Assembly (NCBI GenBank): GCA_020832105.1
Contig: JAFIFH010000074.1
Location: 1-64,000, forward strand
Source: Idiomarina sp.
Lineage (GTDB): Bacteria > Pseudomonadota > Gammaproteobacteria > Enterobacterales > Alteromonadaceae
DNA: 64,000 nt
Reading direction: 5' to 3'
In this document: positions 1 through 64,000 of the stretch, piece after piece
Numbering within the stretch: position 1 is the first letter of the stretch
How the letters are laid out: each line of letters opens with the position of its first letter
The notes under the pieces: generated by a model
Seen by the model: only the letters and a program-made list of their open reading frames with translations
Told to the model about the DNA's origin: nothing
The model's database searches: none
Position numbers and translations under genes: made by a program

Positions 1-545
1 TTGATGATGCTGCCGGTGAAGCCTTCGATAAGACCGCAAAACTGATGGGCCTGGACTACCCAGGCGGTCCACGGTTGGCAAAGTTAGCAGAGCAGGGTCG
101 TGCGAATCCTGAATTTGTTTTTCCACGGCCCATGACCGATCGTCCAGGTTTAGACTTTTCCTTTAGTGGTCTGAAAACCGCAGCGTCCAATGCCATTGCT
201 AAAAGCGATATGAGTGAGCAAAACCGTGCGGATATCGCCTTTGGGTTTCAAAAAGCGGTGGTAGATACGCTGGCGATTAAATGCCGGCGGGCGCTTCAGC
301 AAACGGGTCTACAACGCCTGGTTGTTGCTGGTGGGGTCAGTGCGAATCTCGAATTGCGCCGTCAGCTTGCTGAATTAACCACCAAACTTGGCGGTCAGGT
401 ATATTATCCCCGAGCAGAATTTTGTACCGACAATGGCGCAATGATTGCTTTTGCCGGTGCCCAGCGTTTGCAGGCCGGGCAACATGAAGATTTATCTGTG
501 ATTACCAGGCCGCGTTGGCCTTTAGACCAGTTACCTGCAGTTTAA
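1..545 (+). CDS. tsaD: tRNA N6-threonylcarbamoyladenosine transferase TsaD, C-terminal part
   Basis: The window opens inside this gene; the frame is open from base 3 and reads [11 protein letters not shown] before the first ATG at 45, so the start lies outside. TsaD moves the threonylcarbamoyl group from its adenylate onto A37 of ANN-decoding tRNAs, with TsaB and TsaE, in the cytoplasm. Visible family signatures are the substrate-loop stretch with DYPGGP, the F-S-F-S-G-L-K-T segment, [10 protein letters not shown] and the late C-T-D-N-G-A-M-I-A segment of the ASKHA ATP/metal site. About 181 residues, roughly the last half of the usual 340, are present. Its TAA overlaps the plsY stop on the other strand. 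Confidence 0.96.
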
Positions 546-1129
546 GGCTTACGAAAACCTACTTCATCACCGCGCCAGAGCCGCACGATATTGGTGCGGT
601 GGCGCCATACTATAAGCGCTGCAAGCATAATTGCCGGAACCGTGTACTCGGGTTTGATAATAAACGCGTAAATGGGGGCCAGGCTTACGGTGACCAGCGC
701 TGCCAGTGACGATACCCGGGTCACAAAGAACGCCAGTAGCCAGGTCACAATCAAGAGTATTGCCATCTCCCAAGCGATTGGGAACATTGCTCCTAATGCG
801 GTGGCAACGGCTTTACCGCCTTTAAAATCAAAATACAGTGGGTAGATGTGGCCAAGACAGGTAGCCATCGCCACCACGGCCAGGATCATTGGGTCCAGCC
901 CCAGATAATAAGACCCCCATACCGGCAGCATGCCTTTGAGTACGTCAAACAACAACGTGATTGCCGCTGGTGGCCAGCCTCCTAAACGGAACACATTGGT
1001 CGTGCCCGGGTTGCCTGAGCCGCGAAAGCGAGGGTCATCTAAGCCGAATAACCGACAAACAACAACCGCACTGCTGAACGAGCCTATCAGGTAGGCAGTT
1101 AGCATCATCAGTAAAGCAAGGGCGGACAT
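542..1129 (-). CDS. plsY: Acyl-phosphate:glycerol-3-phosphate acyltransferase PlsY
   Basis: An inner-membrane enzyme that acylates glycerol-3-phosphate with acyl-phosphate from PlsX, the first step of phospholipid synthesis. The 195 residues have the family length and are strongly hydrophobic with several membrane spans. The three cytoplasmic motifs are visible: GSGNPGTTN at residues 37-45, the G-H-I-Y-P segment followed by F-K-G-G-K-A-V-A-T at about 93-110, and a last one near R-L-W-R-G-D-E close to the C-terminus. Its stop overlaps that of tsaD tail to tail, and it diverges from folB. The neighbourhood tsaD, plsY, folB is common in gammaproteobacteria. Confidence 0.96.
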
Positions 1130-1298
1130 GGTTGGGTTTTGGCCTTAAGTTAAGGTAGTATCTGGACGGAAATTGCCAGGCTGTCATTTAGCTGCACCGT
1201 ATTGGTAGAATAAAAGGTTTGCTAATAAAATGCTATCCGACCAGCCAGATTTACAACTTATTGATGACCCTACTTAACTTTAAATCAAGAGAGTCTCC

Positions 1299-1658
1299 AT
1301 GTCAGACATCGTCATTATTGAAGGCCTGAAAATAGATGCCGTGATTGGTATTTATGATTGGGAAAAAGAAGTCCGTCAGCCACTGCTATTTGACCTTGAG
1401 ATGGCTTGGGACAATCGCGCCCCTGCGCAAACTGATGATATTCGTTTGGCTCTGGATTATGAGGCGGTGAGCAATGAGCTAACCGCACTGGTGAAGCGCA
1501 AGCCTTATGAGCTGATTGAGCGAGTGGCAGAAGAAAGTGCCGCAATGATCATGCAGACTTTTAACGTTAAGTGGTTACGCTTGCGCGTGAACAAACCGAC
1601 GGCGTTGAAAAATGCGCACACCGTCGCGGTACAGATAGAGCGTGGTAAGCGTGGCTAA
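1299..1658 (+). CDS. folB: Dihydroneopterin aldolase FolB
   Basis: Converts 7,8-dihydroneopterin to 6-hydroxymethyl-dihydropterin and glycolaldehyde in folate synthesis. The 119 residues match the family length. The pterin-site glutamate E22 in I-G-I-Y-D-W-E and the catalytic lysine K99 in R-V-N-K-P are present, and A-W-D-N-R and L-I-E-R-V-A-E-E are typical of the enterobacterial enzyme. The start at 1299 follows a weak purine-rich site (AAGAGAG). It overlaps folK by 8 nt, so the two consecutive folate steps are translationally coupled. Confidence 0.95.
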   Translation: MSDIVIIEGLKIDAVIGIYDWEKEVRQPLLFDLEMAWDNRAPAQTDDIRLALDYEAVSNELTALVKRKPYELIERVAEESAAMIMQTFNVKWLRLRVNKPTALKNAHTVAVQIERGKRG

Positions 1659-2217
1659 AGTTTTAATCAGTATTGGCAGTAATATTGAACCTGCCACACA
1701 GGTTCGCAAAGCGGTGGGCACGTTGTTGCGTGAGTTTGCAGAGGTGCGCTTGTCCAGCGTATATGAAAGCCGCGCAGTAGGCTTTAGTGGAGACAATTTT
1801 TTAAACCTGGTCGCCTGTGTTGAAACCGACCAGGGTCTCGCCCAGTTACAGGGCCTGTTTAAACGGATTGAAATCGAACAGGGTCGCGATTTAAATGCCG
1901 CAAAATTTACCCCACGTACCATCGACCTGGATATCCTGCTATATGACAACGTGGTTCAGCAAGGAGATACCGCGCGGGACCAGCCGCAATTGCCGCGCGC
2001 GGAAATTACCTACAATGCCTTTGTACTCAGGCCACTTGCTGAGTTAGTGCCAAATTGGCAACATCCAATATTAAAGCAAACTTACGCCAGTTTATGGCGT
2101 GAGTTCAGCGCAACGCCCCAAGCGGACGAGCAGGAACTCTGGCCAGTCAGCTTTGATTGGACAGGGGTTAGTCTGTCTGCGCGGGCGCAGACCCCTGTTG
2201 CTGAAGCGCCTCGTTGA
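1651..2217 (+). CDS. folK: HPPK, 2-amino-4-hydroxy-6-hydroxymethyldihydropteridine diphosphokinase
   Basis: Transfers pyrophosphate from ATP to the FolB product, the next step of folate synthesis. Family motifs are the N-terminal [14 protein letters not shown], and [11 protein letters not shown], which contains the magnesium-binding aspartates. I prefer the GTG at 1651 ([11 protein letters not shown]), inside the folB stop and preceded by GGTAAG; a GTG at 1642 would add three residues. The last 40 or so residues go beyond the conserved domain. The 3' end overlaps cca tail to tail by 50 nt, so the C-terminal tails of both proteins share DNA. Confidence 0.93.
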
Positions 2218-3355
2218 CACTTTTAAACCGCTTCTGGGCGAGTTGCTGCCCGATTTGCGCTCCGCTCAGTCCAGCATCCATAAATTCCTCTGCACTGACT
2301 GCACAGTAGGCTTGTTCTGCAAGGATTAATTGCTCGAGCACATGGGTATGCGGCACCGCATCAGCCAACCTGTCGCGTGCTGGCGGATTGAGCGCCACCA
2401 CACGACATGCCCGCATGGCGTCCTGCCAGCGCTGTGGGCGGCGGATTGGATCGGCAAGCTTCAGCATATTGATGACATCGTCTGCCAACAGTGTTGGAGC
2501 TTTTAATAAATGTTCAATCCTGAACAATAAAGTACTGACTTCTGCACAGTCATTAGGTACCCGTAGTGCCTGTTGTAATTGGCCTGTGGTTAACTTCGGG
2601 TTCGCGCGCAGCACGCACAGAGCAAATAAGGCGTAGCGGCTCGGCAGCGTGGCCGGCTCATGTGGCTGGCTTGCAGCATCCATCAACAGACGCCAGTCGA
2701 TAGGGTTGAGCCCCTCCGCTTGCTTAGGATCCAACAGCAGCTGCGACCAGGCATCAAGGTCACTAATAAGCTGGCAAAACACATGGGGCGCGGGACCGGT
2801 CAAACACCGACTAAGCTCCTGCCACACCCGTTCACGGCTCAATTCAGTCAGTTCACCACTAGCCACCATATATTGCATCAGGTGCCAGGTTTCGGCGGCG
2901 ATACGAAAGCCAAACTCATGAAAACGCGCAGCGAAGCGAGCGACTCGTAAGATCCGCAATGGGTCTTCACTAAACGCTGGAGACACATGACGCAGCACCC
3001 GACGATGTAGATCTTCTATACCGCCGTAAGGGTCGACCAGCTTGTCATCACTACTTTTAGCAATCGCATTAATGGTCAGGTCGCGACGCTGCAAGTCATC
3101 TTCCAGGGTTACATCCGGCGCCGCATAGCAGGTGAAACCGGTATAGCCTTTACCTGCCTTACGTTCGGTTCGGGCGAGGGCATACTCTTCCTGGGTTTGC
3201 GGGTGCAAGAATACCGGGAAGTCTTTGCCTACCTGGCGGTAGCCTTTATCCAGCAACATTTGCGGCGATGCACCGACGATGACAAAGTCTCGATCGACCA
3301 CTTCGAGGCCAAGTAACTCATCGCGCACAGCGCCGCCAACCAGGTAAATTTGCAA
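2168..3355 (-). CDS. cca: CCA-adding tRNA nucleotidyltransferase, HD-less type
   Basis: Adds or repairs the 3' CCA end of tRNAs using CTP and ATP. The class II nucleotidyltransferase head is clear: [10 protein letters not shown] at 7-16, metal aspartates D21 and D23 in V-D-R-D-F, the basic A-R-T-E-R-K segment, [11 protein letters not shown], and the [12 protein letters not shown] template region. The E. coli protein carries a phosphohydrolase HD domain after this; here the aligned stretch reads [11 protein letters not shown] with no HD pair, so only the transferase activity is predicted. The length (395) fits the known HD-less gammaproteobacterial type. It overlaps folK by 50 nt. Confidence 0.94.
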
Positions 3356-3472
3356 AATATCTGCTCCAATCAGTTAAATAGAAAAGATCACATTCAATGC
3401 CGTACATTTTTGCATAGTCTACCTTACATTTTGAAGTTGCAAGGATAGCAAAGCTTTGTAATGATACACGTA

Positions 3473-3490
3473 TATTAAACGTGTGTTTGA
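3473..3490. promoter_or_regulatory. Possible PsrA/FadR-like operator upstream of acyl-CoA dehydrogenase
   Basis: The 18-base imperfect dyad ATTAAACGTGTGTTTGAA lies about 80 bases before the acyl-CoA dehydrogenase start. Its core AAAC-N4-GTTTG resembles the PsrA box known from Pseudomonas and related gammaproteobacteria, where PsrA represses fatty-acid oxidation genes. Only one half matches fully, so this is a suggestion. Confidence 0.35.
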
Positions 3491-3571
3491 AACCAGCGTT
3501 TTCATTGTTTCGTTTAACCAGTACGTTGCTACTCAATTGTATAGCGTATTGCCAGTGGCCAGGAGGTAGTT

Positions 3572-5350
3572 GTGAGCGACTATAAGGCATCTCTTCAGGA
3601 TATGAACTTTGTGCTACATGAAGTATTTAATGTAGCGGGTGATTGGGCAACGATGCCCGAGCTTCAGGATATGATGGACGCAGACACGGCGAGCGCGATT
3701 CTTGAAGAAGCGGCAAAAATGACTGAAGGTCTGATTGCACCGAATGCCCGCAATGCCGACGAGCAGGGGGTCAGCTACAAGGACACCGTGGTCACTACAC
3801 CCGATGGTTACAAAGAAGCGTTCAAACAACTGGCTGAAGGCGGCTGGGTTGGGGTTACTGCAAACCCTGAATTTGGCGGTATGGGTTTACCGAAAGTTAT
3901 TTCTGCCCAGTATGAAGAGATGATGTGCGCTGCAGATATCTCATTTTCATTGTACTCAGGTTTAACGGCCGGGGCGATTATCGCTCTGGATTCGCACGCC
4001 AGTGACGAGCTGAAAGAGCAATATATTCCACGCATGGCGTCTGGCGAGTGGACCGGTACTATGTGTTTGACCGAGCCACATGCCGGTACTGACTTAGGTA
4101 TCATCCGCACTAAGGCGGACCCTCAGGCTGATGGTAGTTTTGCCCTGACCGGTACCAAAATCTTTATCACCGGTGGTGAGCATGACCTCACTGACAACAT
4201 TATTCATCTGGTGCTGGCGAAACTGCCAGACGCACCTGCAGGCTCAAAAGGTATTTCGTTGTTCTTAGTGCCTAAGTTTCTGGTTAATGACGATGGGTCA
4301 TTGGGCGAGCGTAATGCAGTGGCTGCGGGCTCAGTTGAGCATAAAATGGGTATTCACGGCTCGGCGACGTGCGTGATGAATTTTGATGGTGCGCAGGGCT
4401 GGTTAGTGGGTGAGCCGAATCGTGGTTTGGCTGCGATGTTTACGATGATGAACTACGAGCGTTTAGGGGTTGGTATTCAAGGCTTAGGCGCGGCAGCACG
4501 ATCTTACGGTATTGCGCTGGATTATGCCAAAGACCGTCGTCAGGGGCGTGGTGCGAAAGCGACTCAAGATCCAAATGCAGCAGCAGACCCCTTGATTGTG
4601 CATGGTGATATTCGCCGCATGTTGTTGACCATGAAGTCATTTATTGAAGGTGGTCGAGCGTTTTCAAGCTATGTCGGCCAGCAGCTTGACCGCGCTAAAT
4701 ATGCACCTGAGCAGAGCGAGCGTGAGGCTGCTGATAACCTGGTTGCCTTGCTAACGCCGGTTGCGAAAGCATTTATGACCGACACCGGTTTAGAAGTAAC
4801 CATTCACGGCCAGCAAATTCTCGGCGGTCACGGTTACGTGCGCGAATGGGGCCAGGAACAGTGGGTACGGGATTGTCGAATCGCGCAAATCTATGAGGGC
4901 ACGAATGGCATTCAGGCGCTTGATCTCTTAGGTCGTAAGGTTGCCGGTTCTCGTGGTGAGCTGCTAAAACCGCTATTGGCTGATATCGAGAAGACACTGG
5001 CTGAAGCAGGTGACGGCTGGCAACAGGAAGCGACACAACTACGTGACGCAGCCACTGCGGTGCAGGCTATTACTGCGAAGATTCTTGGTCAGGTGGGCGA
5101 GGATGAAAACATCATCAACAGCCTCGCAGTCGAGTACTTGCAACTGATTGGCTACGTTAGCTACGCCTACCTATGGCTGCGCATGGCGCTGGTAGCCGAG
5201 GCCAGTGACAGCACTGATAACTTCTATGCTGCGAAAGCAAAAACCGCGCGTTTCTACTTCGCTAAAATTTTGCCGCGGATCCACGGCTTGATTGGTGCAT
5301 TAGAAACTGGTTCAGAGAACCTGTTTGCGCATGACGAGAACGATTTTTAG
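3572..5350 (+). CDS. Acyl-CoA dehydrogenase, DmdC-like long form
   Basis: An FAD-dependent enzyme that introduces a 2,3-double bond into an acyl-CoA. At 592 residues it belongs to the long subgroup with an extra N-terminal helix segment and an extra C-terminal domain; that group includes 3-methylmercaptopropionyl-CoA dehydrogenase DmdC and many unassigned fatty acyl-CoA dehydrogenases. Visible motifs: M-C-L-T-E-P-H-A-G-T-D (flavin loop), the K-I-F-I-T-G-G segment, G-Q-Q-I-L-G-G-H-G-Y, and the catalytic-base region I-Y-E-G-T-N-G-I-Q-A. Translation starts at GTG 3572 behind a strong AGGAGGT. It stands alone, with a dyad upstream and a terminator downstream. The substrate cannot be told from sequence. 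Confidence 0.9.
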   Translation: MSDYKASLQDMNFVLHEVFNVAGDWATMPELQDMMDADTASAILEEAAKMTEGLIAPNARNADEQGVSYKDTVVTTPDGYKEAFKQLAEGGWVGVTANPEFGGMGLPKVISAQYEEMMCAADISFSLYSGLTAGAIIALDSHASDELKEQYIPRMASGEWTGTMCLTEPHAGTDLGIIRTKADPQADGSFALTGTKIFITGGEHDLTDNIIHLVLAKLPDAPAGSKGISLFLVPKFLVNDDGSLGERNAVAAGSVEHKMGIHGSATCVMNFDGAQGWLVGEPNRGLAAMFTMMNYERLGVGIQGLGAAARSYGIALDYAKDRRQGRGAKATQDPNAAADPLIVHGDIRRMLLTMKSFIEGGRAFSSYVGQQLDRAKYAPEQSEREAADNLVALLTPVAKAFMTDTGLEVTIHGQQILGGHGYVREWGQEQWVRDCRIAQIYEGTNGIQALDLLGRKVAGSRGELLKPLLADIEKTLAEAGDGWQQEATQLRDAATAVQAITAKILGQVGEDENIINSLAVEYLQLIGYVSYAYLWLRMALVAEASDSTDNFYAAKAKTARFYFAKILPRIHGLIGALETGSENLFAHDENDF

Positions 5351-5384
5351 ATGTAGCACTTACTGCTATTAAATCGTTGTTTTC

Positions 5385-5413
5385 AAAGGCTATCCGTGGG
5401 GTAGCCTTTTTTT
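5385..5413 (+). terminator. Rho-independent terminator of the acyl-CoA dehydrogenase gene
   Basis: AAAGGCTA (5385-5392) pairs with TAGCCTTT (5402-5409) around a short loop and runs into a series of eight or more T, about 35 bases after the stop codon. Confidence 0.9.
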
Positions 5414-5480
5414 TAGTTGTGAGTTTTTATACACTAAGACGCAATGTAATAGTTTATCAGCGATTTTAACTAGGAAACTC

Positions 5481-6314
5481 ATGGCCCAACGTCCCACCAT
5501 GTATCAAGTTGATGCGTTCACCAACCAGATTTTCAAAGGTAATCCCGCCGCAGTCATGGAGCTGAAGGAATGGCCCAACGACGATGTATTGTTAAGCATC
5601 GCCAGTGAAAACAACCTGTCAGAGACTGCCTTTTTAACCAGGTCTGAGCAGGACGGGTACGACTATGATTTGCGCTGGTTTACGCCTGCCGCAGAAGTGG
5701 ACCTTTGCGGGCATGCAACTTTGGCAAGTGCCCATGTGCTTTTTGAGCATCTTCATTTCCCAGCACCCCAAGTGAACTTCATGACCCGCAGTGGGGCGCT
5801 GAGTGTACGCCAGCAAAGCGATGGTCTATTGGTGATGGACTTTCCTGCCGCTGGTGTAGAACCGGTGTTAGCACCCCCCGCTTTGTTGCAAGGGCTAAAC
5901 CTGAAGGACTCAGCCGAGGTCGAGGTATACCAAAGTTACGACTATATCGTGGTGTTGCCAGACCAGCGTGCAGTTGAGCAATTATCGGTAGACTTTAATG
6001 CCCTGTCTGCAGTTGAGGGGCGGGGCGTGGTGGTGACCGCACCTGGGAATGACTGTGATTTTGTCAGCCGTTGTTTTTTTCCTAAGCTTGACGTGAATGA
6101 GGACCCGGTTACCGGTTCGGCTCACTGTGAACTTGCACCCTTGTGGGCGCAACGCTTAGGTAAGTCGCAGCTTAGCGCAAGGCAGTTGTCACTTCGGGGT
6201 GGGGATATCGAATGCGAAGTGGTTGCAGATCGGGTGATGTTGCGGGGCAGAGCGGCGACCTACATGGTGGCACAGCTGCATGTGGAACTTGCTCCTGCAG
6301 AATCCAGTATATAA
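5481..6314 (+). CDS. PhzF-family isomerase/epimerase-like protein
   Basis: Belongs to the PhzF/diaminopimelate-epimerase fold family, whose best known member isomerises dihydro-hydroxyanthranilate in phenazine synthesis; most members, such as E. coli YddE, have no known substrate. The 277 residues show the N-terminal Y-Q-V-D-A-F-T, G-N-P-A-A-V, the catalytic glutamate in N-N-L-S-E-T-A-F, the W-F-T-P-A-A-E-V-D-L-C-G-H-A-T stretch, and the C-terminal D-P-V-T-G-S-A-H-C. No phenazine genes are nearby, so a phenazine role is unlikely. It has its own upstream region and converges on the GNAT gene with only 27 bases between. Confidence 0.88.
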   Translation: MAQRPTMYQVDAFTNQIFKGNPAAVMELKEWPNDDVLLSIASENNLSETAFLTRSEQDGYDYDLRWFTPAAEVDLCGHATLASAHVLFEHLHFPAPQVNFMTRSGALSVRQQSDGLLVMDFPAAGVEPVLAPPALLQGLNLKDSAEVEVYQSYDYIVVLPDQRAVEQLSVDFNALSAVEGRGVVVTAPGNDCDFVSRCFFPKLDVNEDPVTGSAHCELAPLWAQRLGKSQLSARQLSLRGGDIECEVVADRVMLRGRAATYMVAQLHVELAPAESSI

Positions 6315-6341
6315 GCAACAGAAGGTAATTAAATAAGGGTT

Positions 6342-6803
6342 TTAGTTTAACTGAAGCTGCATCACAAGACGGTGTTCGCCAGGACCGAGAAAATCAGCGT
6401 GCTGGCCGCCATCGACAAAGCCGAGTTTACGATACAGGCGAATAGCGCCGTGATTGTCTGGTGCAACGCTCAGCCATAGCTTGCTTGCACCAAGCTCAGC
6501 ACAGCTGGTAATGGCACTGGCACAGAGCTTTTCGCCCAACCCCTGTCCCCGAGCCTGCTCAGCCACTAAGGCCGCCATTAACCAGTACTCAGACGGTGAC
6601 TGGGCTGGTGCCACCAACGCATAGCCGGTCACTTGATGTTCCTGCTTTGCAACCCAAAGACCTTGCGGCCACTGAGCCAAGGCTTGATAGAGAAAGCCTG
6701 CGGGGTAACTTTCTACGCCATAATAAGCGCGTTCAAGTGCACTGATAGCTGGAATGTCTTCGGCTTGACCCGCACAGATATTGCTAAGCAGTTTCTGCAT
6801 CAT
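6342..6803 (-). CDS. GNAT-family N-acetyltransferase
   Basis: A small acetyl-CoA-dependent acetyltransferase of about 153 residues. The acetyl-CoA loop is visible as V-A-E-Q-A-R-G-Q-G-L-G-E-K-L (the Q/R-x-x-G-x-G/A motif), followed by L-W-L-S-V-A-P-D-N and A-I-R-L-Y-R-K-L-G-F, the usual C-terminal strand-helix. I place the start at one of two adjacent ATGs (6803 or 6800), where the family-like sequence begins; the longer open frame is only the shadow of the next gene. This overlaps the end of the GGCT gene by 20 nt, so the two are probably translated from one message. The substrate is unknown. Confidence 0.8.
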   Translation of the reverse strand: MMQKLLSNICAGQAEDIPAISALERAYYGVESYPAGFLYQALAQWPQGLWVAKQEHQVTGYALVAPAQSPSEYWLMAALVAEQARGQGLGEKLCASAITSCAELGASKLWLSVAPDNHGAIRLYRKLGFVDGGQHADFLGPGEHRLVMQLQLN

Positions 6804-7284
6804 CGTAAATTGATAACTCAAATTCTTGACGGCCCGGGTCTGGGTCGTCGATGGCCGCGCAAGCGAGGATTTTGTCGATATACTGACAGGCGATGCCATG
6901 CTCGCGAGCCCCGCGCACAACATGCTCTACATACCATTGGTAAGGCTTTATATCGTCTTCAGGGTCAGTGCCAAGATAGGTAAATGCATTGAGCAGCTTG
7001 CCATGTTGGGTGTGTATACGAACGTCGGTGACGTCATAACCAAAGCCCTGACCTTCAATTCGGTCCAGCGTATAGCGCTGGTCGTCAGGCAGTTGATAGA
7101 CCACGCCTAAAGTACTCGCTTTAGGGTTTTCCAGAATCGTACACTTTGCCGAACCATCGTGGCTGCGTTTGCGAAAGCTCATTTCATAGCCCAGCAATAC
7201 GGCCACACCAAGACTCCGTGCACTCGGCACTCTGGCTAGTAGCCGTCGGCTCGACATATTTGAGCCATAAGCAAAATAGTACAT
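6784..7284 (-). CDS. Gamma-glutamylcyclotransferase-like protein
   Basis: The GGCT fold cyclises gamma-glutamyl groups to 5-oxoproline. The 166 residues begin M-Y-Y-F-A-Y-G-S-N-M, the conserved YGSN nucleotide-loop-like motif, and the expected catalytic glutamate is in L-D-R-I-E-G-Q-G-F-G-Y. The C-terminal half, with Y-Q-W-Y-V-E-H-V-V-R-G-A, is typical of stand-alone bacterial GGCT-like proteins. The following GNAT gene overlaps its 3' end, so the two form a two-gene unit. The natural substrate is unknown. Confidence 0.87.
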   Translation of the reverse strand: MYYFAYGSNMSSRRLLARVPSARSLGVAVLLGYEMSFRKRSHDGSAKCTILENPKASTLGVVYQLPDDQRYTLDRIEGQGFGYDVTDVRIHTQHGKLLNAFTYLGTDPEDDIKPYQWYVEHVVRGAREHGIACQYIDKILACAAIDDPDPGRQEFELSIYDDAETA

Positions 7285-7425
7285 AGACGAACTCCATTAG
7301 CGATGACCACTTGTCGCTAAAGTGAATCGAGCTGACCACGCTCATCATGTAAACCGGGTCACCTGCAGGCTGGCAACACAGTTTACTGATTTTAAACACC
7401 TATCTTCAACTTTATTTACATGAAT

Positions 7426-8403
7426 CTACAGGAAAGCTTCAGCTGCAATTGCAAAGGAGCGTTTACGGGCGGCATGATCATAGGCATGGCAGGTCAGCAT
7501 CACTTCATTCACGGCGGTGTCTTTGCTGAACTGGTCAATTTTACGTTTGACCTGCTCTGCATTGCCTAAAGCGGTATAACTTAACGCATGGTTGGCTGCT
7601 GCCAGCGCGTGTGGATCGCAATGCTGTTCAATGTGCTCAACGGGTTCTGCGAGCAAGCCTGGACGGCCCTGACGAAGGGCGACAAACTGCAACTGCATGG
7701 AGCTCATCATAGTGCGTGCGCTGGGTTCATCATCGGCGGCAAACAGATTCATCACCGCCATACTGTAGGGTGCTTGCAATTGGGCAGATGGCACAAACTC
7801 CTGGTTGTACACCTGCAAGGCCTGATGCAACATGTCCGGCGCAAAATGCGAAGCGAATGCATACGGCAGCCCCATTCGCGCAGCAAGGCGAGCGCCAAAT
7901 AAGCTTGAGCCCAATAACCAGACCGGGATATTTTGCTGATACCCAGGCACTGCTTTAACCATATCGGTGGACTTTGCTCCACTTAAATAACCAATTAACT
8001 CAGCCACATCGGCAGGGAAGTTTTCTGCATCTGCAGGGTCACGGCGTAGCGCACGTAGCGTGCCACCGTCAGTGCCTGGTGCTCGGCCTAAACCTAAGTC
8101 AATCCGCCCCGGGTGCAATGCATCGAGGGTTCCGAACTGCTCAGCGACTATATAGGGCGCATGATTTGGCAGCATAATGCCACCTGAACCAATGCGAATA
8201 CGTTGGGTATGCGCGGCAATATGGGCAAGGGCAACCACGGTTGCAGCACTGGCAATGCCTGCCATGTTGTGGTGCTCGGCCATCCAGTACCGATGAAACC
8301 CCAAGGCCTCACAATGCTGTGCCAAATCCACCGAGTTAGTGAGTGACTGCGCGACATTACTGGCGCTGGTTACCGGTGCTAAATCGAGAACTGATAATTT
8401 CAA
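7426..8403 (-). CDS. LLM-class flavin-dependent oxidoreductase (YhbW-like)
   Basis: A luciferase-like TIM-barrel flavoprotein of the alkanal-monooxygenase-like group that includes E. coli YhbW. Typical segments are L-S-V-L-D-L-A-P-V at the start, [22 protein letters not shown], and [14 protein letters not shown] place the start at TTG 8403, because AGAGGT sits just before it and the protein then begins M-K-L-S-V-L-D-L like its relatives; a GTG at 8427 would add eight residues. It follows the DUF2254 gene closely and is probably co-transcribed with it. The substrate is unknown. Confidence 0.87.
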
Positions 8404-8433
8404 GGATACCTCTGTTAGTGGCTGCACGAGTAC

Positions 8434-9684
8434 CTAAATCGGTTTGGCGACTGCGTGCAAACGATCTCTCTCATGTTCTAGATGGAGATGTTGGTGGGCA
8501 TATTCAAGGCATATTTTCGCGCATTTCTGCGCGGCCATTTTCAATTCCGGCGAATCCTGAGTGGATAGTGCATAGAGCGCTTTGTGTAAGCGAATATGCA
8601 CTTCCAGCATAGCTCCAGCATCGCGAGCGATGGGAATAAATGCATCCTCAAACAGGCTGTCCAGAGACAATGCGGTGATATATAAATGCGGACAATGAGG
8701 GTGGCTTAAGTCATAGCTCTCAAGATCTCGCCATGGCGCAAGAACCCTAACGTGTCGGGTTATAATATCAATGGCGGTGCCTGGATCATTCATGGCAGGT
8801 GACAGCGCACGCTGGGCAATTTCAGTGAGCACGCATAAACCGAAGCGCGGGTCCTGTTCAAATGACCGTTCGTCACCAATCACGAAAGCGTTGAGCAGTT
8901 CTTGCTGCTGTTTAGGTGTGAGCTGAGCATCGACGGTCAATAGCTCACGGGTAAGATGGACCATAGTGCCTGGTAGCACCGCGATATAAATGTCCGCTTC
9001 TAACGCTTTGGAGCATTTCTCCAGGGCGGGCATGTCAATATGCTGAATATACCCGACTTTGCGCGCAAAAAGCTGCATGCCCTGAATAGTTTGGTTATCC
9101 TTCTTGTCTCTAAGGTGAGCACCAAGGCATGGGTTGCGTCGATAAAAATCAAGGGCTCGGTGGGCCGCTTGCTCGACTTTAGCTGAGGTTTCACCCACCC
9201 GGCCGAGCTTTGTAAGATGCTGAATCCAGCGGAATATAGCAATGATAATAAAGGTGATCATTAACAGGGTGAACGCAAATAGCACTAACCGCCCATTTTC
9301 CTGGTAGACCTCGGTGTTAATGGCAATGATGCCCACCAAACTAAACAGAAATGAGCCAATAAAGACCGCGAGCACGTTTTGCGTGGTGACGTCCTGGCGA
9401 ATGAGTTTGGTGGCGCGTGGGGTCACATTACTGGTGGCTGCCACATAAGCGGAGACCATTACACTGAGCGAAAACGTTGTCACCACCAACATGCTGTTGG
9501 CAAGAATTTCAAGCACATGGTCAATGGTGTCCTGACCTATCTCAAATGGCGCATCAAAGGTTTCAAGCGTGTCTGCAGCGCTACCAATCAGAGCAGCGAT
9601 GACGCCAAAAATCCCGAACAGACAAGCACGCACCCACAACGTGGTGGTGATTTGGCCCCAAAGCCATTGCCATTTTGATAACAT
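8434..9684 (-). CDS. DUF2254 family membrane protein
   Basis: A predicted inner-membrane protein of 416 residues. The N-terminal third carries four hydrophobic segments (about 18-35, 60-85, 105-125 and 132-152); the remainder is soluble and probably cytoplasmic. Segments such as S-A-Y-V-A-A-T-S-N-V-T-P-R-A-T, Q-N-V-L-A-V-F-I-G-S-F-L-F and A-L-S-P-A-M-N-D-P-G-T-A are characteristic of DUF2254, a family of unknown function. It lies 30 bases before the luciferase-like oxidoreductase, so both may be made from one message. An upstream AAAGG precedes the ATG. Confidence 0.85.
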   Translation of the reverse strand: MLSKWQWLWGQITTTLWVRACLFGIFGVIAALIGSAADTLETFDAPFEIGQDTIDHVLEILANSMLVVTTFSLSVMVSAYVAATSNVTPRATKLIRQDVTTQNVLAVFIGSFLFSLVGIIAINTEVYQENGRLVLFAFTLLMITFIIIAIFRWIQHLTKLGRVGETSAKVEQAAHRALDFYRRNPCLGAHLRDKKDNQTIQGMQLFARKVGYIQHIDMPALEKCSKALEADIYIAVLPGTMVHLTRELLTVDAQLTPKQQQELLNAFVIGDERSFEQDPRFGLCVLTEIAQRALSPAMNDPGTAIDIITRHVRVLAPWRDLESYDLSHPHCPHLYITALSLDSLFEDAFIPIARDAGAMLEVHIRLHKALYALSTQDSPELKMAAQKCAKICLEYAHQHLHLEHERDRLHAVAKPI

Positions 9685-9889
9685 ACTGCGCCTTTGTATT
9701 GGTTTGTGTGTGTTTATATAAGTCGTTGGTTTGACTCAGGTCAAGGTAGCACGGTGAACTACTGCTATGGTAATCAATATACTTGCATCTTTGTCAGCGA
9801 TCTCGGTTTGCGCTGAGGGCAGCGCATAACTTTGATGAAGCGTGATAATATGGCTCTTTGTGGCAGTGGCGACAGGGAGCCATTATTTT

Positions 9890-11113
9890 ATGCGAGTCCT
9901 CCATACCTCTGATTGGCATTTAGGCCGGTTACTCTACGGTAAAAAGCGCCATCACGAATTCAGCGCCTTTCTTGACTGGTTACTTGAGCAAGTGACCAGC
10001 CAGCATGTGGATGTACTGTTGGTGGCCGGTGATATTTTCGATACCAACACCCCAGGGAATCAGGCCCAGCAGTTGTATTACCATTTTTTAGCACGACTTG
10101 CCGGTACATGTTGTCGCCATATGGTGGTCATCGGTGGCAATCATGATTCCCCCTCATTTCTCGACGCGCCGCAACAACTATTAAAAGCACTCAACGTGCA
10201 TGTGGTTGGTGAGGCCTGTGACGATCCTGCAGATGAAGTGATTGCCTTGGCACAGGGCGACGAGCTAGAGCTCTTGGTATGCGCGGTGCCTTACTTGCGC
10301 GAACGGGATTTACGCCGGGTCGAAGACAATGAAACCATGGCCGATAAAGAAGAAAAAGTAATACAGGCGGTGGCACGTCATTACCAGGCAGCGGCAGATT
10401 ATGCTGAAAGCTTACGTAATGAAAGGGATATTCCGCTAATTGGTATGGGGCATCTATTTACAACCGGTGGTCAGTTACAGGAAGGTGATGGGGTGCGCGA
10501 CCTGTATGTCGGCTCCCTGGGTCAGGTACCTGCCGATGTATTCCCGGCCAGCTTTGACTACCTGGCGTTAGGCCATTTGCATGTGCCGCAGCTGGTTGCA
10601 GGCCAGGTTCACATGCGCTACTGCGGTTCACCTGTGGCAATGGGTTTTGGTGAAGTTGGCCAGCAAAAGCATGTAGTGCTTATCGACTTCGATGGTCGCA
10701 AACGCGACATCACTACGCTCAATGTGCCGGTATTTCAGCAAAAGGTGCGGATTAAAGGCGATTTAAACCAAATCCAGGCCGAACTGGAACAACTAGTCGC
10801 TGGGCAAAACGACGTGTGGGTGGAGCTCGAATATGATGGCGAGGACAATATTCAGGACTTAAGCCAACGCCTGGAAAGCCATATTGAGAACTCGAAGGTG
10901 AGTATTCTGCGCGTGCGCAATCACAGTGCAAGGCGTCACGCTTTGCGCCGCAATATAACTGAGGAGAGTCTGGCAGAACTGACGCCTGAAGATGTATTTA
11001 GCCGACGCTTAGCGTTAAGCGAGCTGAGTGAGACCGAAGGGCAGCGTTTAACCCAGATGCATCGGCAAATACTGCGTGAGCTTGCAGAGGAGGACACCCA
11101 TGCGAATTCTTAA
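9890..11113 (+). CDS. sbcD: Nuclease SbcCD subunit D
   Basis: The Mre11-type nuclease subunit of SbcCD, which cuts hairpins and blocked DNA ends with manganese. All phosphoesterase motifs are visible: H-T-S-D-W-H-L-G near residue 5, V-A-G-D-I-F-D-T, G-G-N-H-D-S, G-H-L-F and G-H-L-H. I place the start at ATG 9890 (M-R-V-L-H-T-S-D-W-H), not at the in-frame GTG 48 bases upstream, because the family begins right at this motif. The 407 residues fit E. coli SbcD. The last 14 nt overlap sbcC. Confidence 0.95.
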   Translation: MRVLHTSDWHLGRLLYGKKRHHEFSAFLDWLLEQVTSQHVDVLLVAGDIFDTNTPGNQAQQLYYHFLARLAGTCCRHMVVIGGNHDSPSFLDAPQQLLKALNVHVVGEACDDPADEVIALAQGDELELLVCAVPYLRERDLRRVEDNETMADKEEKVIQAVARHYQAAADYAESLRNERDIPLIGMGHLFTTGGQLQEGDGVRDLYVGSLGQVPADVFPASFDYLALGHLHVPQLVAGQVHMRYCGSPVAMGFGEVGQQKHVVLIDFDGRKRDITTLNVPVFQQKVRIKGDLNQIQAELEQLVAGQNDVWVELEYDGEDNIQDLSQRLESHIENSKVSILRVRNHSARRHALRRNITEESLAELTPEDVFSRRLALSELSETEGQRLTQMHRQILRELAEEDTHANS

Positions 11114-14100
11114 GCTTCGCCTGTGTAACCTGAACTCGCTTAGCGGTGCCTGGGAAATAGACTTTAGCCACCCGGAGTATGTGAACGAAGGTTTGTTCGC
11201 CATTACCGGTGCCACCGGTGCCGGTAAAACCACCATCCTGGATGCCATTTGCCTGGCACTCTATGGCCAGACCCCACGCTTAGGGCGAATTACCAAAAGC
11301 GACAACGACATTATGTCGCGTCAGCACGGCGATTGTTGGGCCGAGGTATGTTTCGCCACAGAGCAGGGTGAATACCGTGCAAAGTGGTATCAGCACCGTG
11401 CGCGACGCTCTGCGGATGGTGCACTTCAACAGGCCCAGCATATATTGTCAGAGCTAGAGTCCGGCACCATTATTGAAGAATCCTTAAGTGGCGTACCGGC
11501 ACACATTGAGGCCTTAAGTGGCCTCAATTTTGACCGTTTTATGCGTTCGATGATGCTCGCCCAAGGGCAGTTCGCCGCTTTTCTTAACGCAAAGGAGAGC
11601 GAGCGCAGTGAGTTACTTGAGCAACTTACCGGGACGGACATCTACGCTCATATATCAAAACGCGTATTCGCGCGGAGCAAGGCAGAAAAAGACAAGCTCA
11701 CTAACCTTAAGGGGCGGGTGGGCGACATCCATTTGTTAAGCGAGGAAGAATCGCAGCAGTTAGCTGCCAATATCAGCAGCAAACAAAAGGTTGTCGACCA
11801 GCTTGTGGCGGAGAAGCAGCAAAAGCAAACACTTCAGGAGTGGGTTGCTAAGCTGGCGAAAGCCCGTGAAGAAGCGCGACAATTGACGGCACAACAGCAG
11901 GAACTTAAACAAGCACAGCAAGATTTCGCCAACCAGCAGGCACGCCTGGACGAAGATAAAAAGGTCCGCCCCTTTGCCTCCGACCTCAAACAATATGACT
12001 ATTTTGTTCAGCAACAACAAGGGCACCAACAGCAACAGCAATTGCTGAAACCGAAATTGGAAGCTGTCCTCGCAAAGCTTGAACAAGGCAAGCAACAGCT
12101 CGACGCGGCGCAGCAGGCGAACGAGCAACAGCAAGCTGCATGGACGGGCATTCAGGACACCCTCGAGCTCGCTAGACAGGCCGACGTTGAGATTGGCCTG
12201 GCTGAGCGAGACCATAGCGCAGCGCAGGCTGAGTCGAGCCGGCTGCAAAATGAACACAGTACGTTGAGCGCTAGTCAACAGCAACACCAACAGCAGCAAA
12301 GTGGGGCGCAAAAAGAGCTAGAGCAAATCAACCAATGGCTGGCTGCACATGCTGAGCATGCACAGATTGCGGCCCAACTGGCGCTCATTCATCGAGACCA
12401 GGACACGGTGAGTCAGCTTGATGCGTCCATTGCACAGCAACGCGCACTGCGCGATACGTTGCGCAAGGAGTACAAGGCCATGGCAGCGATGCCGCTGGCA
12501 GAGGCGCAGCAAAGTGCGGTGGCTGCAAGTCTACAGAATATGACCACGCTGCAAACCGATTTGAAATCAGCGCAATGTGCGGTTGAGCAACACAGGTTGC
12601 AGCAACGTTTTGAAGCCCAGCGCAATGAGCTTACAGAAGGCCAGGCCTGTCCACTATGTGGCTCAACTGAGCATCCGTTTACGGCAAATGAAGGCGATCA
12701 GCAAGGCTCTCAAAATGAACAAAGTCCGGCACAGGCTGAAGAGACAGTGAGTCAGCTCACTGCGACTTTGGACAAGGCAAATGAAGAACTACATGCACTG
12801 AAAGTACAGCAGGCTATTGGTAGTGCGGATCAGCAACGAAAGCTGGACGAACTGAAGCAGCAGGGTGAGCAGTGCAATCGAGATGTGCAGATTGCTGAAG
12901 ACGATCAGCAGAAGATTGTCGATCACTGGCTACGGCAACTGACCACCTGGCATGTGGCTTGTGATATTCAGCACGATCACGCTGCCCAACAGCAGCTCAA
13001 ACAAATAGCTCAAGTGCTTGAGCAAGCGTCGGCTGAGTATCAGCGCCAGCAGAGTCAGCAGCAAAGCTTGCAGCAGCAGCGGGATCAAAGCCAGCAGGCG
13101 CTGGAGCACCTGGACGCGCAGTTTGCTGGATTACAAACCCGCATCGCAGAGACCCGGTCACTTGCGGTGACGGCGAGCGATGCGTTGCAGCAAGCGAAAA
13201 AGGCCCGTGCGCAATATTTCGCAGGGCGCCCGGTACGCGAGGTTGAGCAACAACAACAGCTGGCGCTGAAAAACGCTGCTGAGCAGCTGCAGCAAATCCA
13301 ACAGAATAACCAACGGCTCAATGAACAGCGCGTTGAACTGGAGAGTGAAAATCGCCACCTTGATAAAGCGCTGACCGAGGTCAAGGTAGCGCTTGAGAAG
13401 ACCTTAGGCCGTTTGCAGGAGGCGCTGGATACACTCGGCATCACTGATATCGAGAGCCTTGCGCAAAGGCTCCTGGAAGACGATGAGCAACAAAAGCTTG
13501 CTGAGCATGCAGATAGTTTGCAAGCCCGGGCTCAGAAGCTTGACATCACCCAACAACGTAATCAAAACGAGATCGACATCGCAAGTTCCGAGCAACCTGC
13601 AGACCCGGTGTTAAATAAGCAACGACTGCAGGCAGTGGATCACGAGTTGAGTCTGGCTCAGCGCGACATTGGGCGCTTAGATGAGCAACAGCGCCAGGAC
13701 CTTCAGGCACGAGAGCGCTACCAGCAGATGCTGGAGCAAATCACTGTGCAACAGGCGGTTTACGATAACTGGGCTACACTGGATGGCATGATAGGTTCGG
13801 CAGATGGTAAAAAATATCGAAATTTTGCCCAGGGGCTGACCTTTGAGATTATGATCGACCACGCCAATCAGAAACTCAAGAAAATGAGTGACCGCTATTT
13901 ACTGATGCGCGATGCAGAAGCGCCGCTTGCGTTGAACGTGACTGACGATTATCAAGGCGGAGAAGTTCGCTCAACGCGCAACCTTTCCGGTGGAGAAAGT
14001 TTTATTGTCAGTCTTGCACTGGCCCTTGGGCTGGCGCAAATGGCCAGTAGCAGAGTGCGGGTCGACTCGTTATTTCTCGACGAAGGTTTTGGCACCCTGG

Positions 14101-14288
14101 ATCCGGACACCTTGGATATAGCTCTGGATACGCTGGCAAGTTTGCGTCAGGAGGGCAAAATGATCGGTTTGATATCCCACGTTGGGGCGTTAAAAGAACG
14201 AATCCCTACGCAACTGCAGGTTGATGCTGGCGCGGCTGGGCGCTCAAAGCTTCAAGGGCCCGGTGTGCAAGAGCTTCAGCTAGAATGA
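11100..14288 (+). CDS. sbcC: Nuclease SbcCD subunit C (SMC-like ATPase)
   Basis: The Rad50-type ATPase partner of SbcD. It shows a Walker A motif GATGAGKTT at about 37-45, then two very glutamine-rich coiled-coil arms flanking the zinc-hook C-P-L-C at about 517-520, and, near the C-terminus, the signature N-L-S-G-G-E-S-F and the Walker B stretch L-F-L-D-E-G-F-G-T-L-D. The start is ATG 11100 behind GAGGAGG, inside the end of sbcD. At 1062 residues it matches E. coli SbcC. The coiled coils are unusually rich in CAG/CAA glutamine runs. Confidence 0.96.
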   Translation: MRILKLRLCNLNSLSGAWEIDFSHPEYVNEGLFAITGATGAGKTTILDAICLALYGQTPRLGRITKSDNDIMSRQHGDCWAEVCFATEQGEYRAKWYQHRARRSADGALQQAQHILSELESGTIIEESLSGVPAHIEALSGLNFDRFMRSMMLAQGQFAAFLNAKESERSELLEQLTGTDIYAHISKRVFARSKAEKDKLTNLKGRVGDIHLLSEEESQQLAANISSKQKVVDQLVAEKQQKQTLQEWVAKLAKAREEARQLTAQQQELKQAQQDFANQQARLDEDKKVRPFASDLKQYDYFVQQQQGHQQQQQLLKPKLEAVLAKLEQGKQQLDAAQQANEQQQAAWTGIQDTLELARQADVEIGLAERDHSAAQAESSRLQNEHSTLSASQQQHQQQQSGAQKELEQINQWLAAHAEHAQIAAQLALIHRDQDTVSQLDASIAQQRALRDTLRKEYKAMAAMPLAEAQQSAVAASLQNMTTLQTDLKSAQCAVEQHRLQQRFEAQRNELTEGQACPLCGSTEHPFTANEGDQQGSQNEQSPAQAEETVSQLTATLDKANEELHALKVQQAIGSADQQRKLDELKQQGEQCNRDVQIAEDDQQKIVDHWLRQLTTWHVACDIQHDHAAQQQLKQIAQVLEQASAEYQRQQSQQQSLQQQRDQSQQALEHLDAQFAGLQTRIAETRSLAVTASDALQQAKKARAQYFAGRPVREVEQQQQLALKNAAEQLQQIQQNNQRLNEQRVELESENRHLDKALTEVKVALEKTLGRLQEALDTLGITDIESLAQRLLEDDEQQKLAEHADSLQARAQKLDITQQRNQNEIDIASSEQPADPVLNKQRLQAVDHELSLAQRDIGRLDEQQRQDLQARERYQQMLEQITVQQAVYDNWATLDGMIGSADGKKYRNFAQGLTFEIMIDHANQKLKKMSDRYLLMRDAEAPLALNVTDDYQGGEVRSTRNLSGGESFIVSLALALGLAQMASSRVRVDSLFLDEGFGTLDPDTLDIALDTLASLRQEGKMIGLISHVGALKERIPTQLQVDAGAAGRSKLQGPGVQELQLE

Positions 14289-14356
14289 AGTCCGCCATCC
14301 TTTGCGATTGGAAGATATTGAAATAATTAGTATTCATCACTATTAAGGAGTTATTC

Positions 14357-15316
14357 ATGGCCCAGTTGACTTTACCACGTTGCATTTTATCGGCGACAGC
14401 CGTGGCAGTACTAGCGGCTTGCTCGTCTGCGGACGAGCCGTCTGAAGTCACTTACTACTGCGGTGCGCAACAGATCACAGTGATGACCCCGGACGAAGGA
14501 CAGTTGAGGCTGAACTATGCTGGGCAGCAGCACGACTTACGCACTATTGAGAGTGCGTCTGGCGCACGCTACGTCAATGACGATGAAGAGTTCCAGGTGA
14601 GTTTCTGGTCGCGGGGTGAGCGTGGGCGCCTGGAAGTCAATGGCCAGGACTTCCCTGAATGTCGCCAGGCCGGCGCCATTGTCGAGCCCTTTACCGCACA
14701 GGGTAACGAACCATTCTGGCAGGTAAGCATTGAGAATGACGAGGCTGTACTGCGTAATATGGGCGAGGACGATGTCAGTTATAGTATTGCCAGCCATACA
14801 CTTGAAGACCAACGCAGCGCTATCGAAAATGACGATGGCAGCTTTCGCATGACGGTTACTGAGTCGCTGTGCCAGGACAATATGAGTGGCATGTATTATC
14901 CGCAAACGGTTACCCTTGAATTGGGCGATGACACGTTGCATGGCTGTGGCGGCCGGAGCGAGAGCTTACTGCAAGGCGTTGACTGGAAAGTGGTTGAGCT
15001 GGACGATCATGATTACCGGGATGAAGAGGTGACGATCCGCTTTACCCATAGCGACAGCGACGAACCTCAGGTGGTTGGCCTGGCAGCGTGTAACCGCTAT
15101 TTTGGCCAATACGAATTAGGTGGAGAAAGCCTTCATATTAGTCAGCTCGCCGGCACCAAAATGGCGTGTGAAGATGAAACGATGCGCATCGAATACGAGT
15201 TCCTCAATGCACTCAGTGAAAGCCGTGGCTTTAGTGTGGAGCGTGAGGACGGCGAGCCTGCGGTCGTGTTCCTGCACACCAGTGAAGGACGACTGCGACT
15301 TGAGCAAGCTCAATAG
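14357..15316 (+). CDS. Envelope lipoprotein with MliC, COG3650 and META-like domains
   Basis: A lipoprotein with lipobox L-A-A-C (acylated C22, followed by S-S, which favours the outer membrane). Three regions can be seen. Residues about 31-103 look like MliC, the C-type lysozyme inhibitor: Y-Y-C, S-G-A-R-Y, F-W-S-R-G and a second cysteine. About 112-205 match the COG3650 type, with G-N-E-P-F-W, S-L-C-Q-D-N-M-S-G-M-Y-Y-P and H-G-C-G-G. About 207-315 look like a META/HslJ domain, with A-A-C-N-R-Y-F-G-Q-Y and L-A-G-T-K-M-A-C. A role in envelope defence against lysozyme or heat stress is inference. It is expressed as a single gene ended by a strong terminator. Confidence 0.82.
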   Translation: MAQLTLPRCILSATAVAVLAACSSADEPSEVTYYCGAQQITVMTPDEGQLRLNYAGQQHDLRTIESASGARYVNDDEEFQVSFWSRGERGRLEVNGQDFPECRQAGAIVEPFTAQGNEPFWQVSIENDEAVLRNMGEDDVSYSIASHTLEDQRSAIENDDGSFRMTVTESLCQDNMSGMYYPQTVTLELGDDTLHGCGGRSESLLQGVDWKVVELDDHDYRDEEVTIRFTHSDSDEPQVVGLAACNRYFGQYELGGESLHISQLAGTKMACEDETMRIEYEFLNALSESRGFSVEREDGEPAVVFLHTSEGRLRLEQAQ

Positions 15317-15340
15317 CGCCTGAGCACCTTTCACTACACA

Positions 15341-15376
15341 AGGCCTGCTCTGCATGATCAAGAGCAGGCCTTTTTG
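15341..15376 (+). terminator. Terminator after the MliC/META lipoprotein gene
   Basis: A perfect 11-bp stem, AGGCCTGCTCT (15341-15351) with AGAGCAGGCCT (15361-15371), is followed by a T-run on the plus strand. It lies between two convergent genes (lipoprotein and upp) and may slow transcription from both sides. Confidence 0.92.
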
Positions 15377-15393
15377 TATGCCGAAAATAAGTA

Positions 15394-16023
15394 TTAACGG
15401 GTGCCGAAAATCTTATCTCCGGCGTCACCCAGGCCGGGTAAAATATAACCCTGCTCGTTCAGGCAACGGTCTTGCGCTGCGGTGTAGATATCAACATCGG
15501 GGTGTGCTGCCAGCACTTTTTTGACACCCTCAGGGGCCGCCACCAGCACCAACACCCGAATTCGCTTACATCCTTTGTCTTTAAGCATATCCAGTGTGGC
15601 TATCATGGAGCCGCCAGTGGCCAACATTGGGTCAAGGACCAATGCCAGACGCTCGTCCAGGTTACCGGCAAACTTTTCAAAATAGGACACCGGTTGTAGG
15701 GTTTCTTCGTCACGGTAAAGGCCGACCACGCTGACTTTAGCGCTGGGTATCAGGCTCAGTACGCCGTCGAGCATGCCAATACCAGCACGTAAAATGGGTA
15801 CGACGGTGACTTTTTTGCCTTTAATTTGCTGGACCTCTATGGATTCATCATTCCAGCTGGTCATGGTTTTTGTTTCTAATTCGAAGTCTTTGGTGGCTTC
15901 GTAAGTCAATAGATTGCCAAGCTCATTAGCTAGCTCTCGAAAGTTTTTCGTACTGACGCCTGCACGGCGCATCAAGCCGACTTTATGTTGCACCAACGGG
16001 TGTTGAATAATGTGTAATGCCAT
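15394..16023 (-). CDS. upp: Uracil phosphoribosyltransferase
   Basis: A cytoplasmic salvage enzyme that makes UMP from uracil and PRPP. Its 209 residues match the family. The PRPP loop is seen as [11 protein letters not shown], the uracil-binding tail as [11 protein letters not shown], and the N-terminus as [12 protein letters not shown]. It is alone here: no uraA permease follows, unlike in E. coli. It shares the minus strand with putA upstream, but a terminator lies between them. Confidence 0.97.
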
Positions 16024-16048
16024 GTGCTGTATCTCATTTGCGTGTCAA

Positions 16049-16080
16049 AAATAAAAAAGGGCAGGAAAAACCTGCCCTTA
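16049..16080 (-). terminator. Terminator of putA
   Basis: On the minus strand AAGGGCAGG, a five-base loop of T and CCTGCCCTT run into a T6 tract, 24 bases after the putA stop (stem arms at 16057-16065 and 16071-16079). Confidence 0.92.
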
Positions 16081-16103
16081 GTTTAGCACGCTACGAACGC
16101 TGG

Positions 16104-19100
16104 TTAATCGCCCAGCGACAACAGGCTCGCATTACCACCTACTGCAGTGATGTTGTCAGAGAAAGTTTTCTCAGTCATAAATGCATACAGGTAGTGTGGA
16201 CCACCGGCTTTAGGACCGGTCCCCGACAGACCCTGGCCACCAAAAGGTTGTACGCCAACAATGGCACCGATTTGGTTACGGTTAATGTAGACGTTACCGA
16301 CATTAACCTTACGCGCTACGTCGTAAGCAAAGGTCTCGTTACGGCTGTGAATACCAAAGGTCAGTCCAAAACCGGTGTTGTTGATATCATCAATCACCTT
16401 GTCGATGTCTTTTTGCTTAAAGCGAATGACATGCAGGATAGGACCAAAGTTTTCACGTACCAGCTGACTGATACTGTCGATCTGAATCGCCGTTGGCGTT
16501 ACGAACGTGCCGCCTTGGGTGTACTCAGGCATATGCGCTTCGCCGATCAATTTACCCGCTTGCTGGATATCATTGATATGCTGTTCAAGATTGGTTTTCG
16601 CAACACCATCAATCACCGGGCCAACATCGGTCTTATGATTAATTGGGTCACCCACAGTGAGCTCTTTCATCGCGCCTGTGAGTAATTCAATAATGCGGTC
16701 TGCCACATCGTCCTGAACAAACAAAACGCGCAGAGCTGAACAGCGTTGACCCGCACTGGTAAAGGCACTGTGCACGACATCGGTGACAACCTGCTCAGGC
16801 AGGGCAGTGGAGTCCACCATCATCGCATTCTGACCACCGGTTTCGGCAATCAGTGGGACAATGGCGCCGCTGCGCGCTGCTAGCGCACGGTTAATCGCTT
16901 GGGCCGTAACCGTCGAACCGGTGAAACATACACCACCGATTTTTTCCTGACCCACCAGGTAAGCGCCGATTTCAGCGCCGTTGCCCGGTAAGAAATGTAA
17001 TACATCACCCGGAACACCCGCTTCATGCGCAAGTTGGACCGCACGGTATGCAATCAGACCCGTTTGTTCAGCAGGCTTGGCGATAACACAGTTACCGGTA
17101 GCGAGCGCAGCGGTGACCTGGCCAAGGAAGATAGCCAGTGGGAAGTTCCATGGGCTGATACAAATAAAGGTACCGCGGCCCTGCACGAATAGTTCGTTCT
17201 TTTCACCTGTTGGCCCTGGCAGCTTCTCGCCTTCACCCATCAGTTCCCGCGCTTTAATCGCGTAATAGCGACAAAAATCTACGGCCTCGCGGACTTCATC
17301 AATGCCGTCCTGCAAGCCTTTACCAGCTTCAAGTGTACATAGAGCGATAAGCTCTTCCATGTTCTCTTCAAGCAGGTCAGCGAGCTTCTCCAGCTGCTTG
17401 GCGCGCTCGTCAGCTTTGGTGCGCGTCCATGCCGGGAACGCTTTGTTTGCAATCGTCAGCGCTTTTTCAGCCAGTTTAGCGTCGGCCCAGCCAATGGTAC
17501 CCATCTGGTGGGACGTCTGCTGTGGGCTAGACACGGTTACGCGATGGTCAGCTTCTATCAGCTCGCCGCCCACGATTGGGCCGCCTTGCCAGTGGTTGTT
17601 CTGGAAGCTACGGATTTTGTCAAAGAACTCGTCGCCTTGAGAGTGAATATTCATATTTAGTCCTGCAGAATTTTTGCGTGGTGCCAAAATTTCTAGTGGC
17701 AGCGGAATCTTGTCGTTATGCAACGTCGGCTTTTTCGCTAAATTGCTTAATGGGTGTTCGACCAGATCGTCGACCGGTACTTTCGGGTCGAGCAGCTTAT
17801 GGACGAATGAACTATTAGCACCATTCTCAAGCAGACGACGCACCAGGTAGGGTAGTAAGTCTTTGTGTGCACCAACCGGGGCGTAAATACGTACCGTACG
17901 GTCCGGGTCGTTTTTCAATACCGTGTTGTACAGGTCTTTACCCATGCCGTGTAAGCGCTGGAATTCATAACGGCGGTTGCTGTTTGCAGCCATGTCCTGG
18001 ATTGCGACAATGCTGTGCGCATTATGGGTCGCAAACTGCGGATATAACTGGCCGTCTGTCTCTTCGCTCAGCATGTAGCGTGCACACGCCAGGAAAGACA
18101 CGTCCGTGCTCGCCTTGCGGGTAAACACCGGGTAGCTGTCCAGGCCTAGTTGCTGTGACAGTTTGATCTCAGTGTCCCAGTACGCGCCTTTCACCAAGCG
18201 AATCGGGATCTCGTCACCGACTTCTTTAGATAATGCATTCAGCCAGCACAGCACAGGCAACGCACGTTTTGAGTAAGCTTGAACGACCAAACCGAAACGT
18301 GGCCAGTCTTTACATACACCCGTGCGATAAACCCGTTCAAATAGCTCAAGGGAAAGTTCGAGCCGATCCATTTCTTCAGCATCAATGGTCACGCCCACAT
18401 TCGCTTGTTGAGCGAGTTTGATAAGCTCCAGCAAGTCGGTGGCGAGTTCATCCATGATCCGTTCATGGTGAGATGCTTCATAGCGTGGGTGCAGTGCAGA
18501 CAGCTTGATCGAAATCGTTGGCCGTGGCACTTCCTCTTCGTTATTAAACTTCTCTTTGGCAATTTTAGTAATCGAGTCGACGTAAGCGGTATGGTAACGC
18601 TTCGCATCTTTCATCGTCAGCGCAGCCTCACCCAGCATGTCGTAGGCATGGGTATAACCGATGTCACGATTCTTGCGGCTGTTTTTCAGCGCTTCTTCGA
18701 TAGTGCGGCCGAGTACAAACTGCTTACCCATGAGTTCCATCGCATGGTAGGTCGCCTGGCGCACCACAGGTTCGCCAGCACGCTTCACTAACCGACGGAA
18801 TCGCGACACCGGTGTGTCTTCGTCACGCCCTTTCGGATTAATCAGTTCGTTGGTCAGATTGAGTGCCCAGGTGCCGGAATTCACCAGCACGGATTCACTC
18901 TTCTTCATGTAGTTCTTCCATGCGCCGGTAGACAGCTTGTCACGGATCAGCGCATCGGCGGTGGGGCCGTCTGGGATCCGTAGCAAAGCCTCAGCCAGGC
19001 ACATCAGTACGATACCTTCCTGAGTATCGAGGCTGTACTGCTGTAAAAATGCATCGACGCTTTCGCCGCGACCTGCATCTTTACGAACCTGTTTCACCAA

Positions 19101-19277
19101 CTCACGCGACTTATCAGTCTGCCTGTCAATGGTGTCCTGATCTCCGGGAACCAATTCGATGAGCTCTTTAAGATAGCTCTCTTCATCAACTACATAGTTG
19201 GCTGAAATGGCTTTCCAAAGTTCGTCGAGTTGACCCGCATCATAGCGTGTCTCTAACACCTTACTCGCTTTGAACAT
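16104..19277 (-). CDS. putA: Bifunctional proline dehydrogenase / L-glutamate-gamma-semialdehyde dehydrogenase
   Basis: Oxidises proline to glutamate in two steps, passing electrons to quinone via FAD and then using NAD. The proline dehydrogenase barrel spans roughly residues 150-470, with S-I-K-L-S-A-L-H-P-R-Y and R-L-V-K-G-A-Y-W-D. The aldehyde dehydrogenase part, from about 560, shows I-S-P-W-N-F-P-L-A-I-F, C-F-T-G-S-T, E-T-G-G-Q-N-A and the catalytic cysteine in G-Q-R-C-S-A-L-R. The start is ATG 19277 behind AGGAGA. The 1057 residues lack the N-terminal ribbon-helix-helix repressor domain of E. coli PutA (1320 residues), so it should not autoregulate. No putP is nearby. Confidence 0.95.
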   Translation of the reverse strand: MFKASKVLETRYDAGQLDELWKAISANYVVDEESYLKELIELVPGDQDTIDRQTDKSRELVKQVRKDAGRGESVDAFLQQYSLDTQEGIVLMCLAEALLRIPDGPTADALIRDKLSTGAWKNYMKKSESVLVNSGTWALNLTNELINPKGRDEDTPVSRFRRLVKRAGEPVVRQATYHAMELMGKQFVLGRTIEEALKNSRKNRDIGYTHAYDMLGEAALTMKDAKRYHTAYVDSITKIAKEKFNNEEEVPRPTISIKLSALHPRYEASHHERIMDELATDLLELIKLAQQANVGVTIDAEEMDRLELSLELFERVYRTGVCKDWPRFGLVVQAYSKRALPVLCWLNALSKEVGDEIPIRLVKGAYWDTEIKLSQQLGLDSYPVFTRKASTDVSFLACARYMLSEETDGQLYPQFATHNAHSIVAIQDMAANSNRRYEFQRLHGMGKDLYNTVLKNDPDRTVRIYAPVGAHKDLLPYLVRRLLENGANSSFVHKLLDPKVPVDDLVEHPLSNLAKKPTLHNDKIPLPLEILAPRKNSAGLNMNIHSQGDEFFDKIRSFQNNHWQGGPIVGGELIEADHRVTVSSPQQTSHQMGTIGWADAKLAEKALTIANKAFPAWTRTKADERAKQLEKLADLLEENMEELIALCTLEAGKGLQDGIDEVREAVDFCRYYAIKARELMGEGEKLPGPTGEKNELFVQGRGTFICISPWNFPLAIFLGQVTAALATGNCVIAKPAEQTGLIAYRAVQLAHEAGVPGDVLHFLPGNGAEIGAYLVGQEKIGGVCFTGSTVTAQAINRALAARSGAIVPLIAETGGQNAMMVDSTALPEQVVTDVVHSAFTSAGQRCSALRVLFVQDDVADRIIELLTGAMKELTVGDPINHKTDVGPVIDGVAKTNLEQHINDIQQAGKLIGEAHMPEYTQGGTFVTPTAIQIDSISQLVRENFGPILHVIRFKQKDIDKVIDDINNTGFGLTFGIHSRNETFAYDVARKVNVGNVYINRNQIGAIVGVQPFGGQGLSGTGPKAGGPHYLYAFMTEKTFSDNITAVGGNASLLSLGD

Positions 19278-19496
19278 TACGTCTCCTGTAAAACTCGGCC
19301 GATTCAAATCGGCGGCTATATCGGCGCCAGTATATGTGTATTTTTTAGCGGGTAAAGCCTATTCTGGTCCAACTTCACTAAAAAAATCCACATTCTCTGC
19401 AGAACCGTTACCTCAGGCTGAAAACGCCTTGAGTGATGGCTGTTCAGCGCATAAGCTTGGCAGCATCATTAGCAGCCTTTTCAACCTGGATATTCT

Positions 19497-20177
19497 ATGA
19501 CGCAAGACAGCTCACCTATTTGCTCGGCAACCCGCTCGGCAACCGAATGCGAACTCAAGTTCAGCTTGTCTGACGACACTGCGCGTGCACTTTGTGACTA
19601 CCTTGATGCGCACACGACGTCTTTGTCGACGTTGCAACTGGGCAACGAATATTTTGATACCCCTGACGGCGATTTAAACCAACAGCGGATTGGATGTCGC
19701 ATTCGGCGCTGGACCGATAACGGTCGCGAACACGCCGAGCAAACTATAAAGTTGGCAGGGCAGATCAAAGATGGCTTACATCAGCGACCAGAATACAACC
19801 TACCCCAAGGTAAGCAGCAAACGCCGGATTTAACAAGTTTTGCGCCGCAAATATGGCCTGTAAACATGGACATGAGTGCTGTAAATAAGGCCTTACAGTG
19901 TATTTTTAAAGTAGAGTTTGAACGCCGGCGGTGGCATGCGAATTGGCCCCTCAGTGGCGGTGCCACAAGTGTTGAAATTGTTTTTGATCAAGGGTTTATA
20001 TATGCAGGGGCAAAGCAGGAAGCTATTTTTGAGATCGAGATTGAACTCCTTGAGGGGTCTGTAGATGATCTTTTACAACTGGCAAAAATGCTAACTTCAA
20101 AGTTTAAGTTACATGAATTTAACAAAAGTAAAGCTGAACGCGGATTTGCACTAGCCGCAAAGATATCCCAGCAATAG
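19497..20177 (+). CDS. ygiF: CYTH-domain inorganic triphosphatase, YgiF-like, without CHAD
   Basis: A tunnel-fold triphosphatase that splits inorganic triphosphate. The diagnostic ExExK motif is E17-C-E19-L-K21, and alternating charged strands such as R-I-G-C-R-I-R-R-W and F-E-I-E-I-E-L-L line the expected tunnel. E. coli YgiF has a second, CHAD, domain (433 residues in all); here the protein ends at 226 residues, so it is CYTH only. As in E. coli it sits directly upstream of glnE (8 bases between), which supports the assignment. Before the motif its N-terminus encodes a short duplicated S-A-T. Confidence 0.85.
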   Translation: MTQDSSPICSATRSATECELKFSLSDDTARALCDYLDAHTTSLSTLQLGNEYFDTPDGDLNQQRIGCRIRRWTDNGREHAEQTIKLAGQIKDGLHQRPEYNLPQGKQQTPDLTSFAPQIWPVNMDMSAVNKALQCIFKVEFERRRWHANWPLSGGATSVEIVFDQGFIYAGAKQEAIFEIEIELLEGSVDDLLQLAKMLTSKFKLHEFNKSKAERGFALAAKISQQ

Positions 20178-20185
20178 GAACATAT

Positions 20186-23080
20186 ATGCTTCGCTTCTCA
20201 CCCCAACATACCGATTTTGAACAGCTTCCCGAGCCGCTTAAAGCCAATGCGCTGGATGCTTGGGACAATTTTTTAGAGCGTCATCAGCCCTCGCCGGAAC
20301 GCGAAGCTGAGCTGAAAAAATGGCTGCCCTGGGTATGTGCGATGAGTGATTTTGTGACCCGGGTGGTGATGCGCTATGGCGAGGAAGCGTTGCAACCGAT
20401 GTTCCGCCGCCAGCCGGGGGATCATAAAGCGTTCTTAGTTCCGCTGATGGCTCAATGCGCGGACGAAAACAGCGCGATGGCGTGTATCCGCCGCTACCGC
20501 CATATCGAGATGGCGCGCCTGGCGGTGCAGGACTTGTTGGGGGAACTGAGTGTTCCGGACTTCCTTGAGGCTAACACTGCGCTGGCGGACGCGTTAATTG
20601 AAGTCGCTGCGCAATGGGTGAGCGACTACCACGCCCCGCGGTTTGGCCATGCACTGGATGCAGCTGGTGAACCGATGCCCTTAGTGGTGATTGCTATGGG
20701 TAAGTTAGGGGGGCGCGAGCTTAACTTTTCCTCTGACATCGATTTAATTTTTTGCTATGCCCATGAAGGTGAAACCAGCGGCGGGCGGCAGTCGGTGGAT
20801 CATAGCGTGTACTTTACCCGCATCGGCCAGGCCTTGATTAAGCTGCTTGGTCAACAGACCATCGAAGGTCAGGCGTTTCGTGTCGATATGCGACTCCGGC
20901 CGTTTGGCCAGTCCGGGCCCATGGCAGTGAGCTTTAGTGCCCTTGAAGATTACTATCAGGAGCAGGGGCGCAACTGGGAGCGTTATGCGATGGTGAAGGC
21001 GCGCTATTTAAATGCGTCACCAGCTCTAAAACAAGAACTATTCAATTTATTGAGACCCTTTGTCTATCGTCGCTATATCGATTACAGCGCCATTGAAGCG
21101 TTGCGAAAAATGAAGCTACTGATCAATCAGGAAGCTCGTCGACGCGGGGTCAGTAATAACATTAAGTTAGGTTTGGGCGGTATCCGCGAAGTAGAGTTTA
21201 TCGCGCAGACTTTTCAGCTTATTCGCGGCGGGCGGGAGAAAGACCTGCAAACCCGTTCGCTTCTCAAGGCTTTACATGTGTGCGAAAAGCTTCAGCTACT
21301 GAGTGCGAATGCGGTGGCTCAGTTGCATCAGGCTTACCTGACCTTGCGCAAAGTAGAGCATGTGCTGCAGCAGATCCGCGACGAACAGACACAGACCTTA
21401 CCAGACGACCACCTTGATCAGTTAAGAGTTGCCCTCGTTTGCGGCTTTGCCAGTTTTGTGGAACTGCGCGACACCCTCGCAGAACAGCAACAATATGTGC
21501 ATAGCCGGTTTCTAAATGTGGTTGGTGGAGAAGATGATCTTAAAACCGACGAAGACAGCGAGTTAGCCATTTTGTGGCAAGACCTGCTCGACGATGACAC
21601 CGCCCATGACGTCTTGCGCGATGCCGGTGTGGGCGCGGGGGCAGGTGACAGTGATCATGAAATTGCCAACTGGTGGTCGCTCATTAAGGGTTGCAGACAG
21701 CAGGTACGCAAGCGCAGCCCAGGTACCCGAGGCCGTGAGCTATTGGCGAATCTGGTACCTCGTATCGTGGAGCGGGCGATTGAAGTGAACGGCACGCCTG
21801 AGATGCTCCAGCGGGTATTTTCGATTGTGCAGAAAGTGGCATCACGCACCGCATACCTCGACTTACTTGCAACCAACCCAGGTGCGCTTAAGCAGCTGCT
21901 GGTGTTGTGTAAAGCGAGCCCTTGGATCGCGCATCAAATCGAGCGTTATCCCCATTTGCTCGATGATTTGATTGACCCACAACAACTTTATGACTTACCG
22001 GCATTACACAGCTACCGCGCTCAGGTTCAGGAGTTTCTGACCCGAATTCCCCAGGACGACATGGAAACACAGATGGAAGCCCTGCGGCAGGTTAAGCAAA
22101 CCTTTCAACTCAAGGTTGCCGCCGCAGATGTCGCTGAGGGTGTTGAGCTGATGAAAGTGAGTGACCACTTAACCTTCCTCGCTGAGGCGGTGATTGAGCA
22201 AGTTGTGGCCATGGCATGGCAGCAAATTAGCGATCGGCATGGCACCCCGCCGGGGCGCGATATGCACAACTCTGGCTTTGCGGTGATTGCCTATGGCAAG
22301 CTCGGCGGCCTTGAACTTGGTTATGGTTCTGACCTTGACTTGGTATTTGTCTGTGACGATATCCAGGACGTACAGACCCAGGGGCCGAAGCCCATTGATG
22401 CCCAGCAGTTCTACCTGCGGCTGGCGCAGCGGGTGTTGCATTTATTTACCACGCGCACACTCACAGGCGTCCTCTATGACGTCGATATGCGTTTACGCCC
22501 GTCTGGTATCTCCGGGCTCTTGGTCATTCAATTGTCCACCTATGATGATTACCTGGCCAGTGAGGCATGGACATGGGAGCTGCAGGCGTTAGTGCGTGCA
22601 CGCATGGTGTTTGGGCACGACAGCCTGCATAAGCGCTTCGCCGAGATCCGTTACCGGCATCTTGCGCAGCCTCGAGAGCTCAGCTCTTTAATTGCCGACA
22701 TTTTGAAAATGCGTGAAAAAATGCGTGATCACCTGTGGAAAAAGCATGGTGAAGGCACCGACATTAAACAAATGCCCGGCGGTATGACCGACATCGAGTT
22801 TATTACCCAGTTTTTGGTGCTCGGCTATGCGCATCAGCATGATAGCTTGTGTACCCATACTGACAACGTGCGCATTCTTGCGGCCGCCCTTACCAGTGGT
22901 TTAATTAATGAGCAGGAGCACCAGGTGTTGGTGGAAAATTACAAAGCCTATCGCGCAAAAGTACACCGCTTAGCACTGGCTGAACAACAGGGGTTAAGCG
23001 AGCTCGACTTTACTGTGCAAAGTGACGCGGTGGCCGCAGTCTGGGCCCGGCTGTTTACTGCAGGTTCTCGTAATAATTAG
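20186..23080 (+). CDS. glnE: Glutamine synthetase adenylyltransferase / adenylyl-removing enzyme
   Basis: Switches glutamine synthetase off by adding AMP to a tyrosine and on by removing it, in response to PII state. Two nucleotidyltransferase modules are visible. The N-terminal one contains F-S-S-D-I-D-L-I-F and D-M-R-L-R-P-F-G-Q-S-G; the C-terminal one contains Y-G-S-D-L-D-L-V-F and D-M-R-L-R-P-S-G-I-S-G. The 964 residues are close to the E. coli length (946). It is translated just after ygiF. Its last 26 nt overlap lpxL on the other strand. Confidence 0.96.
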   Translation: MLRFSPQHTDFEQLPEPLKANALDAWDNFLERHQPSPEREAELKKWLPWVCAMSDFVTRVVMRYGEEALQPMFRRQPGDHKAFLVPLMAQCADENSAMACIRRYRHIEMARLAVQDLLGELSVPDFLEANTALADALIEVAAQWVSDYHAPRFGHALDAAGEPMPLVVIAMGKLGGRELNFSSDIDLIFCYAHEGETSGGRQSVDHSVYFTRIGQALIKLLGQQTIEGQAFRVDMRLRPFGQSGPMAVSFSALEDYYQEQGRNWERYAMVKARYLNASPALKQELFNLLRPFVYRRYIDYSAIEALRKMKLLINQEARRRGVSNNIKLGLGGIREVEFIAQTFQLIRGGREKDLQTRSLLKALHVCEKLQLLSANAVAQLHQAYLTLRKVEHVLQQIRDEQTQTLPDDHLDQLRVALVCGFASFVELRDTLAEQQQYVHSRFLNVVGGEDDLKTDEDSELAILWQDLLDDDTAHDVLRDAGVGAGAGDSDHEIANWWSLIKGCRQQVRKRSPGTRGRELLANLVPRIVERAIEVNGTPEMLQRVFSIVQKVASRTAYLDLLATNPGALKQLLVLCKASPWIAHQIERYPHLLDDLIDPQQLYDLPALHSYRAQVQEFLTRIPQDDMETQMEALRQVKQTFQLKVAAADVAEGVELMKVSDHLTFLAEAVIEQVVAMAWQQISDRHGTPPGRDMHNSGFAVIAYGKLGGLELGYGSDLDLVFVCDDIQDVQTQGPKPIDAQQFYLRLAQRVLHLFTTRTLTGVLYDVDMRLRPSGISGLLVIQLSTYDDYLASEAWTWELQALVRARMVFGHDSLHKRFAEIRYRHLAQPRELSSLIADILKMREKMRDHLWKKHGEGTDIKQMPGGMTDIEFITQFLVLGYAHQHDSLCTHTDNVRILAAALTSGLINEQEHQVLVENYKAYRAKVHRLALAEQQGLSELDFTVQSDAVAAVWARLFTAGSRNN

Positions 23081-24056
23081 GTAAGTCGTCGCTGGGACGG
23101 GTTTTGAAGCGCCGGTGCATCCACATATAGAGGTCTGGCTGCATGGCAACGGCTTTTTCCAGCTCGCGATTGACCCGGCAGGCGTCTTCATAGTCATCGC
23201 CACTTGGAATCGCTTCGCTGGGCGGATAAAAATGAATGCAGTAGCCCTGGTCGTTAGGTAAGCGTTCGAGCACACTGATTAACGTCGTTGCATTTTTGAC
23301 TTTGGCAAAGAGCGACGTGCCAATGGTGGTACAAGCATCAGGTACTGCAAATAACGGGGCGAACACGCTGCGATGACGGCCATAGTCCTGATCGGGCAGG
23401 TAACCGGCCAGTTCGCCCTGACGCAGCGCGCTGATCATGCCACGCACGTCTTTACGGTCAATCATATAGCGATTACCGCGATTGCGACCTTTGGTTTGCA
23501 AATACTCCATCACGGCATTGTTATGCGGCCGGTAAAAGCCCACCGCACTGTGAAACATGCTAGACGCTCGCACATGCACTTCGAGGTTTAAAAAGTGAAA
23601 CAGGATCACGAAGATCCCTTTGCCGGCTTTCATATTGGCTTCAATATGCTCTAAGCCTTGAATAGATATTTTGCGGCGTATCCGCCAGTCTGGCCACCAC
23701 CAGGCAATTCCGGTTTCGAACAGGGCAACGCCGGCATTTTCAAAGTTTTTCTTCAGCAGCGCTTCACGTTCGTTTTCGGGCATCTGCGGGAAAGCTAAAC
23801 TTAAACTACGCCGCGCCACTTTCCTGCGCTTGGGCACCAGCTTCATCAGCACGCGGCCCAAAGCTCGGCCCATGATCATTTGCAGGCGATAGGGTAGCCA
23901 CGACAGTAGGTACAAAAAGCCCACCAACAGCCAGGTTGGCCAGAACTTCGGCAATAGCAAAGAGGCTTTAAACCTAGGTGCGCGCAAGGCGCCCTTGTCC
24001 TGCGGCTTTGTGTTGGGGCCTGCGCTCTTGCTGTGTGCTGTATCTTTATCGCTCAT
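23055..24056 (-). CDS. lpxL: Lipid A biosynthesis lauroyl-type acyltransferase
   Basis: A late lipid A acyltransferase that adds a secondary acyl chain from acyl-ACP to Kdo2-lipid IVA at the inner membrane. One N-terminal membrane segment lies at about 37-55. The catalytic H-x4-E motif is H-F-L-N-L-E, and the M-H-R-R-F-K-T-R-P near the C-terminus is the LpxL/LpxM hallmark. It carries about 35 charged residues before the membrane segment, longer than E. coli LpxL, so a later start is possible. The preferred acyl chain (lauroyl, myristoyl or other) cannot be told. It follows uppP by 49 bases on the same strand. Confidence 0.9.
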   Translation of the reverse strand: MSDKDTAHSKSAGPNTKPQDKGALRAPRFKASLLLPKFWPTWLLVGFLYLLSWLPYRLQMIMGRALGRVLMKLVPKRRKVARRSLSLAFPQMPENEREALLKKNFENAGVALFETGIAWWWPDWRIRRKISIQGLEHIEANMKAGKGIFVILFHFLNLEVHVRASSMFHSAVGFYRPHNNAVMEYLQTKGRNRGNRYMIDRKDVRGMISALRQGELAGYLPDQDYGRHRSVFAPLFAVPDACTTIGTSLFAKVKNATTLISVLERLPNDQGYCIHFYPPSEAIPSGDDYEDACRVNRELEKAVAMQPDLYMWMHRRFKTRPSDDLPNYYENLQ

Positions 24057-24105
24057 TAATATCGCTATCCGAATGGGACGGAAAACAAGGTACCTGGCAT
24101 GCTTG

Positions 24106-24903
24106 CTAGAGGAAGAACCAAAGCAAGAGCAGGCCTAATAGAATGCGGTATATCACAAATGGCTGCATGCCGACCTTGCGAATAAACACCAGGAAGTAGT
24201 GAATACAAAGGTAAGCACTCACCCCCGCGACAATAGCGCCAATAACTACTGCAAACCAATCAACGGCGGCTTCCTGGCGGACGAGCCCGACGGTTTCATA
24301 GCCACCAGCCAGAGCAATCACCGGAATGGAGAGTAAAAAGGAGAAGCGTGCTGCCGCTTCACGGCTTAGGCCAAGAAACAGTGCTGCAGTGATGGTAATA
24401 CCGGAGCGTGAGGTGCCCGGAATCAACGCCAGCGCCTGTGCCATCGCAATCCAGAATATGTCGCTTTTGCTCATCTGGTATTCACTTTTCGCCCCGCGAT
24501 GCTTCCAGTCAGCAATACCGAGCAAAATACCAAAACCAATGAGGCCTACCGCCACCACCACAGGGGATCGCAAGGCATCTGAAATAAAACCACTGAATAA
24601 AATACCCGCAAGCCCCACCGGAATAGTCGCGAGAATGACCGCCCACGCCAGCTTGCCATCTTCGTTCAGGCGACGGTGGCGTAATGAGTCAATCCAGGCA
24701 AACCACATGCGGCCGATTTCTTTGCGAAAATACACAATAACGGCCACGAGGCTACCGATATGCAGTGCCACATCAAAGGCGAGCCCCTGGTCTTCCCAGG
24801 CCGTGAGCACAGGTATGAGTAACAGGTGAGCAGAACTAGAAACTGGTAAAAACTCGGTCAAACCCTGAACGATTGCCAATATAATGACTTGCAGTAAATC
24901 CAT
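24106..24903 (-). CDS. uppP: Undecaprenyl-diphosphatase UppP (BacA)
   Basis: An inner-membrane enzyme that regenerates undecaprenyl phosphate, the lipid carrier for peptidoglycan and O-antigen; overexpression gives bacitracin resistance. The 265 residues form about eight membrane segments. The two active-site motifs are Q-G-L-T-E-F-L-P-V-S-S-S-A-H (about 14-27) and P-G-T-S-R-S-G (with the conserved serine and arginine) near residue 163. Together with lpxL downstream it forms a small envelope-lipid unit. Confidence 0.96.
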   Translation of the reverse strand: MDLLQVIILAIVQGLTEFLPVSSSAHLLLIPVLTAWEDQGLAFDVALHIGSLVAVIVYFRKEIGRMWFAWIDSLRHRRLNEDGKLAWAVILATIPVGLAGILFSGFISDALRSPVVVAVGLIGFGILLGIADWKHRGAKSEYQMSKSDIFWIAMAQALALIPGTSRSGITITAALFLGLSREAAARFSFLLSIPVIALAGGYETVGLVRQEAAVDWFAVVIGAIVAGVSAYLCIHYFLVFIRKVGMQPFVIYRILLGLLLLWFFL

Positions 24904-24951
24904 TTGAAACTCGTCTATGTGAAAAAACAGGAAGTCTTAACCCCGGTGCAA

Positions 24952-24978
24952 TAAAAAAGCCGGCGATTAAGCCGGCTT
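24952..24978 (-). terminator. Terminator of tolC
   Basis: On the minus strand AAGCCGGC (24971-24978) pairs with GCCGGCTT (24957-24964) and is followed by a T-run, 42 bases after the tolC stop. Confidence 0.9.
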
Positions 24979-25020
24979 ACTATACCTAAATTAGGTTAGC
25001 TGCAAAAGTCAGATTAATGA

Positions 25021-26394
25021 TTAATCCTCTTGCGGAGCAGGGCGCAGTGCGTCGTTAATTGAGAACAGCGCATCTTCGCTGATAACACCAGCGGCCTGTT
25101 GCAGGTTGAGAATACCCTGAATGTAGCCATAGCGCGCCTCAGACAAATTGCGTCGGGCGTTAAATAGGTTACGGGTGCTATCAAGTACATCCACAATGGT
25201 CCGGGTTCCCACTTCAAAACCAGCCTGGGTGGCATTTAATGCACTTTCAGCTGACACTACCGCTTGCTCGAGTGCTGCAATCGTTGAAATGTTTGCCACC
25301 ACATCAAGGTAGTTTGAGCGCACGCGACGCTCTACAGCGCGGCGGTTTTGCTCAAGAGTCTGGCTCACTGCGATATAGTCGTTGCGAGCTTCTTCTGTGC
25401 TGGCTACGGTGCGACCACCGCGAAACAGTGGCACGTTTAACTGCAAGCCAACGTTGGTGTTGTAATCGGTGTCATTAAAATTAGCCGTAGCACGGTTACC
25501 ATAGCTTGCAGTTAAGCTAACCGTCGGATAATGTCCGCTGCGTGCAAGGTCAATGCGTTGATCAGCAATTTCCAGTCCGCTGCGGCTAATCAGCAATTCA
25601 AGGTTACGCTCTTGTGCCATATTGACCCATTCGCGGGCAGTGGCTGGGTCCGGAGTGACCGGCTCAAAGCGCTCGGTATTCAGTACGTGAATGTCGCGAT
25701 GTGAACGACCGGTGATCTCACGTAAGGCCTCATATGCTGTCTCGACCGCGTTCTGCGCCTGGATTTCCCGGGCTAACGCCTGGTCATACTGAGCCTGCGC
25801 TTCATGCACGTCAGTGACTGCGGTTAAGCCCACTGAGAAACGTTGGCGGGTCTGGTCCAGCTGACGCTCAATGGCGCGTTTTTCAGCCTGGGCAAACTCA
25901 AGGGTGTCCATGGCCAGTAGCACGGAAAAATAGGCGTCGGTCACCCGCAACATTAATTGCTGGCGAGTCAGCAGGTAATTGACTTCCTGTTGGTAGGCCT
26001 GCTTTTCAACGATTGCGGTTGAGCGCCAGGTACCTAGATTGAATACTTGTTGGCTCAACGAAACCTCGCGGCCCCAGGAACCTCTTGTACCACTGCCAGT
26101 TGTAATCACGTCCGGATCTAGCGGGATATCGTCATCCTGCGTGCCGTCAGCATTACTGGAGCCTCCGAAGCGGGTGCGTGTGTAGCCGAGGCTGAAATCA
26201 ATTTGTGGATACCAGTCAGCACGAGACACATCTATAGAGGAGCGCGCTGCATCTCGTTCGGCAGCAGCACGTAGTAATTCAGGATCGTTTTCCAACGCCA
26301 TACGATAAATATCGGTCAAGTCTGTGGCGCTGGCTGTCAAACTGGAGAGGCCAAACCCGAGGCTTAGCGCGAGTGACAGAAGTTTGATTTTCAT
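25021..26394 (-). CDS. tolC: TolC-type outer membrane efflux channel
   Basis: An outer-membrane channel-tunnel that serves tripartite efflux pumps and type I secretion. A signal peptide of about 23 residues ends at S-A-T. The mature part starts T-D-L-T-D-I-Y-R-M-A-L-E-N-D-P, the usual first helix, and two similar halves follow, each with paired long helices and short beta strands (for example V-G-L-T-A-V-T-D-V-H-E-A-Q and V-G-T-R-T-I-V-D-V-L-D-S-T). It diverges from nudF, as in E. coli, which supports the name. No pump genes are adjacent, also as in E. coli. Confidence 0.94.
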   Translation of the reverse strand: MKIKLLSLALSLGFGLSSLTASATDLTDIYRMALENDPELLRAAAERDAARSSIDVSRADWYPQIDFSLGYTRTRFGGSSNADGTQDDDIPLDPDVITTGSGTRGSWGREVSLSQQVFNLGTWRSTAIVEKQAYQQEVNYLLTRQQLMLRVTDAYFSVLLAMDTLEFAQAEKRAIERQLDQTRQRFSVGLTAVTDVHEAQAQYDQALAREIQAQNAVETAYEALREITGRSHRDIHVLNTERFEPVTPDPATAREWVNMAQERNLELLISRSGLEIADQRIDLARSGHYPTVSLTASYGNRATANFNDTDYNTNVGLQLNVPLFRGGRTVASTEEARNDYIAVSQTLEQNRRAVERRVRSNYLDVVANISTIAALEQAVVSAESALNATQAGFEVGTRTIVDVLDSTRNLFNARRNLSEARYGYIQGILNLQQAAGVISEDALFSINDALRPAPQED

Positions 26395-26588
26395 CGATCG
26401 TTTCCTTCACAGTATTTTGGGAGAACTACGTATTTATTGTTTTTCAATATCTGTGGCCTATGTTAGCGCGTTTACCTTTAAAAGCGTATGCTATTTAGCA
26501 CTTTTACGGCGCGACCAAGTGTAACAGAATGTTAGGTACGCACATGGGCGAATCGTTAATATGTATGTAAACCACGGTGGTTTGACTG

Positions 26589-27200
26589 ATGAGAGTAAAG
26601 TTTTCTGGCAAAGATGTGAAGGTGCTTGAAAAAAAGCCGCTTCATCAAGGTTTTTTTAAGACGTCGTTATACCGTTTGCAACATCGCCTGTTCGCAGGGG
26701 GTTGGAGTGAAGAGATTGAACGTGAGGTGATGGATAGAGGTCACGCCGTGGTGGTGCTACCCTATGATCCCCAGCGAGACCAGATCGTCATGCTCGAACA
26801 GTTCCGCGTCGGCGCTTTAGCCACCAGCGATACGCCTTGGTTAATCGAGCTGGTTGCAGGGATGACGGAACCAGGAGAAGAGATTGAGAACGTGGCGTTG
26901 CGGGAATTAGACGAGGAAGCCGGGTTGACCGCGAAACGGCTGAAGTTCGCCATGAGTTACCTCTCCAGCCCAGGGGGATTAACCGAACGGATATGGATTT
27001 ATCTTGCTCAGGTAGATGCCAGTGAAGCCAGCGAGTACGGTGGACTGGCTAGTGAACACGAGGACATCCGAGTACAAGCGGTGGACCGTGAAGAAGTGAT
27101 GCAATTATTGGCGGATGGTAAAATAGACAATGCAGCGACCGTGATAGCATTGCAGTATTTAGCACTCCATCGTGACAATTTGCTGGCCGAGTGGTCTTAA
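26589..27200 (+). CDS. nudF: ADP-ribose diphosphatase NudF
   Basis: A Nudix hydrolase that splits ADP-ribose to AMP and ribose 5-phosphate. The Nudix box G-x5-E-x7-R-E-x-x-E-E is seen in the segment beginning G-M-T-E-P-G-E-E, with R-E-L-D-E-E-A-G-L. The N-terminal swapped-domain strand and S-S-P-G-G-L-T-E-R are typical of NudF. The 203 residues fit E. coli (209). It sits next to tolC and before yqiB, the E. coli order. Confidence 0.93.
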   Translation: MRVKFSGKDVKVLEKKPLHQGFFKTSLYRLQHRLFAGGWSEEIEREVMDRGHAVVVLPYDPQRDQIVMLEQFRVGALATSDTPWLIELVAGMTEPGEEIENVALRELDEEAGLTAKRLKFAMSYLSSPGGLTERIWIYLAQVDASEASEYGGLASEHEDIRVQAVDREEVMQLLADGKIDNAATVIALQYLALHRDNLLAEWS

Positions 27201-27254
27201 AATCACGGCATGCAGGCTTTATGCTTCGCAGAATAATTATCAGAGGCTTGTAGT

Positions 27255-27722
27255 ATGAAAAATAAGCGATATGTACCTGATTTGCGCGAAATGCAGAGTC
27301 TGGCGGAACGAAATTACGCGTCTGCGCTAGGTTTGCTGACCGCCGATTTCAAAGCTGGCGACAGTCGCCAGCTCAGTCTCGGAGAACAACTGACGTTCAG
27401 CGTAAAAGTATTGACGGATGCCCCTTACACCACGGATATTGAAGTGAGCCAGCAGAATCAGGGGCGTGAATATTTAGCCTCGCGGTTTGTAGTGCGCCTG
27501 TATCACGACATGCAGCTGGCAGAGATGCTTTCCAGCCAGGGACTTGAACGCTTTGCTGCATCTTATGAAGAACCCAATCCACGAATGCACCAGCGTGATG
27601 AAAAACGCCAAATTAATCATTTTCTGGCTGATTGGTTACGGCTTTGCTTTAAGCGCGGACGCTGGCATGATGTATGTTTAGCAAGTAACGGCTCAGGCTT
27701 CGATTTTCAGGTAAAAAGATAA
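27255..27722 (+). CDS. yqiB: DUF1249 family protein YqiB
   Basis: A small conserved cytoplasmic protein of unknown function, 155 residues. Family-typical segments are the N-terminal Y-V-P-D-L-R-E-M-Q, the N-Y-A-S-A-L-G-L-L segment, R-F-V-V-R-L-Y-H-D and Q-I-N-H-F-L-A-D-W-L-R-L-C. In E. coli yqiB lies between nudF and cpdA, followed by yqiA and parE. Here it abuts parE (2 bases between), so cpdA and yqiA are absent from this location. Confidence 0.9.
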   Translation: MKNKRYVPDLREMQSLAERNYASALGLLTADFKAGDSRQLSLGEQLTFSVKVLTDAPYTTDIEVSQQNQGREYLASRFVVRLYHDMQLAEMLSSQGLERFAASYEEPNPRMHQRDEKRQINHFLADWLRLCFKRGRWHDVCLASNGSGFDFQVKR

Positions 27723-27724
27723 TA

Positions 27725-29611
27725 ATGACAGACTATAAAGCGGATGCCATTGAGGTCTTAAACGGCCTCGAGCCGGTGCGAAGACGCCCCGGCATGTATA
27801 CAGACACCACTCGACCTAATCACCTGGCGCAGGAAGTCATCGACAATAGTGTGGATGAGGCGCTGGCGGGTCATGCAAAGTCGATAAAAGTTATTTTGCA
27901 TGAAGATCAGTCATTAGAAGTGGTGGATGATGGTCGCGGGATGCCCGTGGATATTCACCCTGAAGAGGGGCTGCCCGGCGTCGAGCTGATCATGACCAAG
28001 CTGCATGCTGGTGGAAAGTTCTCGAATAAAAGCTACCAGTTCTCTGGTGGCTTGCATGGCGTTGGTATCTCCGTCGTCAATGCGTTATCACTGCGGGTGG
28101 AAGTCAGTGTCAGACGTGACGCGCAAGTCTATGAGATGGCATTCGAAAATGGCGACAAAGTATCTGAACTTGAAGTTACTGGTAGCGTAGGTAAACGCAA
28201 TACCGGGACCACGCTTCGCTTCTGGCCAGACCCTAAGTATTTTGACACCCCGAAGTTTTCTGTGCGAGCACTGACCTATCAGTTGCGTGCCAAAGCAGTA
28301 CTTTGCCCAGGGCTGAGCATCACCTTTATTGATAAAGCCCAGAAAACAGAAGAGACCTGGCTGTATGAAGCTGGACTGCAGGACTACTTAATTGAAGCCG
28401 TGGATGGTTACGAGCGTTTACCCCATGAGCCCTTTACTGGTGATTTTAGCGCCAAAGACGAGGCTGCCGAATGGGCGGTCACCTGGCTGCCTGAGGGCGG
28501 TGAGGGTATCCACGAAAGCTACGTCAATCTGATCCCGACCGCGCAAGGGGGTACCCACGTCAACGGCTTACGCCAGGGCATGTTGGAAGCACTGCGCGAA
28601 TTTTGTGAGTTTCGTAATTTGCTGCCGCGCGGCGTCAAGCTAACCCCAGAAGATATCTGGGAGCGCTGTAGCTTTATTCTTTCGATCAAAATGGCCGACC
28701 CACAATTTTCCGGACAAACCAAAGAGCGGCTTTCCTCAAGGCAGACCGCGGCCTTTGTCAGTGGTGTGGTGAAGGATTCATTTAGTTTGTGGCTGAACGA
28801 GCATACCGAGCTTGCCGAGCAATTGGCGGAGCTATGTATTAGCAATGCCCAGCGACGGATGAAGGCGAGTAAGAAAGTCATCCGCAAGCGGGTTACCTCG
28901 GGGCCTGCATTGCCGGGCAAGCTGACCGATTGTGCGACCACTGACACCATGCGCGGCGAACTCTTTCTGGTGGAGGGTGACTCCGCTGGTGGTTCTACCA
29001 AACAAGCGCGGGACCGTGATTTTCAGGCGGTCATGCCGCTGCGCGGTAAAATACTTAATGCCTGGGAGGTAGAGTCTGACCAGGTACTGGCGTCGCAGGA
29101 AATTCACAATATTTCTATCGCCCTGGGGGTGGACCCAGGTGTTGCAGACCTGTCTCAACTACGTTACGGGAAGATTTGTATCCTCGCCGATGCGGACTCC
29201 GATGGTCTGCATATCGCGACCTTACTTTGTGCATTATTTATGAAGCATTTCCGCCCCCTGGTAGAGGCGGGTCACGTGTATGTGGCGATGCCGCCGTTGT
29301 ATCGGGTGGATGTGGGCAAAGAGGTATTCTATGCCCTCGATGAGAGTGAAAAGCAGGGCATTTTAGATCGCATCGAAGCGGAGAAAAAACGCGGTAAAGT
29401 TAACGTGCAGCGCTTTAAAGGTTTGGGCGAAATGAACCCACTGCAATTGCGTGAAACCACCATGGACCCGAATACACGGCGCCTGGTGCAGTTAACCGTG
29501 ACCGATGGGGAACATACCGACGCCCTGATGGACATGTTGCTGGCGAAAAAGCGCTCCGGGGACAGAAAAACCTGGCTGGAATCAAAAGGCAACCTGGTGG
29601 AGCTTGCATAA
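27725..29611 (+). CDS. parE: DNA topoisomerase IV subunit B
   Basis: The ATPase and metal-binding subunit of topoisomerase IV, which separates replicated chromosomes. The GHKL ATP site shows the Bergerat segment I-D-N-S-V-D-E-A, then D-D-G-R-G-M-P and G-G-L-H-G-V-G. The Toprim part shows L-V-E-G-D-S-A-G-G, P-L-R-G-K-I-L-N and D-A-D-S-D-G. The 628 residues fit E. coli (630). It is followed by parC after 3 bases, so the two subunits are co-expressed. Confidence 0.97.
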   Translation: MTDYKADAIEVLNGLEPVRRRPGMYTDTTRPNHLAQEVIDNSVDEALAGHAKSIKVILHEDQSLEVVDDGRGMPVDIHPEEGLPGVELIMTKLHAGGKFSNKSYQFSGGLHGVGISVVNALSLRVEVSVRRDAQVYEMAFENGDKVSELEVTGSVGKRNTGTTLRFWPDPKYFDTPKFSVRALTYQLRAKAVLCPGLSITFIDKAQKTEETWLYEAGLQDYLIEAVDGYERLPHEPFTGDFSAKDEAAEWAVTWLPEGGEGIHESYVNLIPTAQGGTHVNGLRQGMLEALREFCEFRNLLPRGVKLTPEDIWERCSFILSIKMADPQFSGQTKERLSSRQTAAFVSGVVKDSFSLWLNEHTELAEQLAELCISNAQRRMKASKKVIRKRVTSGPALPGKLTDCATTDTMRGELFLVEGDSAGGSTKQARDRDFQAVMPLRGKILNAWEVESDQVLASQEIHNISIALGVDPGVADLSQLRYGKICILADADSDGLHIATLLCALFMKHFRPLVEAGHVYVAMPPLYRVDVGKEVFYALDESEKQGILDRIEAEKKRGKVNVQRFKGLGEMNPLQLRETTMDPNTRRLVQLTVTDGEHTDALMDMLLAKKRSGDRKTWLESKGNLVELA

Positions 29612-29614
29612 TCT

Positions 29615-31891
29615 ATGAGCACAATGATTGAAAGCACAGAACAAGTAGAGCTGCATCGTTTCACTGAAGATGCGTATTTAAACTATTCCATGTACGTGAT
29701 TATGGATCGCGCGTTGCCACATATTGGCGATGGCCTGAAACCAGTTCAACGCCGTATCGTGTACGCCATGTCTGAGCTGGGTTTATCAGCGCTGGCTAAG
29801 TACAAAAAATCTGCGCGTACAGTGGGTGACGTACTAGGTAAATTCCACCCCCATGGTGACTCTGCCTGTTACGAAGCTATGGTATTAATGGCGCAGCCGT
29901 TTTCTTATCGCTACCCGCTCATCGACGGCCAGGGCAACTGGGGCTCAGCCGATGACCCTAAGTCATTTGCTGCCATGCGTTATACCGAATCACGGTTATC
30001 CCGCTTTAGCGAAGTACTGCTTTCAGAGCTTGGCCAAGGCACCTCTGACTGGGTACCAAACTTCGATGGCACCATGGATGAGCCAAAGGTGCTGCCGTCA
30101 CGTTTACCGCATATTCTGCTCAATGGTGTTACCGGCATTGCGGTGGGTATGGCCACCGATATTCCACCGCACAATGTGCGTGAGCTGGCCAATGCCTGCG
30201 CGCACTTATTGGATAAGCCAAGTGCGGATTTAGCCGACATTATGCAGTTCGTACAAGGGCCTGATTACCCGACGGACGCCGAAGTGATTACCCCGCGAAA
30301 AGATATTGAGCAAATCTATCAGACCGGTAAGGGCTCGATTCGGATGCGCGCGCGCTACGTCATTGAAGATGGTGATATCGTAATTGACGCGTTACCACAT
30401 CATGCGTCCGGTGCGCGCATTCTTGAGCAAATCGCAGCTCAGATGACCGCGAAGAAGTTACCACTGGTGGCTGACCTGCGCGACGAATCGGACCATGAAA
30501 ATCCAACCCGTTTGGTGATTATGCCGCGGTCAAACCGTGTCGATAGTGCGCAGTTAATGGCGCACTTATTTGCTACCACGGACCTGGAAAAGAGCTACCG
30601 GGTCAACCTGAATATGCTAGGGCTGGACGGCCGGCCGAAGGTTAAGTCCTTAGTCACTATTTTAAGTGAGTGGTTGAAGTATCGCTTACAAACCGTCACT
30701 CGTCGCTTGCAATACCGTTTAGATAAAGTCGAAGCGCGCCTGCATATTCTGCAAGGTTTGTTGATTGCTTTTCTTAATATCGATGAAGTGATTGAGATTA
30801 TCCGCGGCGAAGACAAGCCCAAGCCTGTGCTAATGGAGCGTTTTGCGCTCACAGACACCCAGGCTGAAGCGATTCTGGAATTGAAATTACGCCATCTTGC
30901 GAAGTTAGAAGAGCACAAACTGCGCGGCGAGCAGGATGAATTGGCTAAAGAACGAGACAAGCTTACTACCTTGCTAAGCTCCGAACGTCGACTAAAAACC
31001 CTGATTAAAAAAGAGCTGCTGGCGGACGCCGAAAAATACGGAGATGACCGTCGTTCACCGCTGGTAGAGCGTGGGGAATCGAAGGCGTTAAGTGAGCGCG
31101 AACTTACCCCGTCAGAAGCGGTGACCGTGGTGTTGTCGAAAAAAGGCTGGGTGAGAGCGGCGAAAGGCCACGATGTGGATGGTGCCACCCTGGCGTACAA
31201 GTCCGGGGACGCCTTCCTCGCCAGTGCCAAGGGGCGCAGCAATCAGCCGGTGGTGTTTATCGACTCCTCTGGGCGCAGCTTTGCCTGTGAAGCTCATTCA
31301 CTGCCATCTGCGAGAACTCACGGTGAGCCATTAACCGGTCGCTTCTCGCTGGTCAGTGGCGAAGTGATTGAACAGGTGCTGATGGGGCGTGATGAGCAGA
31401 AGTACTTGCTCGGCTCAGACGCGGGTTATGGTTTTGTAACTACCTTTAGCGATATGCAGAGTAAAGTTAAAAACGGTAAGGCGCTGGTAAGCCTGCCAAG
31501 TGCGGCGAAGATCCTGCCACCGATTGCGGTGAGTAATATGGCAGAAGACCAGGTCGCGGTGGTTTCAAATGAAGGCCGCTTATTGTTGTTCCCGCTGAAA
31601 GACGTGCCTCAATTGAGTAAAGGCAAAGGCAATAAAATGATCAGCATTCCTGCTACGCGGGCTAAGTTACGCGAGGAGTTTGTCCAGGCAATGACCATTG
31701 TGCCCCAAGGGAGTGGGCTGACGGTGATTGCTGGCAAGCGTAAGTTGGTACTCAAAGCGTCTGATCTGGAACACTATGAAGGTGAGCGCGGGCGTCGGGG
31801 TAATAAGTTACCGCGCGGACTACAGCGAGTGGATGCACTACAACCACATATCAACGCAGAGCAGGAACCTGAGGCGGAAGCAGAATCCTAA
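29615..31891 (+). CDS. parC: DNA topoisomerase IV subunit A
   Basis: The DNA-cleaving subunit of topoisomerase IV. The active-site tyrosine is Y123 in [11 protein letters not shown]. The quinolone-resistance region reads [10 protein letters not shown], with serine at 83 and glutamate at 87, the unaltered (susceptible-type) residues. The C-terminal part carries the beta-pinwheel blades of the topoisomerase IV type and an acidic tail. Its length of 758 equals the usual family size. ParE is directly upstream. Confidence 0.97.
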
Positions 31892-31956
31892 CCCGTGGCT
31901 TAAGCCAGCGATGATAAATTTTCAGGCCACGCCTGTACGCTGAAACGGGTTTTTTG
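31890..31956 (+). terminator. Probable terminator of the parE-parC operon
   Basis: AACCCGT (31890-31896, overlapping the parC stop) pairs with ACGGGTT (31945-31951), enclosing a smaller palindrome GGCTTAAGCC, and is followed by a T-run. The long loop makes it less certain than the others. Confidence 0.55.
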
Positions 31957-32005
31957 CGCATAACCCATGTATACTGTCGCCTTTTAAATGAGTAGAGAAA
32001 GTAAA

Positions 32006-32749
32006 ATGCTAGCTGTTGTTCGCATCATCATTCTGGGTCTGTTTTTTGTCGTAGTGGGTGTGTTGGGGTGCTTGTTCTGCATCCTGCGTCCGTTTCATCG
32101 CAATAATACAGCGCTCTTTTCACATATATTTGGCAGTATGCACAAATTATTCGGCCTCAAGCTGATTATTAGACGGCCTGAGGATAGTGACGAGCAAGGG
32201 CCTTATGTGTATATCGCTAACCATCAAAACAGCTATGATCTTTTTACTTTAAGTCGCTCAGTGCCCTTAGGTACGGTTACCATCGGTAAGAAAAGTTTAA
32301 AATGGGTGCCGTTTTTTGGTCAGCTGTACTGGCTGGCGGGAAACATCCTGATTGACCGTAAAAATAAAGGTCGCGCCCACGGTACCATTGGAACAGCGGC
32401 CGCGGCGATTCGCAAACGTCAGCTGTCCGTCATGATGTTCCCGGAAGGTACCCGTAACTATGGCCGTGGCCTGTTGCCGTTTAAAACTGGCGCGTTTCAC
32501 ACCGCAGTGCAAGCAAAAGTACCAGTGGTTCCAGTTTGTGTATCGACCACTCACGAGCAAGTTAACCTCAATCGCTGGCGCAATGGCACTGTGATTGTGG
32601 AATTTTTACCGCCCATTGATACCGATGGCCTGAAAAAAGAAGGTGCACGGACGTTAATGCAGGCGGCACATGAGCAAATGAATGCTAAAATAGCTGAACT
32701 GGATGCGGAAGTGGCATCATTAGACCAAGATATTAAGCGAAAGAAATAG
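32006..32749 (+). CDS. plsC: 1-acyl-sn-glycerol-3-phosphate acyltransferase
   Basis: Adds the second acyl chain in phosphatidic acid synthesis at the inner membrane. The acyltransferase motifs are N-H-Q-N-S-Y-D (N-H-x4-D type) and F-P-E-G-T-R-N. One or two hydrophobic N-terminal segments anchor it. I place the start at ATG 32006 (M-L-A-V-V-R-I-I-I), which aligns with the E. coli start and has GAGAAAG before it; an ATG at 31988 would add six residues. As in E. coli it lies just after parC. Confidence 0.94.
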   Translation: MLAVVRIIILGLFFVVVGVLGCLFCILRPFHRNNTALFSHIFGSMHKLFGLKLIIRRPEDSDEQGPYVYIANHQNSYDLFTLSRSVPLGTVTIGKKSLKWVPFFGQLYWLAGNILIDRKNKGRAHGTIGTAAAAIRKRQLSVMMFPEGTRNYGRGLLPFKTGAFHTAVQAKVPVVPVCVSTTHEQVNLNRWRNGTVIVEFLPPIDTDGLKKEGARTLMQAAHEQMNAKIAELDAEVASLDQDIKRKK

Positions 32750-32759
32750 GAGCACCCCC

Positions 32760-33176
32760 ATGTCTGAGCCTGAATACGATGTGCTAGATAGCGAGCAGGC
32801 ATGCCGAGCCTTTACCCGTGAAACTCTGGCAGAATTAAAAGACGCTGGTGCGGAGATGGAAGAGCCGCACTTAGTTGAGCATCACTTGTTCAGCCCTAAC
32901 TTTGAGAAGTTGGAAAAGGCGGTGGTCGAACTGGCGAAAAAAGGCTACGAAGTCGAAGACGCTGACGAAGTGGAAATGGAAGACGGTAGCGAAGGCTTTT
33001 GTTGTGATGTGATGGCGGAAAGCCCGTTGACCCAGGACGCGCTCAATGAGCAAACGGACTTAATTATTTCGTTAGTGAAAAAATTCGACATCGAATATGA
33101 CGGCTGGGGTACTTACTTGCCGGAAATAGATGGCGACGAAGACGATTTCGAAGACGACGAAACCATCGTTCATTAG
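32760..33176 (+). CDS. rraB: Ribonuclease E activity regulator RraB
   Basis: Binds RNase E and changes the degradosome's make-up and cleavage rate. The 138 residues carry the family's H-H-L-F-S, L-E-K-A-V-V-E-L-A-K-K-G-Y-E-V, F-C-C-D-V-M and Y-D-G-W-G-T-Y-L segments, and a long, very acidic C-terminal tail. It starts 10 bases after plsC, so it is probably co-transcribed with it, and ends at a two-way terminator shared with valS. Confidence 0.93.
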   Translation: MSEPEYDVLDSEQACRAFTRETLAELKDAGAEMEEPHLVEHHLFSPNFEKLEKAVVELAKKGYEVEDADEVEMEDGSEGFCCDVMAESPLTQDALNEQTDLIISLVKKFDIEYDGWGTYLPEIDGDEDDFEDDETIVH

Positions 33177-33196
33177 CCTTAAAAAGTATCAGCAAT

Positions 33197-33224
33197 AAAA
33201 AAGCCCTCAGTAGAGGGCTTTTTT
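33197..33224. terminator. Two-way terminator between rraB and valS
   Basis: AAGCCCTC (33201-33208), a four-base loop and GAGGGCTT (33213-33220) are flanked by A-runs on the left and T-runs on the right, so it ends transcripts from both sides. Confidence 0.94.
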
Positions 33225-33243
33225 GTCTTTAACCGCCGGGGCA

Positions 33244-36099
33244 TTACAGCGCGGCGATTTTCTCGCGTTGCTGGGTGAGCGTTTGCAGGGTTTCTTCCTG
33301 CTCACTAAGTTTAGCTCGCTCTTTATCAATGACCGCCGCTGGGGCTTTGCTGACAAAGCTTTCGTTGCCGAGCTTACCCTGAACCCGCTTGATTTCGCCT
33401 AAGGCTTTCTCAATCGCTTTATCAAGGCGGGCAAGCTCCGCATCTTTATCAATCAAGCCAGCCATCGGGATATGCAATTCAAGCTTGCCAACCAATGCGG
33501 TTGCCGACGCTGGGCCTTCCTCATCCGCCGCTAAAAACTCGATACTTTCAAGTTTCGCCAGTGCTTTTAAGAAAGTCGCGTTATCGGTTAAACGACGTTT
33601 GGCGGTTTCATCAGCGTGCTTGATCAGGAGCGGCAATGCCTTATTCGGTGAGATATCCATTTCACCACGAATATTGCGAATACCTTCAATCACTTCCTTC
33701 AGCCACTCCATATCGGCCATGGCCTGCGGATACTGCTGCGCAAGCACTTGTGGGAACGGTTCAACCATAATGCTCTTACGTACGCTGGTATCGATACCCG
33801 CCACTGGTGCAACCCGCTGCCAAATCGCTTCAGTAATGTAGGGCAGGATAGGGTGCAGCATTCTTAATAGCTGCTCAAGCATGCGCACTAAGGTGCGGCG
33901 TGTGCCTCGCTGCTGAGCTTCGCTGCCGTTAAACAGCACCGGCTTGGTCAACTCTAAGTACCAGTCACAGAACTGGTTCCAGGTAAACTCATAAGCAATG
34001 CTTGCAGCCTGATCAAAGCGATACTGTTCCAGCGCTTTACGGAACTCAGCTACGGCCTGGTTGCTGCGCTCGATAATCCATTGGTCAGCCAGCGACAACT
34101 CGATATCGTCACTGTTAAGGCCACAGTCGTGCTCTTCGGTGTTCATTAACACGTAACGACTGGCGTTCCACAGCTTATTACAGAAGTTGCGGTAACCCTC
34201 CAGGCGCTTCATGTCCCAGTTAATGTCGCGCCCGGTTGAAGCCAGGGCGGTAAGCGTAAAGCGCAGGGCGTCGGTACCATGTGGTGCAATGCCTTGCGGG
34301 AACTCCTTGCGGGTGCGCTTCTCGATCTTATCAGCCAGTTTACCCTGCATCATGTTCGCGGTGCGCTTCTCGATGAGCGCTTCGGCGCTAATGCCGTCAA
34401 TCATGTCCAGCGGGTCAAGTACATTCCCCTTGGACTTCGACATCTTGTTGCCTTCTTCGTCACGAATAAGGCCGGTCACGTAGACTTTCTTAAACGGCAC
34501 CTGGGGTTGACCCTCGTCGTCTTTGACGAAATGCATGGTCATCATGATCATGCGCGCAACCCAGAAGAAGATAATGTCAAAACCTGTGACCAGCACGTCC
34601 GTGGGGTGGAAGGTTTTCAGGTCCTCGGTATTTTTTGGCCAACCTAAGGTTGAGAATGTCCATAGCGCAGATGAGAACCAGGTGTCCAATACATCGTCGT
34701 CCTGACGCAGCACCACGTTACTTGCCAGGTTATGTTTTTGGCGTACTTCTGCTTCATCACGCCCTACATAGACCTTGCCGTCTTCGTCATACCAGGCAGG
34801 AATACGGTGGCCCCACCACAATTGACGCGAAATACACCAGTCCTGCAGGTCGCGCATCCAGGCAAAGTACATGTTTTCGTATTGCTTCGGCACAAACTCG
34901 ATACGGCCGTCTTCTACAGCCGCTGTAGCATCTTTCGCGAGCGGAGCAACGCGTACATACCACTGGTCAGTTAAGTAAGGTTCAATCACCACACCAGAAC
35001 GGTCGCCCATAGGGACCTTGTTGGTGTGGTTTTCAATCTCTGCGAGTAAGCCTTTCTCTGCAAAAGCAGCAACAATCGCTTTACGTGCGTCGAAGCGATC
35101 CAGGCCTGCAAATTCAGCAGGTAGCGCAGTATCCGCGTTGGCAATGGCCTCACCGGTACTGGTGTAGAACTCTGCTTCGCCGAGGATCTGTGCATCGTCA
35201 TTGAGCACGTTAATCAGCGGCATACCGTGTTTTTTGCCCACTTCGTAGTCATTAAAATCGTGAGCCGGGGTGATCTTCACACAGCCGGTACCGAACTCAG
35301 GGTCAACATAGTCGTCGGCGATAATAGGAATGCGGCGGCCGACCAGCGGCAGGGTAATGAACTTGCCATGCAGCGCTTTATAGCGGTCATCGTCGGGGTG
35401 TACTGCAACACAGACATCCCCAAGCATAGTTTCTGGGCGGGTGGTGGCGACTATCAGGTGGCTCTCACCTTCACTGGTGGTTTGGCCGTCAGCTAATGGA
35501 TAGCGCAAATGCCAGAGTTTGCCCTGGGTATCAATATTCTCTACTTCCAGGTCTGAGATCGCAGTTTTTAACTTCGGATCCCAGTTTACCAGGCGCTTGC
35601 CACGGTAGATTAAATCGTCTTCAAATAAACGAACAAAGACTTCCTGAACAGCGTCAGACAGCCCCTCGTCCATGGTAAAGCGCTCACGGTCCCAGTCTAC
35701 CGAGTCGCCTAAACGACGCATTTGCTGGGTAATGGTGCCACCGGATTCAGCTTTCCATTCCCACACTTTATCGATAAAGGCGTCACGGCCAAGCTCATGG
35801 CGGGTAGGACCCCCTTGCGCGGCGAGTTTACGCTCAACCACCATTTGCGTAGCAATACCTGCGTGATCTGAACCCACTTGCCACAGCGAATTAAAACCGT
35901 CCATGCGCTTAAAACGGGTCAGCGTGTCCATGATGGTGTGCTGAAATGCGTGGCCCATATGCAATGAGCCCGTCACGTTTGGTGGCGGGATCATGATGCA
36001 GTAAGCGTCGCCTTGACCGGAAGGCTTAAAGTAGCCAGCGTCTTCCCAGGTTTGGTACATCGATTCTTCAATGGCCTGAGGGGAGTAGGTTTTATCCAT
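33244..36099 (-). CDS. valS: Valyl-tRNA synthetase
   Basis: Charges tRNA-Val. Class I motifs are [12 protein letters not shown] (HIGH-type) near residue 40 and N-K-M-S-K-S-K-G-N (KMSKS), with the editing (CP1) domain between. The C-terminal region shows the long coiled-coil arm ([10 protein letters not shown] and [10 protein letters not shown]) that contacts tRNA. The 951 residues match E. coli. It is the last gene of the pepA-holC-valS operon, with 11 bases after holC. Confidence 0.98.
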
Positions 36100-36110
36100 A
36101 GTGTCCTTCG

Positions 36111-36554
36111 TTATGAGTCATTTGCCAATACAGCCTGCTCAGTCGTGAGCGCGATGCCATGTTGGCGATATTGCTTAAAGCGTTCGCGTGCTTGCGCGCG
36201 TAAGTCATCTGCCACAGGTACAATGTCGATAACCTGTTGCGCCCGGGCGGCCATGTCAGGTGCCTGGGCCGCAAGGTTGACGACGCATGGGCGAGAGCCG
36301 CGTGGTGACTGACCGGGCCAGCTAAGTTCAACCGGGCTGCCATGGCCGCCTTCACCGCTAAGGTTATGCGGTACAAAAGCGTCGGTGGGCAATTGCCAGA
36401 GTAACTCGTCGAGGGCTTCAGCCTGCTGTTGATCCGCGGCCACCACTAACACCCGTGCACCCTGACGGAACTGCTGATATACCTGCTGACAAATAAATGG
36501 TAAGAGATTGGCATCGCCAATCTCATCTAACAGGTAAAAGGTTGCTGTAGCCAT
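36111..36554 (-). CDS. holC: DNA polymerase III subunit chi
   Basis: The clamp-loader accessory subunit that links polymerase III to single-strand binding protein. The 147 residues show [29 protein letters not shown] and F-V-P-H-N-L-S-G-E, the family order. It sits between pepA (2 bases) and valS (11 bases), the standard gammaproteobacterial operon. Confidence 0.94.
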
Positions 36555-36556
36555 AG

Positions 36557-38062
36557 CTACTCGCCAGCCTCAACCCCGGCACGCGTCAGTAAAAACTGCG
36601 TGAGCAAGGGCACTGGGCGGCCAGTAGCACCTTTATTTTTGCCACTTTGCCATGCAGTACCGGCGATATCCATATGCGCCCAATGATACTTTTTGGTGTA
36701 TCGCGATAAGAAGCAGGCTGCAGTAATAGTGCCTGCCGGGCGACCGCCTAAATTGGTCATATCAGCAAAAGGACTATCTAACATGTCCTGATACTCGTCC
36801 CACAAAGGCAAGCGCCATGCGCGGTCGCTACTTTGCTCGCCGGCATTAATCAGTTCATGGGCCAATGGGTTATGACTACTTAATACTGCGCTGGCATGGG
36901 CACCTAAGGCGATAACACAAGCACCAGTCAGGGTTGCTAAGTCGACCACCGATTCAGGGTTGAAGCGCTCAACATAGGTTAACGCGTCACATAATACCAA
37001 ACGGCCTTCAGCATCGGTATTCAATACCTCAACAGTCTGACCTGACATGGTGGTGAGCACGTCACCTGGGCGGTAGGCTTTACCGTCTGGCATATTCTCA
37101 CAGCCGGCCAGCACGCCAATCACATTGATCGGCAGCTGCAACTCAGCCAGCGCTTGCATCGCGCCAAGAACCCCTGCAGCACCCCCCATGTCGTATTTCA
37201 TTTCGTCCATGCCTTCGCCTGGCTTGATAGAGATACCACCAGAGTCAAAGGTCAGGCCTTTACCAACTAGCACGATAGGTGCTTTGTCGTCATCTGCGCC
37301 TTTGTAATGCATCAGCGTCATCATCGGCGGGTTTTCAGAACCCTGGGAGACGGCAAGGTAAGCTTGCATACCAAGTTCTTCCATTTGTTCACGGCCAATG
37401 CGCTCGATATTCAAATTGCTGTAATTTTCTGCCACTTTCTCTGCTTGCTCGGCAAGCCAGATCGGGGTGCAGATATTGGGTGGCATATTGGCGGCGTCAC
37501 GGCATAAACTCACGCCTTTAGCCACTGCCATGCCGTGCTTGATTGCGCGCTCACCTAAGTTAAGCTCACGACGGGTCGGCACATTGAAGACCAGTTTACG
37601 CAACGGGCGACGTGGCTCTTCTTTTTTAGTTTTCAGCTGGTGAAAGGTATACAGACTGCTATTTGCAGCTTCCACCGCCTGGCGGACTTTCCAATAGGTG
37701 TCACGGGCTTTGACATGCAGTTCACTTAAGAAACACACGGCCTCCATCGAGCCTGTTTCATTCAGGTTAGCGATGGTTTTATTGATGATTTGCTTGTACT
37801 GACGCTCGTCAAGCTCGCGCTCTTTGCCACATCCGACCAGCAACACACGCTCACTTAAGATATTGGGCACATTGTGCAGCAGTAGCATTTGCCCGGCTTT
37901 TCCTTCAAGATCGCCGCGGCGCAGCAGATTACTGATATAACCGTCACTAACCTGATCTAATTGCTCTGCAGCAGGAGATAAACGGCGAGGTTCAAAAACG
38001 CCGACTACAATACAGGCTGAACGCTGTTTTTCAGGGCTGCCGCTTTTAACATTAAATTCCAT
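36557..38062 (-). CDS. pepA: Leucyl aminopeptidase PepA
   Basis: A two-zinc cytosolic aminopeptidase of the M17 family that in E. coli also binds DNA in Xer recombination and carbamoyl-phosphate control. The metal-site segments are [12 protein letters not shown] and [11 protein letters not shown] start at ATG 38062 (M-E-F-N-V-K), which has GGGAG before it; an open frame 87 bases longer has no family support. The 501 residues match E. coli (503). It diverges from lptF with 211 bases between, as in E. coli. Confidence 0.95.
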
Positions 38063-38273
38063 GGTGACTCCCATTTCTGGTGAATTCCGAACAAGCGTGG
38101 CATGATACGCCTTCCCTGACCAGAGTTGATGCCTTGAGTGAATGAACAAAGTGAAATGTCACCTGATACTCGCACATTTAACTAAGCTTGTAGGGATATA
38201 TCTTATGAAAACAACAAGTTTACCTAAATATTCGCTTATTTCCAGCAAAACGCAAGGTTAAGAGAACTCATAC

Positions 38274-39380
38274 GTGCGCATTTTTCGTTACTTAATTCGT
38301 GAAACCTTTAAAGCACAGTTCGCCGTCTTTATCGTGTTGATGACCATTTTTATCAGCCAGCAGTTTGTCACTATATTAACTGAGGCGTCCGAAGGTCAGG
38401 TGCCGGCAGGCCTGATTATCCTGGTGATGGGGCTACAGTTACCGGCTTTGGCGGCGTTGATACTGCCAATCAGTCTTTTCCTCGGTATTTTGATGGCCCA
38501 CGGGCGTATTTACAGCGACAACGAGATGGCGGTGCTACACGCCTGTGGCGTCAGTGAATGGTATGTGACCCGGGTCACGTTAGTGCTTTCCACCGTATTG
38601 GCTATTATCACCGCAGTCATGACGCTGTGGCTAGGGCCGTGGGCGATGAGTCAGGAATATCAGATAGCCGAGCGAGCGCGTATGGAGGCAGGTATTGCAG
38701 CTGTGCAAACCGGCCGCTTCCAGCAAGCAACCAGTCAAAATGCGGTTATCTTTATTGAACAACAAGCAGGGGACGGGCGACTGGAAGGGGTGTTCGTGGC
38801 CCAGCTCCCGGAGCGCACTGAAGTGCGTGGCGAACGGGCGAGTGTGGTCATGGCTGAGTATGGTCAGGTGTCCAGCGATGGGGCCGGTGGCCAGACACTG
38901 GTGCTGGAAAATGGTCGTCGGTATTCCCAGCATGTGACTGAACTAGACCATCAGGTGATGGAGTTCTCGCGCTACCAAATGCAGATCCGCGAACAGGAAA
39001 TTGACCAGGAACGGCGGCGATTAGAAGCCATTCCCACCACGGAATTAATGCAGCGTACCGACTACGAGGCTCAAGCCGAATTGCAATGGCGAATTGCGAT
39101 TCCCCTGGCAATGCCATTGTTGACCCTGATCGCAGTACCTTTGTCACGGGTTAATCCGCGCCAAGGCAAGTTTGCCCGGATGGGGCCCGCCTTACTAATT
39201 TACCTGGGGTACTTCCTGGTCCTCATGGCTGCCAAACGCGCACTGGGAGACGGTGCGTTTTCACCAACCATCGGGTTATGGTGGATCCACGTCGCGCTGG
39301 CACTGTTTGGCTTTTTGCTGGTGTTCAAAGGCAGGACTACCGGTCACAAGCTGATGGCAAAACTAAAAGGGCGCGGTTAA
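38274..39380 (+). CDS. lptF: LPS export permease LptF
   Basis: One of the two inner-membrane partners of the LptB2FG ABC exporter that extracts lipopolysaccharide for transport across the envelope. The 368 residues show the six-span YjgP/YjgQ layout with a periplasmic beta-jellyroll between spans 3 and 4. Family segments include Y-L-I-R-E-T-F-K-A-Q, L-P-I-S-L-F-L-G-I-L-M-A-H-G-R-I-Y-S-D-N-E and V-L-H-A-C-G-V-S. The start is a GTG. Its stop and the lptG start overlap (TAATG). Confidence 0.95.
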   Translation: MRIFRYLIRETFKAQFAVFIVLMTIFISQQFVTILTEASEGQVPAGLIILVMGLQLPALAALILPISLFLGILMAHGRIYSDNEMAVLHACGVSEWYVTRVTLVLSTVLAIITAVMTLWLGPWAMSQEYQIAERARMEAGIAAVQTGRFQQATSQNAVIFIEQQAGDGRLEGVFVAQLPERTEVRGERASVVMAEYGQVSSDGAGGQTLVLENGRRYSQHVTELDHQVMEFSRYQMQIREQEIDQERRRLEAIPTTELMQRTDYEAQAELQWRIAIPLAMPLLTLIAVPLSRVNPRQGKFARMGPALLIYLGYFLVLMAAKRALGDGAFSPTIGLWWIHVALALFGFLLVFKGRTTGHKLMAKLKGRG

Positions 39381-40450
39381 TGTTTAGTATTCTTGATCGC
39401 TACATTGGTAAAACCATTCTCACCACCACTGGGTTAAGCCTTGCGGTTTTAACCGGGCTGAGTGCGTTAATTCGCTTTGTTGAGCAAGTGCGTAGTATCG
39501 GCCGCGGTAGTTACGACATGATGGACGTGCTGGCCTTTGTACTGCTGAGTGTCCCCCGTGATGTGGAACAGTTCTTCCCTATGGCCACCTTATTGGGGGG
39601 CCTCATAGGCATGGGTATGCTTGCCAGTAATAGCGAGCTGGTGGTGATGATGGCAGCCGGGCGGTCGCGCCTGAATATTGTGGCTGCAGTGATGAAATCC
39701 GCAGTGTTGATGATGTTAGTGGTCACCGCTCTTGGCGAGTGGGTAGCCCCGCAGCTGGAAAGTCAGGCACGGCAATTGCGCGCACAGGCAATTTCTGGTG
39801 GCAGCTTGATCAGTGGCCCTCAGGGGCAGTGGGCAAGAGATGGCAGCCAGTTTATCAATATTGGTGAAGTGCAGGACACCGGCTTGCTGCAAGATGTAAC
39901 CATTTATCAGTTCTCTGCAGAGCGCACCTTGGAGCGCGTCATACGGGGTGAGAATGCACAATTTGTGGATGATGCCTGGCGCGTGCGCGACGTACGCTAT
40001 ACCGAAATGGGTGAGGATGAAATTCAGAATTATCGCCTGGCAAGCTGGGTATGGCGTTCAGGCCTGACCCCGGAGAAACTTGGGGTTCTTACGGTACGCC
40101 CAGAGTCGCTGCCAATTAGCGGGCTGCAGAGTTATATTAATTATCTGCAGAGTAACAATCAGGACGCTAGTCGGTATCAACTGGCATTGTGGCGTAAGGT
40201 GTTGGCGCCACTCACCGTGGCGGTGATGTTGCTAGTGGCGCTGTCATTTATCTTCGGCCCCTTGCGTTCCGTGACGATGGGCGCGCGCGTGCTGCTTGGG
40301 GTCATTACTGGCTTTGTGTTCCATATGGCAAACCAGGTATTTGGACCGGTCGCTCAGGTCTATCACTTGCCTCCGCTGCTGGGTGCCGCGTTGCCGAGCT
40401 TAATCTTCGCCGCAGCCGCTATCTATATGATGCAGCGTCAGAAAGTCTAA
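39380..40450 (+). CDS. lptG: LPS export permease LptG
   Basis: The second permease of LptB2FG. I start at the ATG of the TAATG overlap with lptF, giving M-F-S-I-L-D-R-Y-I-G-K-T-I-L, the family's usual first line. An open frame upstream of it is a shadow of lptF. The 356 residues carry six membrane spans and the coupling segment A-A-G-R-S-R-L-N-I. Translational coupling with lptF should keep the two subunits at equal amounts. Confidence 0.95.
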   Translation: MFSILDRYIGKTILTTTGLSLAVLTGLSALIRFVEQVRSIGRGSYDMMDVLAFVLLSVPRDVEQFFPMATLLGGLIGMGMLASNSELVVMMAAGRSRLNIVAAVMKSAVLMMLVVTALGEWVAPQLESQARQLRAQAISGGSLISGPQGQWARDGSQFINIGEVQDTGLLQDVTIYQFSAERTLERVIRGENAQFVDDAWRVRDVRYTEMGEDEIQNYRLASWVWRSGLTPEKLGVLTVRPESLPISGLQSYINYLQSNNQDASRYQLALWRKVLAPLTVAVMLLVALSFIFGPLRSVTMGARVLLGVITGFVFHMANQVFGPVAQVYHLPPLLGAALPSLIFAAAAIYMMQRQKV

Positions 40451-40453
40451 ATA

Positions 40454-40487
40454 TGGAAGCCTGGTTACTTAAAAGGCTTCCAGTTTT
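40454..40487 (+). terminator. Terminator of lptF-lptG, overlapping the RDD gene's end
   Basis: TGGAAGCC (40454-40461) pairs with GGCTTCCA (40475-40482) and leads into a T-run. It overlaps the 3' end of the RDD gene on the other strand. Confidence 0.75.
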
Positions 40488-40983
40488 TAAATTTGTTCGC
40501 CTCAGGGCTAAGAATCACAACTTCAGTTTTTGCGGCTCTGTCTTGCCAGGCCAGCTCATCTTTATCGAATAACACACCAATATTACTCAAGCCCAGCGCT
40601 GCGGTTGCAAAACGAATCGCCGCCTGGCGCCAACTAATGCATGACCCGTCTGTGTTTTGCACTTTAAGGCGCCATGCGCGCATGCCCAATGTCTGTCCGC
40701 CACGCACCCAGAAGCCAGCATAAAAACCAAAAATGACCGCAAGCAAATACATCGTATATAGCCAGTTACCCTCTAACACACTGGCGTGATCCGCGCCTTC
40801 GGCAAGCGTCACAAGGCCGGTTGCGATCACCAGTGACACCACCCCAAGGGCAGCACCTGCAGCCAGCATCAGCACCGCCGCAATAGCCAACAAGTCATAT
40901 AAAATAGCGCCCATACGACGGGCAAAACCGGCTCGGGGGAAGTTAGCATGTTCAGGATTAGGCATTGAGCGGGCTTTAGGCAT
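40465..40983 (-). CDS. RDD-family membrane protein
   Basis: A small inner-membrane protein of about 172 residues with three membrane segments. The RDD name refers to conserved arginine and aspartates; here R-R-M-G-A-I-L-Y-D-L-L opens the first span, and G-Q-T-L-G-M-R-A-W-R-L-K-V is the usual turn after the second pair. Function is unknown for most members; some are sodium/proton antiporter-like. I start at ATG 40983, behind AAAGAG; another ATG 18 bases inside is possible. It lies convergent to lptG, a common arrangement in marine Alteromonadales. Confidence 0.82.
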   Translation of the reverse strand: MPKARSMPNPEHANFPRAGFARRMGAILYDLLAIAAVLMLAAGAALGVVSLVIATGLVTLAEGADHASVLEGNWLYTMYLLAVIFGFYAGFWVRGGQTLGMRAWRLKVQNTDGSCISWRQAAIRFATAALGLSNIGVLFDKDELAWQDRAAKTEVVILSPEANKFKNWKPFK

Positions 40984-41117
40984 GGAACGACTCTTTAATT
41001 GCAAATGTAGTAACGGGAAGTTGGCAGAATCATACCATGAAAGATTGAAAGATAAGAATGACACATAGGGCAGTAAGTTGATTGCTTTCCCTGTCCACAC
41101 CTAAGGTTGCTTTGAGA

Positions 41118-41140
41118 TTATTTTCCATCATGGAAAATAA
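41118..41140. promoter_or_regulatory. Operator-like perfect palindrome, copy 1
   Basis: The 23 bases read TTATTTTCCAT-C-ATGGAAAATAA, two perfect 11-base arms around one base. A second near-copy lies with its centre exactly 60 bases downstream. It is upstream of a small membrane protein whose gene overlaps that of a winged-helix regulator, the natural candidate to bind it. Confidence 0.75.
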
Positions 41141-41144
41141 TTAC

Positions 41145-41173
41145 TTGACGGTGTGGAAAGTCAGCGCTAAGGT
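41145..41173 (+). promoter_or_regulatory. Putative promoter between the two palindromes
   Basis: TTGACG (41145-41150) and TAAGGT (41168-41173) are separated by 17 bases. TATGAT at 41173-41178 is a better -10 sequence but would make the spacer 22. Either way the promoter sits between the two operator-like sites, which would allow repression. Confidence 0.45.
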
Positions 41174-41177
41174 ATGA

Positions 41178-41200
41178 TTACTTTCCGTAATGGAAAATAA
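41178..41200. promoter_or_regulatory. Operator-like palindrome, copy 2
   Basis: TTACTTTCCGTAATGGAAAATAA shares 20 of 23 bases with copy 1 and the same symmetry TTTCC-x5-GGAAA. It would cover the start of transcription of the downstream gene pair. Confidence 0.72.
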
Positions 41201-41237
41201 ATAGGTTTAGTCATTCGATAGTAACGAGGGCAAGCAG

Positions 41238-41756
41238 ATGACAGGTAAAACTGAATATCAGGATAAAACCAGCGGCGAAAAAAGTGATCGTCGCGCTGGT
41301 AAGGAGCTACACGTCGACCGCGTGTCAGCGCAAGCCGCTCTATCGATGGTGAACCAGCAAAAACAAAACATCGTCGAGCGTTTGCATATTCCTTGGTGGC
41401 AAGGGCCACTGACTGGATTATGTATGGCGATTTTGGTGGTAAGCCATGCTGTACCAACGCCTTATAACTTGCTGCTGGTTGGCATCGCCTGTGTAGGTAT
41501 ATTCGCTATGTTGCGAAGCTACACGAGCCAACCAGTTTGGGTGTCAGGCTGGCGTAAAGGCAAAACCCGGTCGCTTTCCGTGACGTTCTTCATTGTGTAT
41601 CTGCTCCACTATTTTGGCAGCATGTGGTTATTTAGTCGCGGGCATAGCTGGATTATTCCGGTGACTGCTTTCTCAATATTTATCGTCGCTATTATATATG
41701 GGCGAGTATGGGTGGCAGTTTGGCGCAAGGACATGGAGACCGATGATGTCCGCTGA
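41238..41756 (+). CDS. Unknown four-span membrane protein
   Basis: I do not recognise the family. The 172 residues begin with a charged, soluble N-terminus of about 50 residues, followed by four predicted membrane segments (about 57-73, 76-93, 112-133 and 138-160) and a short charged tail. GAGGGCAAG precedes the ATG. The last 14 bases overlap the start of a winged-helix regulator gene, and the pair sits behind two operator-like palindromes. This suggests a self-controlled pair, with the regulator possibly controlling its membrane partner. What it transports or senses, if anything, is unknown. Confidence 0.7.
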   Translation: MTGKTEYQDKTSGEKSDRRAGKELHVDRVSAQAALSMVNQQKQNIVERLHIPWWQGPLTGLCMAILVVSHAVPTPYNLLLVGIACVGIFAMLRSYTSQPVWVSGWRKGKTRSLSVTFFIVYLLHYFGSMWLFSRGHSWIIPVTAFSIFIVAIIYGRVWVAVWRKDMETDDVR

Positions 41757-42036
41757 ACTGGATCCTGTCATTCACCCTATCCACCGCTTGCAAATTTGTG
41801 CATTGCTGGCCAACGCAGACGAGATGGAATTTGCGCTCTTACGGGAGGAGCTCGGTGTATCGGACTCGGTGTTGTCGAAGCAAATGAAGTACCTGGACGA
41901 AGCGGGTTACCTTAAAATCCGCAAAGTCCCAAGTAGCGGTAGGCCACGAAGCTGGTATAGCCTCAGTGCCTCAGGCTTTAAAGCGTTTCAGTCACATTTA
42001 GCCGCGCTACGCGCCATCGCCTTGGTGGCGGAGTAG
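41743..42036 (+). CDS. Small winged-helix transcriptional regulator
   Basis: About 97 residues, almost all DNA-binding domain. The helix-turn-helix is L-L-R-E-E-L-G-V-S-D-S-V-L-S-K-Q-M-K-Y-L, then a wing, G-Y-L-K-I-R-K-V-P-S-S-G-R-P-R-S-W-Y. This resembles the small MarR/ArsR-like winged-helix proteins (HTH_27 type) that usually sit beside a small membrane protein. The start is ATG 41743 or 41746, inside the previous gene. No metal or ligand site is evident. It probably binds the two palindromes upstream of the pair; that is inference. Confidence 0.85.
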   Translation: MMSAELDPVIHPIHRLQICALLANADEMEFALLREELGVSDSVLSKQMKYLDEAGYLKIRKVPSSGRPRSWYSLSASGFKAFQSHLAALRAIALVAE

Positions 42037-42135
42037 TGTAGATACATATTTTACGCGTGCCTGTACAGTTGGGACTGACTGTAGCAGCAAACTGCTTAAA
42101 GCTTAGGCAAACAGGCCGTGCATCCAATTTAGTGC

Positions 42136-42163
42136 TTGATTCAACTTAAGCGAACGGTATAAT
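42136..42163 (+). promoter_or_regulatory. Promoter of tRNA-Leu
   Basis: TTGATT (42136-42141), 16 bases, then TATAAT (42158-42163), a perfect -10. The GC-rich GCGGGTCGC just after it looks like the discriminator of stringently controlled stable-RNA promoters. Confidence 0.85.
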
Positions 42164-42225
42164 GCGGGTCGCTTAGCAGGTTTACCCACTAAGCAGCCTC
42201 CCAAGTTTCAAACATCGAAACAAAT

Positions 42226-42312
42226 GCCCGGGTGGCGAAATTGGTAGACGCAGCGGATTCAAAATCCGCCGCCCTTGCGGGTGTGCCGGTTCGAGTCCGG
42301 CCCCGGGCACCA
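42226..42312 (+). tRNA. leuX: tRNA-Leu (anticodon CAA)
   Basis: An 87-base tRNA with an encoded CCA. The acceptor stem GCCCGGG pairs with CCCGGGC (42302-42308) ahead of the A-CCA end. The anticodon arm is GCGGA-TTCAAAA-TCCGC, giving anticodon CAA (decoding UUG). A long variable arm and the T-arm C-C-G-G-T-T-C-G-A complete a class II tRNA. The D-arm G-G-C-G-A-A-A-T-T-G-G-T-A-G-A-C-G-C is the leucine type, close to E. coli leuX. Confidence 0.96.
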
Positions 42313-42798
42313 TCTATACTTCCATGTAATTCTTTGTAATCAATACAGAAAACAGAAATTTCAACCGAGCCAACGCCGAGCCGAAAAACGCGCTCCGGTA
42401 CATGTCCTGTCTTTTTCTGCCGTTTTTAACCCTATTCAATGGAAACAACAGCAACTCGATGCGGCGCTAACAATGTTAATAAGCCTCCTTGCGCGTGTAT
42501 TCCGACTGGGCACTTACTCACCCAAATGTATCAGATGCGGCTGGTTATGAGCGGCAGTCGTGGGATAAACCTAGCCGAAAATAGCGCTTAATTGGTTAGC
42601 ATTACATAAATCAAATATTAAAATTTAACTTATTTCATTGGCTTAGCTTTTAATCGCCTGAATGTCGTATTTTCAGCTTTTGAAAGTGGATTAATAATTC
42701 ATTCACCGCTAGTTTGCAGTTGGCGGGAACCCCACCATAAGATCTTGATTACGGTGGTGTATTAAGTCTTTTTGAGCTGTTGGCTCTAAGGCAAAACT
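42313..42798. other. 486-base gap after tRNA-Leu without a recognised gene
   Basis: The stretch downstream of the tRNA holds no credible gene. One 91-residue frame begins inside the tRNA and has no family character. The second half is AT-rich, with a weak dyad C-C-A-C-C...G-G-T-G-G around AAGATCTT at about 42730-42760, just upstream of the secreted-protein gene. The 3' end of this tRNA is a known integration site in other bacteria, so a decayed element is possible, but I see no integrase or att repeat. Confidence 0.6.
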
Positions 42799-43734
42799 AT
42801 GAAAACCACGTCTAAGTTAATAACTGGCTTTACCATGTCTGGTATAGCTTTATCCATCCTTCTAAGCTCAAACCCTGCATTTGCAGCTAGCTGCCAGACC
42901 TTGTATGCAGGGCAAAACATTCCTGCGGGCTCTGTATGTGTGAGTAATGACGCTGACTACTTGACAGTAGAATACAAAGTTGACGCGCCCTGGGACCTGA
43001 CTGAGGTGCATCTATTCGTAGGCAATTCGATCACTGAAGCTCCCCAAACTCGCTCGGGTAATCCACAAATAGGTTTATTCCCCTATTCAGCAACAGTTTC
43101 AGGAGGTGCATACTCATTTGTCTTACCCATGGGTGATTTTGGCGATTGTGATGCGGACCTAGTTGTAGCAGCACATGCGGTAGTAGCTAAAGAGGGTTCC
43201 AATGGTAGTTTGCAAACCGAAACCGGGTGGGCCGCTGGCACTCGCTTTACACCAAGGGGGAATTGGGCTACCTGGTTTAATTACAGCGCCGAATGTCCAA
43301 ACTATGTTGGCGAATGTTCACGTACCGAGACTGCGTTTGCGTTTGGGGATCAAACCCTTCAGGACTTAGGGACGGGAATCAATCGTTGGGGTTGGCAGAA
43401 TACAGTGAGCCCTTATGAAAGCGGTAGTCAACCACTATATGCTGGCGCGGCGCAGAATGACCCATCTAAAGGGGATTTAGTAGGCCAAGTATATTACAGT
43501 TTCGACGGTTCGTGGCTTGACCTAACTTATCAAATGGCTGCCGGTTACGGGTTAAGTAAAACCCATGTCTTTGCCGGTGCTGCTAACTTGAATACTGGCG
43601 CACCAGGTCTGTTTGGACATCAGCAGTCGCATAGTTTTGGTACTACTTTTGTCAATTACTATATAGATACAGGTTTGACCGGTACTGAAGATCTGTTTGT
43701 AGTTGCCCATGCTGATGTGTGCTTCCAGCAATAG
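42799..43734 (+). CDS. Secreted protein with a duplicated beta-rich domain
   Basis: A 311-residue exported protein. The signal peptide ends near residue 29 (P-A-F-A). Two copies of one domain follow, at about 35-129 and 213-306; each reads L-Y-A-G ... L-T/L-x-Y ... H-x-F-x-G ... G-L-F ... D-L-x-V-V/A-A-H-A-x-V. Between them lies a linker with T-E-T-A-F-A-F-G. The pattern reminds me of repeat domains common in exported proteins of Bacteroidetes. Cysteines at 32, 47, 117, 166, 173 and 308 could form disulphides. It has its own terminator and no operon partners. The function is unknown. Confidence 0.78.
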   Translation: MKTTSKLITGFTMSGIALSILLSSNPAFAASCQTLYAGQNIPAGSVCVSNDADYLTVEYKVDAPWDLTEVHLFVGNSITEAPQTRSGNPQIGLFPYSATVSGGAYSFVLPMGDFGDCDADLVVAAHAVVAKEGSNGSLQTETGWAAGTRFTPRGNWATWFNYSAECPNYVGECSRTETAFAFGDQTLQDLGTGINRWGWQNTVSPYESGSQPLYAGAAQNDPSKGDLVGQVYYSFDGSWLDLTYQMAAGYGLSKTHVFAGAANLNTGAPGLFGHQQSHSFGTTFVNYYIDTGLTGTEDLFVVAHADVCFQQ

Positions 43735-43760
43735 GCGTCATATGCTGTAAAAATCAGCTA

Positions 43761-43794
43761 AAAAAAGTGCCTGCAGCGCAGGCGCTTTTTTATT
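43761..43794 (+). terminator. Terminator of the duplicated-domain secreted protein gene
   Basis: AGTGCCTGC (43766-43774), loop AGC, GCAGGCGCT (43778-43786) with one wobble pair, in an A-run before and a T-run after. Confidence 0.9.
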
Positions 43795-43830
43795 TTTCTG
43801 CTTATCCTGTGATTACAAGCTGTTACTCTG

Positions 43831-44559
43831 TCAGTCCAGGCGCTTCAGCAAATCGTCGCGGAATTTGCGAATGCGCTCGGCATTGGCGCCGACATCGCTG
43901 CCACCAAGGCGGGATTTGCTGCGCACATCAAGCAAGGTTGTACTGCCTTCCCCTGTGATTCGAATCACCACATCATCTTTAAAACCGAACCAGGTGGTGG
44001 TTGCGGTGGCCTCAATTCGACCATCATTGGCATTCGCCTCAACCAGCTCCCAGCCGCTCGCCTCAACAACGTCCAGGGCACTCGCAAAGACGTCTTGTGG
44101 TGGGTGAGGCAGGCGCATCGTTTCAATGTCAGGGTAGGCCTGGCGTTGCTGTTCAGCGGTCTCTTCGCCTGGGTACTCGACTGGGTTGGGTGAATCGGCT
44201 CGCAGCGGTGCAATAGCTACAAACGCAGGTGGGTTCTGAGTATCGGTGGTGATGTCATGAATGCGGGGTACCGACTGCGCGGTTTGCAGCTGACTGTACG
44301 GCAGGTAAAAGGCGACTAGCCCGGTGACAAAGGAAGCCACTAGCAATGCTTGGGCTGACCGAGCAGAAGGGCGCAGTACAATGCCTGCAATCACCACTAG
44401 GATAATCGCGGCAATACCTACGTAGGCTGCCCAGCGCATGAATAAGAAGGCGGTGCCCAAGGTGAGCAACTCGGTACGGTAAAGCGGACCTGCTATTAAT
44501 AACAGCAGAATGGCTAAAAATCCGGCGCCAGCCGCGGCAAAACATAGAATTTTTTTCAT
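43831..44559 (-). CDS. DUF1499 membrane protein
   Basis: A 242-residue protein with three N-terminal membrane segments (about 7-25, 36-62 and 70-88) followed by a soluble DUF1499 domain. Typical features are the start of the soluble part with D-I-T-T-D and P-P-A-F, the segment A-Y-P-D-I, and the strand F-G-F-K-D-D-V-V-I-R-I with L-D-V-R-S-K-S-R-L-G-G-S-D-V-G-A-N near the C-terminus. The function is unknown. It diverges from the hydroxylase gene (83 bases between). Confidence 0.87.
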   Translation of the reverse strand: MKKILCFAAAGAGFLAILLLLIAGPLYRTELLTLGTAFLFMRWAAYVGIAAIILVVIAGIVLRPSARSAQALLVASFVTGLVAFYLPYSQLQTAQSVPRIHDITTDTQNPPAFVAIAPLRADSPNPVEYPGEETAEQQRQAYPDIETMRLPHPPQDVFASALDVVEASGWELVEANANDGRIEATATTTWFGFKDDVVIRITGEGSTTLLDVRSKSRLGGSDVGANAERIRKFRDDLLKRLD

Positions 44560-44642
44560 GCTAACCTCTGTAATTGTTCTTTTATGGCCTCTCTGTACGT
44601 ATATATGTACTATCTTAGCTCACTTATAAAGATGTATTTTTC

Positions 44643-45497
44643 ATGAGCATGTTACTGGATTATGAAATTTGGCTGCGCCTGATTGTGTTCATAGCGGTGT
44701 TGCTGGCTTTGCTTGGGGCAGAGGTTTACTGGCCTCGGCGAGGTCGCGAGCGCACGCGTGGGCAGCGCTGGGGCAGTAATTTTGGCATTGTCGTGATTGA
44801 CACTCTGCTATTGCGGATTGCGTTCCCCGTGGCGGCAATTGGCACGGCTTTGTGGGCGGAGTCGACTGGGTTTGGCCTGCTCAATATATTGAACGTGCCA
44901 TTATGGCTAAGCGTGGTTGCGTCACTTCTGTTGCTCGACTTTGCGATATGGGCGCAACATCTGATGTTTCACCGGGTGCCCTGGTTGTGGCGCATGCACC
45001 GCTTGCATCACGCGGACGTAGACATGGATGTGACCACCGCACTGCGTTTTCATCCCCTGGAAATTCTGCTCTCGATGCTGATAAAAATCGGTGTCGTGGT
45101 TTTGTTCGGCGCGCCTGCAGTGGCCGTGTTGTTGTTTGAGGTGATTCTGAATGCGACGGCGATGTTCAACCATAGCAATATTCGCCTGCGTGACAAGGCA
45201 GACAAGTGGTTACGCAGGTTCGTGGTAACCCCCGACATGCACCGCGTGCACCACTCATGGCATGTGCACGAGACTGACAGCAACTTTGGCTTTAATCTGC
45301 CCTGGTGGGATCGCCTGTTCGGTACCTACCGTGCGCAACCTGAAGACGGCCACGACAACATGACCATTGGTATCAATCAGTTTCGTCAGGCAGACGACAA
45401 CAAGCTGCACCGCCTCCTATTGCAGCCCTTTGTGGGGCCCACCCATAGCAAACCTACTCAGCGTCGCGGGCATGCACGCGAATCGAGCGATACTTAG
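44643..45497 (+). CDS. Sterol desaturase / fatty acid hydroxylase family protein
   Basis: A membrane di-iron enzyme of about 284 residues. The histidine boxes are all present: HLMFH (106-110), HRLHH (119-123), an H-S-N at 177 and HRVHH (200-204), plus several histidines after them. Membrane segments at about 11-30, 48-70, 88-104 and 145-170 surround them. The bacterial members hydroxylate or desaturate lipids, carotenoids or hopanoids; the substrate here is unknown. Its end overlaps the DUF3047 gene by 44 bases on the other strand. Confidence 0.9.
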   Translation: MSMLLDYEIWLRLIVFIAVLLALLGAEVYWPRRGRERTRGQRWGSNFGIVVIDTLLLRIAFPVAAIGTALWAESTGFGLLNILNVPLWLSVVASLLLLDFAIWAQHLMFHRVPWLWRMHRLHHADVDMDVTTALRFHPLEILLSMLIKIGVVVLFGAPAVAVLLFEVILNATAMFNHSNIRLRDKADKWLRRFVVTPDMHRVHHSWHVHETDSNFGFNLPWWDRLFGTYRAQPEDGHDNMTIGINQFRQADDNKLHRLLLQPFVGPTHSKPTQRRGHARESSDT

Positions 45498-46104
45498 CAC
45501 TCGCCGATGACCTGCTGTTGTCGCAGTCGGTCATGATTGCGATGGCGTTAACTTTGTCCGGGGCTTCGCCATGAAAGCGCTTAAAATCAGCTTCCATATC
45601 GCGGGTTTCGGTTTGCCATTCTCCGTCGGCAGCAGAGCCCTGGCGTACGGCTACCATATGCGCCTGGCTGGCAAAGGGGTTTGGCCAGTCCTCGCCAACC
45701 TCGGTGTGCTGACTCCACACATAGTTCAGAGCGCGGGTTCGCCAACGCAGCACTGAGTGTTCACGCACGACGTAAATGCGCGCAGCAAAGTCGTCACTGT
45801 CTTTGTGTTGCTCGTCGCTGACCTGGGGGAATTCGCTGACTTGCCATTGCCAACTGATCATTGGTGTTTCGCGAAGATCAATATCGCCACGGTAAAATAA
45901 GCCAGACGCCTGCCCATCCTGACACCAGGCGACAATATGCGCCTGTTCATCGGCCTGCTCTTCGATAAGCCTGTATTCGGTATGTCCTTCAAAAGAGTGA
46001 GGGTCCCATTTAATAACCTCTTCAGCTTGCCAGTCGACACTGGCCTGGGTATGGCTCATAACGGCTAAGATTGGCAACATTGACGCCAAGTAAAACTTGT
46101 TCAT
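45454..46104 (-). CDS. DUF3047 exported protein
   Basis: About 216 residues starting at M-N-K-F-Y-L-A-S, with a signal peptide of about 22 residues ending before S-V-D-W. The mature protein has the DUF3047 character: W-Q-W-Q-V, S-D-D-F-A-A-R-I-Y-V-V, L-N-Y-V-W and the C-terminal D-C-D-N-S-R-S-S-A-S-A-K-Y-R-S. The function of DUF3047 is unknown. Its position opposite the TonB receptor cluster (180 bases between) may be by chance. Confidence 0.85.
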   Translation of the reverse strand: MNKFYLASMLPILAVMSHTQASVDWQAEEVIKWDPHSFEGHTEYRLIEEQADEQAHIVAWCQDGQASGLFYRGDIDLRETPMISWQWQVSEFPQVSDEQHKDSDDFAARIYVVREHSVLRWRTRALNYVWSQHTEVGEDWPNPFASQAHMVAVRQGSAADGEWQTETRDMEADFKRFHGEAPDKVNAIAIMTDCDNSRSSASAKYRSIRVHARDAE

Positions 46105-46284
46105 ACTGTCCTCCACAAGCTGTTAATGGGGTAAGGAATACGAGGTTTTTGCTGATAACGCGAGCATAACCCGACACTTCATGCCAATTAAGCTGAATTA
46201 GTTGATGCTTTAGGCGTTTTAATTGATCTTTTTTGTCTTGAACCGAATAGACTTAAGCTATCTATCTGTAGACAAAAGTTAAAT

Positions 46285-48645
46285 ATGACAAATAAACACC
46301 AGCTGCTCATCCCTTTCGCTGCGACTCTTCTGTTTCCATTGGCTGCTGCACATGCAGAGCAAACCGACCCTGATGAAGATAACACCGTAGAAATCATCAC
46401 CATTATTGGCAGTGACGATGCGTCCTTACTGACCCCTCGAGGTGCGCAAACAAGAGGGCTGTTCGGTGACGATAAGCCGATAACCGATGTCGCACGCAGC
46501 ATTACCCCGCTGAGCGAATTCGTGATTCAGGATGCTGCGTTAACGGATTTAAATGACCTCAATAGTGTCGTGCCGAATACCTTTGGTGCCAGTGGTTTCA
46601 ACTCAGCCTCATTACCCACCATTCGCGGTCAACTGGGCGAAGTGTTCAGTAATGGACTGCGTCGTCAGGGCGGTAATAATGGGTTCGGTATCCCGCTGTC
46701 ATTTAACAGCGTGGAACAGCTGGATGTGGCTAAGGGGATGCCCCCGGTGATGCTCGGCACAACTCAGCGTACGGGTGGTTTTATCAATGTACAAAGTAAA
46801 CGCCCTGACCTGCTGCAGCATCGTGGCAGCGTAAACCTGTCCGCAGGCCGCTGGGACGAATACCGGGCGCAGGTTGATGTGAGTACACCGATTGAGGCAG
46901 GGCGTTCGGGCGTGCGGCTAAGTTATCAGCGTCGTAACGAAGGCAGCTTTTATGACTTTAGCCGTTACGAGAGCCACAACCTCTATATTGCCGGGCGCTG
47001 GCTGTTACAAAATGGTGCTGAATTTAATACCAGCCTGGAATATTTCGATGTTGATTTTACCGATAACGCGGGTCTTAACCGGCCTACCCAGAACCTGATT
47101 GACCATGGTCTTTACATTACCGGGCAGGGGCGGCAGAGCAATGGTTCGACGGTTCCGGGGGCGGGTGCCGTCATCAGCCCGACTGGTGAAGTACGTATGC
47201 CACGTAGTCAGGTACAAACCGACCCTGACAATATCAGTACCGCTGAAACCCTGATTTGGCATGCTACCTACGAGCAGCCGTTACGTGACAATCTACGCCT
47301 GGTGAATCGCAGCTACATTGAGTCAATGAGCCGCGACAACATTGCGCAGAACAGCTTTGTCGAAATTATCGACAGCGCGCGCACCGCGGAAAACCGACTT
47401 GAACTACTTTATGATGTAAATTCCCAGCAACGCCTGATAGGCGGCGGCAGCCTGCGTTACAACAGCGTACTCGGTTATAGTCAGTTCACCACAGAGGCTG
47501 ACAACCCCTCTGATCTCACCGGGCCTATCGAAAACCGACGAATCCCGCTAACCGACGCGCAGCGTCAGCGTTTGGTCGAGCTGCGCCCTGGGCTGTATGT
47601 GTCCCCAGGCGGGCAGTACGATATCAACGGTGACGGCACAGGTGACTTTAATCTTTCAGACACCACGGATTCGGTGAGCTGGCAGACAGGCCTTTTTGTG
47701 CAGTACGAGTATGATCTCAACGAGCAATGGCTACTCACCGCTGGTGCGCGCGGCGATTGGTATGACGTTGAAGCCCGTGACCCGCTGCCACCTGAAGGTG
47801 TTACCGCCGCAGAAGATTCAATCAATGAGTTTCTCAAGGCCGGTGAGCTCAGCCTGTTATACCGAGCCACGCCAGACTGGTCACTCTACGCCACGGCGGC
47901 TTATGCTGAGTCAACTTCAAACAGTATGGGCGGCGGTAACGTGTTGGGTGCGGACAACCGTATCAGCCGGCAAAATTTTGCGACCGAAAACACGCTCTAC
48001 GAAGTGGGCGCTAAATGGGCCCCAGCGGACAGTCGCTGGTATGCAGATGCGGCGCTGTTTGATCAGACACGCAGCCTGCGCAACCTGGATGGCAGTAATA
48101 CCGGCATTCACACCCGAGGGGTGGAAGGTCAGTTGTATTTCACTGCAGAGCGTTGGCGGGTAAATGTCGGTGCCAATTATCTGGATGCGCGTTATGACAA
48201 TTCTACCGCCACCCAGGGCACCCGTCAGGTCATCGATGCTTTTGACGATTCGCGGCCGGACATTATTGCAGGGACCGGGGTGGGGTCACCCAACTTTACC
48301 GCGTTTCCTAATTCTACCAGCCGGGTTCAGGGGTTACCCCGCATCAGCGCTAACCTGAGTGCTCGATATCAGATAACTGAGCGCATCAGCATGGGGGCTG
48401 ATACCCTCTATACCGAGCATTACCCACTTGATTACCTGGCAACGGTGATGATCCGCGATCAGTTTTTGCTGAATACTCATGCCAGGCTCATGTTGAACGA
48501 TCAAACTGAAGTGCGCCTGGACGTGCTCAATGCGACAAACGAACGCAATTGGTCGCCGGTATTTGAAGGCGGTTACTTTGGTGCAGAGCTGGTCATGCCA
48601 AGCCCTCCACGGCAATGGCGGGTGTCTGTTCGCCATAACTTTTAA
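46285..48645 (+). CDS. TonB-dependent outer membrane receptor
   Basis: A 786-residue outer-membrane active importer. A signal peptide ends after A-H-A (about residue 24). It is followed by a possible TonB box, V-E-I-I-T-I-I-G, then a plug with S-I-T-P-L-S, L-P-T-I-R-G and N-S-V-E-Q-L-D-V-A-K-G, and a 22-strand barrel ending in W-R-V-S-V-R-H-N-F with the expected final aromatic. The plug resembles the siderophore-receptor group, but no ligand can be assigned. It is the first gene of a tightly spaced cluster with a TVP38-oxidoreductase and a YnjBCDF importer, which suggests uptake of one substrate across both membranes. No clear Fur box was seen upstream. Confidence 0.92.
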   Translation: MTNKHQLLIPFAATLLFPLAAAHAEQTDPDEDNTVEIITIIGSDDASLLTPRGAQTRGLFGDDKPITDVARSITPLSEFVIQDAALTDLNDLNSVVPNTFGASGFNSASLPTIRGQLGEVFSNGLRRQGGNNGFGIPLSFNSVEQLDVAKGMPPVMLGTTQRTGGFINVQSKRPDLLQHRGSVNLSAGRWDEYRAQVDVSTPIEAGRSGVRLSYQRRNEGSFYDFSRYESHNLYIAGRWLLQNGAEFNTSLEYFDVDFTDNAGLNRPTQNLIDHGLYITGQGRQSNGSTVPGAGAVISPTGEVRMPRSQVQTDPDNISTAETLIWHATYEQPLRDNLRLVNRSYIESMSRDNIAQNSFVEIIDSARTAENRLELLYDVNSQQRLIGGGSLRYNSVLGYSQFTTEADNPSDLTGPIENRRIPLTDAQRQRLVELRPGLYVSPGGQYDINGDGTGDFNLSDTTDSVSWQTGLFVQYEYDLNEQWLLTAGARGDWYDVEARDPLPPEGVTAAEDSINEFLKAGELSLLYRATPDWSLYATAAYAESTSNSMGGGNVLGADNRISRQNFATENTLYEVGAKWAPADSRWYADAALFDQTRSLRNLDGSNTGIHTRGVEGQLYFTAERWRVNVGANYLDARYDNSTATQGTRQVIDAFDDSRPDIIAGTGVGSPNFTAFPNSTSRVQGLPRISANLSARYQITERISMGADTLYTEHYPLDYLATVMIRDQFLLNTHARLMLNDQTEVRLDVLNATNERNWSPVFEGGYFGAELVMPSPPRQWRVSVRHNF

Positions 48646-48654
48646 GGACGCAAC

Positions 48655-50814
48655 ATGAGATGGATTAAAATAGCCTTGGTGGCGCTGGTTGTCGGCGCGA
48701 TCGCGGCATTTTTTATGCTTGATCTGCAGCAGTACCTGTCACTGGCAGAGCTTGAGCAACGCCAGCAGCAATTGGCTGAGTTTCGCGATACTTATTTCTT
48801 GCAGACTGCGCTGATAGGGTTTGCGCTGTACGTGCTGGTGACGGCACTGTCACTGCCTGGCGCCGCGGTGATGACCCTGGCGATGGGGGCGATTTTTGGG
48901 TTTGCCTGGGGCCTGCTATTGGTGTCCTTTGCTGCCACCATAGGGGCGACGCTGGCGTTTCTGATGGCGCGTTTTGTGCTGAGAGACTGGGTTGAAGCAC
49001 GTTTTAATAAACGACTTGAACAAGTCAATAAACGCTTTCGTGAAGATGGTGCGTTTTACTTATTGAGCCTGCGCCTGGTGCCGGTATTTCCGTTCTTTCT
49101 GATCAACCTAGTGATGGGCCTGACGCAAATCAAAACCTGGACTTTTTTCTGGGTCAGCCAGGTGGGCATGCTCGCAGGGACTGCAGTCTATGTGAACGCC
49201 GGGACGCAACTGGCTAGCATTGAGAGCACCGGTGATGTCTTTTCCGGTCGCTTAATTCTGTCCTTTACGCTGCTTGGTATTTTTCCATTAATCGCTAAAC
49301 AGGTATTAACGGTCATCAAGCGACGTAAAGCCCTTGCGAAGTGGCAGAAACCCAAGCACTTTGATCGTAACCTGGTTGTGATAGGTGGTGGTTCGGCAGG
49401 GCTTGTCTCGGCATATATTGCGGCCACGGTAAAAGCCAAAGTCACGCTGGTTGAGGCTGACAAAATGGGTGGTGATTGCCTGAATACCGGCTGTGTTCCA
49501 TCCAAAGCATTGATTAATGTCGCACGCCAGGCAAGACAGCGGCGACAGGCTGGCATGGGCTTGCCAGCAGAGCCTACCGAAGTCGATTTCCCCGCCCTGA
49601 TGGCCCATGTGCAAGAGGTGATTAAAACCATTGAGCCGCATGATTCAATCGAGCGCTACGAGAGTCTTGGGGTGAACGTGGTCAAGGGGCGCGCGAAGGT
49701 CATTTCGCCCTGGCAGGTTGAAATTGAAGACGAGCAAGGCGCTACCCAGACCCTGACGACCAGAGCAATCATTGTGGCCACCGGCGGCAAACCCTTGGTA
49801 CCGCCCATTGAAGGGTTACGAGAGCTGCCGTATCTCACCAGCGACAACTTGTGGCAGTTAGAGGCTTTACCCAAGCGTTTGTTGGTGCTCGGTGGAGGTC
49901 CGATTGGTTGCGAGCTGGCACAGGCCTTCAGTGGCATTGGCAGCAAGGTCACACAGCTTGAGATGGGGCCTCGCTTGCTGAGTAAAGAAGACGAAGACGC
50001 AAGCGCCGCGGTACTTGAGCGCTTTCGCGCGGATGGCATTGAGGTGCGTCTGCGCCAACGCGCCGTGCGCTTTGCCGCTCAGGGTGAACACTATGAGGTG
50101 GAGGTCGAGAAACTCGACGAGAATGATGCAGTCGTCGGCCACGAGACTGTTGCATTTGACCAGGTATTGGTTGCGGTAGGGCGGCAGGCAAACTTCACAG
50201 GCTTTGGCCTTGAGGCACTGGGGATTGAGGGTGACAGCGTGCTACCCAGTGACGAATTTATGCAGACCAAAATACCCACGATTTATGCGGCAGGGGATGT
50301 CACCGGGCCATATCAATTTACCCATACGGCCTCGCATCAGGCCTGGTATGCCAGTGTGAATGCGTTGTTTGCTCCCTTTAAACGCTTTAAAGCAGATTAT
50401 CGAGTGATTCCATGGGCCACTTTTACCGACCCGGAGGTGGCGACCGTGGGTTTGAATGAGCAGGCGGCGCAGGCTCAGGACATTGAGTACGAAGTTACCC
50501 GCTATGAACTTGATGATTTGGATCGGGCGATTGCTGACAACAACGCCTATGGCTTTGTCAAAGTGTTAACGGTGCCGGGCAAAGACCGTATTCTTGGGGT
50601 CACCATTGTCGGCCCAAGAGCCGCGGACTTGATTGCTGAATTTGTATTGGCAATGAAACATAAGCTTGGGTTAAATAAAATCCTGGGTACCATCCATATT
50701 TATCCGACCATGAATGAAGCCAATAAATTTGTCGCTGGTGAATGGCGCCGCGCGCACAAGCCAGACGCACTGCTAAAATGGGTAGAGCGTTTTCATCGTC
50801 GACGCCGGGGGTAA
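48655..50814 (+). CDS. TVP38 membrane domain fused to a mercuric-reductase-like flavoprotein
   Basis: One 719-residue protein made of two modules. Residues 1-220 are a TVP38/TMEM64 (DedA-like) domain with several membrane spans and the family core P-G-A-A-V-M-T-L-A-M-G-A-I-F-G and R-L-V-P-V-F-P-F-F-L-I-N. Residues about 238-715 are a pyridine-nucleotide disulphide oxidoreductase: FAD motif G-G-G-S-A-G (245-250), redox pair C275/C280 in G-D-C-L-N-T-G-C-V-P-S-K, NAD(P) motif G-G-G-P-I-G, and the late H-I-Y-P-T-M-N-E. No C-terminal cysteine pair of true MerA is present, so mercury reduction is unlikely. SD GGACG precedes the ATG; it is followed by ynjB after 2 bases. Confidence 0.9.
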   Translation: MRWIKIALVALVVGAIAAFFMLDLQQYLSLAELEQRQQQLAEFRDTYFLQTALIGFALYVLVTALSLPGAAVMTLAMGAIFGFAWGLLLVSFAATIGATLAFLMARFVLRDWVEARFNKRLEQVNKRFREDGAFYLLSLRLVPVFPFFLINLVMGLTQIKTWTFFWVSQVGMLAGTAVYVNAGTQLASIESTGDVFSGRLILSFTLLGIFPLIAKQVLTVIKRRKALAKWQKPKHFDRNLVVIGGGSAGLVSAYIAATVKAKVTLVEADKMGGDCLNTGCVPSKALINVARQARQRRQAGMGLPAEPTEVDFPALMAHVQEVIKTIEPHDSIERYESLGVNVVKGRAKVISPWQVEIEDEQGATQTLTTRAIIVATGGKPLVPPIEGLRELPYLTSDNLWQLEALPKRLLVLGGGPIGCELAQAFSGIGSKVTQLEMGPRLLSKEDEDASAAVLERFRADGIEVRLRQRAVRFAAQGEHYEVEVEKLDENDAVVGHETVAFDQVLVAVGRQANFTGFGLEALGIEGDSVLPSDEFMQTKIPTIYAAGDVTGPYQFTHTASHQAWYASVNALFAPFKRFKADYRVIPWATFTDPEVATVGLNEQAAQAQDIEYEVTRYELDDLDRAIADNNAYGFVKVLTVPGKDRILGVTIVGPRAADLIAEFVLAMKHKLGLNKILGTIHIYPTMNEANKFVAGEWRRAHKPDALLKWVERFHRRRRG

Positions 50815-50816
50815 GG

Positions 50817-51992
50817 TTGAAAAAAGTCAGTTTTCTATGGTTAGGTCTGCTGTTACTCATGTCACAGGTCACTTTTCAGGTGAACGCTCAGGTGAACGCC
50901 CAGCCCGAAGACGAGTGGCAAGCGCACCTTGACGCCGCGCGTGGGCAAACGGTGTATTTTCATGCCTGGGGTGGCTCTGCGGAAGCCAATCGCTACCTGC
51001 GCTGGGCGGCTGGCGAGTTGCGTGAGCACTATGATATTCGTTTGCGCCATGTACGCGTGGCGGATATCAGCGAAGCGGTGACCCGTTTACTGGCGGAATC
51101 GCGCAGTGACGCCTCTGCCAGTGCAGTGGACTTACTGTGGGTGAATGGTAAAAATTTCCATGCGTTAAAAGAGGCTGATGTTCTGCTGGGGGATCTCTCC
51201 ACGCAGGTACCAAACAGTCATTTGCTAGATTCGCAATTGCCGTACACCGTTGATTTCGGTATCCCTACCGATGACTACGAGTTGCCATGGGGCATGGGCC
51301 AGTTTTATCTGATGTACAATCGGGAATCGGCCCCAGAGCTGGAACCTGATGGGTATCTGAGCCCCGCTGCCTTGCTGGATTTCGCGCAGGGGAACCCGGG
51401 TACACTAAGCTATCCGTTGCCACCTGACTTTCATGGCACCACCTTTCTTAAACAGTTATTAATTGCACTGAGTGACAATGACCCACGCCTTGCCGAGCCT
51501 TATCAGGTAGCCACCGGTGAAGCACTGCTCACGCAGCTTTTCGCCTACCTTGATCAGTTACATCCATTACTGTGGCGCGATGGGCGGGCCTTTGTTGGTA
51601 GTGCGGCAGAGCAGCAGCGGTTGTTCGCCGATGGGCGCTTACTGATGGCGATGAGCTTTAACCCCGGCGAACTTGTTTCGGCAAAGGCGCGGGGTAGTTT
51701 AGCGCAAAGCAGTGAGGCGGTGTCGCTAGGCCCTCAGGCGATTACTAACAGCCATTATCTGGCCATTCCGCGACATGCCTCAGCCCCCTCCGCTGCGTTG
51801 GTTACGATGAATTTTTTCCTTTCGCCTAAGGCTCAGCAGCGCAAGGCCGACCCTGAATACTGGGGCGACCCTGCGGTGCTTAAAGCTGAGCATTTGCAGA
51901 CCGCACCAGAGCTTCGATTCGAGTCGGCGAGTGAACCTCATGTCAGCTGGAATGAAGTGATTGAGGCGGCATGGCGGGAGCGCTATGAATAG
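50817..51992 (+). CDS. ynjB: ABC importer substrate-binding protein YnjB
   Basis: The periplasmic solute-binding component of a YnjBCD importer. The start is TTG 50817, two bases after the previous stop and behind GGGGTAAGG; the protein then begins L-K-K-V-S-F-L-W-L-G-L-L-L-L-M (signal peptide). Family-typical segments are V-Y-F-H-A-W-G-G, D-L-L-W-V-N-G-K-N-F, E-L-P-W-G-M-G-Q-F-Y and A-M-S-F-N-P-G-E. Its 391 residues fit E. coli YnjB. A 12-base repeat codes for a doubled Q-V-N-A at the signal cleavage site. The ligand is not known in any organism to my knowledge. Confidence 0.9.
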   Translation: MKKVSFLWLGLLLLMSQVTFQVNAQVNAQPEDEWQAHLDAARGQTVYFHAWGGSAEANRYLRWAAGELREHYDIRLRHVRVADISEAVTRLLAESRSDASASAVDLLWVNGKNFHALKEADVLLGDLSTQVPNSHLLDSQLPYTVDFGIPTDDYELPWGMGQFYLMYNRESAPELEPDGYLSPAALLDFAQGNPGTLSYPLPPDFHGTTFLKQLLIALSDNDPRLAEPYQVATGEALLTQLFAYLDQLHPLLWRDGRAFVGSAAEQQRLFADGRLLMAMSFNPGELVSAKARGSLAQSSEAVSLGPQAITNSHYLAIPRHASAPSAALVTMNFFLSPKAQQRKADPEYWGDPAVLKAEHLQTAPELRFESASEPHVSWNEVIEAAWRERYE

Positions 51993-53601
51993 AGCAGGCT
52001 GGTGGCTGGCAGCGATTCCTGCTGCCGCCATTCTTGGTATTCCGCTACTGATTGCGCCGCTGTATTTATCGATTGAGCTTTTTTCGCTGCCATTGTCCGC
52101 GCTGGTGGAATTCGCCCAGCGCCCAAGCCTGTTGCATTCCATCGGTATCACGTTACTCTTAGCGCTGCTTCCTACTATGGCAGCACTGTATGTTGCGATC
52201 TTCTTTGTCGCCGGGCGACGGCCCCCAACCTGGATAGCGCCGTTATTAGCGATGCCACATGTGGCGTTTGCGGTAGGAATGAGTTTTATACTGGTCAGTG
52301 ATGGCTGGTTGTCGCGTTTGTTACCCATGGTGAATCTGCCCATTGCGGATAAAAGCCTGACCCTCACCTTACTTGTACTGTTTTTTAAAGAGCTGCCGTT
52401 CCTGCTGCTCATGGCTGCCGTGGTGATGCAGCAGCTGCCCACTAGAGCATGGTATCTAAGCGGAGCGTCGCTCGGGTATTCACGCTGGCAAACTTTTACT
52501 CGTGTGGTGTTGCCTGCCGCATTACCTCGCTTGCGTTTGCCATTGATTGCAGTTGCGGTCTATGCGCTGGCGGTGGTTGATGTGGTCAGTGTGGTGGGGC
52601 CGAACCTGCCAGCGCCGCTGGCGCTGCGAGCATTTAACTGGCAGCAACAGTTTGCCGGGCAAAGCCAGGCGTTTGCCATATTGGCGCAGTGGTTGCTGTT
52701 AATGCTGACATTGGCAGCGGTGCTGCTCGTGATCGCCCATGAACGTGCGTTAGTGTGGTGGGCCAGGCGCCTTGCGAGCCAAGGGCCAGGGTTACCAGGT
52801 AAAGCGCGCAAACGGTTGCAGCAGGCCGGTCAAGCTCTGGCTAGCACGTTAACAGTGACTACGGCGGTACTCACTTTATTTGCGTTACTCAGTATGCTGT
52901 TGTGGTCAGTGGCGCAAAGCTGGCCCGGTGATGCCTGGCGACCTCAGCAATTGACGCTGGCGCATTGGCGCTGGGAAGGCGACTATGTGCTCGATGCCAT
53001 ACAGGCGTCATTGGGGCTGGCGTTGGTAAGCGCCAGTGTGGGGTTAGTGCTGAGCGTCTTAGTGTTAGAGTTACAGGTTCGCGTGGGCCGCTACCTGCCA
53101 GTGTGGTTACCCTTATTACCCATATTACTGCCACAATTACCCATGGTCATCGGCTGGCAACTTGGTATCAGCTATTTTAACCTGCCGGTCGGCTGGTTAT
53201 GGGTGGCCTGGTCGCACACCATGTTCTGCTTTGCTTACGCGTATTTGATGTTGAACAGAGATTACCTGGCTTTTGACTCACGCTGGCTGCTGGTGGCGGC
53301 GAGTGTGCAGAAGTCGCCATTGCAAGCTTTTGTCAGCATCAAGCTGCGCATGCTTGCCGGCCCGCTTATCTTCGCCTGGGCGGTGGCCTTTTCGGTGAGT
53401 ATTTTGCAGTATGTCCCCACCGTTTTGCTCGGTGCTGGCCGAGTGGTGACGATCACCATGGAAGCCACGGCCTATGGCAGTGGCTTCGAGCGCAGCCTAG
53501 CGGCGCTATATGCGCTTGGGCAGGTCTCGTTGCCAGCGTTGGTGTTTGTGTTCGCGGTTGTGGTAAACCGAATACTCAAGAAGGAGACAGTGAGGTGCTA
53601 G
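51985..53601 (+). CDS. ynjC: ABC importer double permease YnjC
   Basis: A fused permease with two transmembrane halves (about 538 residues, roughly 12 spans), like E. coli YnjC. Each half has the binding-protein-dependent transport signature: the first around Y-L-S-G-A-S-L-G-Y-S-R-W-Q-T-F and the second around V-A-A-S-V-Q-K-S-P-L-Q-A-F. The start is ATG 51985 behind GGGAG, overlapping the ynjB end by 8 nt. It also overlaps ynjD by 7 nt, so all three subunits should be made together. Confidence 0.92.
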   Translation: MNRAGWWLAAIPAAAILGIPLLIAPLYLSIELFSLPLSALVEFAQRPSLLHSIGITLLLALLPTMAALYVAIFFVAGRRPPTWIAPLLAMPHVAFAVGMSFILVSDGWLSRLLPMVNLPIADKSLTLTLLVLFFKELPFLLLMAAVVMQQLPTRAWYLSGASLGYSRWQTFTRVVLPAALPRLRLPLIAVAVYALAVVDVVSVVGPNLPAPLALRAFNWQQQFAGQSQAFAILAQWLLLMLTLAAVLLVIAHERALVWWARRLASQGPGLPGKARKRLQQAGQALASTLTVTTAVLTLFALLSMLLWSVAQSWPGDAWRPQQLTLAHWRWEGDYVLDAIQASLGLALVSASVGLVLSVLVLELQVRVGRYLPVWLPLLPILLPQLPMVIGWQLGISYFNLPVGWLWVAWSHTMFCFAYAYLMLNRDYLAFDSRWLLVAASVQKSPLQAFVSIKLRMLAGPLIFAWAVAFSVSILQYVPTVLLGAGRVVTITMEATAYGSGFERSLAALYALGQVSLPALVFVFAVVVNRILKKETVRC

Positions 53602-54221
53602 CGTTACATCAGGTCAGAATTTCCCGCCAGGGACAGCTACTCATTGACCTCCCATTGGTAGAGATCGCCGCGGGCGAGGTGCTGACGTTAATGGGGCCAA
53701 GTGGCAGCGGTAAATCAACGTTATTAAACTGGATTGTGGGTGCGCCGCTCAGTGGTTTTGAGTGCGAGGGCGAGGTTATTCTGAATGACACTCTGGTCAA
53801 CGGCCTGGCGGCAGAGCACCGGCATATTGGTTTGCGTTTTCAGGACCCCTGGTTATTCCCGCATATGTCGGTGCTGGAAAACCTGCTATTTGCGCTGCCT
53901 AGGGACAATACAATGAAACGCTCTGCCAGGCAGCAGCATGCGTTGAGCTTTCTGCGGGCGCTACAGCTGGACGACTTATCCATGCGTATGCCAAATTCAT
54001 TGAGTGGCGGGCAGGCCGCGCGAGTGTCCCTGGCGCGCGCACTCATCAATGAGCCGCAAGCGATGCTGCTTGACGAACCTTTTTCTGCGCTGGATATGAC
54101 CACCCGTGAAACAGTGCGGAACTGGACCTTCACTCATCTAAAGGCGCGCAATATCGCGACCATTTTGGTCACTCATGACGCTGCTGACGCCCCGCCAGGT
54201 GGCGACATTATAAGGTTATAA
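53595..54221 (+). CDS. ynjD: ABC importer ATPase YnjD
   Basis: The ATPase of the YnjBCD importer, 208 residues. Walker A is GPSGSGKST (34-42), the signature is L-S-G-G-Q-A-A-R-V-S-L-A-R-A-L, Walker B is A-M-L-L-D-E-P-F-S-A-L-D, and the switch histidine is in L-V-T-H-D-A. It starts at GTG 53595 behind AAGGAGACA, inside the ynjC gene. It ends right after the switch region and lacks a C-terminal regulatory domain. Confidence 0.94.
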   Translation: MLALHQVRISRQGQLLIDLPLVEIAAGEVLTLMGPSGSGKSTLLNWIVGAPLSGFECEGEVILNDTLVNGLAAEHRHIGLRFQDPWLFPHMSVLENLLFALPRDNTMKRSARQQHALSFLRALQLDDLSMRMPNSLSGGQAARVSLARALINEPQAMLLDEPFSALDMTTRETVRNWTFTHLKARNIATILVTHDAADAPPGGDIIRL

Positions 54222-54223
54222 GC

Positions 54224-54829
54224 ATGTTTGATGCCCGTATTCTACCGATCCTGAAAACCCCGTTACGGGCGCTGGCGCGCATCGCCAACCGTGCCGGGTT
54301 TAGCGCAAACCAGGTTACTCTGGCCGGTTTTGTGCTGGGTATCGGGGCTGTGGTCGCTGTGGCTTTCGAATACTACCTGGCTGGGCTGGCTTTACTGCTT
54401 GCTAATCGCTTAGCAGACGGTATCGATGGCGAGCTCGCCCGCTTACGCCAGCCTACCGACGCGGGCGCGTATCTGGATATCGTGCTCGATTTTATTTTTT
54501 ACAGTGCCTTTGTGTTCGCATTTATCCTCGCCGCACCTGAGCAAAATGCTTTGCCTGGTGGTTTGTTGATGCTCTCCTTCATGGGCACCGGTGGCAGCTT
54601 TCTGGCCTTCGCCACGCTGGCGCAGAAACGAGGCATACAAAACCCCGATTACCCGAGCAAGTCCCTGCACTATATGGGCGGTATCACCGAGGGCGGTGAG
54701 ACCATCGCTTTCATGGTGCTGTTCTGCCTGTTTCCGGCGTGGTTTGATGTATTGGCATATATCTTCGCCGGGCTCTGTATCATCACTGCCATGAGCCGTA
54801 TTTATGGCGGCTTCAGGGCGCTCAAATAA
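54224..54829 (+). CDS. ynjF: CDP-alcohol phosphatidyltransferase family protein YnjF
   Basis: An inner-membrane enzyme of the family that swaps CMP for an alcohol on a CDP-linked lipid. The full motif D-G-x2-A-R-x8-G-x3-D-x3-D is visible in D-G-E-L-A-R-L-R-Q-P-T-D-A-G-A-Y-L-D-I-V-L-D. The 201 residues form about six membrane segments. In E. coli ynjF closes the ydjXYZ-ynjABCDEF cluster; here it also follows ynjBCD directly (2 bases). The lipid head group it handles is unknown. Confidence 0.9.
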   Translation: MFDARILPILKTPLRALARIANRAGFSANQVTLAGFVLGIGAVVAVAFEYYLAGLALLLANRLADGIDGELARLRQPTDAGAYLDIVLDFIFYSAFVFAFILAAPEQNALPGGLLMLSFMGTGGSFLAFATLAQKRGIQNPDYPSKSLHYMGGITEGGETIAFMVLFCLFPAWFDVLAYIFAGLCIITAMSRIYGGFRALK

Positions 54830-54979
54830 CAGATATAGCAGGGCGACGCGTCAGCTGCCATGCCATCTGGATTTTTATGCGCTATTGTTTTCCAGCAACA
54901 TGGCCCCAATCGACCCATCTCTAGCGGTTCACTGAGTGCTTTTTTGGACAGTAAGCCTAGCGTTTAACAACCGACCTGG

Positions 54980-55004
54980 ACCCTGTAGTCAATGTCTACA
55001 GGGT
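54980..55004. terminator. Hairpin after the ynjF gene
   Basis: ACCCTGTAG (54980-54988) and CTACAGGGT (54996-55004) form a perfect 9-bp stem with a 7-base loop between ynjF and the convergent EAL gene. Only a short T-run follows, so its strength is uncertain. Confidence 0.55.
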
Positions 55005-55013
55005 TTAAGCTTC

Positions 55014-56765
55014 TCAGGTAACCAGGGTGCTACCCGGTTGGTAACGGCGTGCAAGCGCACAGCACTCATCCGCTGGCACAGGTTTGCTATACCAAAAGCC
55101 CTGAATTTCGTCACAGCCTATATCACGCAGATACGCGCAACTTGGTTCGTTCTCGACCCCTTCCGCCACAACCCGATAACCAAGTTGCTGGGCCATGCTT
55201 ACCATAGCGCTGACGATGGCCTGATTGCGTGTACCACGGTCTAAATCACGCACAAAGGCGCGATCAATTTTTACCACGTGAGCTGGCAAGTCGTGTAAAT
55301 AGGTTAGCGTGTTGTAGCCGGTTCCGAAGTCATCAATGGCAATCGAGACACCTGCATCGCGAAGCGTATTTAACTGCTGCATAGCAAGTTTACTATGGCT
55401 GACGATAGCACTCTCGGTAAGTTCAAGTTCGAGCCAACGGGTGTCAACATCGGCCGCCTGTAACGCGAGCAGAATACGTTTCGCAAAGCCCGGTTCATTA
55501 AGGTTATTACCAGAGATATTCATCGCGACCTGGAGTGGACAGCCCTGGCGATGCCAATACTTGATCTGGTCAATACAGCGGTGTAACACCCAGTCGGTTA
55601 ACCTACGCACAAGCGATGTACTTTCAACCAGAGGGATAAACTCAGCGGGTGAGATAGCGCCCAGCTGCGGGTGCTGCCAACGGAGCAGCGCTTCTACTGA
55701 ATGGCATTTATTGGTACTGAGATTCAAGCGAGGCTGAAAGTGCAGGTATAACTGTTCCTGACTTTCCAGGGCATGGCGAAAATCATGCAAAATACTAAAG
55801 CGACGACGGTGCTCGGCATCCAGCTTTTGGGAATAAAGCACAACGTCTTGACCAGCCTGGCGCGCATCTTCGCTGGCGCTATGGGCGGTGCGGATGATAT
55901 CAGCGCCCACTGCGTCACTTAGCTCAAACGGGGCGATGCCCACAACGGGGGTATGCAAAACAGGTGTCGATTCGTTTAGCACCAATTCATTGACCAGCTG
56001 CCAGAGTGAACGGCCGGTGTTATAAATATCAGCTTCGCTACCAGTGACCAGATATAGATACTGACAGCCGCCAATATAATAAAGGCGCTCGGGATACTGT
56101 AATTGCTGCTTTAGATAGTCCGCCACTTCATGCGCCATCGTGTCGAAGCTTGGCAGTCCAATAACCCGTTGTAGTGAGCGGATTTGATTTTCATCAAACA
56201 GATCAACATGGAAAGCATACCACTGACCCTCACGCTGGTCTCTGCGCATGTCCTCAATGTCTTCACTAAACTGATTCCGGTTCGGCAGTCCGGTGACAGG
56301 GTCAAGCCGGCCAAAGGCATGTTGTAGTTCTATTTGATCCATTACCATTGCGGCCATGTCACGCAATAGAGCACGCTCGTCATCGGTGATTTGGCGTGGC
56401 TCATGCCCTAACACACACATTGAACCTAAGGTATAACCGTCGCGGGTGGTGAGAGGGGCTCCTGCATAAAAGCGCACGCCTGACTCGGCCAGTACACTAT
56501 TCTGGTAGGTGGCTGACTGAAGAAGATCTGGCACGACTAAAAAGTCGGACGTGTCCGCCACTTCACCACAACAGGCTTTAAAGCGCGGTATCTCCCAGTG
56601 GTCTACACCAACCCGCGATTTAAACCATTGGCGGTCGTGGTCGGTGAGCGATACGGCAGCAATGGGTAGATCAAACAACTTGATTGCCATGCGGGTGATA
56701 CGATCAAAACTCTCACTAGGCGGGGTATCGAGCAAATTGAGTTGGCGTAACGTCGACAGACGCAT
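55014..56765 (-). CDS. GAF, degenerate GGDEF and EAL domain c-di-GMP phosphodiesterase
   Basis: A cytoplasmic 583-residue signalling protein. Residues about 15-150 are a GAF sensor (G-A-P-L-T-T-R-D-G-Y-T-L-G-S-M-C-V-L-G). The GGDEF domain (about 155-315) is broken at its active site: G-G-C-Q-Y stands where GGDEF should be (232-236). The EAL domain (about 335-575) keeps the catalytic set: E358 in S-V-E-A-L, N416, E451, the D478/D479 pair in I-D-D-F-G-T-G-Y, K499, E535 and Q555. It should break down c-di-GMP and not make it. It stands alone on the minus strand. Confidence 0.92.
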   Translation of the reverse strand: MRLSTLRQLNLLDTPPSESFDRITRMAIKLFDLPIAAVSLTDHDRQWFKSRVGVDHWEIPRFKACCGEVADTSDFLVVPDLLQSATYQNSVLAESGVRFYAGAPLTTRDGYTLGSMCVLGHEPRQITDDERALLRDMAAMVMDQIELQHAFGRLDPVTGLPNRNQFSEDIEDMRRDQREGQWYAFHVDLFDENQIRSLQRVIGLPSFDTMAHEVADYLKQQLQYPERLYYIGGCQYLYLVTGSEADIYNTGRSLWQLVNELVLNESTPVLHTPVVGIAPFELSDAVGADIIRTAHSASEDARQAGQDVVLYSQKLDAEHRRRFSILHDFRHALESQEQLYLHFQPRLNLSTNKCHSVEALLRWQHPQLGAISPAEFIPLVESTSLVRRLTDWVLHRCIDQIKYWHRQGCPLQVAMNISGNNLNEPGFAKRILLALQAADVDTRWLELELTESAIVSHSKLAMQQLNTLRDAGVSIAIDDFGTGYNTLTYLHDLPAHVVKIDRAFVRDLDRGTRNQAIVSAMVSMAQQLGYRVVAEGVENEPSCAYLRDIGCDEIQGFWYSKPVPADECCALARRYQPGSTLVT

Positions 56766-57026
56766 ACTCTCGTTATTCTATAACATGCAGTACCCTCTAA
56801 AGATCAGTACTTTATTTTACAGTGATAAACATAGCAAAGAATCGAAGGTTTTGGCGGCAACGCTTAAAGTATGATCCTAATCAAAAGAACTTATGCGCGC
56901 GTTTTGTTCGTTTGCAAAGCTTTGCTTGCTACCTTGACCACTCGCTGGCTATTGCTAGGCTAAAGGCTGAAGGAACGTAAATACATCTAGTTGAGTTACG
57001 ATAACCCCCTGAGGAGAGCCGCGACT

Positions 57027-57509
57027 ATGTCCAGCCCTGAGCATAAGCAGAAAATTTGGAAACTGATTAAGGACATTAAGGTAGGCATGTTGGTGACACT
57101 GGACGGTGACACGCCTCGATCACGGCCGATGCACTTAGTGCAGGATGAATACGATGGCACACTGTGGTTTTTCACCCGACGAAGTGCTGAGAAAATATCT
57201 GAAACCCAACAAGACAATGACGTCAGTATCAGCTTTGCTGATCCCAAGCATGGCGTTTACGTGTCTATGACTGGTAAGGGTAGGCTCACTGATAATCGTG
57301 AGCTGATTGAAAAATACTGGAATTCATTTGTTGGTGCATGGTTTCCTGAAGGCAAAGACGATCCTGACGTCGCCTTGCTGGAGATAAAAATTGAATTTGG
57401 CGAACATTGGTTGGCCGACGAGAACAAGCTGTTTCAGTTGTTTGAAATTGCCAGAGCAAATATGAAGGACGACACACCTAATCTTGGTGAGAATGAGAAG
57501 TTCGACTAG
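57027..57509 (+). CDS. PNPOx-like (general stress protein 26) flavin-binding protein
   Basis: A small split-barrel protein of 160 residues similar to pyridoxamine-phosphate oxidase and general stress protein 26. Segments such as V-G-M-L-V-T-L, R-S-R-P-M, L-W-F-F-T-R-R-S-A-E-K, Y-V-S-M-T-G-K-G-R-L and P-E-G-K-D-D-P-D-V-A-L-L are typical. The start is ATG 57027 behind GAGGAG; the longer frame upstream has no support. A stress or flavin-reducing role is inference. It converges on a PAS-GGDEF gene with a long inverted repeat between. Confidence 0.85.
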   Translation: MSSPEHKQKIWKLIKDIKVGMLVTLDGDTPRSRPMHLVQDEYDGTLWFFTRRSAEKISETQQDNDVSISFADPKHGVYVSMTGKGRLTDNRELIEKYWNSFVGAWFPEGKDDPDVALLEIKIEFGEHWLADENKLFQLFEIARANMKDDTPNLGENEKFD

Positions 57510-57520
57510 TGGATTAGGTG

Positions 57521-57561
57521 TCGGAGAAGAAGCTGAAACGAATGTTTAGCTTCTTCTCCGA
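57521..57561. terminator. Long inverted repeat between convergent genes
   Basis: TCGGAGAAGAAGCT (57521-57534) and AGCTTCTTCTCCGA (57548-57561) are perfect complements of 14 bases; inside, AAAC and GTTT add a further four pairs. No T-run follows on either strand. It may be a two-way terminator or a transcript-end stabiliser for the PNPOx and GGDEF genes. Confidence 0.6.
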
Positions 57562-57567
57562 CGGTCT

Positions 57568-58884
57568 TCAGCGCAACGCTTTGGTTTGTAACTTAGTCTC
57601 CACTCGATTTCGACCGTTATTTTTTGCGGTATACAAGGCTTCATCGGCAAGCGCAAGGAGCGTATCGAGGCTTTGCTGCGGGTTCTCTCGCTGGGTAACA
57701 CCGAAACTACAGGTTAGTTTAAATACATCCTGCTTGCCAGGTGCGTCAAACTCTAGCTGTTCGATCTTCTGCCTGAGCTTTTCAGCTACCTGGACCCCTT
57801 GTAGTAACCTGGTGTCGGGCAACGTCATCGCAAACTCTTCTCCACCAATACGACCTAGCACGTCCTCGGCACGGAGCATCGACTTTACTGTACTGGCGAT
57901 TCTTTTCAGTACATTATCCCCCGTTGCGTGGCCGTAGGTGTCGTTAACGACCTTGAAACGGTCGAGATCAAACATCACGACTGTGACGGGTTTTTCAAGC
58001 CGTTGGCATAGCTTGATCGTGCCTTCTGAACGTTCGAGAAAAAACCTGCGGTTGTAGAGTTTGGTCAGTGGGTCAGTCGTCGCATGCTCTCTTAATTCGC
58101 GTTCGGCGTGCTTGCGCTCAGTGATGTCCTGAATGGTGCCATGAAATGTTCCATTCAGATGATTAAGCCGGCCGATGAGATGGACCCAGCCAATTGTGCC
58201 GTTCGGTCTGATGATTCGGTGCTCGAAGTCCAGGGTACCCGAGTCTTTTGCCCGCTCTTCATGTTCAAGCAGCTGAGGAAGGTCTTCCGGGTGAACATGG
58301 CGCCTGAATAGCTCTACTGACGGATAGGAGTGCTCTTGGGCAAGGCCGAAAATTTTGAAAACAATGTCAGACCAATACACCTCATCAGCTTCAATTTTCG
58401 CGTACCAATGGCCAATAGATGCAAGCTGCTGCGCTTGGCGCAGTTGTCGCTCAGACTCCTCCAGTTTCAGTTGCGCCGCTTTAAGGTCAGTAATGTCTAA
58501 AATCATACCATTCCATAAGATGGTACCTTGACTGCCTCGCGCCTGATTCGCTCTCCCTCGAACCCACTTTAACTGGTTTTCATGGTGGACTCTGAAGTCA
58601 CATTGCCAGGGCAGGGCTTTATGCCTTGATACTTCGATAGAGTCTGCCACTCGGTCCAGATCGTCTGGATGAATTAATTTCAGCACGTCTTTTGCATTCT
58701 TCGCTGAGACCGAATTATTGCCGTTTCCTTCAAACAATCGGGGACTGGCGTACGGGAAGCTAAGCTCACCCTTAGCGTCTACCTGAAATTGAAAAACAAC
58801 GCCAGGCGCAACTGCAATAATTTGATTCAGTTTGTCTTCTGGATACATCGCATGCTGCGCTGCTACGTTCGAATGTTCGTGCAT
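57568..58884 (-). CDS. Two-PAS diguanylate cyclase (GGEEF)
   Basis: A cytoplasmic c-di-GMP synthase of 438 residues. Two PAS domains lie at about 20-135 and 150-258 (the second ends I-T-E-R-K-H-A-E, the usual PAC end). The cyclase domain runs from about 265 to 430 and has an intact active site, GGEEF at 347-351, and an intact inhibitory I-site, R-A-E-D at 338-341. No membrane segment, so it likely senses a cytoplasmic signal. It is one of three c-di-GMP genes within 9 kb. Confidence 0.93.
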   Translation of the reverse strand: MHEHSNVAAQHAMYPEDKLNQIIAVAPGVVFQFQVDAKGELSFPYASPRLFEGNGNNSVSAKNAKDVLKLIHPDDLDRVADSIEVSRHKALPWQCDFRVHHENQLKWVRGRANQARGSQGTILWNGMILDITDLKAAQLKLEESERQLRQAQQLASIGHWYAKIEADEVYWSDIVFKIFGLAQEHSYPSVELFRRHVHPEDLPQLLEHEERAKDSGTLDFEHRIIRPNGTIGWVHLIGRLNHLNGTFHGTIQDITERKHAERELREHATTDPLTKLYNRRFFLERSEGTIKLCQRLEKPVTVVMFDLDRFKVVNDTYGHATGDNVLKRIASTVKSMLRAEDVLGRIGGEEFAMTLPDTRLLQGVQVAEKLRQKIEQLEFDAPGKQDVFKLTCSFGVTQRENPQQSLDTLLALADEALYTAKNNGRNRVETKLQTKALR

Positions 58885-59091
58885 ATGGCTACCCTCTTTT
58901 TTTTCCTAATTATAACGAATATCAAGGGCCATTTATTACTTAGCATCAATAAACCTGAGTGAAAATCATCCACGCTGCGAGCAATGGGCAGGGCTTTGCG
59001 TAAGGTCATGAGCGCCGCGTACTCAGTTTGAAAGTACTTATGCAAGAACCGTGGGAATGGCTGCAGCAAGAAGAGGGGGTGCAGATGACGC

Positions 59092-59118
59092 TGGGCTGGC
59101 GTTAACCATGCCAGCCCA
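59092..59118 (-). terminator. GC-rich hairpin after the FAS1 gene
   Basis: TGGGCTGGC (59092-59100) and GCCAGCCCA (59110-59118) form a perfect 9-bp stem with a 9-base loop, 10 bases after the stop. No T-run follows, so it may need Rho or protect the 3' end. Confidence 0.5.
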
Positions 59119-59128
59119 ACAAAGATCA

Positions 59129-59806
59129 TTACCCGTTATTATCGTCAGGTTGAGAGTAGAACTGGGCAGCATCGCCCAATACCGAATCGATGCCATGCAC
59201 GTAACCTTGGTTGGTTTGAATATCAGGCATATTCACACTGACATGGTCCACCATGATAGCGCCGTATGCTGAACGCAGCTCAAGGTCTTCGCCATTCAAA
59301 GTAGTGATTCGCTGAGCATTTTCATCTAAATCGCTAGCGGCATAGGCGCCCTCAACGATGTGATAGGCAATGAAATCGTGAAATTCGTCGCTGTCATTGC
59401 CCTCGATCCAGTTGTCCCATACGCCTTCAGGTAAGCGATTCAGTGCTTCGTCGAAGGGGGCAAAAACGGTGTATTCTTGCTCTGGGTCTAAGTCGTCGAG
59501 AATGCCGGTTTGCTCGAGGGCTTGATGGAAGCGGCCAAAATATGCCTCACTACTGAGCATCTCGTCCAGTGAATGGTTAGAGTAATCGGTCGGTCTGTTT
59601 TCGTCTAAGGCTTCACGTGCCTGTTGTTCAAGCAGTTCTTCCCGTGATACCTCGCGTTCCTCTTGCTCTTGCTGTTCTTCTTCTGGTGGTTCAGGCATTT
59701 CATATTCTTGAGCCAGAGCATACCCAGAGGTACCGAGAGCAAAGCTAATAGCGATCGCAATCAACGCTGATTTGCGTGTCGAATTGGATGTCGATGTGGT
59801 TTGCAT
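59129..59806 (-). CDS. Exported FAS1 (fasciclin) domain protein A
   Basis: A 225-residue exported protein with a signal peptide of about 32 residues ending A-L-A-Q, then a very acidic, glutamate- and glutamine-rich linker, then one FAS1 domain (about 85-210). FAS1 hallmarks are Y-T-V-F-A-P-F-D-E-A and the later H-G-I-D-S-V-L. FAS1 domains mediate adhesion to surfaces or matrix. A paralogue (60060-60671) with the same layout lies 250 bases upstream; the two look like a duplication. GAGGAG precedes the ATG. Confidence 0.88.
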   Translation of the reverse strand: MQTTSTSNSTRKSALIAIAISFALGTSGYALAQEYEMPEPPEEEQQEQEEREVSREELLEQQAREALDENRPTDYSNHSLDEMLSSEAYFGRFHQALEQTGILDDLDPEQEYTVFAPFDEALNRLPEGVWDNWIEGNDSDEFHDFIAYHIVEGAYAASDLDENAQRITTLNGEDLELRSAYGAIMVDHVSVNMPDIQTNQGYVHGIDSVLGDAAQFYSQPDDNNG

Positions 59807-59951
59807 GAAAAACTCCTCAAGAATTGCAGTCGTACAATAAACATTAGTGCAATGAAGTTGACTTACAAGGAGGTTAAAACAACCTTTACCTTGGTTAAGC
59901 TAACCAGGGAGGCGTTAACAGGTGTGTATAACTCGTTAAGATGAGCATGGA

Positions 59952-59986
59952 CATAAAAAAGTAGCAACCAAAGGGGTTGCTACTTT
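59952..59986 (-). terminator. Terminator of the FAS1 protein B gene
   Basis: On the minus strand AAAGTAGCAACC (59975-59986 read in reverse) pairs with GGTTGCTACTTT and runs into a T6 tract, 74 bases after the stop of the upstream FAS1 gene. This separates its transcript from FAS1 protein A. Confidence 0.9.
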
Positions 59987-60059
59987 ATGGGGGTAGGTAA
60001 TTCGCCTTATCTGCCTGAAATGATGCATGTCATTTCATCATGTGGCGAAAAGCAGGGGG

Positions 60060-60671
60060 TTACTCTGTGGCAGAATACCCAGCACCCTGTTGGCTATCTA
60101 GCAACACAGTATCAATGCCATGGATATAGCCGTTTTCAGCTTCGATATCTGCATAACTGACACTTGCTGTGTTCACCATGATGGAACCAAAACTTTGCGA
60201 GATGCGTAGCTCACCATCATTCATCGTATCCTTACTTTCACGGCTCTCACCGATGTCGTCTGTACTGATACGTTCTTCAACGATATGGTAGCTCAGTACC
60301 TCGCGCAGCTGGTCTCTGTTACCATCTTCCATCCACTCGTCCCAGGTTCCTTCTGGAAGACGCTCGAACGCTTCGTCGGTCGGTGCAAAGACGGTGTAGG
60401 AATCATCACCGTTGAGCTTATCCTTCATATCAGCGTGTTCTAAAGCCTCATGGAACATTGAGAAACGATCTTTCTCACCCAAAACCTCAACGATTTTCTT
60501 GTCGCTGTAGTCACCACCTTTTTCGTATGACTTACGCTCGCTGTCATACTCACGTTCCTGCTGGTAGTTCTGAGTCTGCTGTTGCTGATTTTGCGTCTGT
60601 GCTAGAGCACCGGCTGAAAATGTTGCTGCAACCAGGGCGGCTAGAGATGTAGTAGTAAATGCCTTTAACAT
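60060..60671 (-). CDS. Exported FAS1 (fasciclin) domain protein B
   Basis: A 203-residue exported protein. The signal peptide ends A-L-A-Q at about 25, then comes a glutamine-rich linker (Q-T-Q-N-Q-Q-Q-Q-T-Q-N), then one FAS1 domain (about 65-190) with Y-T-V-F-A-P-T-D-E-A-F and H-G-I-D-T-V-L. It is a paralogue of the neighbour at 59129-59806, with matching signal, linker and domain order and similar residues throughout. A strong AGGAGGAGC precedes the ATG, so it may be highly expressed. Attachment or biofilm matrix function is inference. Confidence 0.88.
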   Translation of the reverse strand: MLKAFTTTSLAALVAATFSAGALAQTQNQQQQTQNYQQEREYDSERKSYEKGGDYSDKKIVEVLGEKDRFSMFHEALEHADMKDKLNGDDSYTVFAPTDEAFERLPEGTWDEWMEDGNRDQLREVLSYHIVEERISTDDIGESRESKDTMNDGELRISQSFGSIMVNTASVSYADIEAENGYIHGIDTVLLDSQQGAGYSATE

Positions 60672-61010
60672 ATCTTGCTCCTCCTGTGAAAATGTTCACT
60701 TCAAAGCTAGTCAAAGGAGAGCAGCCTGCAAGGGGCAGATAATAAGGGTTTACTAATTTATAGAAAGGTTTTTAACGGGCAAATCCAGCACTGACAAAGC
60801 CCGGTTCGGGGATGCTAAAACAGGTAGAAATTAGTGCGCTTGCAGGCACTTATATTGAGCGGGAATTGTCCATATGCGGACCTGGTGAGCGCTTCATGTT
60901 GGTGCGAAAATCGTGCTAATACAGCGCTTTTTCTTTACTTAATACTTACAAAAAACACTGTTTAACCTTAATACGCACAGGCAAAACAGTGTTTTTAACC
61001 GTCTAAATTG
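60672..61010. other. 339-base gap between the FAS1 B and ilvE genes
   Basis: The left part should hold the FAS1 B promoter. The right end holds the ilvE terminator. Between them, on the plus strand, is a 35-codon frame (60812-60919) starting with ATG after GGGG. I see no family match and no proof that it is translated. Confidence 0.6.
60950..60996 (-). terminator. Terminator of ilvE
   Basis: AAAAACACTGTTT (60951-60963) and AAACAGTGTTTTT (60984-60996) form a perfect 13-bp stem around a 20-base loop, with a T-run on the minus strand, 14 bases after the ilvE stop. A T-run on the plus side means it may work both ways. Confidence 0.85.
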
Positions 61011-62012
61011 TTATCTGCTGACTTTTCGTAACCAATTATGGGTATCTTCGCGTTGGCCCCATTGAATTTCGTTTAACGCCTGGCGCAACTTCAATGTCGT
61101 TGTCCCGGGCTCGCCACTGCCAATGGTATGCTCTTCGCCATGGTGAATTAACGTACCCACTGGTGCCAACACTGCGGCGGTTCCGGATAATGCGGCTTCA
61201 CAGCCGGGTTTGGCTGCACGTTCAAGGAGCTCTTTCACACTCAGCGACCGCTCCTGTACGTCCATCCCTTGATCGCGGGCAATCGTGAGAATCGAATCCC
61301 GGGTCACCCCATGAAGAAACGACGAGTCCAGCGACTTTGTAATCACCTCGTTGCCGTCAATGAGAATAAAGTTGGCGGCGCCGGTTTCCTGAACATCGCC
61401 TTGTGGGCAAAATAGGACCTGATCGGCCCGATAAGTCTCGCGAGCACGCAGAATAGGCCCCATAGCACTGGCATAGTTACCACCACTTTTGACCATGCCC
61501 ATGTGTGCAGCACAGCGCATTGTGTCCTCTTCAACGAGTAAACGCAGCGCGGTATCACCACCACTAAAGTAAGCTCCCACTTGCGAGAGCAGTACGTACA
61601 GCATCGAGCTTTGTGATGGGGAAGCGGCTTTACCGATAGCCGCTTCCGTACCGATATGAGTGGGCCTGATATACATAGAGCTGGGAGGCGCCGGAATCTC
61701 ATCAACCACGTCCGCGAGGCTGCTTAGAATCATGTCTTCAAGCAGTTCAGCAGGGAAGGGTGGTAAATGAAGAAGTTCGGTACTTTGTTGCATACGAGCG
61801 ATGTTTCTGTCCATGCGAAATACATAGACTGAGCCATCGTCGTGCTTAAATGCCTTAAGGCCTTCAAAGCAAGTGCTTGCGTAATGGAGAACATGGGCGC
61901 CTGGGTGCAGCTGAATACTGTCACTACTGACTTTTTTGGCTGCGCTCCAGGTATTGTCTTTGAACGTCGCCAACGCCATTTCTGGCATGAACTGGGTGCC
62001 GAATGCTGCCAT
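61011..62012 (-). CDS. ilvE: Branched-chain amino acid aminotransferase
   Basis: A PLP enzyme for the last step of isoleucine, valine and leucine synthesis, or the first of their breakdown. The start is ATG 62012 behind AAGGAAAG; a frame 41 codons longer has no support. The 333 residues show the fold IV signs: C-F-E-G-L-K-A-F, R-P-T-H-I-G, a PLP lysine in V-K-S-G-G-N-Y-A-S-A, and V-Q-E-T-G-A-A-N-F. This is the BCAT-II-like long form. No other ilv genes are nearby, so the role may be catabolic as well as synthetic. Confidence 0.93.
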   Translation of the reverse strand: MAAFGTQFMPEMALATFKDNTWSAAKKVSSDSIQLHPGAHVLHYASTCFEGLKAFKHDDGSVYVFRMDRNIARMQQSTELLHLPPFPAELLEDMILSSLADVVDEIPAPPSSMYIRPTHIGTEAAIGKAASPSQSSMLYVLLSQVGAYFSGGDTALRLLVEEDTMRCAAHMGMVKSGGNYASAMGPILRARETYRADQVLFCPQGDVQETGAANFILIDGNEVITKSLDSSFLHGVTRDSILTIARDQGMDVQERSLSVKELLERAAKPGCEAALSGTAAVLAPVGTLIHHGEEHTIGSGEPGTTTLKLRQALNEIQWGQREDTHNWLRKVSR

Positions 62013-62162
62013 CAGTCTTTCCTTAGGGTCACAAAAAATGATTTTACCATACACCAAGTTGCATCCAGGCTGAATGTTCAGTCTGGCGATTTGCACTGCA
62101 AAGTGTATGCAATGATGAACACCTGGTGCTGACAACAGGTGGGGGTCGCAGTGAGGCGAGGC

Positions 62163-63125
62163 TTAGGTCTTTGAACTCAGGCTAGTGCGGTTTCGACCAC
62201 AGTGCTTACTGCTATAGAGCGCTTTGTCCGCAGCCTCAATCCACTGAACGTGATTACTAAAGCGGGCTTCAAATTCAGCGATACCCAGGCTGACCGTTAC
62301 ATTGATTGCAATGCCCTCAACTTTGAAGGTATGCGACTCAATTTGTTTGCGTAAACGCTCAGCAAGCAGCAAGGCTGCCGGTGCATCTGTTTCTGGCAAC
62401 AGGATAGCGAATTCCTCCCCGCCATATCGACCGGCTTTATCGGTATCCCGCAATGAGCCGCCAATAATAGAACCTATATCTTTGATCACCTGGTCACCGA
62501 CGTGGTGCCCATAGTTATCGTTCACTGGCTTAAAATGGTCAATGTCGAATAAAATTAATGACCCAGTGCCTCGATATCTCGTCAGTCGATGGAACTCGTC
62601 GACCAGGCATTCTTCCCAGTGTCCACGGTTAAATAAACCACTTAAGCGGTCTGTTTGAGATAATGTTTCCAACGCGTCATTCGCGCTTTCCAAACCAAGT
62701 TTATTGATCGCGATATCGGTGACATCATAAATGAGCATACAGACGTGCGAGACCTCACCATCGGAACCCAGCAAGGGCGTTAGCGTCAGGTTCTGAAACA
62801 TCAGCGGCGCCTGACTGGTCAGGGGGCGCGCGCTTTGAAAACGGAATAAGTGCGGGCGTTGCTCCCAGGTCGAGTAGGCGCGGCTCTTTAGCTTAAACAC
62901 TGCGTTAATTTTGCGTTCCATCCAGTCGCGAGGGAGTTCGGGAAAAAGCTCAAACAGATTACGCTCACGAGCGGTGGACACCCTGACCCCACTATGGTTC
63001 TCCATAAAACTGTTCCATAGTTGAACCTGTCCCTGGCGGTTCAGGACCACCAGACCAACTTCGATGGTCTGCAGCATTTGCATCATCCAGTGCAAACTAT
63101 CATTGTGTTTAATACTATCTACCAT
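62163..63125 (-). CDS. PAS-GGEEF diguanylate cyclase
   Basis: A soluble 320-residue c-di-GMP synthase. A PAS domain (about 12-140) with L-N-R-Q-G-Q-V-Q-L-W-N and I-Y-D-V-T-D precedes the cyclase domain (about 155-315). The active site is GGEEF at 235-239 and the inhibitory site R-D-T-D at 226-229, so both should work. It lies 12 bases after a receiver-CheC gene on the same strand and is probably controlled with it; the receiver may pass a phosphorylation signal to the cyclase. Confidence 0.93.
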   Translation of the reverse strand: MVDSIKHNDSLHWMMQMLQTIEVGLVVLNRQGQVQLWNSFMENHSGVRVSTARERNLFELFPELPRDWMERKINAVFKLKSRAYSTWEQRPHLFRFQSARPLTSQAPLMFQNLTLTPLLGSDGEVSHVCMLIYDVTDIAINKLGLESANDALETLSQTDRLSGLFNRGHWEECLVDEFHRLTRYRGTGSLILFDIDHFKPVNDNYGHHVGDQVIKDIGSIIGGSLRDTDKAGRYGGEEFAILLPETDAPAALLLAERLRKQIESHTFKVEGIAINVTVSLGIAEFEARFSNHVQWIEAADKALYSSKHCGRNRTSLSSKT

Positions 63126-63137
63126 GATTGATGTCCC

Positions 63138-64000
63138 CTACATGCAGCCTGTGCGAGCCTGGAGTTCCGCGGTGGATGATTCGGTGAAGACAATTAATAA
63201 GTCACACTCAACACCATGTTCCGGTATCGCGTAATTCACCTCAACTGCAGTGACCATCTGCGCGCCAGCGTTGCCGCGAAGTAATTCTGCTACCTTTTGT
63301 TTACGCCCCAGCATCACCGGATGGGTGAAACTCAACTGCAGGTCCAGCTGGGTAGCCATGTTCTGTAGGCAGGCGCCAGTGATCACTGATGACAAATCCA
63401 TCAGTACTTCAAGGTCACTTACTTTGCGCAAACGCTGGTCATAATTAAATAAGTTGAACAGGCGCGAAAAACTCTGCTCATCGGTCAGCAAAATAGCTTC
63501 ACCGGTAATGTGATTGCCAATAAAACCTTCGGTAACGCCACTTAAAGAGTCAAAGCGGCGCGCCGCAATATGCTGTGACAACTGGTTGAATGGCAGACTA
63601 AAAACCCGCGGTACTGGCAGCTGAACAAAGGTCTTGAGCATTTCGCTAAGGCGCGAGCCGGCTTCGCCCATGGCGACGTTGATAACCTCCTGGAGCAACT
63701 CATGAAGCTCTACCTGGATGTTATCGAAGCGATGAAGCTCGCTATCATTTTGCGCCTGAGGATGGGCCAAAATTCCATATTGCTTGAGGATACTGGCAAT
63801 TTTTTCACTACTGGCCGGTTTTTTGATGAAATCCAGTGCACCGAGTGATTTGACGCGCTCATACGCAGGGGATTGCACATCACCGGAGACCACAATGACC
63901 ATGGTGGGTAGATCGTCTTGCCGAATGGCTTCGAGGACTTCGTAGCCATCCATATTTGGCATATTGAGGTCGAGGAAGAGGATATCGCCTTTGCCTGCAC
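63138..64000 (-). CDS. Receiver-CheC response regulator, 5' end cut by the window
   Basis: The gene runs off the right edge. What remains begins inside the receiver domain; the phospho-acceptor aspartate is in L-F-L-D-L-N-M-P-N-M-D-G, then the V-V-S-G-D stretch and the K-K-P lysine. From about residue 95 on comes a CheC-type phosphatase domain with L-L-Q-E-V-I-N-V-A-M-G-E-A-G (active E-x-x-N). The second copy of the motif, L-M-D-L-S-S-V-I-T-G-A, has lost the asparagine. It sits directly upstream of the PAS-GGEEF gene, 12 bases apart. Confidence 0.88.
   Translation of the reverse strand, partial: AGKGDILFLDLNMPNMDGYEVLEAIRQDDLPTMVIVVSGDVQSPAYERVKSLGALDFIKKPASSEKIASILKQYGILAHPQAQNDSELHRFDNIQVELHELLQEVINVAMGEAGSRLSEMLKTFVQLPVPRVFSLPFNQLSQHIAARRFDSLSGVTEGFIGNHITGEAILLTDEQSFSRLFNLFNYDQRLRKVSDLEVLMDLSSVITGACLQNMATQLDLQLSFTHPVMLGRKQKVAELLRGNAGAQMVTAVEVNYAIPEHGVECDLLIVFTESSTAELQARTGCM

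Follow-up and report, generated by a model that had tools for sequence, protein, structure and literature searches.

Comparative evidence for a conserved operon joining a TonB-dependent receptor, a TVP38-flavoenzyme fusion, a YnjBCD importer and YnjF in Idiomarina

We found that six genes of an Idiomarina sp. contig, encoding a TonB-dependent receptor, a TVP38/VTT-flavoenzyme fusion, the importer YnjBCD and YnjF, make up an operon that, judged by comparison of genomes, is real and strongly conserved: dozens of related species keep it together. The operon extends the still unexplained ynj cluster of Escherichia coli. The receptor-bearing form is new; the kind of system was already known.

The six genes and their products

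Positions refer to the window, the whole stretch of 64,000 nucleotides that was analysed (contig JAFIFH010000074.1, positions 1 to 64,000). Six plus-strand open reading frames fill 46285-54829 of the window sequence with gaps of at most 9 bases or overlaps; the joints measure 9 bases (receptor-fusion), 2 (fusion-YnjB), -8 (YnjB-YnjC), -7 (YnjC-YnjD) and 2 (YnjD-YnjF). The six packed genes of the original prediction, overlapping or at most 10 bases apart, were thus all found in place on this strand. The features are:

43831..44559, minus strand: DUF1499 gene (PF07386), a conserved flank, same flank in other loci
44643..45497, plus strand: fatty-acid-hydroxylase-family membrane enzyme, accessory, upstream of the operon (PF04116; three His boxes)
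45454..46116, minus strand: DUF3047 gene, divergent neighbour of the receptor (PF11249; same position in L030/L045)
46285..48645, plus strand: TonB-dependent receptor, 786 aa, distinct subfamily (PF07715, PF00593; six relatives)
48655..50814, plus strand: fusion of a TVP38/VTT domain and a class I pyridine-nucleotide disulfide oxidoreductase, 719 aa (PF09335, PF07992, PF02852)
50817..51992, plus strand: YnjB, periplasmic solute-binding protein, TTG start (NF008633; AlphaFold2 model)
51985..53601, plus strand: YnjC, double-length ABC permease (weak TIGR00969; alignment with YnjC elsewhere)
53595..54221, plus strand: YnjD, ABC transporter ATPase (PF00005, E 5.9e-29)
54224..54829, plus strand: YnjF, CDP-alcohol phosphotransferase (PF01066; catalytic motif)
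54980..55004, plus strand: hairpin after YnjF, possible terminator (fold z-score)

YnjB most likely starts at TTG 50817, which is followed by a signal-peptide-like sequence, rather than at ATG 50742, and YnjC most likely at ATG 51985 rather than at TTG 51961.

Family matches support the identities first given to the receptor, the fusion, YnjB, YnjD and YnjF, and alignment supports that of YnjC. The receptor is assigned to the TonB-dependent transporters by its predicted plug (PF07715, 25.6 bits against a cut-off of 23.9) and beta-barrel domains (PF00593, 59 against 27). Its six relatives are 53-64% identical over the full length, and the consensus N-terminus holds an IEVIxVxG stretch that we take to be TonB-box-like. 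Among solved receptors the closest are those for siderophores, the likeness lying mainly in the plug, and the curated FhuA and FauA cut-offs were missed (25.7 against 803 bits and 22.5 against 900 bits).

YnjB passed the curated cut-off of NF008633 (422.3 against 203 bits), and its AlphaFold2 model (pLDDT 91.9) has a solute-binding-protein fold. The high-ranking fold matches of this model include binders of phosphonate, hexose phosphate, iron, polyamines and sugars, and ferric and metal-citrate binders are among the matches too; such matches do not favour a single ligand. A YnjB profile gave no sequence relative among solved structures at E 0.001. The conserved YnjB residues are identical whether or not a locus has a receptor. 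YnjC matched no Pfam family and gave a weak match to TIGR00969 (25 bits); it aligns with YnjC from other loci (BLAST, E 1e-4). YnjF appears to be a CDP-alcohol phosphotransferase by its family score (PF01066, 34.8 against 22 bits) and by the catalytic motif DGIDGELAR...G...D...D, which is present in the window and in 105 of 106 relatives.

The VTT domain of the fusion scores 87.8 against 33.9 bits with PF09335. In its flavoenzyme part CLNTGC stands at residue 275, HIYPTMNE at 681; members of the fusion cluster keep the CxxxxC disulfide motif in 94 of 94 cases and the C-terminal His-Glu motif in 91 of 94. With both motifs there, this part is predicted to be a class I pyridine-nucleotide disulfide oxidoreductase. 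It had been called mercuric-reductase-like, and a fused disulfide oxidoreductase is indeed present, but identity with MerA was rejected: the score with the MerA model TIGR02053 is 361.2 bits, below the curated cut-off of 454.45, and the cysteine pair that mercuric reductase carries at its C-terminus is absent. The cysteines of the window fusion are residues 275, 280 and 419, and 1 of the 94 cluster members has a cysteine within its last 25 residues.

Conservation of the operon

Two samples with overlapping genomes were compared, the best 80 of 140 receptor relatives found and 236 genomes of the family. Among those best 80, the fusion lies within 3 kb of the receptor in 75 and directly downstream in 70 (median gap 12), with YnjB beside it in 72 and YnjF in 71. 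Of the 236 family genomes, 63 have one copy of the receptor each. The original prediction had called for a survey of genomes for the joint occurrence of the fusion, ynjBCDF and the receptor, and had named beforehand, as grounds for giving it up, a receptor never linked to ynjBCDF elsewhere. This refutation fails, because in 61 of the 63 receptor-bearing genomes the receptor adjoins the whole set of fusion, YnjBCD and YnjF (60 of 62 without the window). Both samples show a linkage beyond chance and support the claim that the six genes form one conserved unit. Among 58 relatives the receptor is found in 7, each of which belongs to the 15 whose YnjB exceeds the cut-off (one-sided Fisher 2.1e-5, which ignores the kinship of the genomes).

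Three congeners (G004, G007 and G008) have kept the fusion, directly downstream of a fatty-acid-hydroxylase-family gene, and neither receptor nor ynjBCDF was found in their genomes. The receptor and ynjBCDF lie on opposite sides of the fusion, yet both are missing. In the fusion tree these congeners stand around the window, within a receptor-bearing clade. As their fusion sits beside the hydroxylase-family gene without receptor or YnjB, the transport and redox parts are separable. At three loci (L109, L118, L120) the receptor and fusion stand together elsewhere and ynjBCDF is still between the flanks of the intact locus. A receptor with no YnjB match in the genome is seen in two Microbulbifer genomes and one MAG.

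Related systems

The comparison with the enterobacterial cluster ydjXZ-ynjABCDEF was well chosen, as a Klebsiella record (L003) bears the same genes. Its ydjX-ydjZ-ynjA-ynjB-ynjC-ynjD-ynjE, ynjF cluster also brings YnjB, YnjC, YnjD and YnjF together with TVP38 proteins, and the conserved YnjB residues are common to it and the window. However, it has no receptor, its TVP38 proteins are unfused, ynjF is on the opposite strand, and YnjA (CMD) and YnjE (sulfurtransferase) are added. On a Citrobacter amalonaticus plasmid and related enterobacterial plasmids, the fusion, YnjB, YnjC, YnjD and YnjF follow the window's order; the plasmid locus differs in having no receptor, an extra TIGR03169-like flavoenzyme and bufferin genes upstream. 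In pairs of a TonB receptor and an ABC importer, such as those for siderophores, the receptor of the outer membrane is encoded together with the binding protein, the permease and the ATPase. The window has this same set, but its receptor is far under the siderophore cut-offs, and the set is joined to a transferase for head groups and a flavoenzyme anchored at the membrane.

A broad sample comprised 34 YnjB-labelled loci (6 of 40 without a YnjB label were left out), with labels assigned from BLAST hits at E 1e-6 against proteins that include those of the window, L002 and L003, a procedure that misses diverged YnjC, YnjD and YnjF. By these labels YnjF is found in 20 of the 34, more often than any other partner besides the transporter itself, VTT in 9 and the receptor in 5. 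In Sinorhizobium and Peptoclostridium the transporter has no VTT, YnjF or receptor as partner. A plasmid from a member of the Bacillota has unfused genes for TVP38, a flavoenzyme, a binding protein, permeases, an ATPase and a CDP-alcohol transferase, and the YnjBCD-YnjF locus of the fusobacterium Ilyobacter carries a VTT-rhodanese fusion as well as rhodaneses. This unfused set and the fusobacterial fusion show the core to be older than the receptor. Recurring neighbours of the system are MsrA, MsrB, CMD or YnjE-type genes, with both MsrA and MsrB in a Metabacillus locus.

The original prediction stressed that TVP38 is fused here to a redox enzyme and that an outer-membrane importer is added. 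Both are present, but the TVP38-redox link is not specific to this locus: comparison of sequences indicates that the pairing occurs well beyond it, and several genomes have the fusion without YnjB alongside. The part of PMC10127716 available to us describes the same domain fusion as the commonest of the COG0398 TVP38 subfamily, and that part mentions neither a transporter nor a receptor.

Regulation and rejected substrates

For the upstream regions (82, with both L049 receptors), the mechanical 5' end of each receptor open reading frame served as the starting point. An ECF-like, promoter-like element, TGAAA-N18-GGTC, stands in 45 of them. On their reverse strand it also occurs at spacing 17 in 7, 14 in 4 and 18 in 3, copies that perhaps serve the divergent gene. 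When 10 genomes were searched whole there were 17 sites, 10 of them at the operon, against 15 in the backward control; with that control, no further regulon members can be named. The ECF-rse genes near L092 are ordinary sigma-E genes. In 45400-55100 a sigma-70 promoter scan gave sites no more numerous than in shuffles. The same held for a terminator scan, which did not list the hairpin at 54980..55004 (fold z-score -2.21 for 54940-55020).

Several candidate substrates and controls were rejected. Fur control was set aside since a Fur-like pattern occurs in 3 of the 82 regions, and riboswitch-controlled vitamin uptake because no riboswitch, TPP included, reached the Rfam gathering score in window positions 40000-60000 or in 6 related loci. 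Selenium use came into view through TIGR03169 (N-terminal-to-SelD-like) neighbours and a selD gene close to the Klebsiella cluster; a SelD-dependent form was rejected because SelD had no match in the Idiomarina genome itself (92.8% complete) and no significant association with YnjB (in the phylum sample, 21 of 51 ynjB-bearing genomes against 107 of the other 347, p 0.15). A locus (L133) in which YnjBCD and a fusion adjoin TIGR04282 and TIGR04283 proteins raised the idea of arsenosugars. The ArsS-type pathway was rejected, as the radical SAM enzyme (TIGR04167) was found neither in the genome itself nor in any of the 51 ynjB-bearing genomes, against 116 of 347 others; this exclusion carries no reading of its own, since the two genome sets differ in phylogeny. 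A bufferin cargo was rejected because the genome has no match to the MNIO enzyme (PF05114).

A model for the operon

We propose that the operon encodes an uptake line across both membranes that leads to processing at the inner membrane, an overall architecture towards which we lean slightly. The unit, the shared absence of receptor and ynjBCDF and the intact motifs come from sequence comparison; the chemical steps and the substrate we infer. Against this architecture count the low partner numbers in the 34 broad loci, the Sinorhizobium and Peptoclostridium transporters, the fusions that have no YnjB alongside, the receptor-bearing Microbulbifer genomes and MAG, and the YnjB fold matches, which point to no single ligand. 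The TonB receptor would import a scarce organic solute across the outer membrane, YnjB would bind this solute, or a product thereof, in the periplasm, and YnjCD would carry it into the cell. That one transport line runs through receptor and YnjBCD seems very probable to us. Anchored at the membrane through its TVP38/VTT domain, the flavoenzyme would then act with NAD(P)H on the solute or on a partner, reducing a disulfide or sulfane-sulfur bond; a thiol or sulfur redox step of this kind may equally well be right or wrong. Last, YnjF might couple the product to a CDP-activated lipid as head group, and the neighbouring hydroxylase might act on the lipid. That the solute ends as a lipid head group is a tentative and rather doubtful part of the model. 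Its most specific form would be an undescribed assimilation pathway of marine bacteria, in which a sulfur-containing or oxidised head-group compound enters through the receptor and YnjBCD, is reduced by the TVP38-anchored disulfide reductase and is attached to phospholipid by YnjF. We give this form a small chance; if it were true, the E. coli ynj genes would be a receptor-less form of the same pathway.

The redox part could also serve sulfur or thiol scavenging, with an organosulfur, disulfide or thione solute that the VTT-flavoenzyme reduces and that serves as an antioxidant or a source of sulfur, while YnjF and the hydroxylase act on lipids independently. The class I disulfide-reductase motifs of the fusion cluster fit this reading, as do the rhodaneses and rhodanese-VTT fusion of Ilyobacter, the YnjE sulfurtransferase of Klebsiella and the MsrA and MsrB of Metabacillus. 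We consider it unlikely nonetheless: the lipid enzyme YnjF is the commonest labelled non-transporter partner (20/34), the hydroxylase is frequent (66/80), and neither YnjB nor the receptor of the window contains a cysteine. Smaller still is the chance that the receptor brings in iron or copper bound to a siderophore or to a peptide metallophore. Its plug-based likeness to solved siderophore receptors, the ferric and metal-citrate binders among the YnjB fold matches and the bufferin genes near the system on the Citrobacter plasmid and in Idiomarina L086 and L119 speak for such uptake, but the siderophore-receptor cut-offs are far off (25.7 against 803 bits), the Fur-like pattern is rare, the genome has no MNIO gene, and the lipid enzymes would be left unexplained.

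The genes might instead share regulation and no substrate, in an envelope-stress or lipid-repair operon whose transporter salvages lipid breakdown products and whose flavoenzyme keeps membrane thiols reduced. The ECF-like element agrees with this, and so do two reports, each available to us in part: BaeR overexpression in E. coli slightly raises ynjA (1.6-fold) and ynjB (1.4-fold) (PMC2731931), and a ynjC mutation helps fitness under colistin (PMC9184624). However, receptor and ynjBCDF are both missing in genomes that have kept the fusion, as expected for a shared transport substrate, and we rate the stress reading as slightly less probable even than metal-chelate uptake. Thiamine transport by YnjBCD, after the annotation of YnjC quoted in the accessible part of PMC9184624, is highly improbable, with no riboswitch at gathering score in the regions searched; nor is there a thiamine binder among the best 50 of either YnjB fold list, which proves nothing alone.

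In the literature searched, some of it seen in part, the E. coli ynj importer is an orphan with no substrate given, and a search whose coverage mostly excluded subscription journals returned no paper on the six-gene operon or on the YnjBCD ligand. An outer-membrane receptor of its own in dozens of species offers a second, independent handle on this ligand, in culturable marine hosts. Additionally, two fusions, with a disulfide reductase here and a rhodanese in Ilyobacter, tie the TVP38 family to thiol chemistry and are a lead for a DedA-superfamily branch without settled function.

Genes flanking the operon

The fatty-acid-hydroxylase-family gene is close to the receptor operon in 66 of the best 80 of 140 receptor relatives. 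Lipid enzymes recur around the system: YnjF, this hydroxylase and, in a Deinococcus locus, an acyltransferase. The DUF3047 gene is near YnjBCD in 3 of the 34 broad loci. The DUF1499 gene occupies the same flank in L173-L175, L182-L184, L051, L079 and L121; it is doubtful as part of the system. A DUF547 gene lies next to the receptor at 44 of the 62 family loci (window excluded) and is absent from the window's operon. For the modelled DUF547 protein of L046 (pLDDT 85.5), Foldseek returned nothing at E 0.001 or below, and there was no sequence match either, which does not imply a new fold. At two loci, L155 and L156, a hydantoinase-family gene adjoins ynjF.

The six-gene unit

The six-gene unit at 46285-54829 is real and unusually well conserved. 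All six open reading frames of the original prediction (a TonB receptor, a VTT (TVP38) domain joined to a flavoenzyme in one protein, YnjB, YnjC, YnjD and YnjF) are present on the + strand, separated by 9, 2, -8, -7 and 2 bases, and their family assignments were upheld by family profile scores. TTG at 50817 is the best start for YnjB and ATG at 51985 the best for YnjC. The receptor represents a distinct subfamily, 53-64% identical to six relatives over its full length; the window's copy scores far under the curated cut-offs for FhuA and FauA and contains no cysteine. The CDP-alcohol phosphotransferase motif of YnjF is intact in the window and in 105 of 106 relatives.

The flavoenzyme half of the fusion had been described as mercuric-reductase-like. 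It is indeed a class I disulfide oxidoreductase, with a CxxxxC pair and a C-terminal His-Glu motif, but it falls below the curated cut-off for mercuric reductase itself. The cut-off for dihydrolipoamide dehydrogenase was also unmet, and a C-terminal cysteine pair is absent from the window's protein. Within the fusion cluster, which includes two short stand-alone relatives, the CxxxxC motif is found in 94/94 proteins and the His-Glu motif in 91/94.

Linkage of the receptor to ynjBCDF

The prediction turned on whether the receptor is ever linked to ynjBCDF elsewhere, and linkage was found in nearly all receptor-bearing genomes sampled. Among 80 named loci, the best 80 of 140 receptor relatives, the fusion lies within 3 kb of the receptor in 75 and immediately 3' of it in 70 (median gap 12 bases), and genes near the receptor include YnjB (72), YnjF (71), a fatty-acid hydroxylase (66) and DUF547 (55). 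Because these loci were selected on receptor similarity, a second sample was drawn from the family; the two samples share genomes, and close species are counted separately in both. The receptor occurs in 63 of these 236 genomes, as a single copy in each. With the window left out, 60 of 62 neighbourhoods hold the fusion, YnjB, YnjC, YnjD and YnjF on the receptor's strand. The fusion is present in 61 and directly downstream of the receptor in 57; the hydroxylase is present in 53 and DUF547 in 44. The two exceptions to the full set are locus L258 and locus L260, the latter on a contig equal in length to that of L118, whose genome carries YnjB at another place. Three genomes with the receptor (two of Microbulbifer and one MAG; L056, L066, L100) have no YnjB match, which speaks against full dependence.

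Upstream element and neighbouring genes

Of 82 regions upstream of the receptor (loci L045-L124), 45 contain the element TGAAA-N18-GGTC, whose form we take to resemble an ECF-sigma promoter; related sequences are counted separately, so these are not 45 independent events. Other spacings from 10 to 27 on the same strand gave 0 or 1 region each and shuffles about 0.1; the reverse strand gave up to 7 at one spacing. The element appears nearly unique to the operon in 10 genomes and is absent upstream of the window's receptor.

The DUF547 protein (L046:14561-15418 and relatives) is an operon member in most other genera; its model is confident, and no solved structure matched at E 0.001. A small MauE/DoxX-like membrane protein, divergent and encoded upstream of the receptor, is represented by L096:9046-9462 and a cluster of 60 proteins; its Pfam hits are all sub-threshold. 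Two adjacent fasciclin-domain genes lie in the window:

59129-59806, - strand, fasciclin-domain gene
60060-60671, - strand, fasciclin-domain gene

Discussion

We consider it most likely that the operon imports a scarce organic solute through the outer and the inner membrane, and that thiol-redox and head-group reactions take place at the latter. What is new here is the joining of an own receptor and the fusion to an already known, uncharacterised type of system, with which the operon shares YnjBCD and YnjF.

The YnjB model has a confident binding-protein fold (pLDDT 91.9), and its best matches bind very different ligands. Residues conserved above 93%, which include tryptophans at several positions as well as the acidic residues D105, D146 and E155, are common to receptor-bearing (84) and other (39) loci, and no position is specific to either group at the 85% level. 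This suggests a single class of ligand, which may be an organic molecule of cationic or zwitterionic character. Published pointers to the YnjBCD ligand are thin. An FNR site is listed for the E. coli operon (PMC3688515), BaeR has a slight effect on ynjA and ynjB (PMC2731931), a ynjC mutation improves fitness under colistin and a ynjC deletion, as cited by the same authors, takes up less of one of two dyes (PMC9184624), and YnjBCD is enriched in Marinobacter of cryopeg brines (PMC9207381).

The receptor was found in 7 of 58 relatives, all within the 15 with YnjB above cut-off, and the fusion is more widespread. Three congeners (G004, G007, G008) carry the fusions closest to that of the window (71-73%) and have no receptor or YnjB match in their genomes. 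In the window, receptor and YnjB stand on opposite sides of the fusion, and DUF1499 and the hydroxylase gene lie upstream of the receptor; this matches the congeners, where the hydroxylase gene is directly upstream of the fusion and DUF1499 is divergent. In a one-gene FastTree tree of 38 fusion proteins, the window and G008 are sisters (support 0.98), and the pair groups with G004 and G007 (0.98), nested in a receptor-bearing clade. The simplest history is that the receptor and ynjBCDF were lost jointly, at least twice, with the fusion retained; regain of both in the window's line is a possible alternative. In the genomes of L109, L118 and L120, receptor and fusion sit together away from ynjBCDF, which remains between MsrAB-DUF1499 and the hydroxylase, the flanks that L051, L079 and L121 show around an intact operon. 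Taken together, the joint absences and the split loci point to one module for transport and another, separable from it, that holds the redox and hydroxylase genes.

The YnjBCD-YnjF core is older than the receptor-bearing form. Bacillota have no outer membrane, and a Metabacillus plasmid of that phylum encodes, in order, CMD, TetR, MsrA, MsrB, a small protein, TVP38, a flavoenzyme with the same CxxxxC and His-Glu motifs (unfused to TVP38), a binding protein, two permeases, an ATPase and a CDP-alcohol transferase. A locus of Ilyobacter (Fusobacteriota) combines rhodaneses, a flavoprotein and a rhodanese-VTT fusion with a binding protein, two permeases, an ATPase and a CDP-alcohol transferase:

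L208:4059-5606, rhodanese domains joined to a VTT domain, within the YnjBCD-YnjF locus

Transporter and transferase occur together in Cetobacterium and Aliiroseovarius, and Roseivivax has these with Pqi-type genes. In Deinococcus an acyltransferase and flavoenzymes adjoin the transporter, and in Sinorhizobium and Peptoclostridium the transporter lacks the partners named above. Draws at class and phylum level gave a less biased set, 34 loci with YnjB, in which the labelled partners were YnjF (20), VTT (9), FAD (7), DUF547 (5), receptor (5) and hydroxylase (4); thus, many YnjBCD loci have few partners.

The full receptor operon is present on Pseudoalteromonas and Catenovulum replicons, annotated per gene with no function given. 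A Citrobacter conjugative plasmid (L002) carries bufferin genes followed by the fusion, a TIGR03169-like flavoenzyme, YnjBCD and YnjF. Genes of the bufferin type are next to the system, or at most a few kb away from it, on plasmids and in Idiomarina loci L086 and L119. At L133:5677-7087, TIGR04282 and TIGR04283, named as arsenosugar glycosyltransferases, stand between YnjBCD and a VTT-flavoenzyme fusion.
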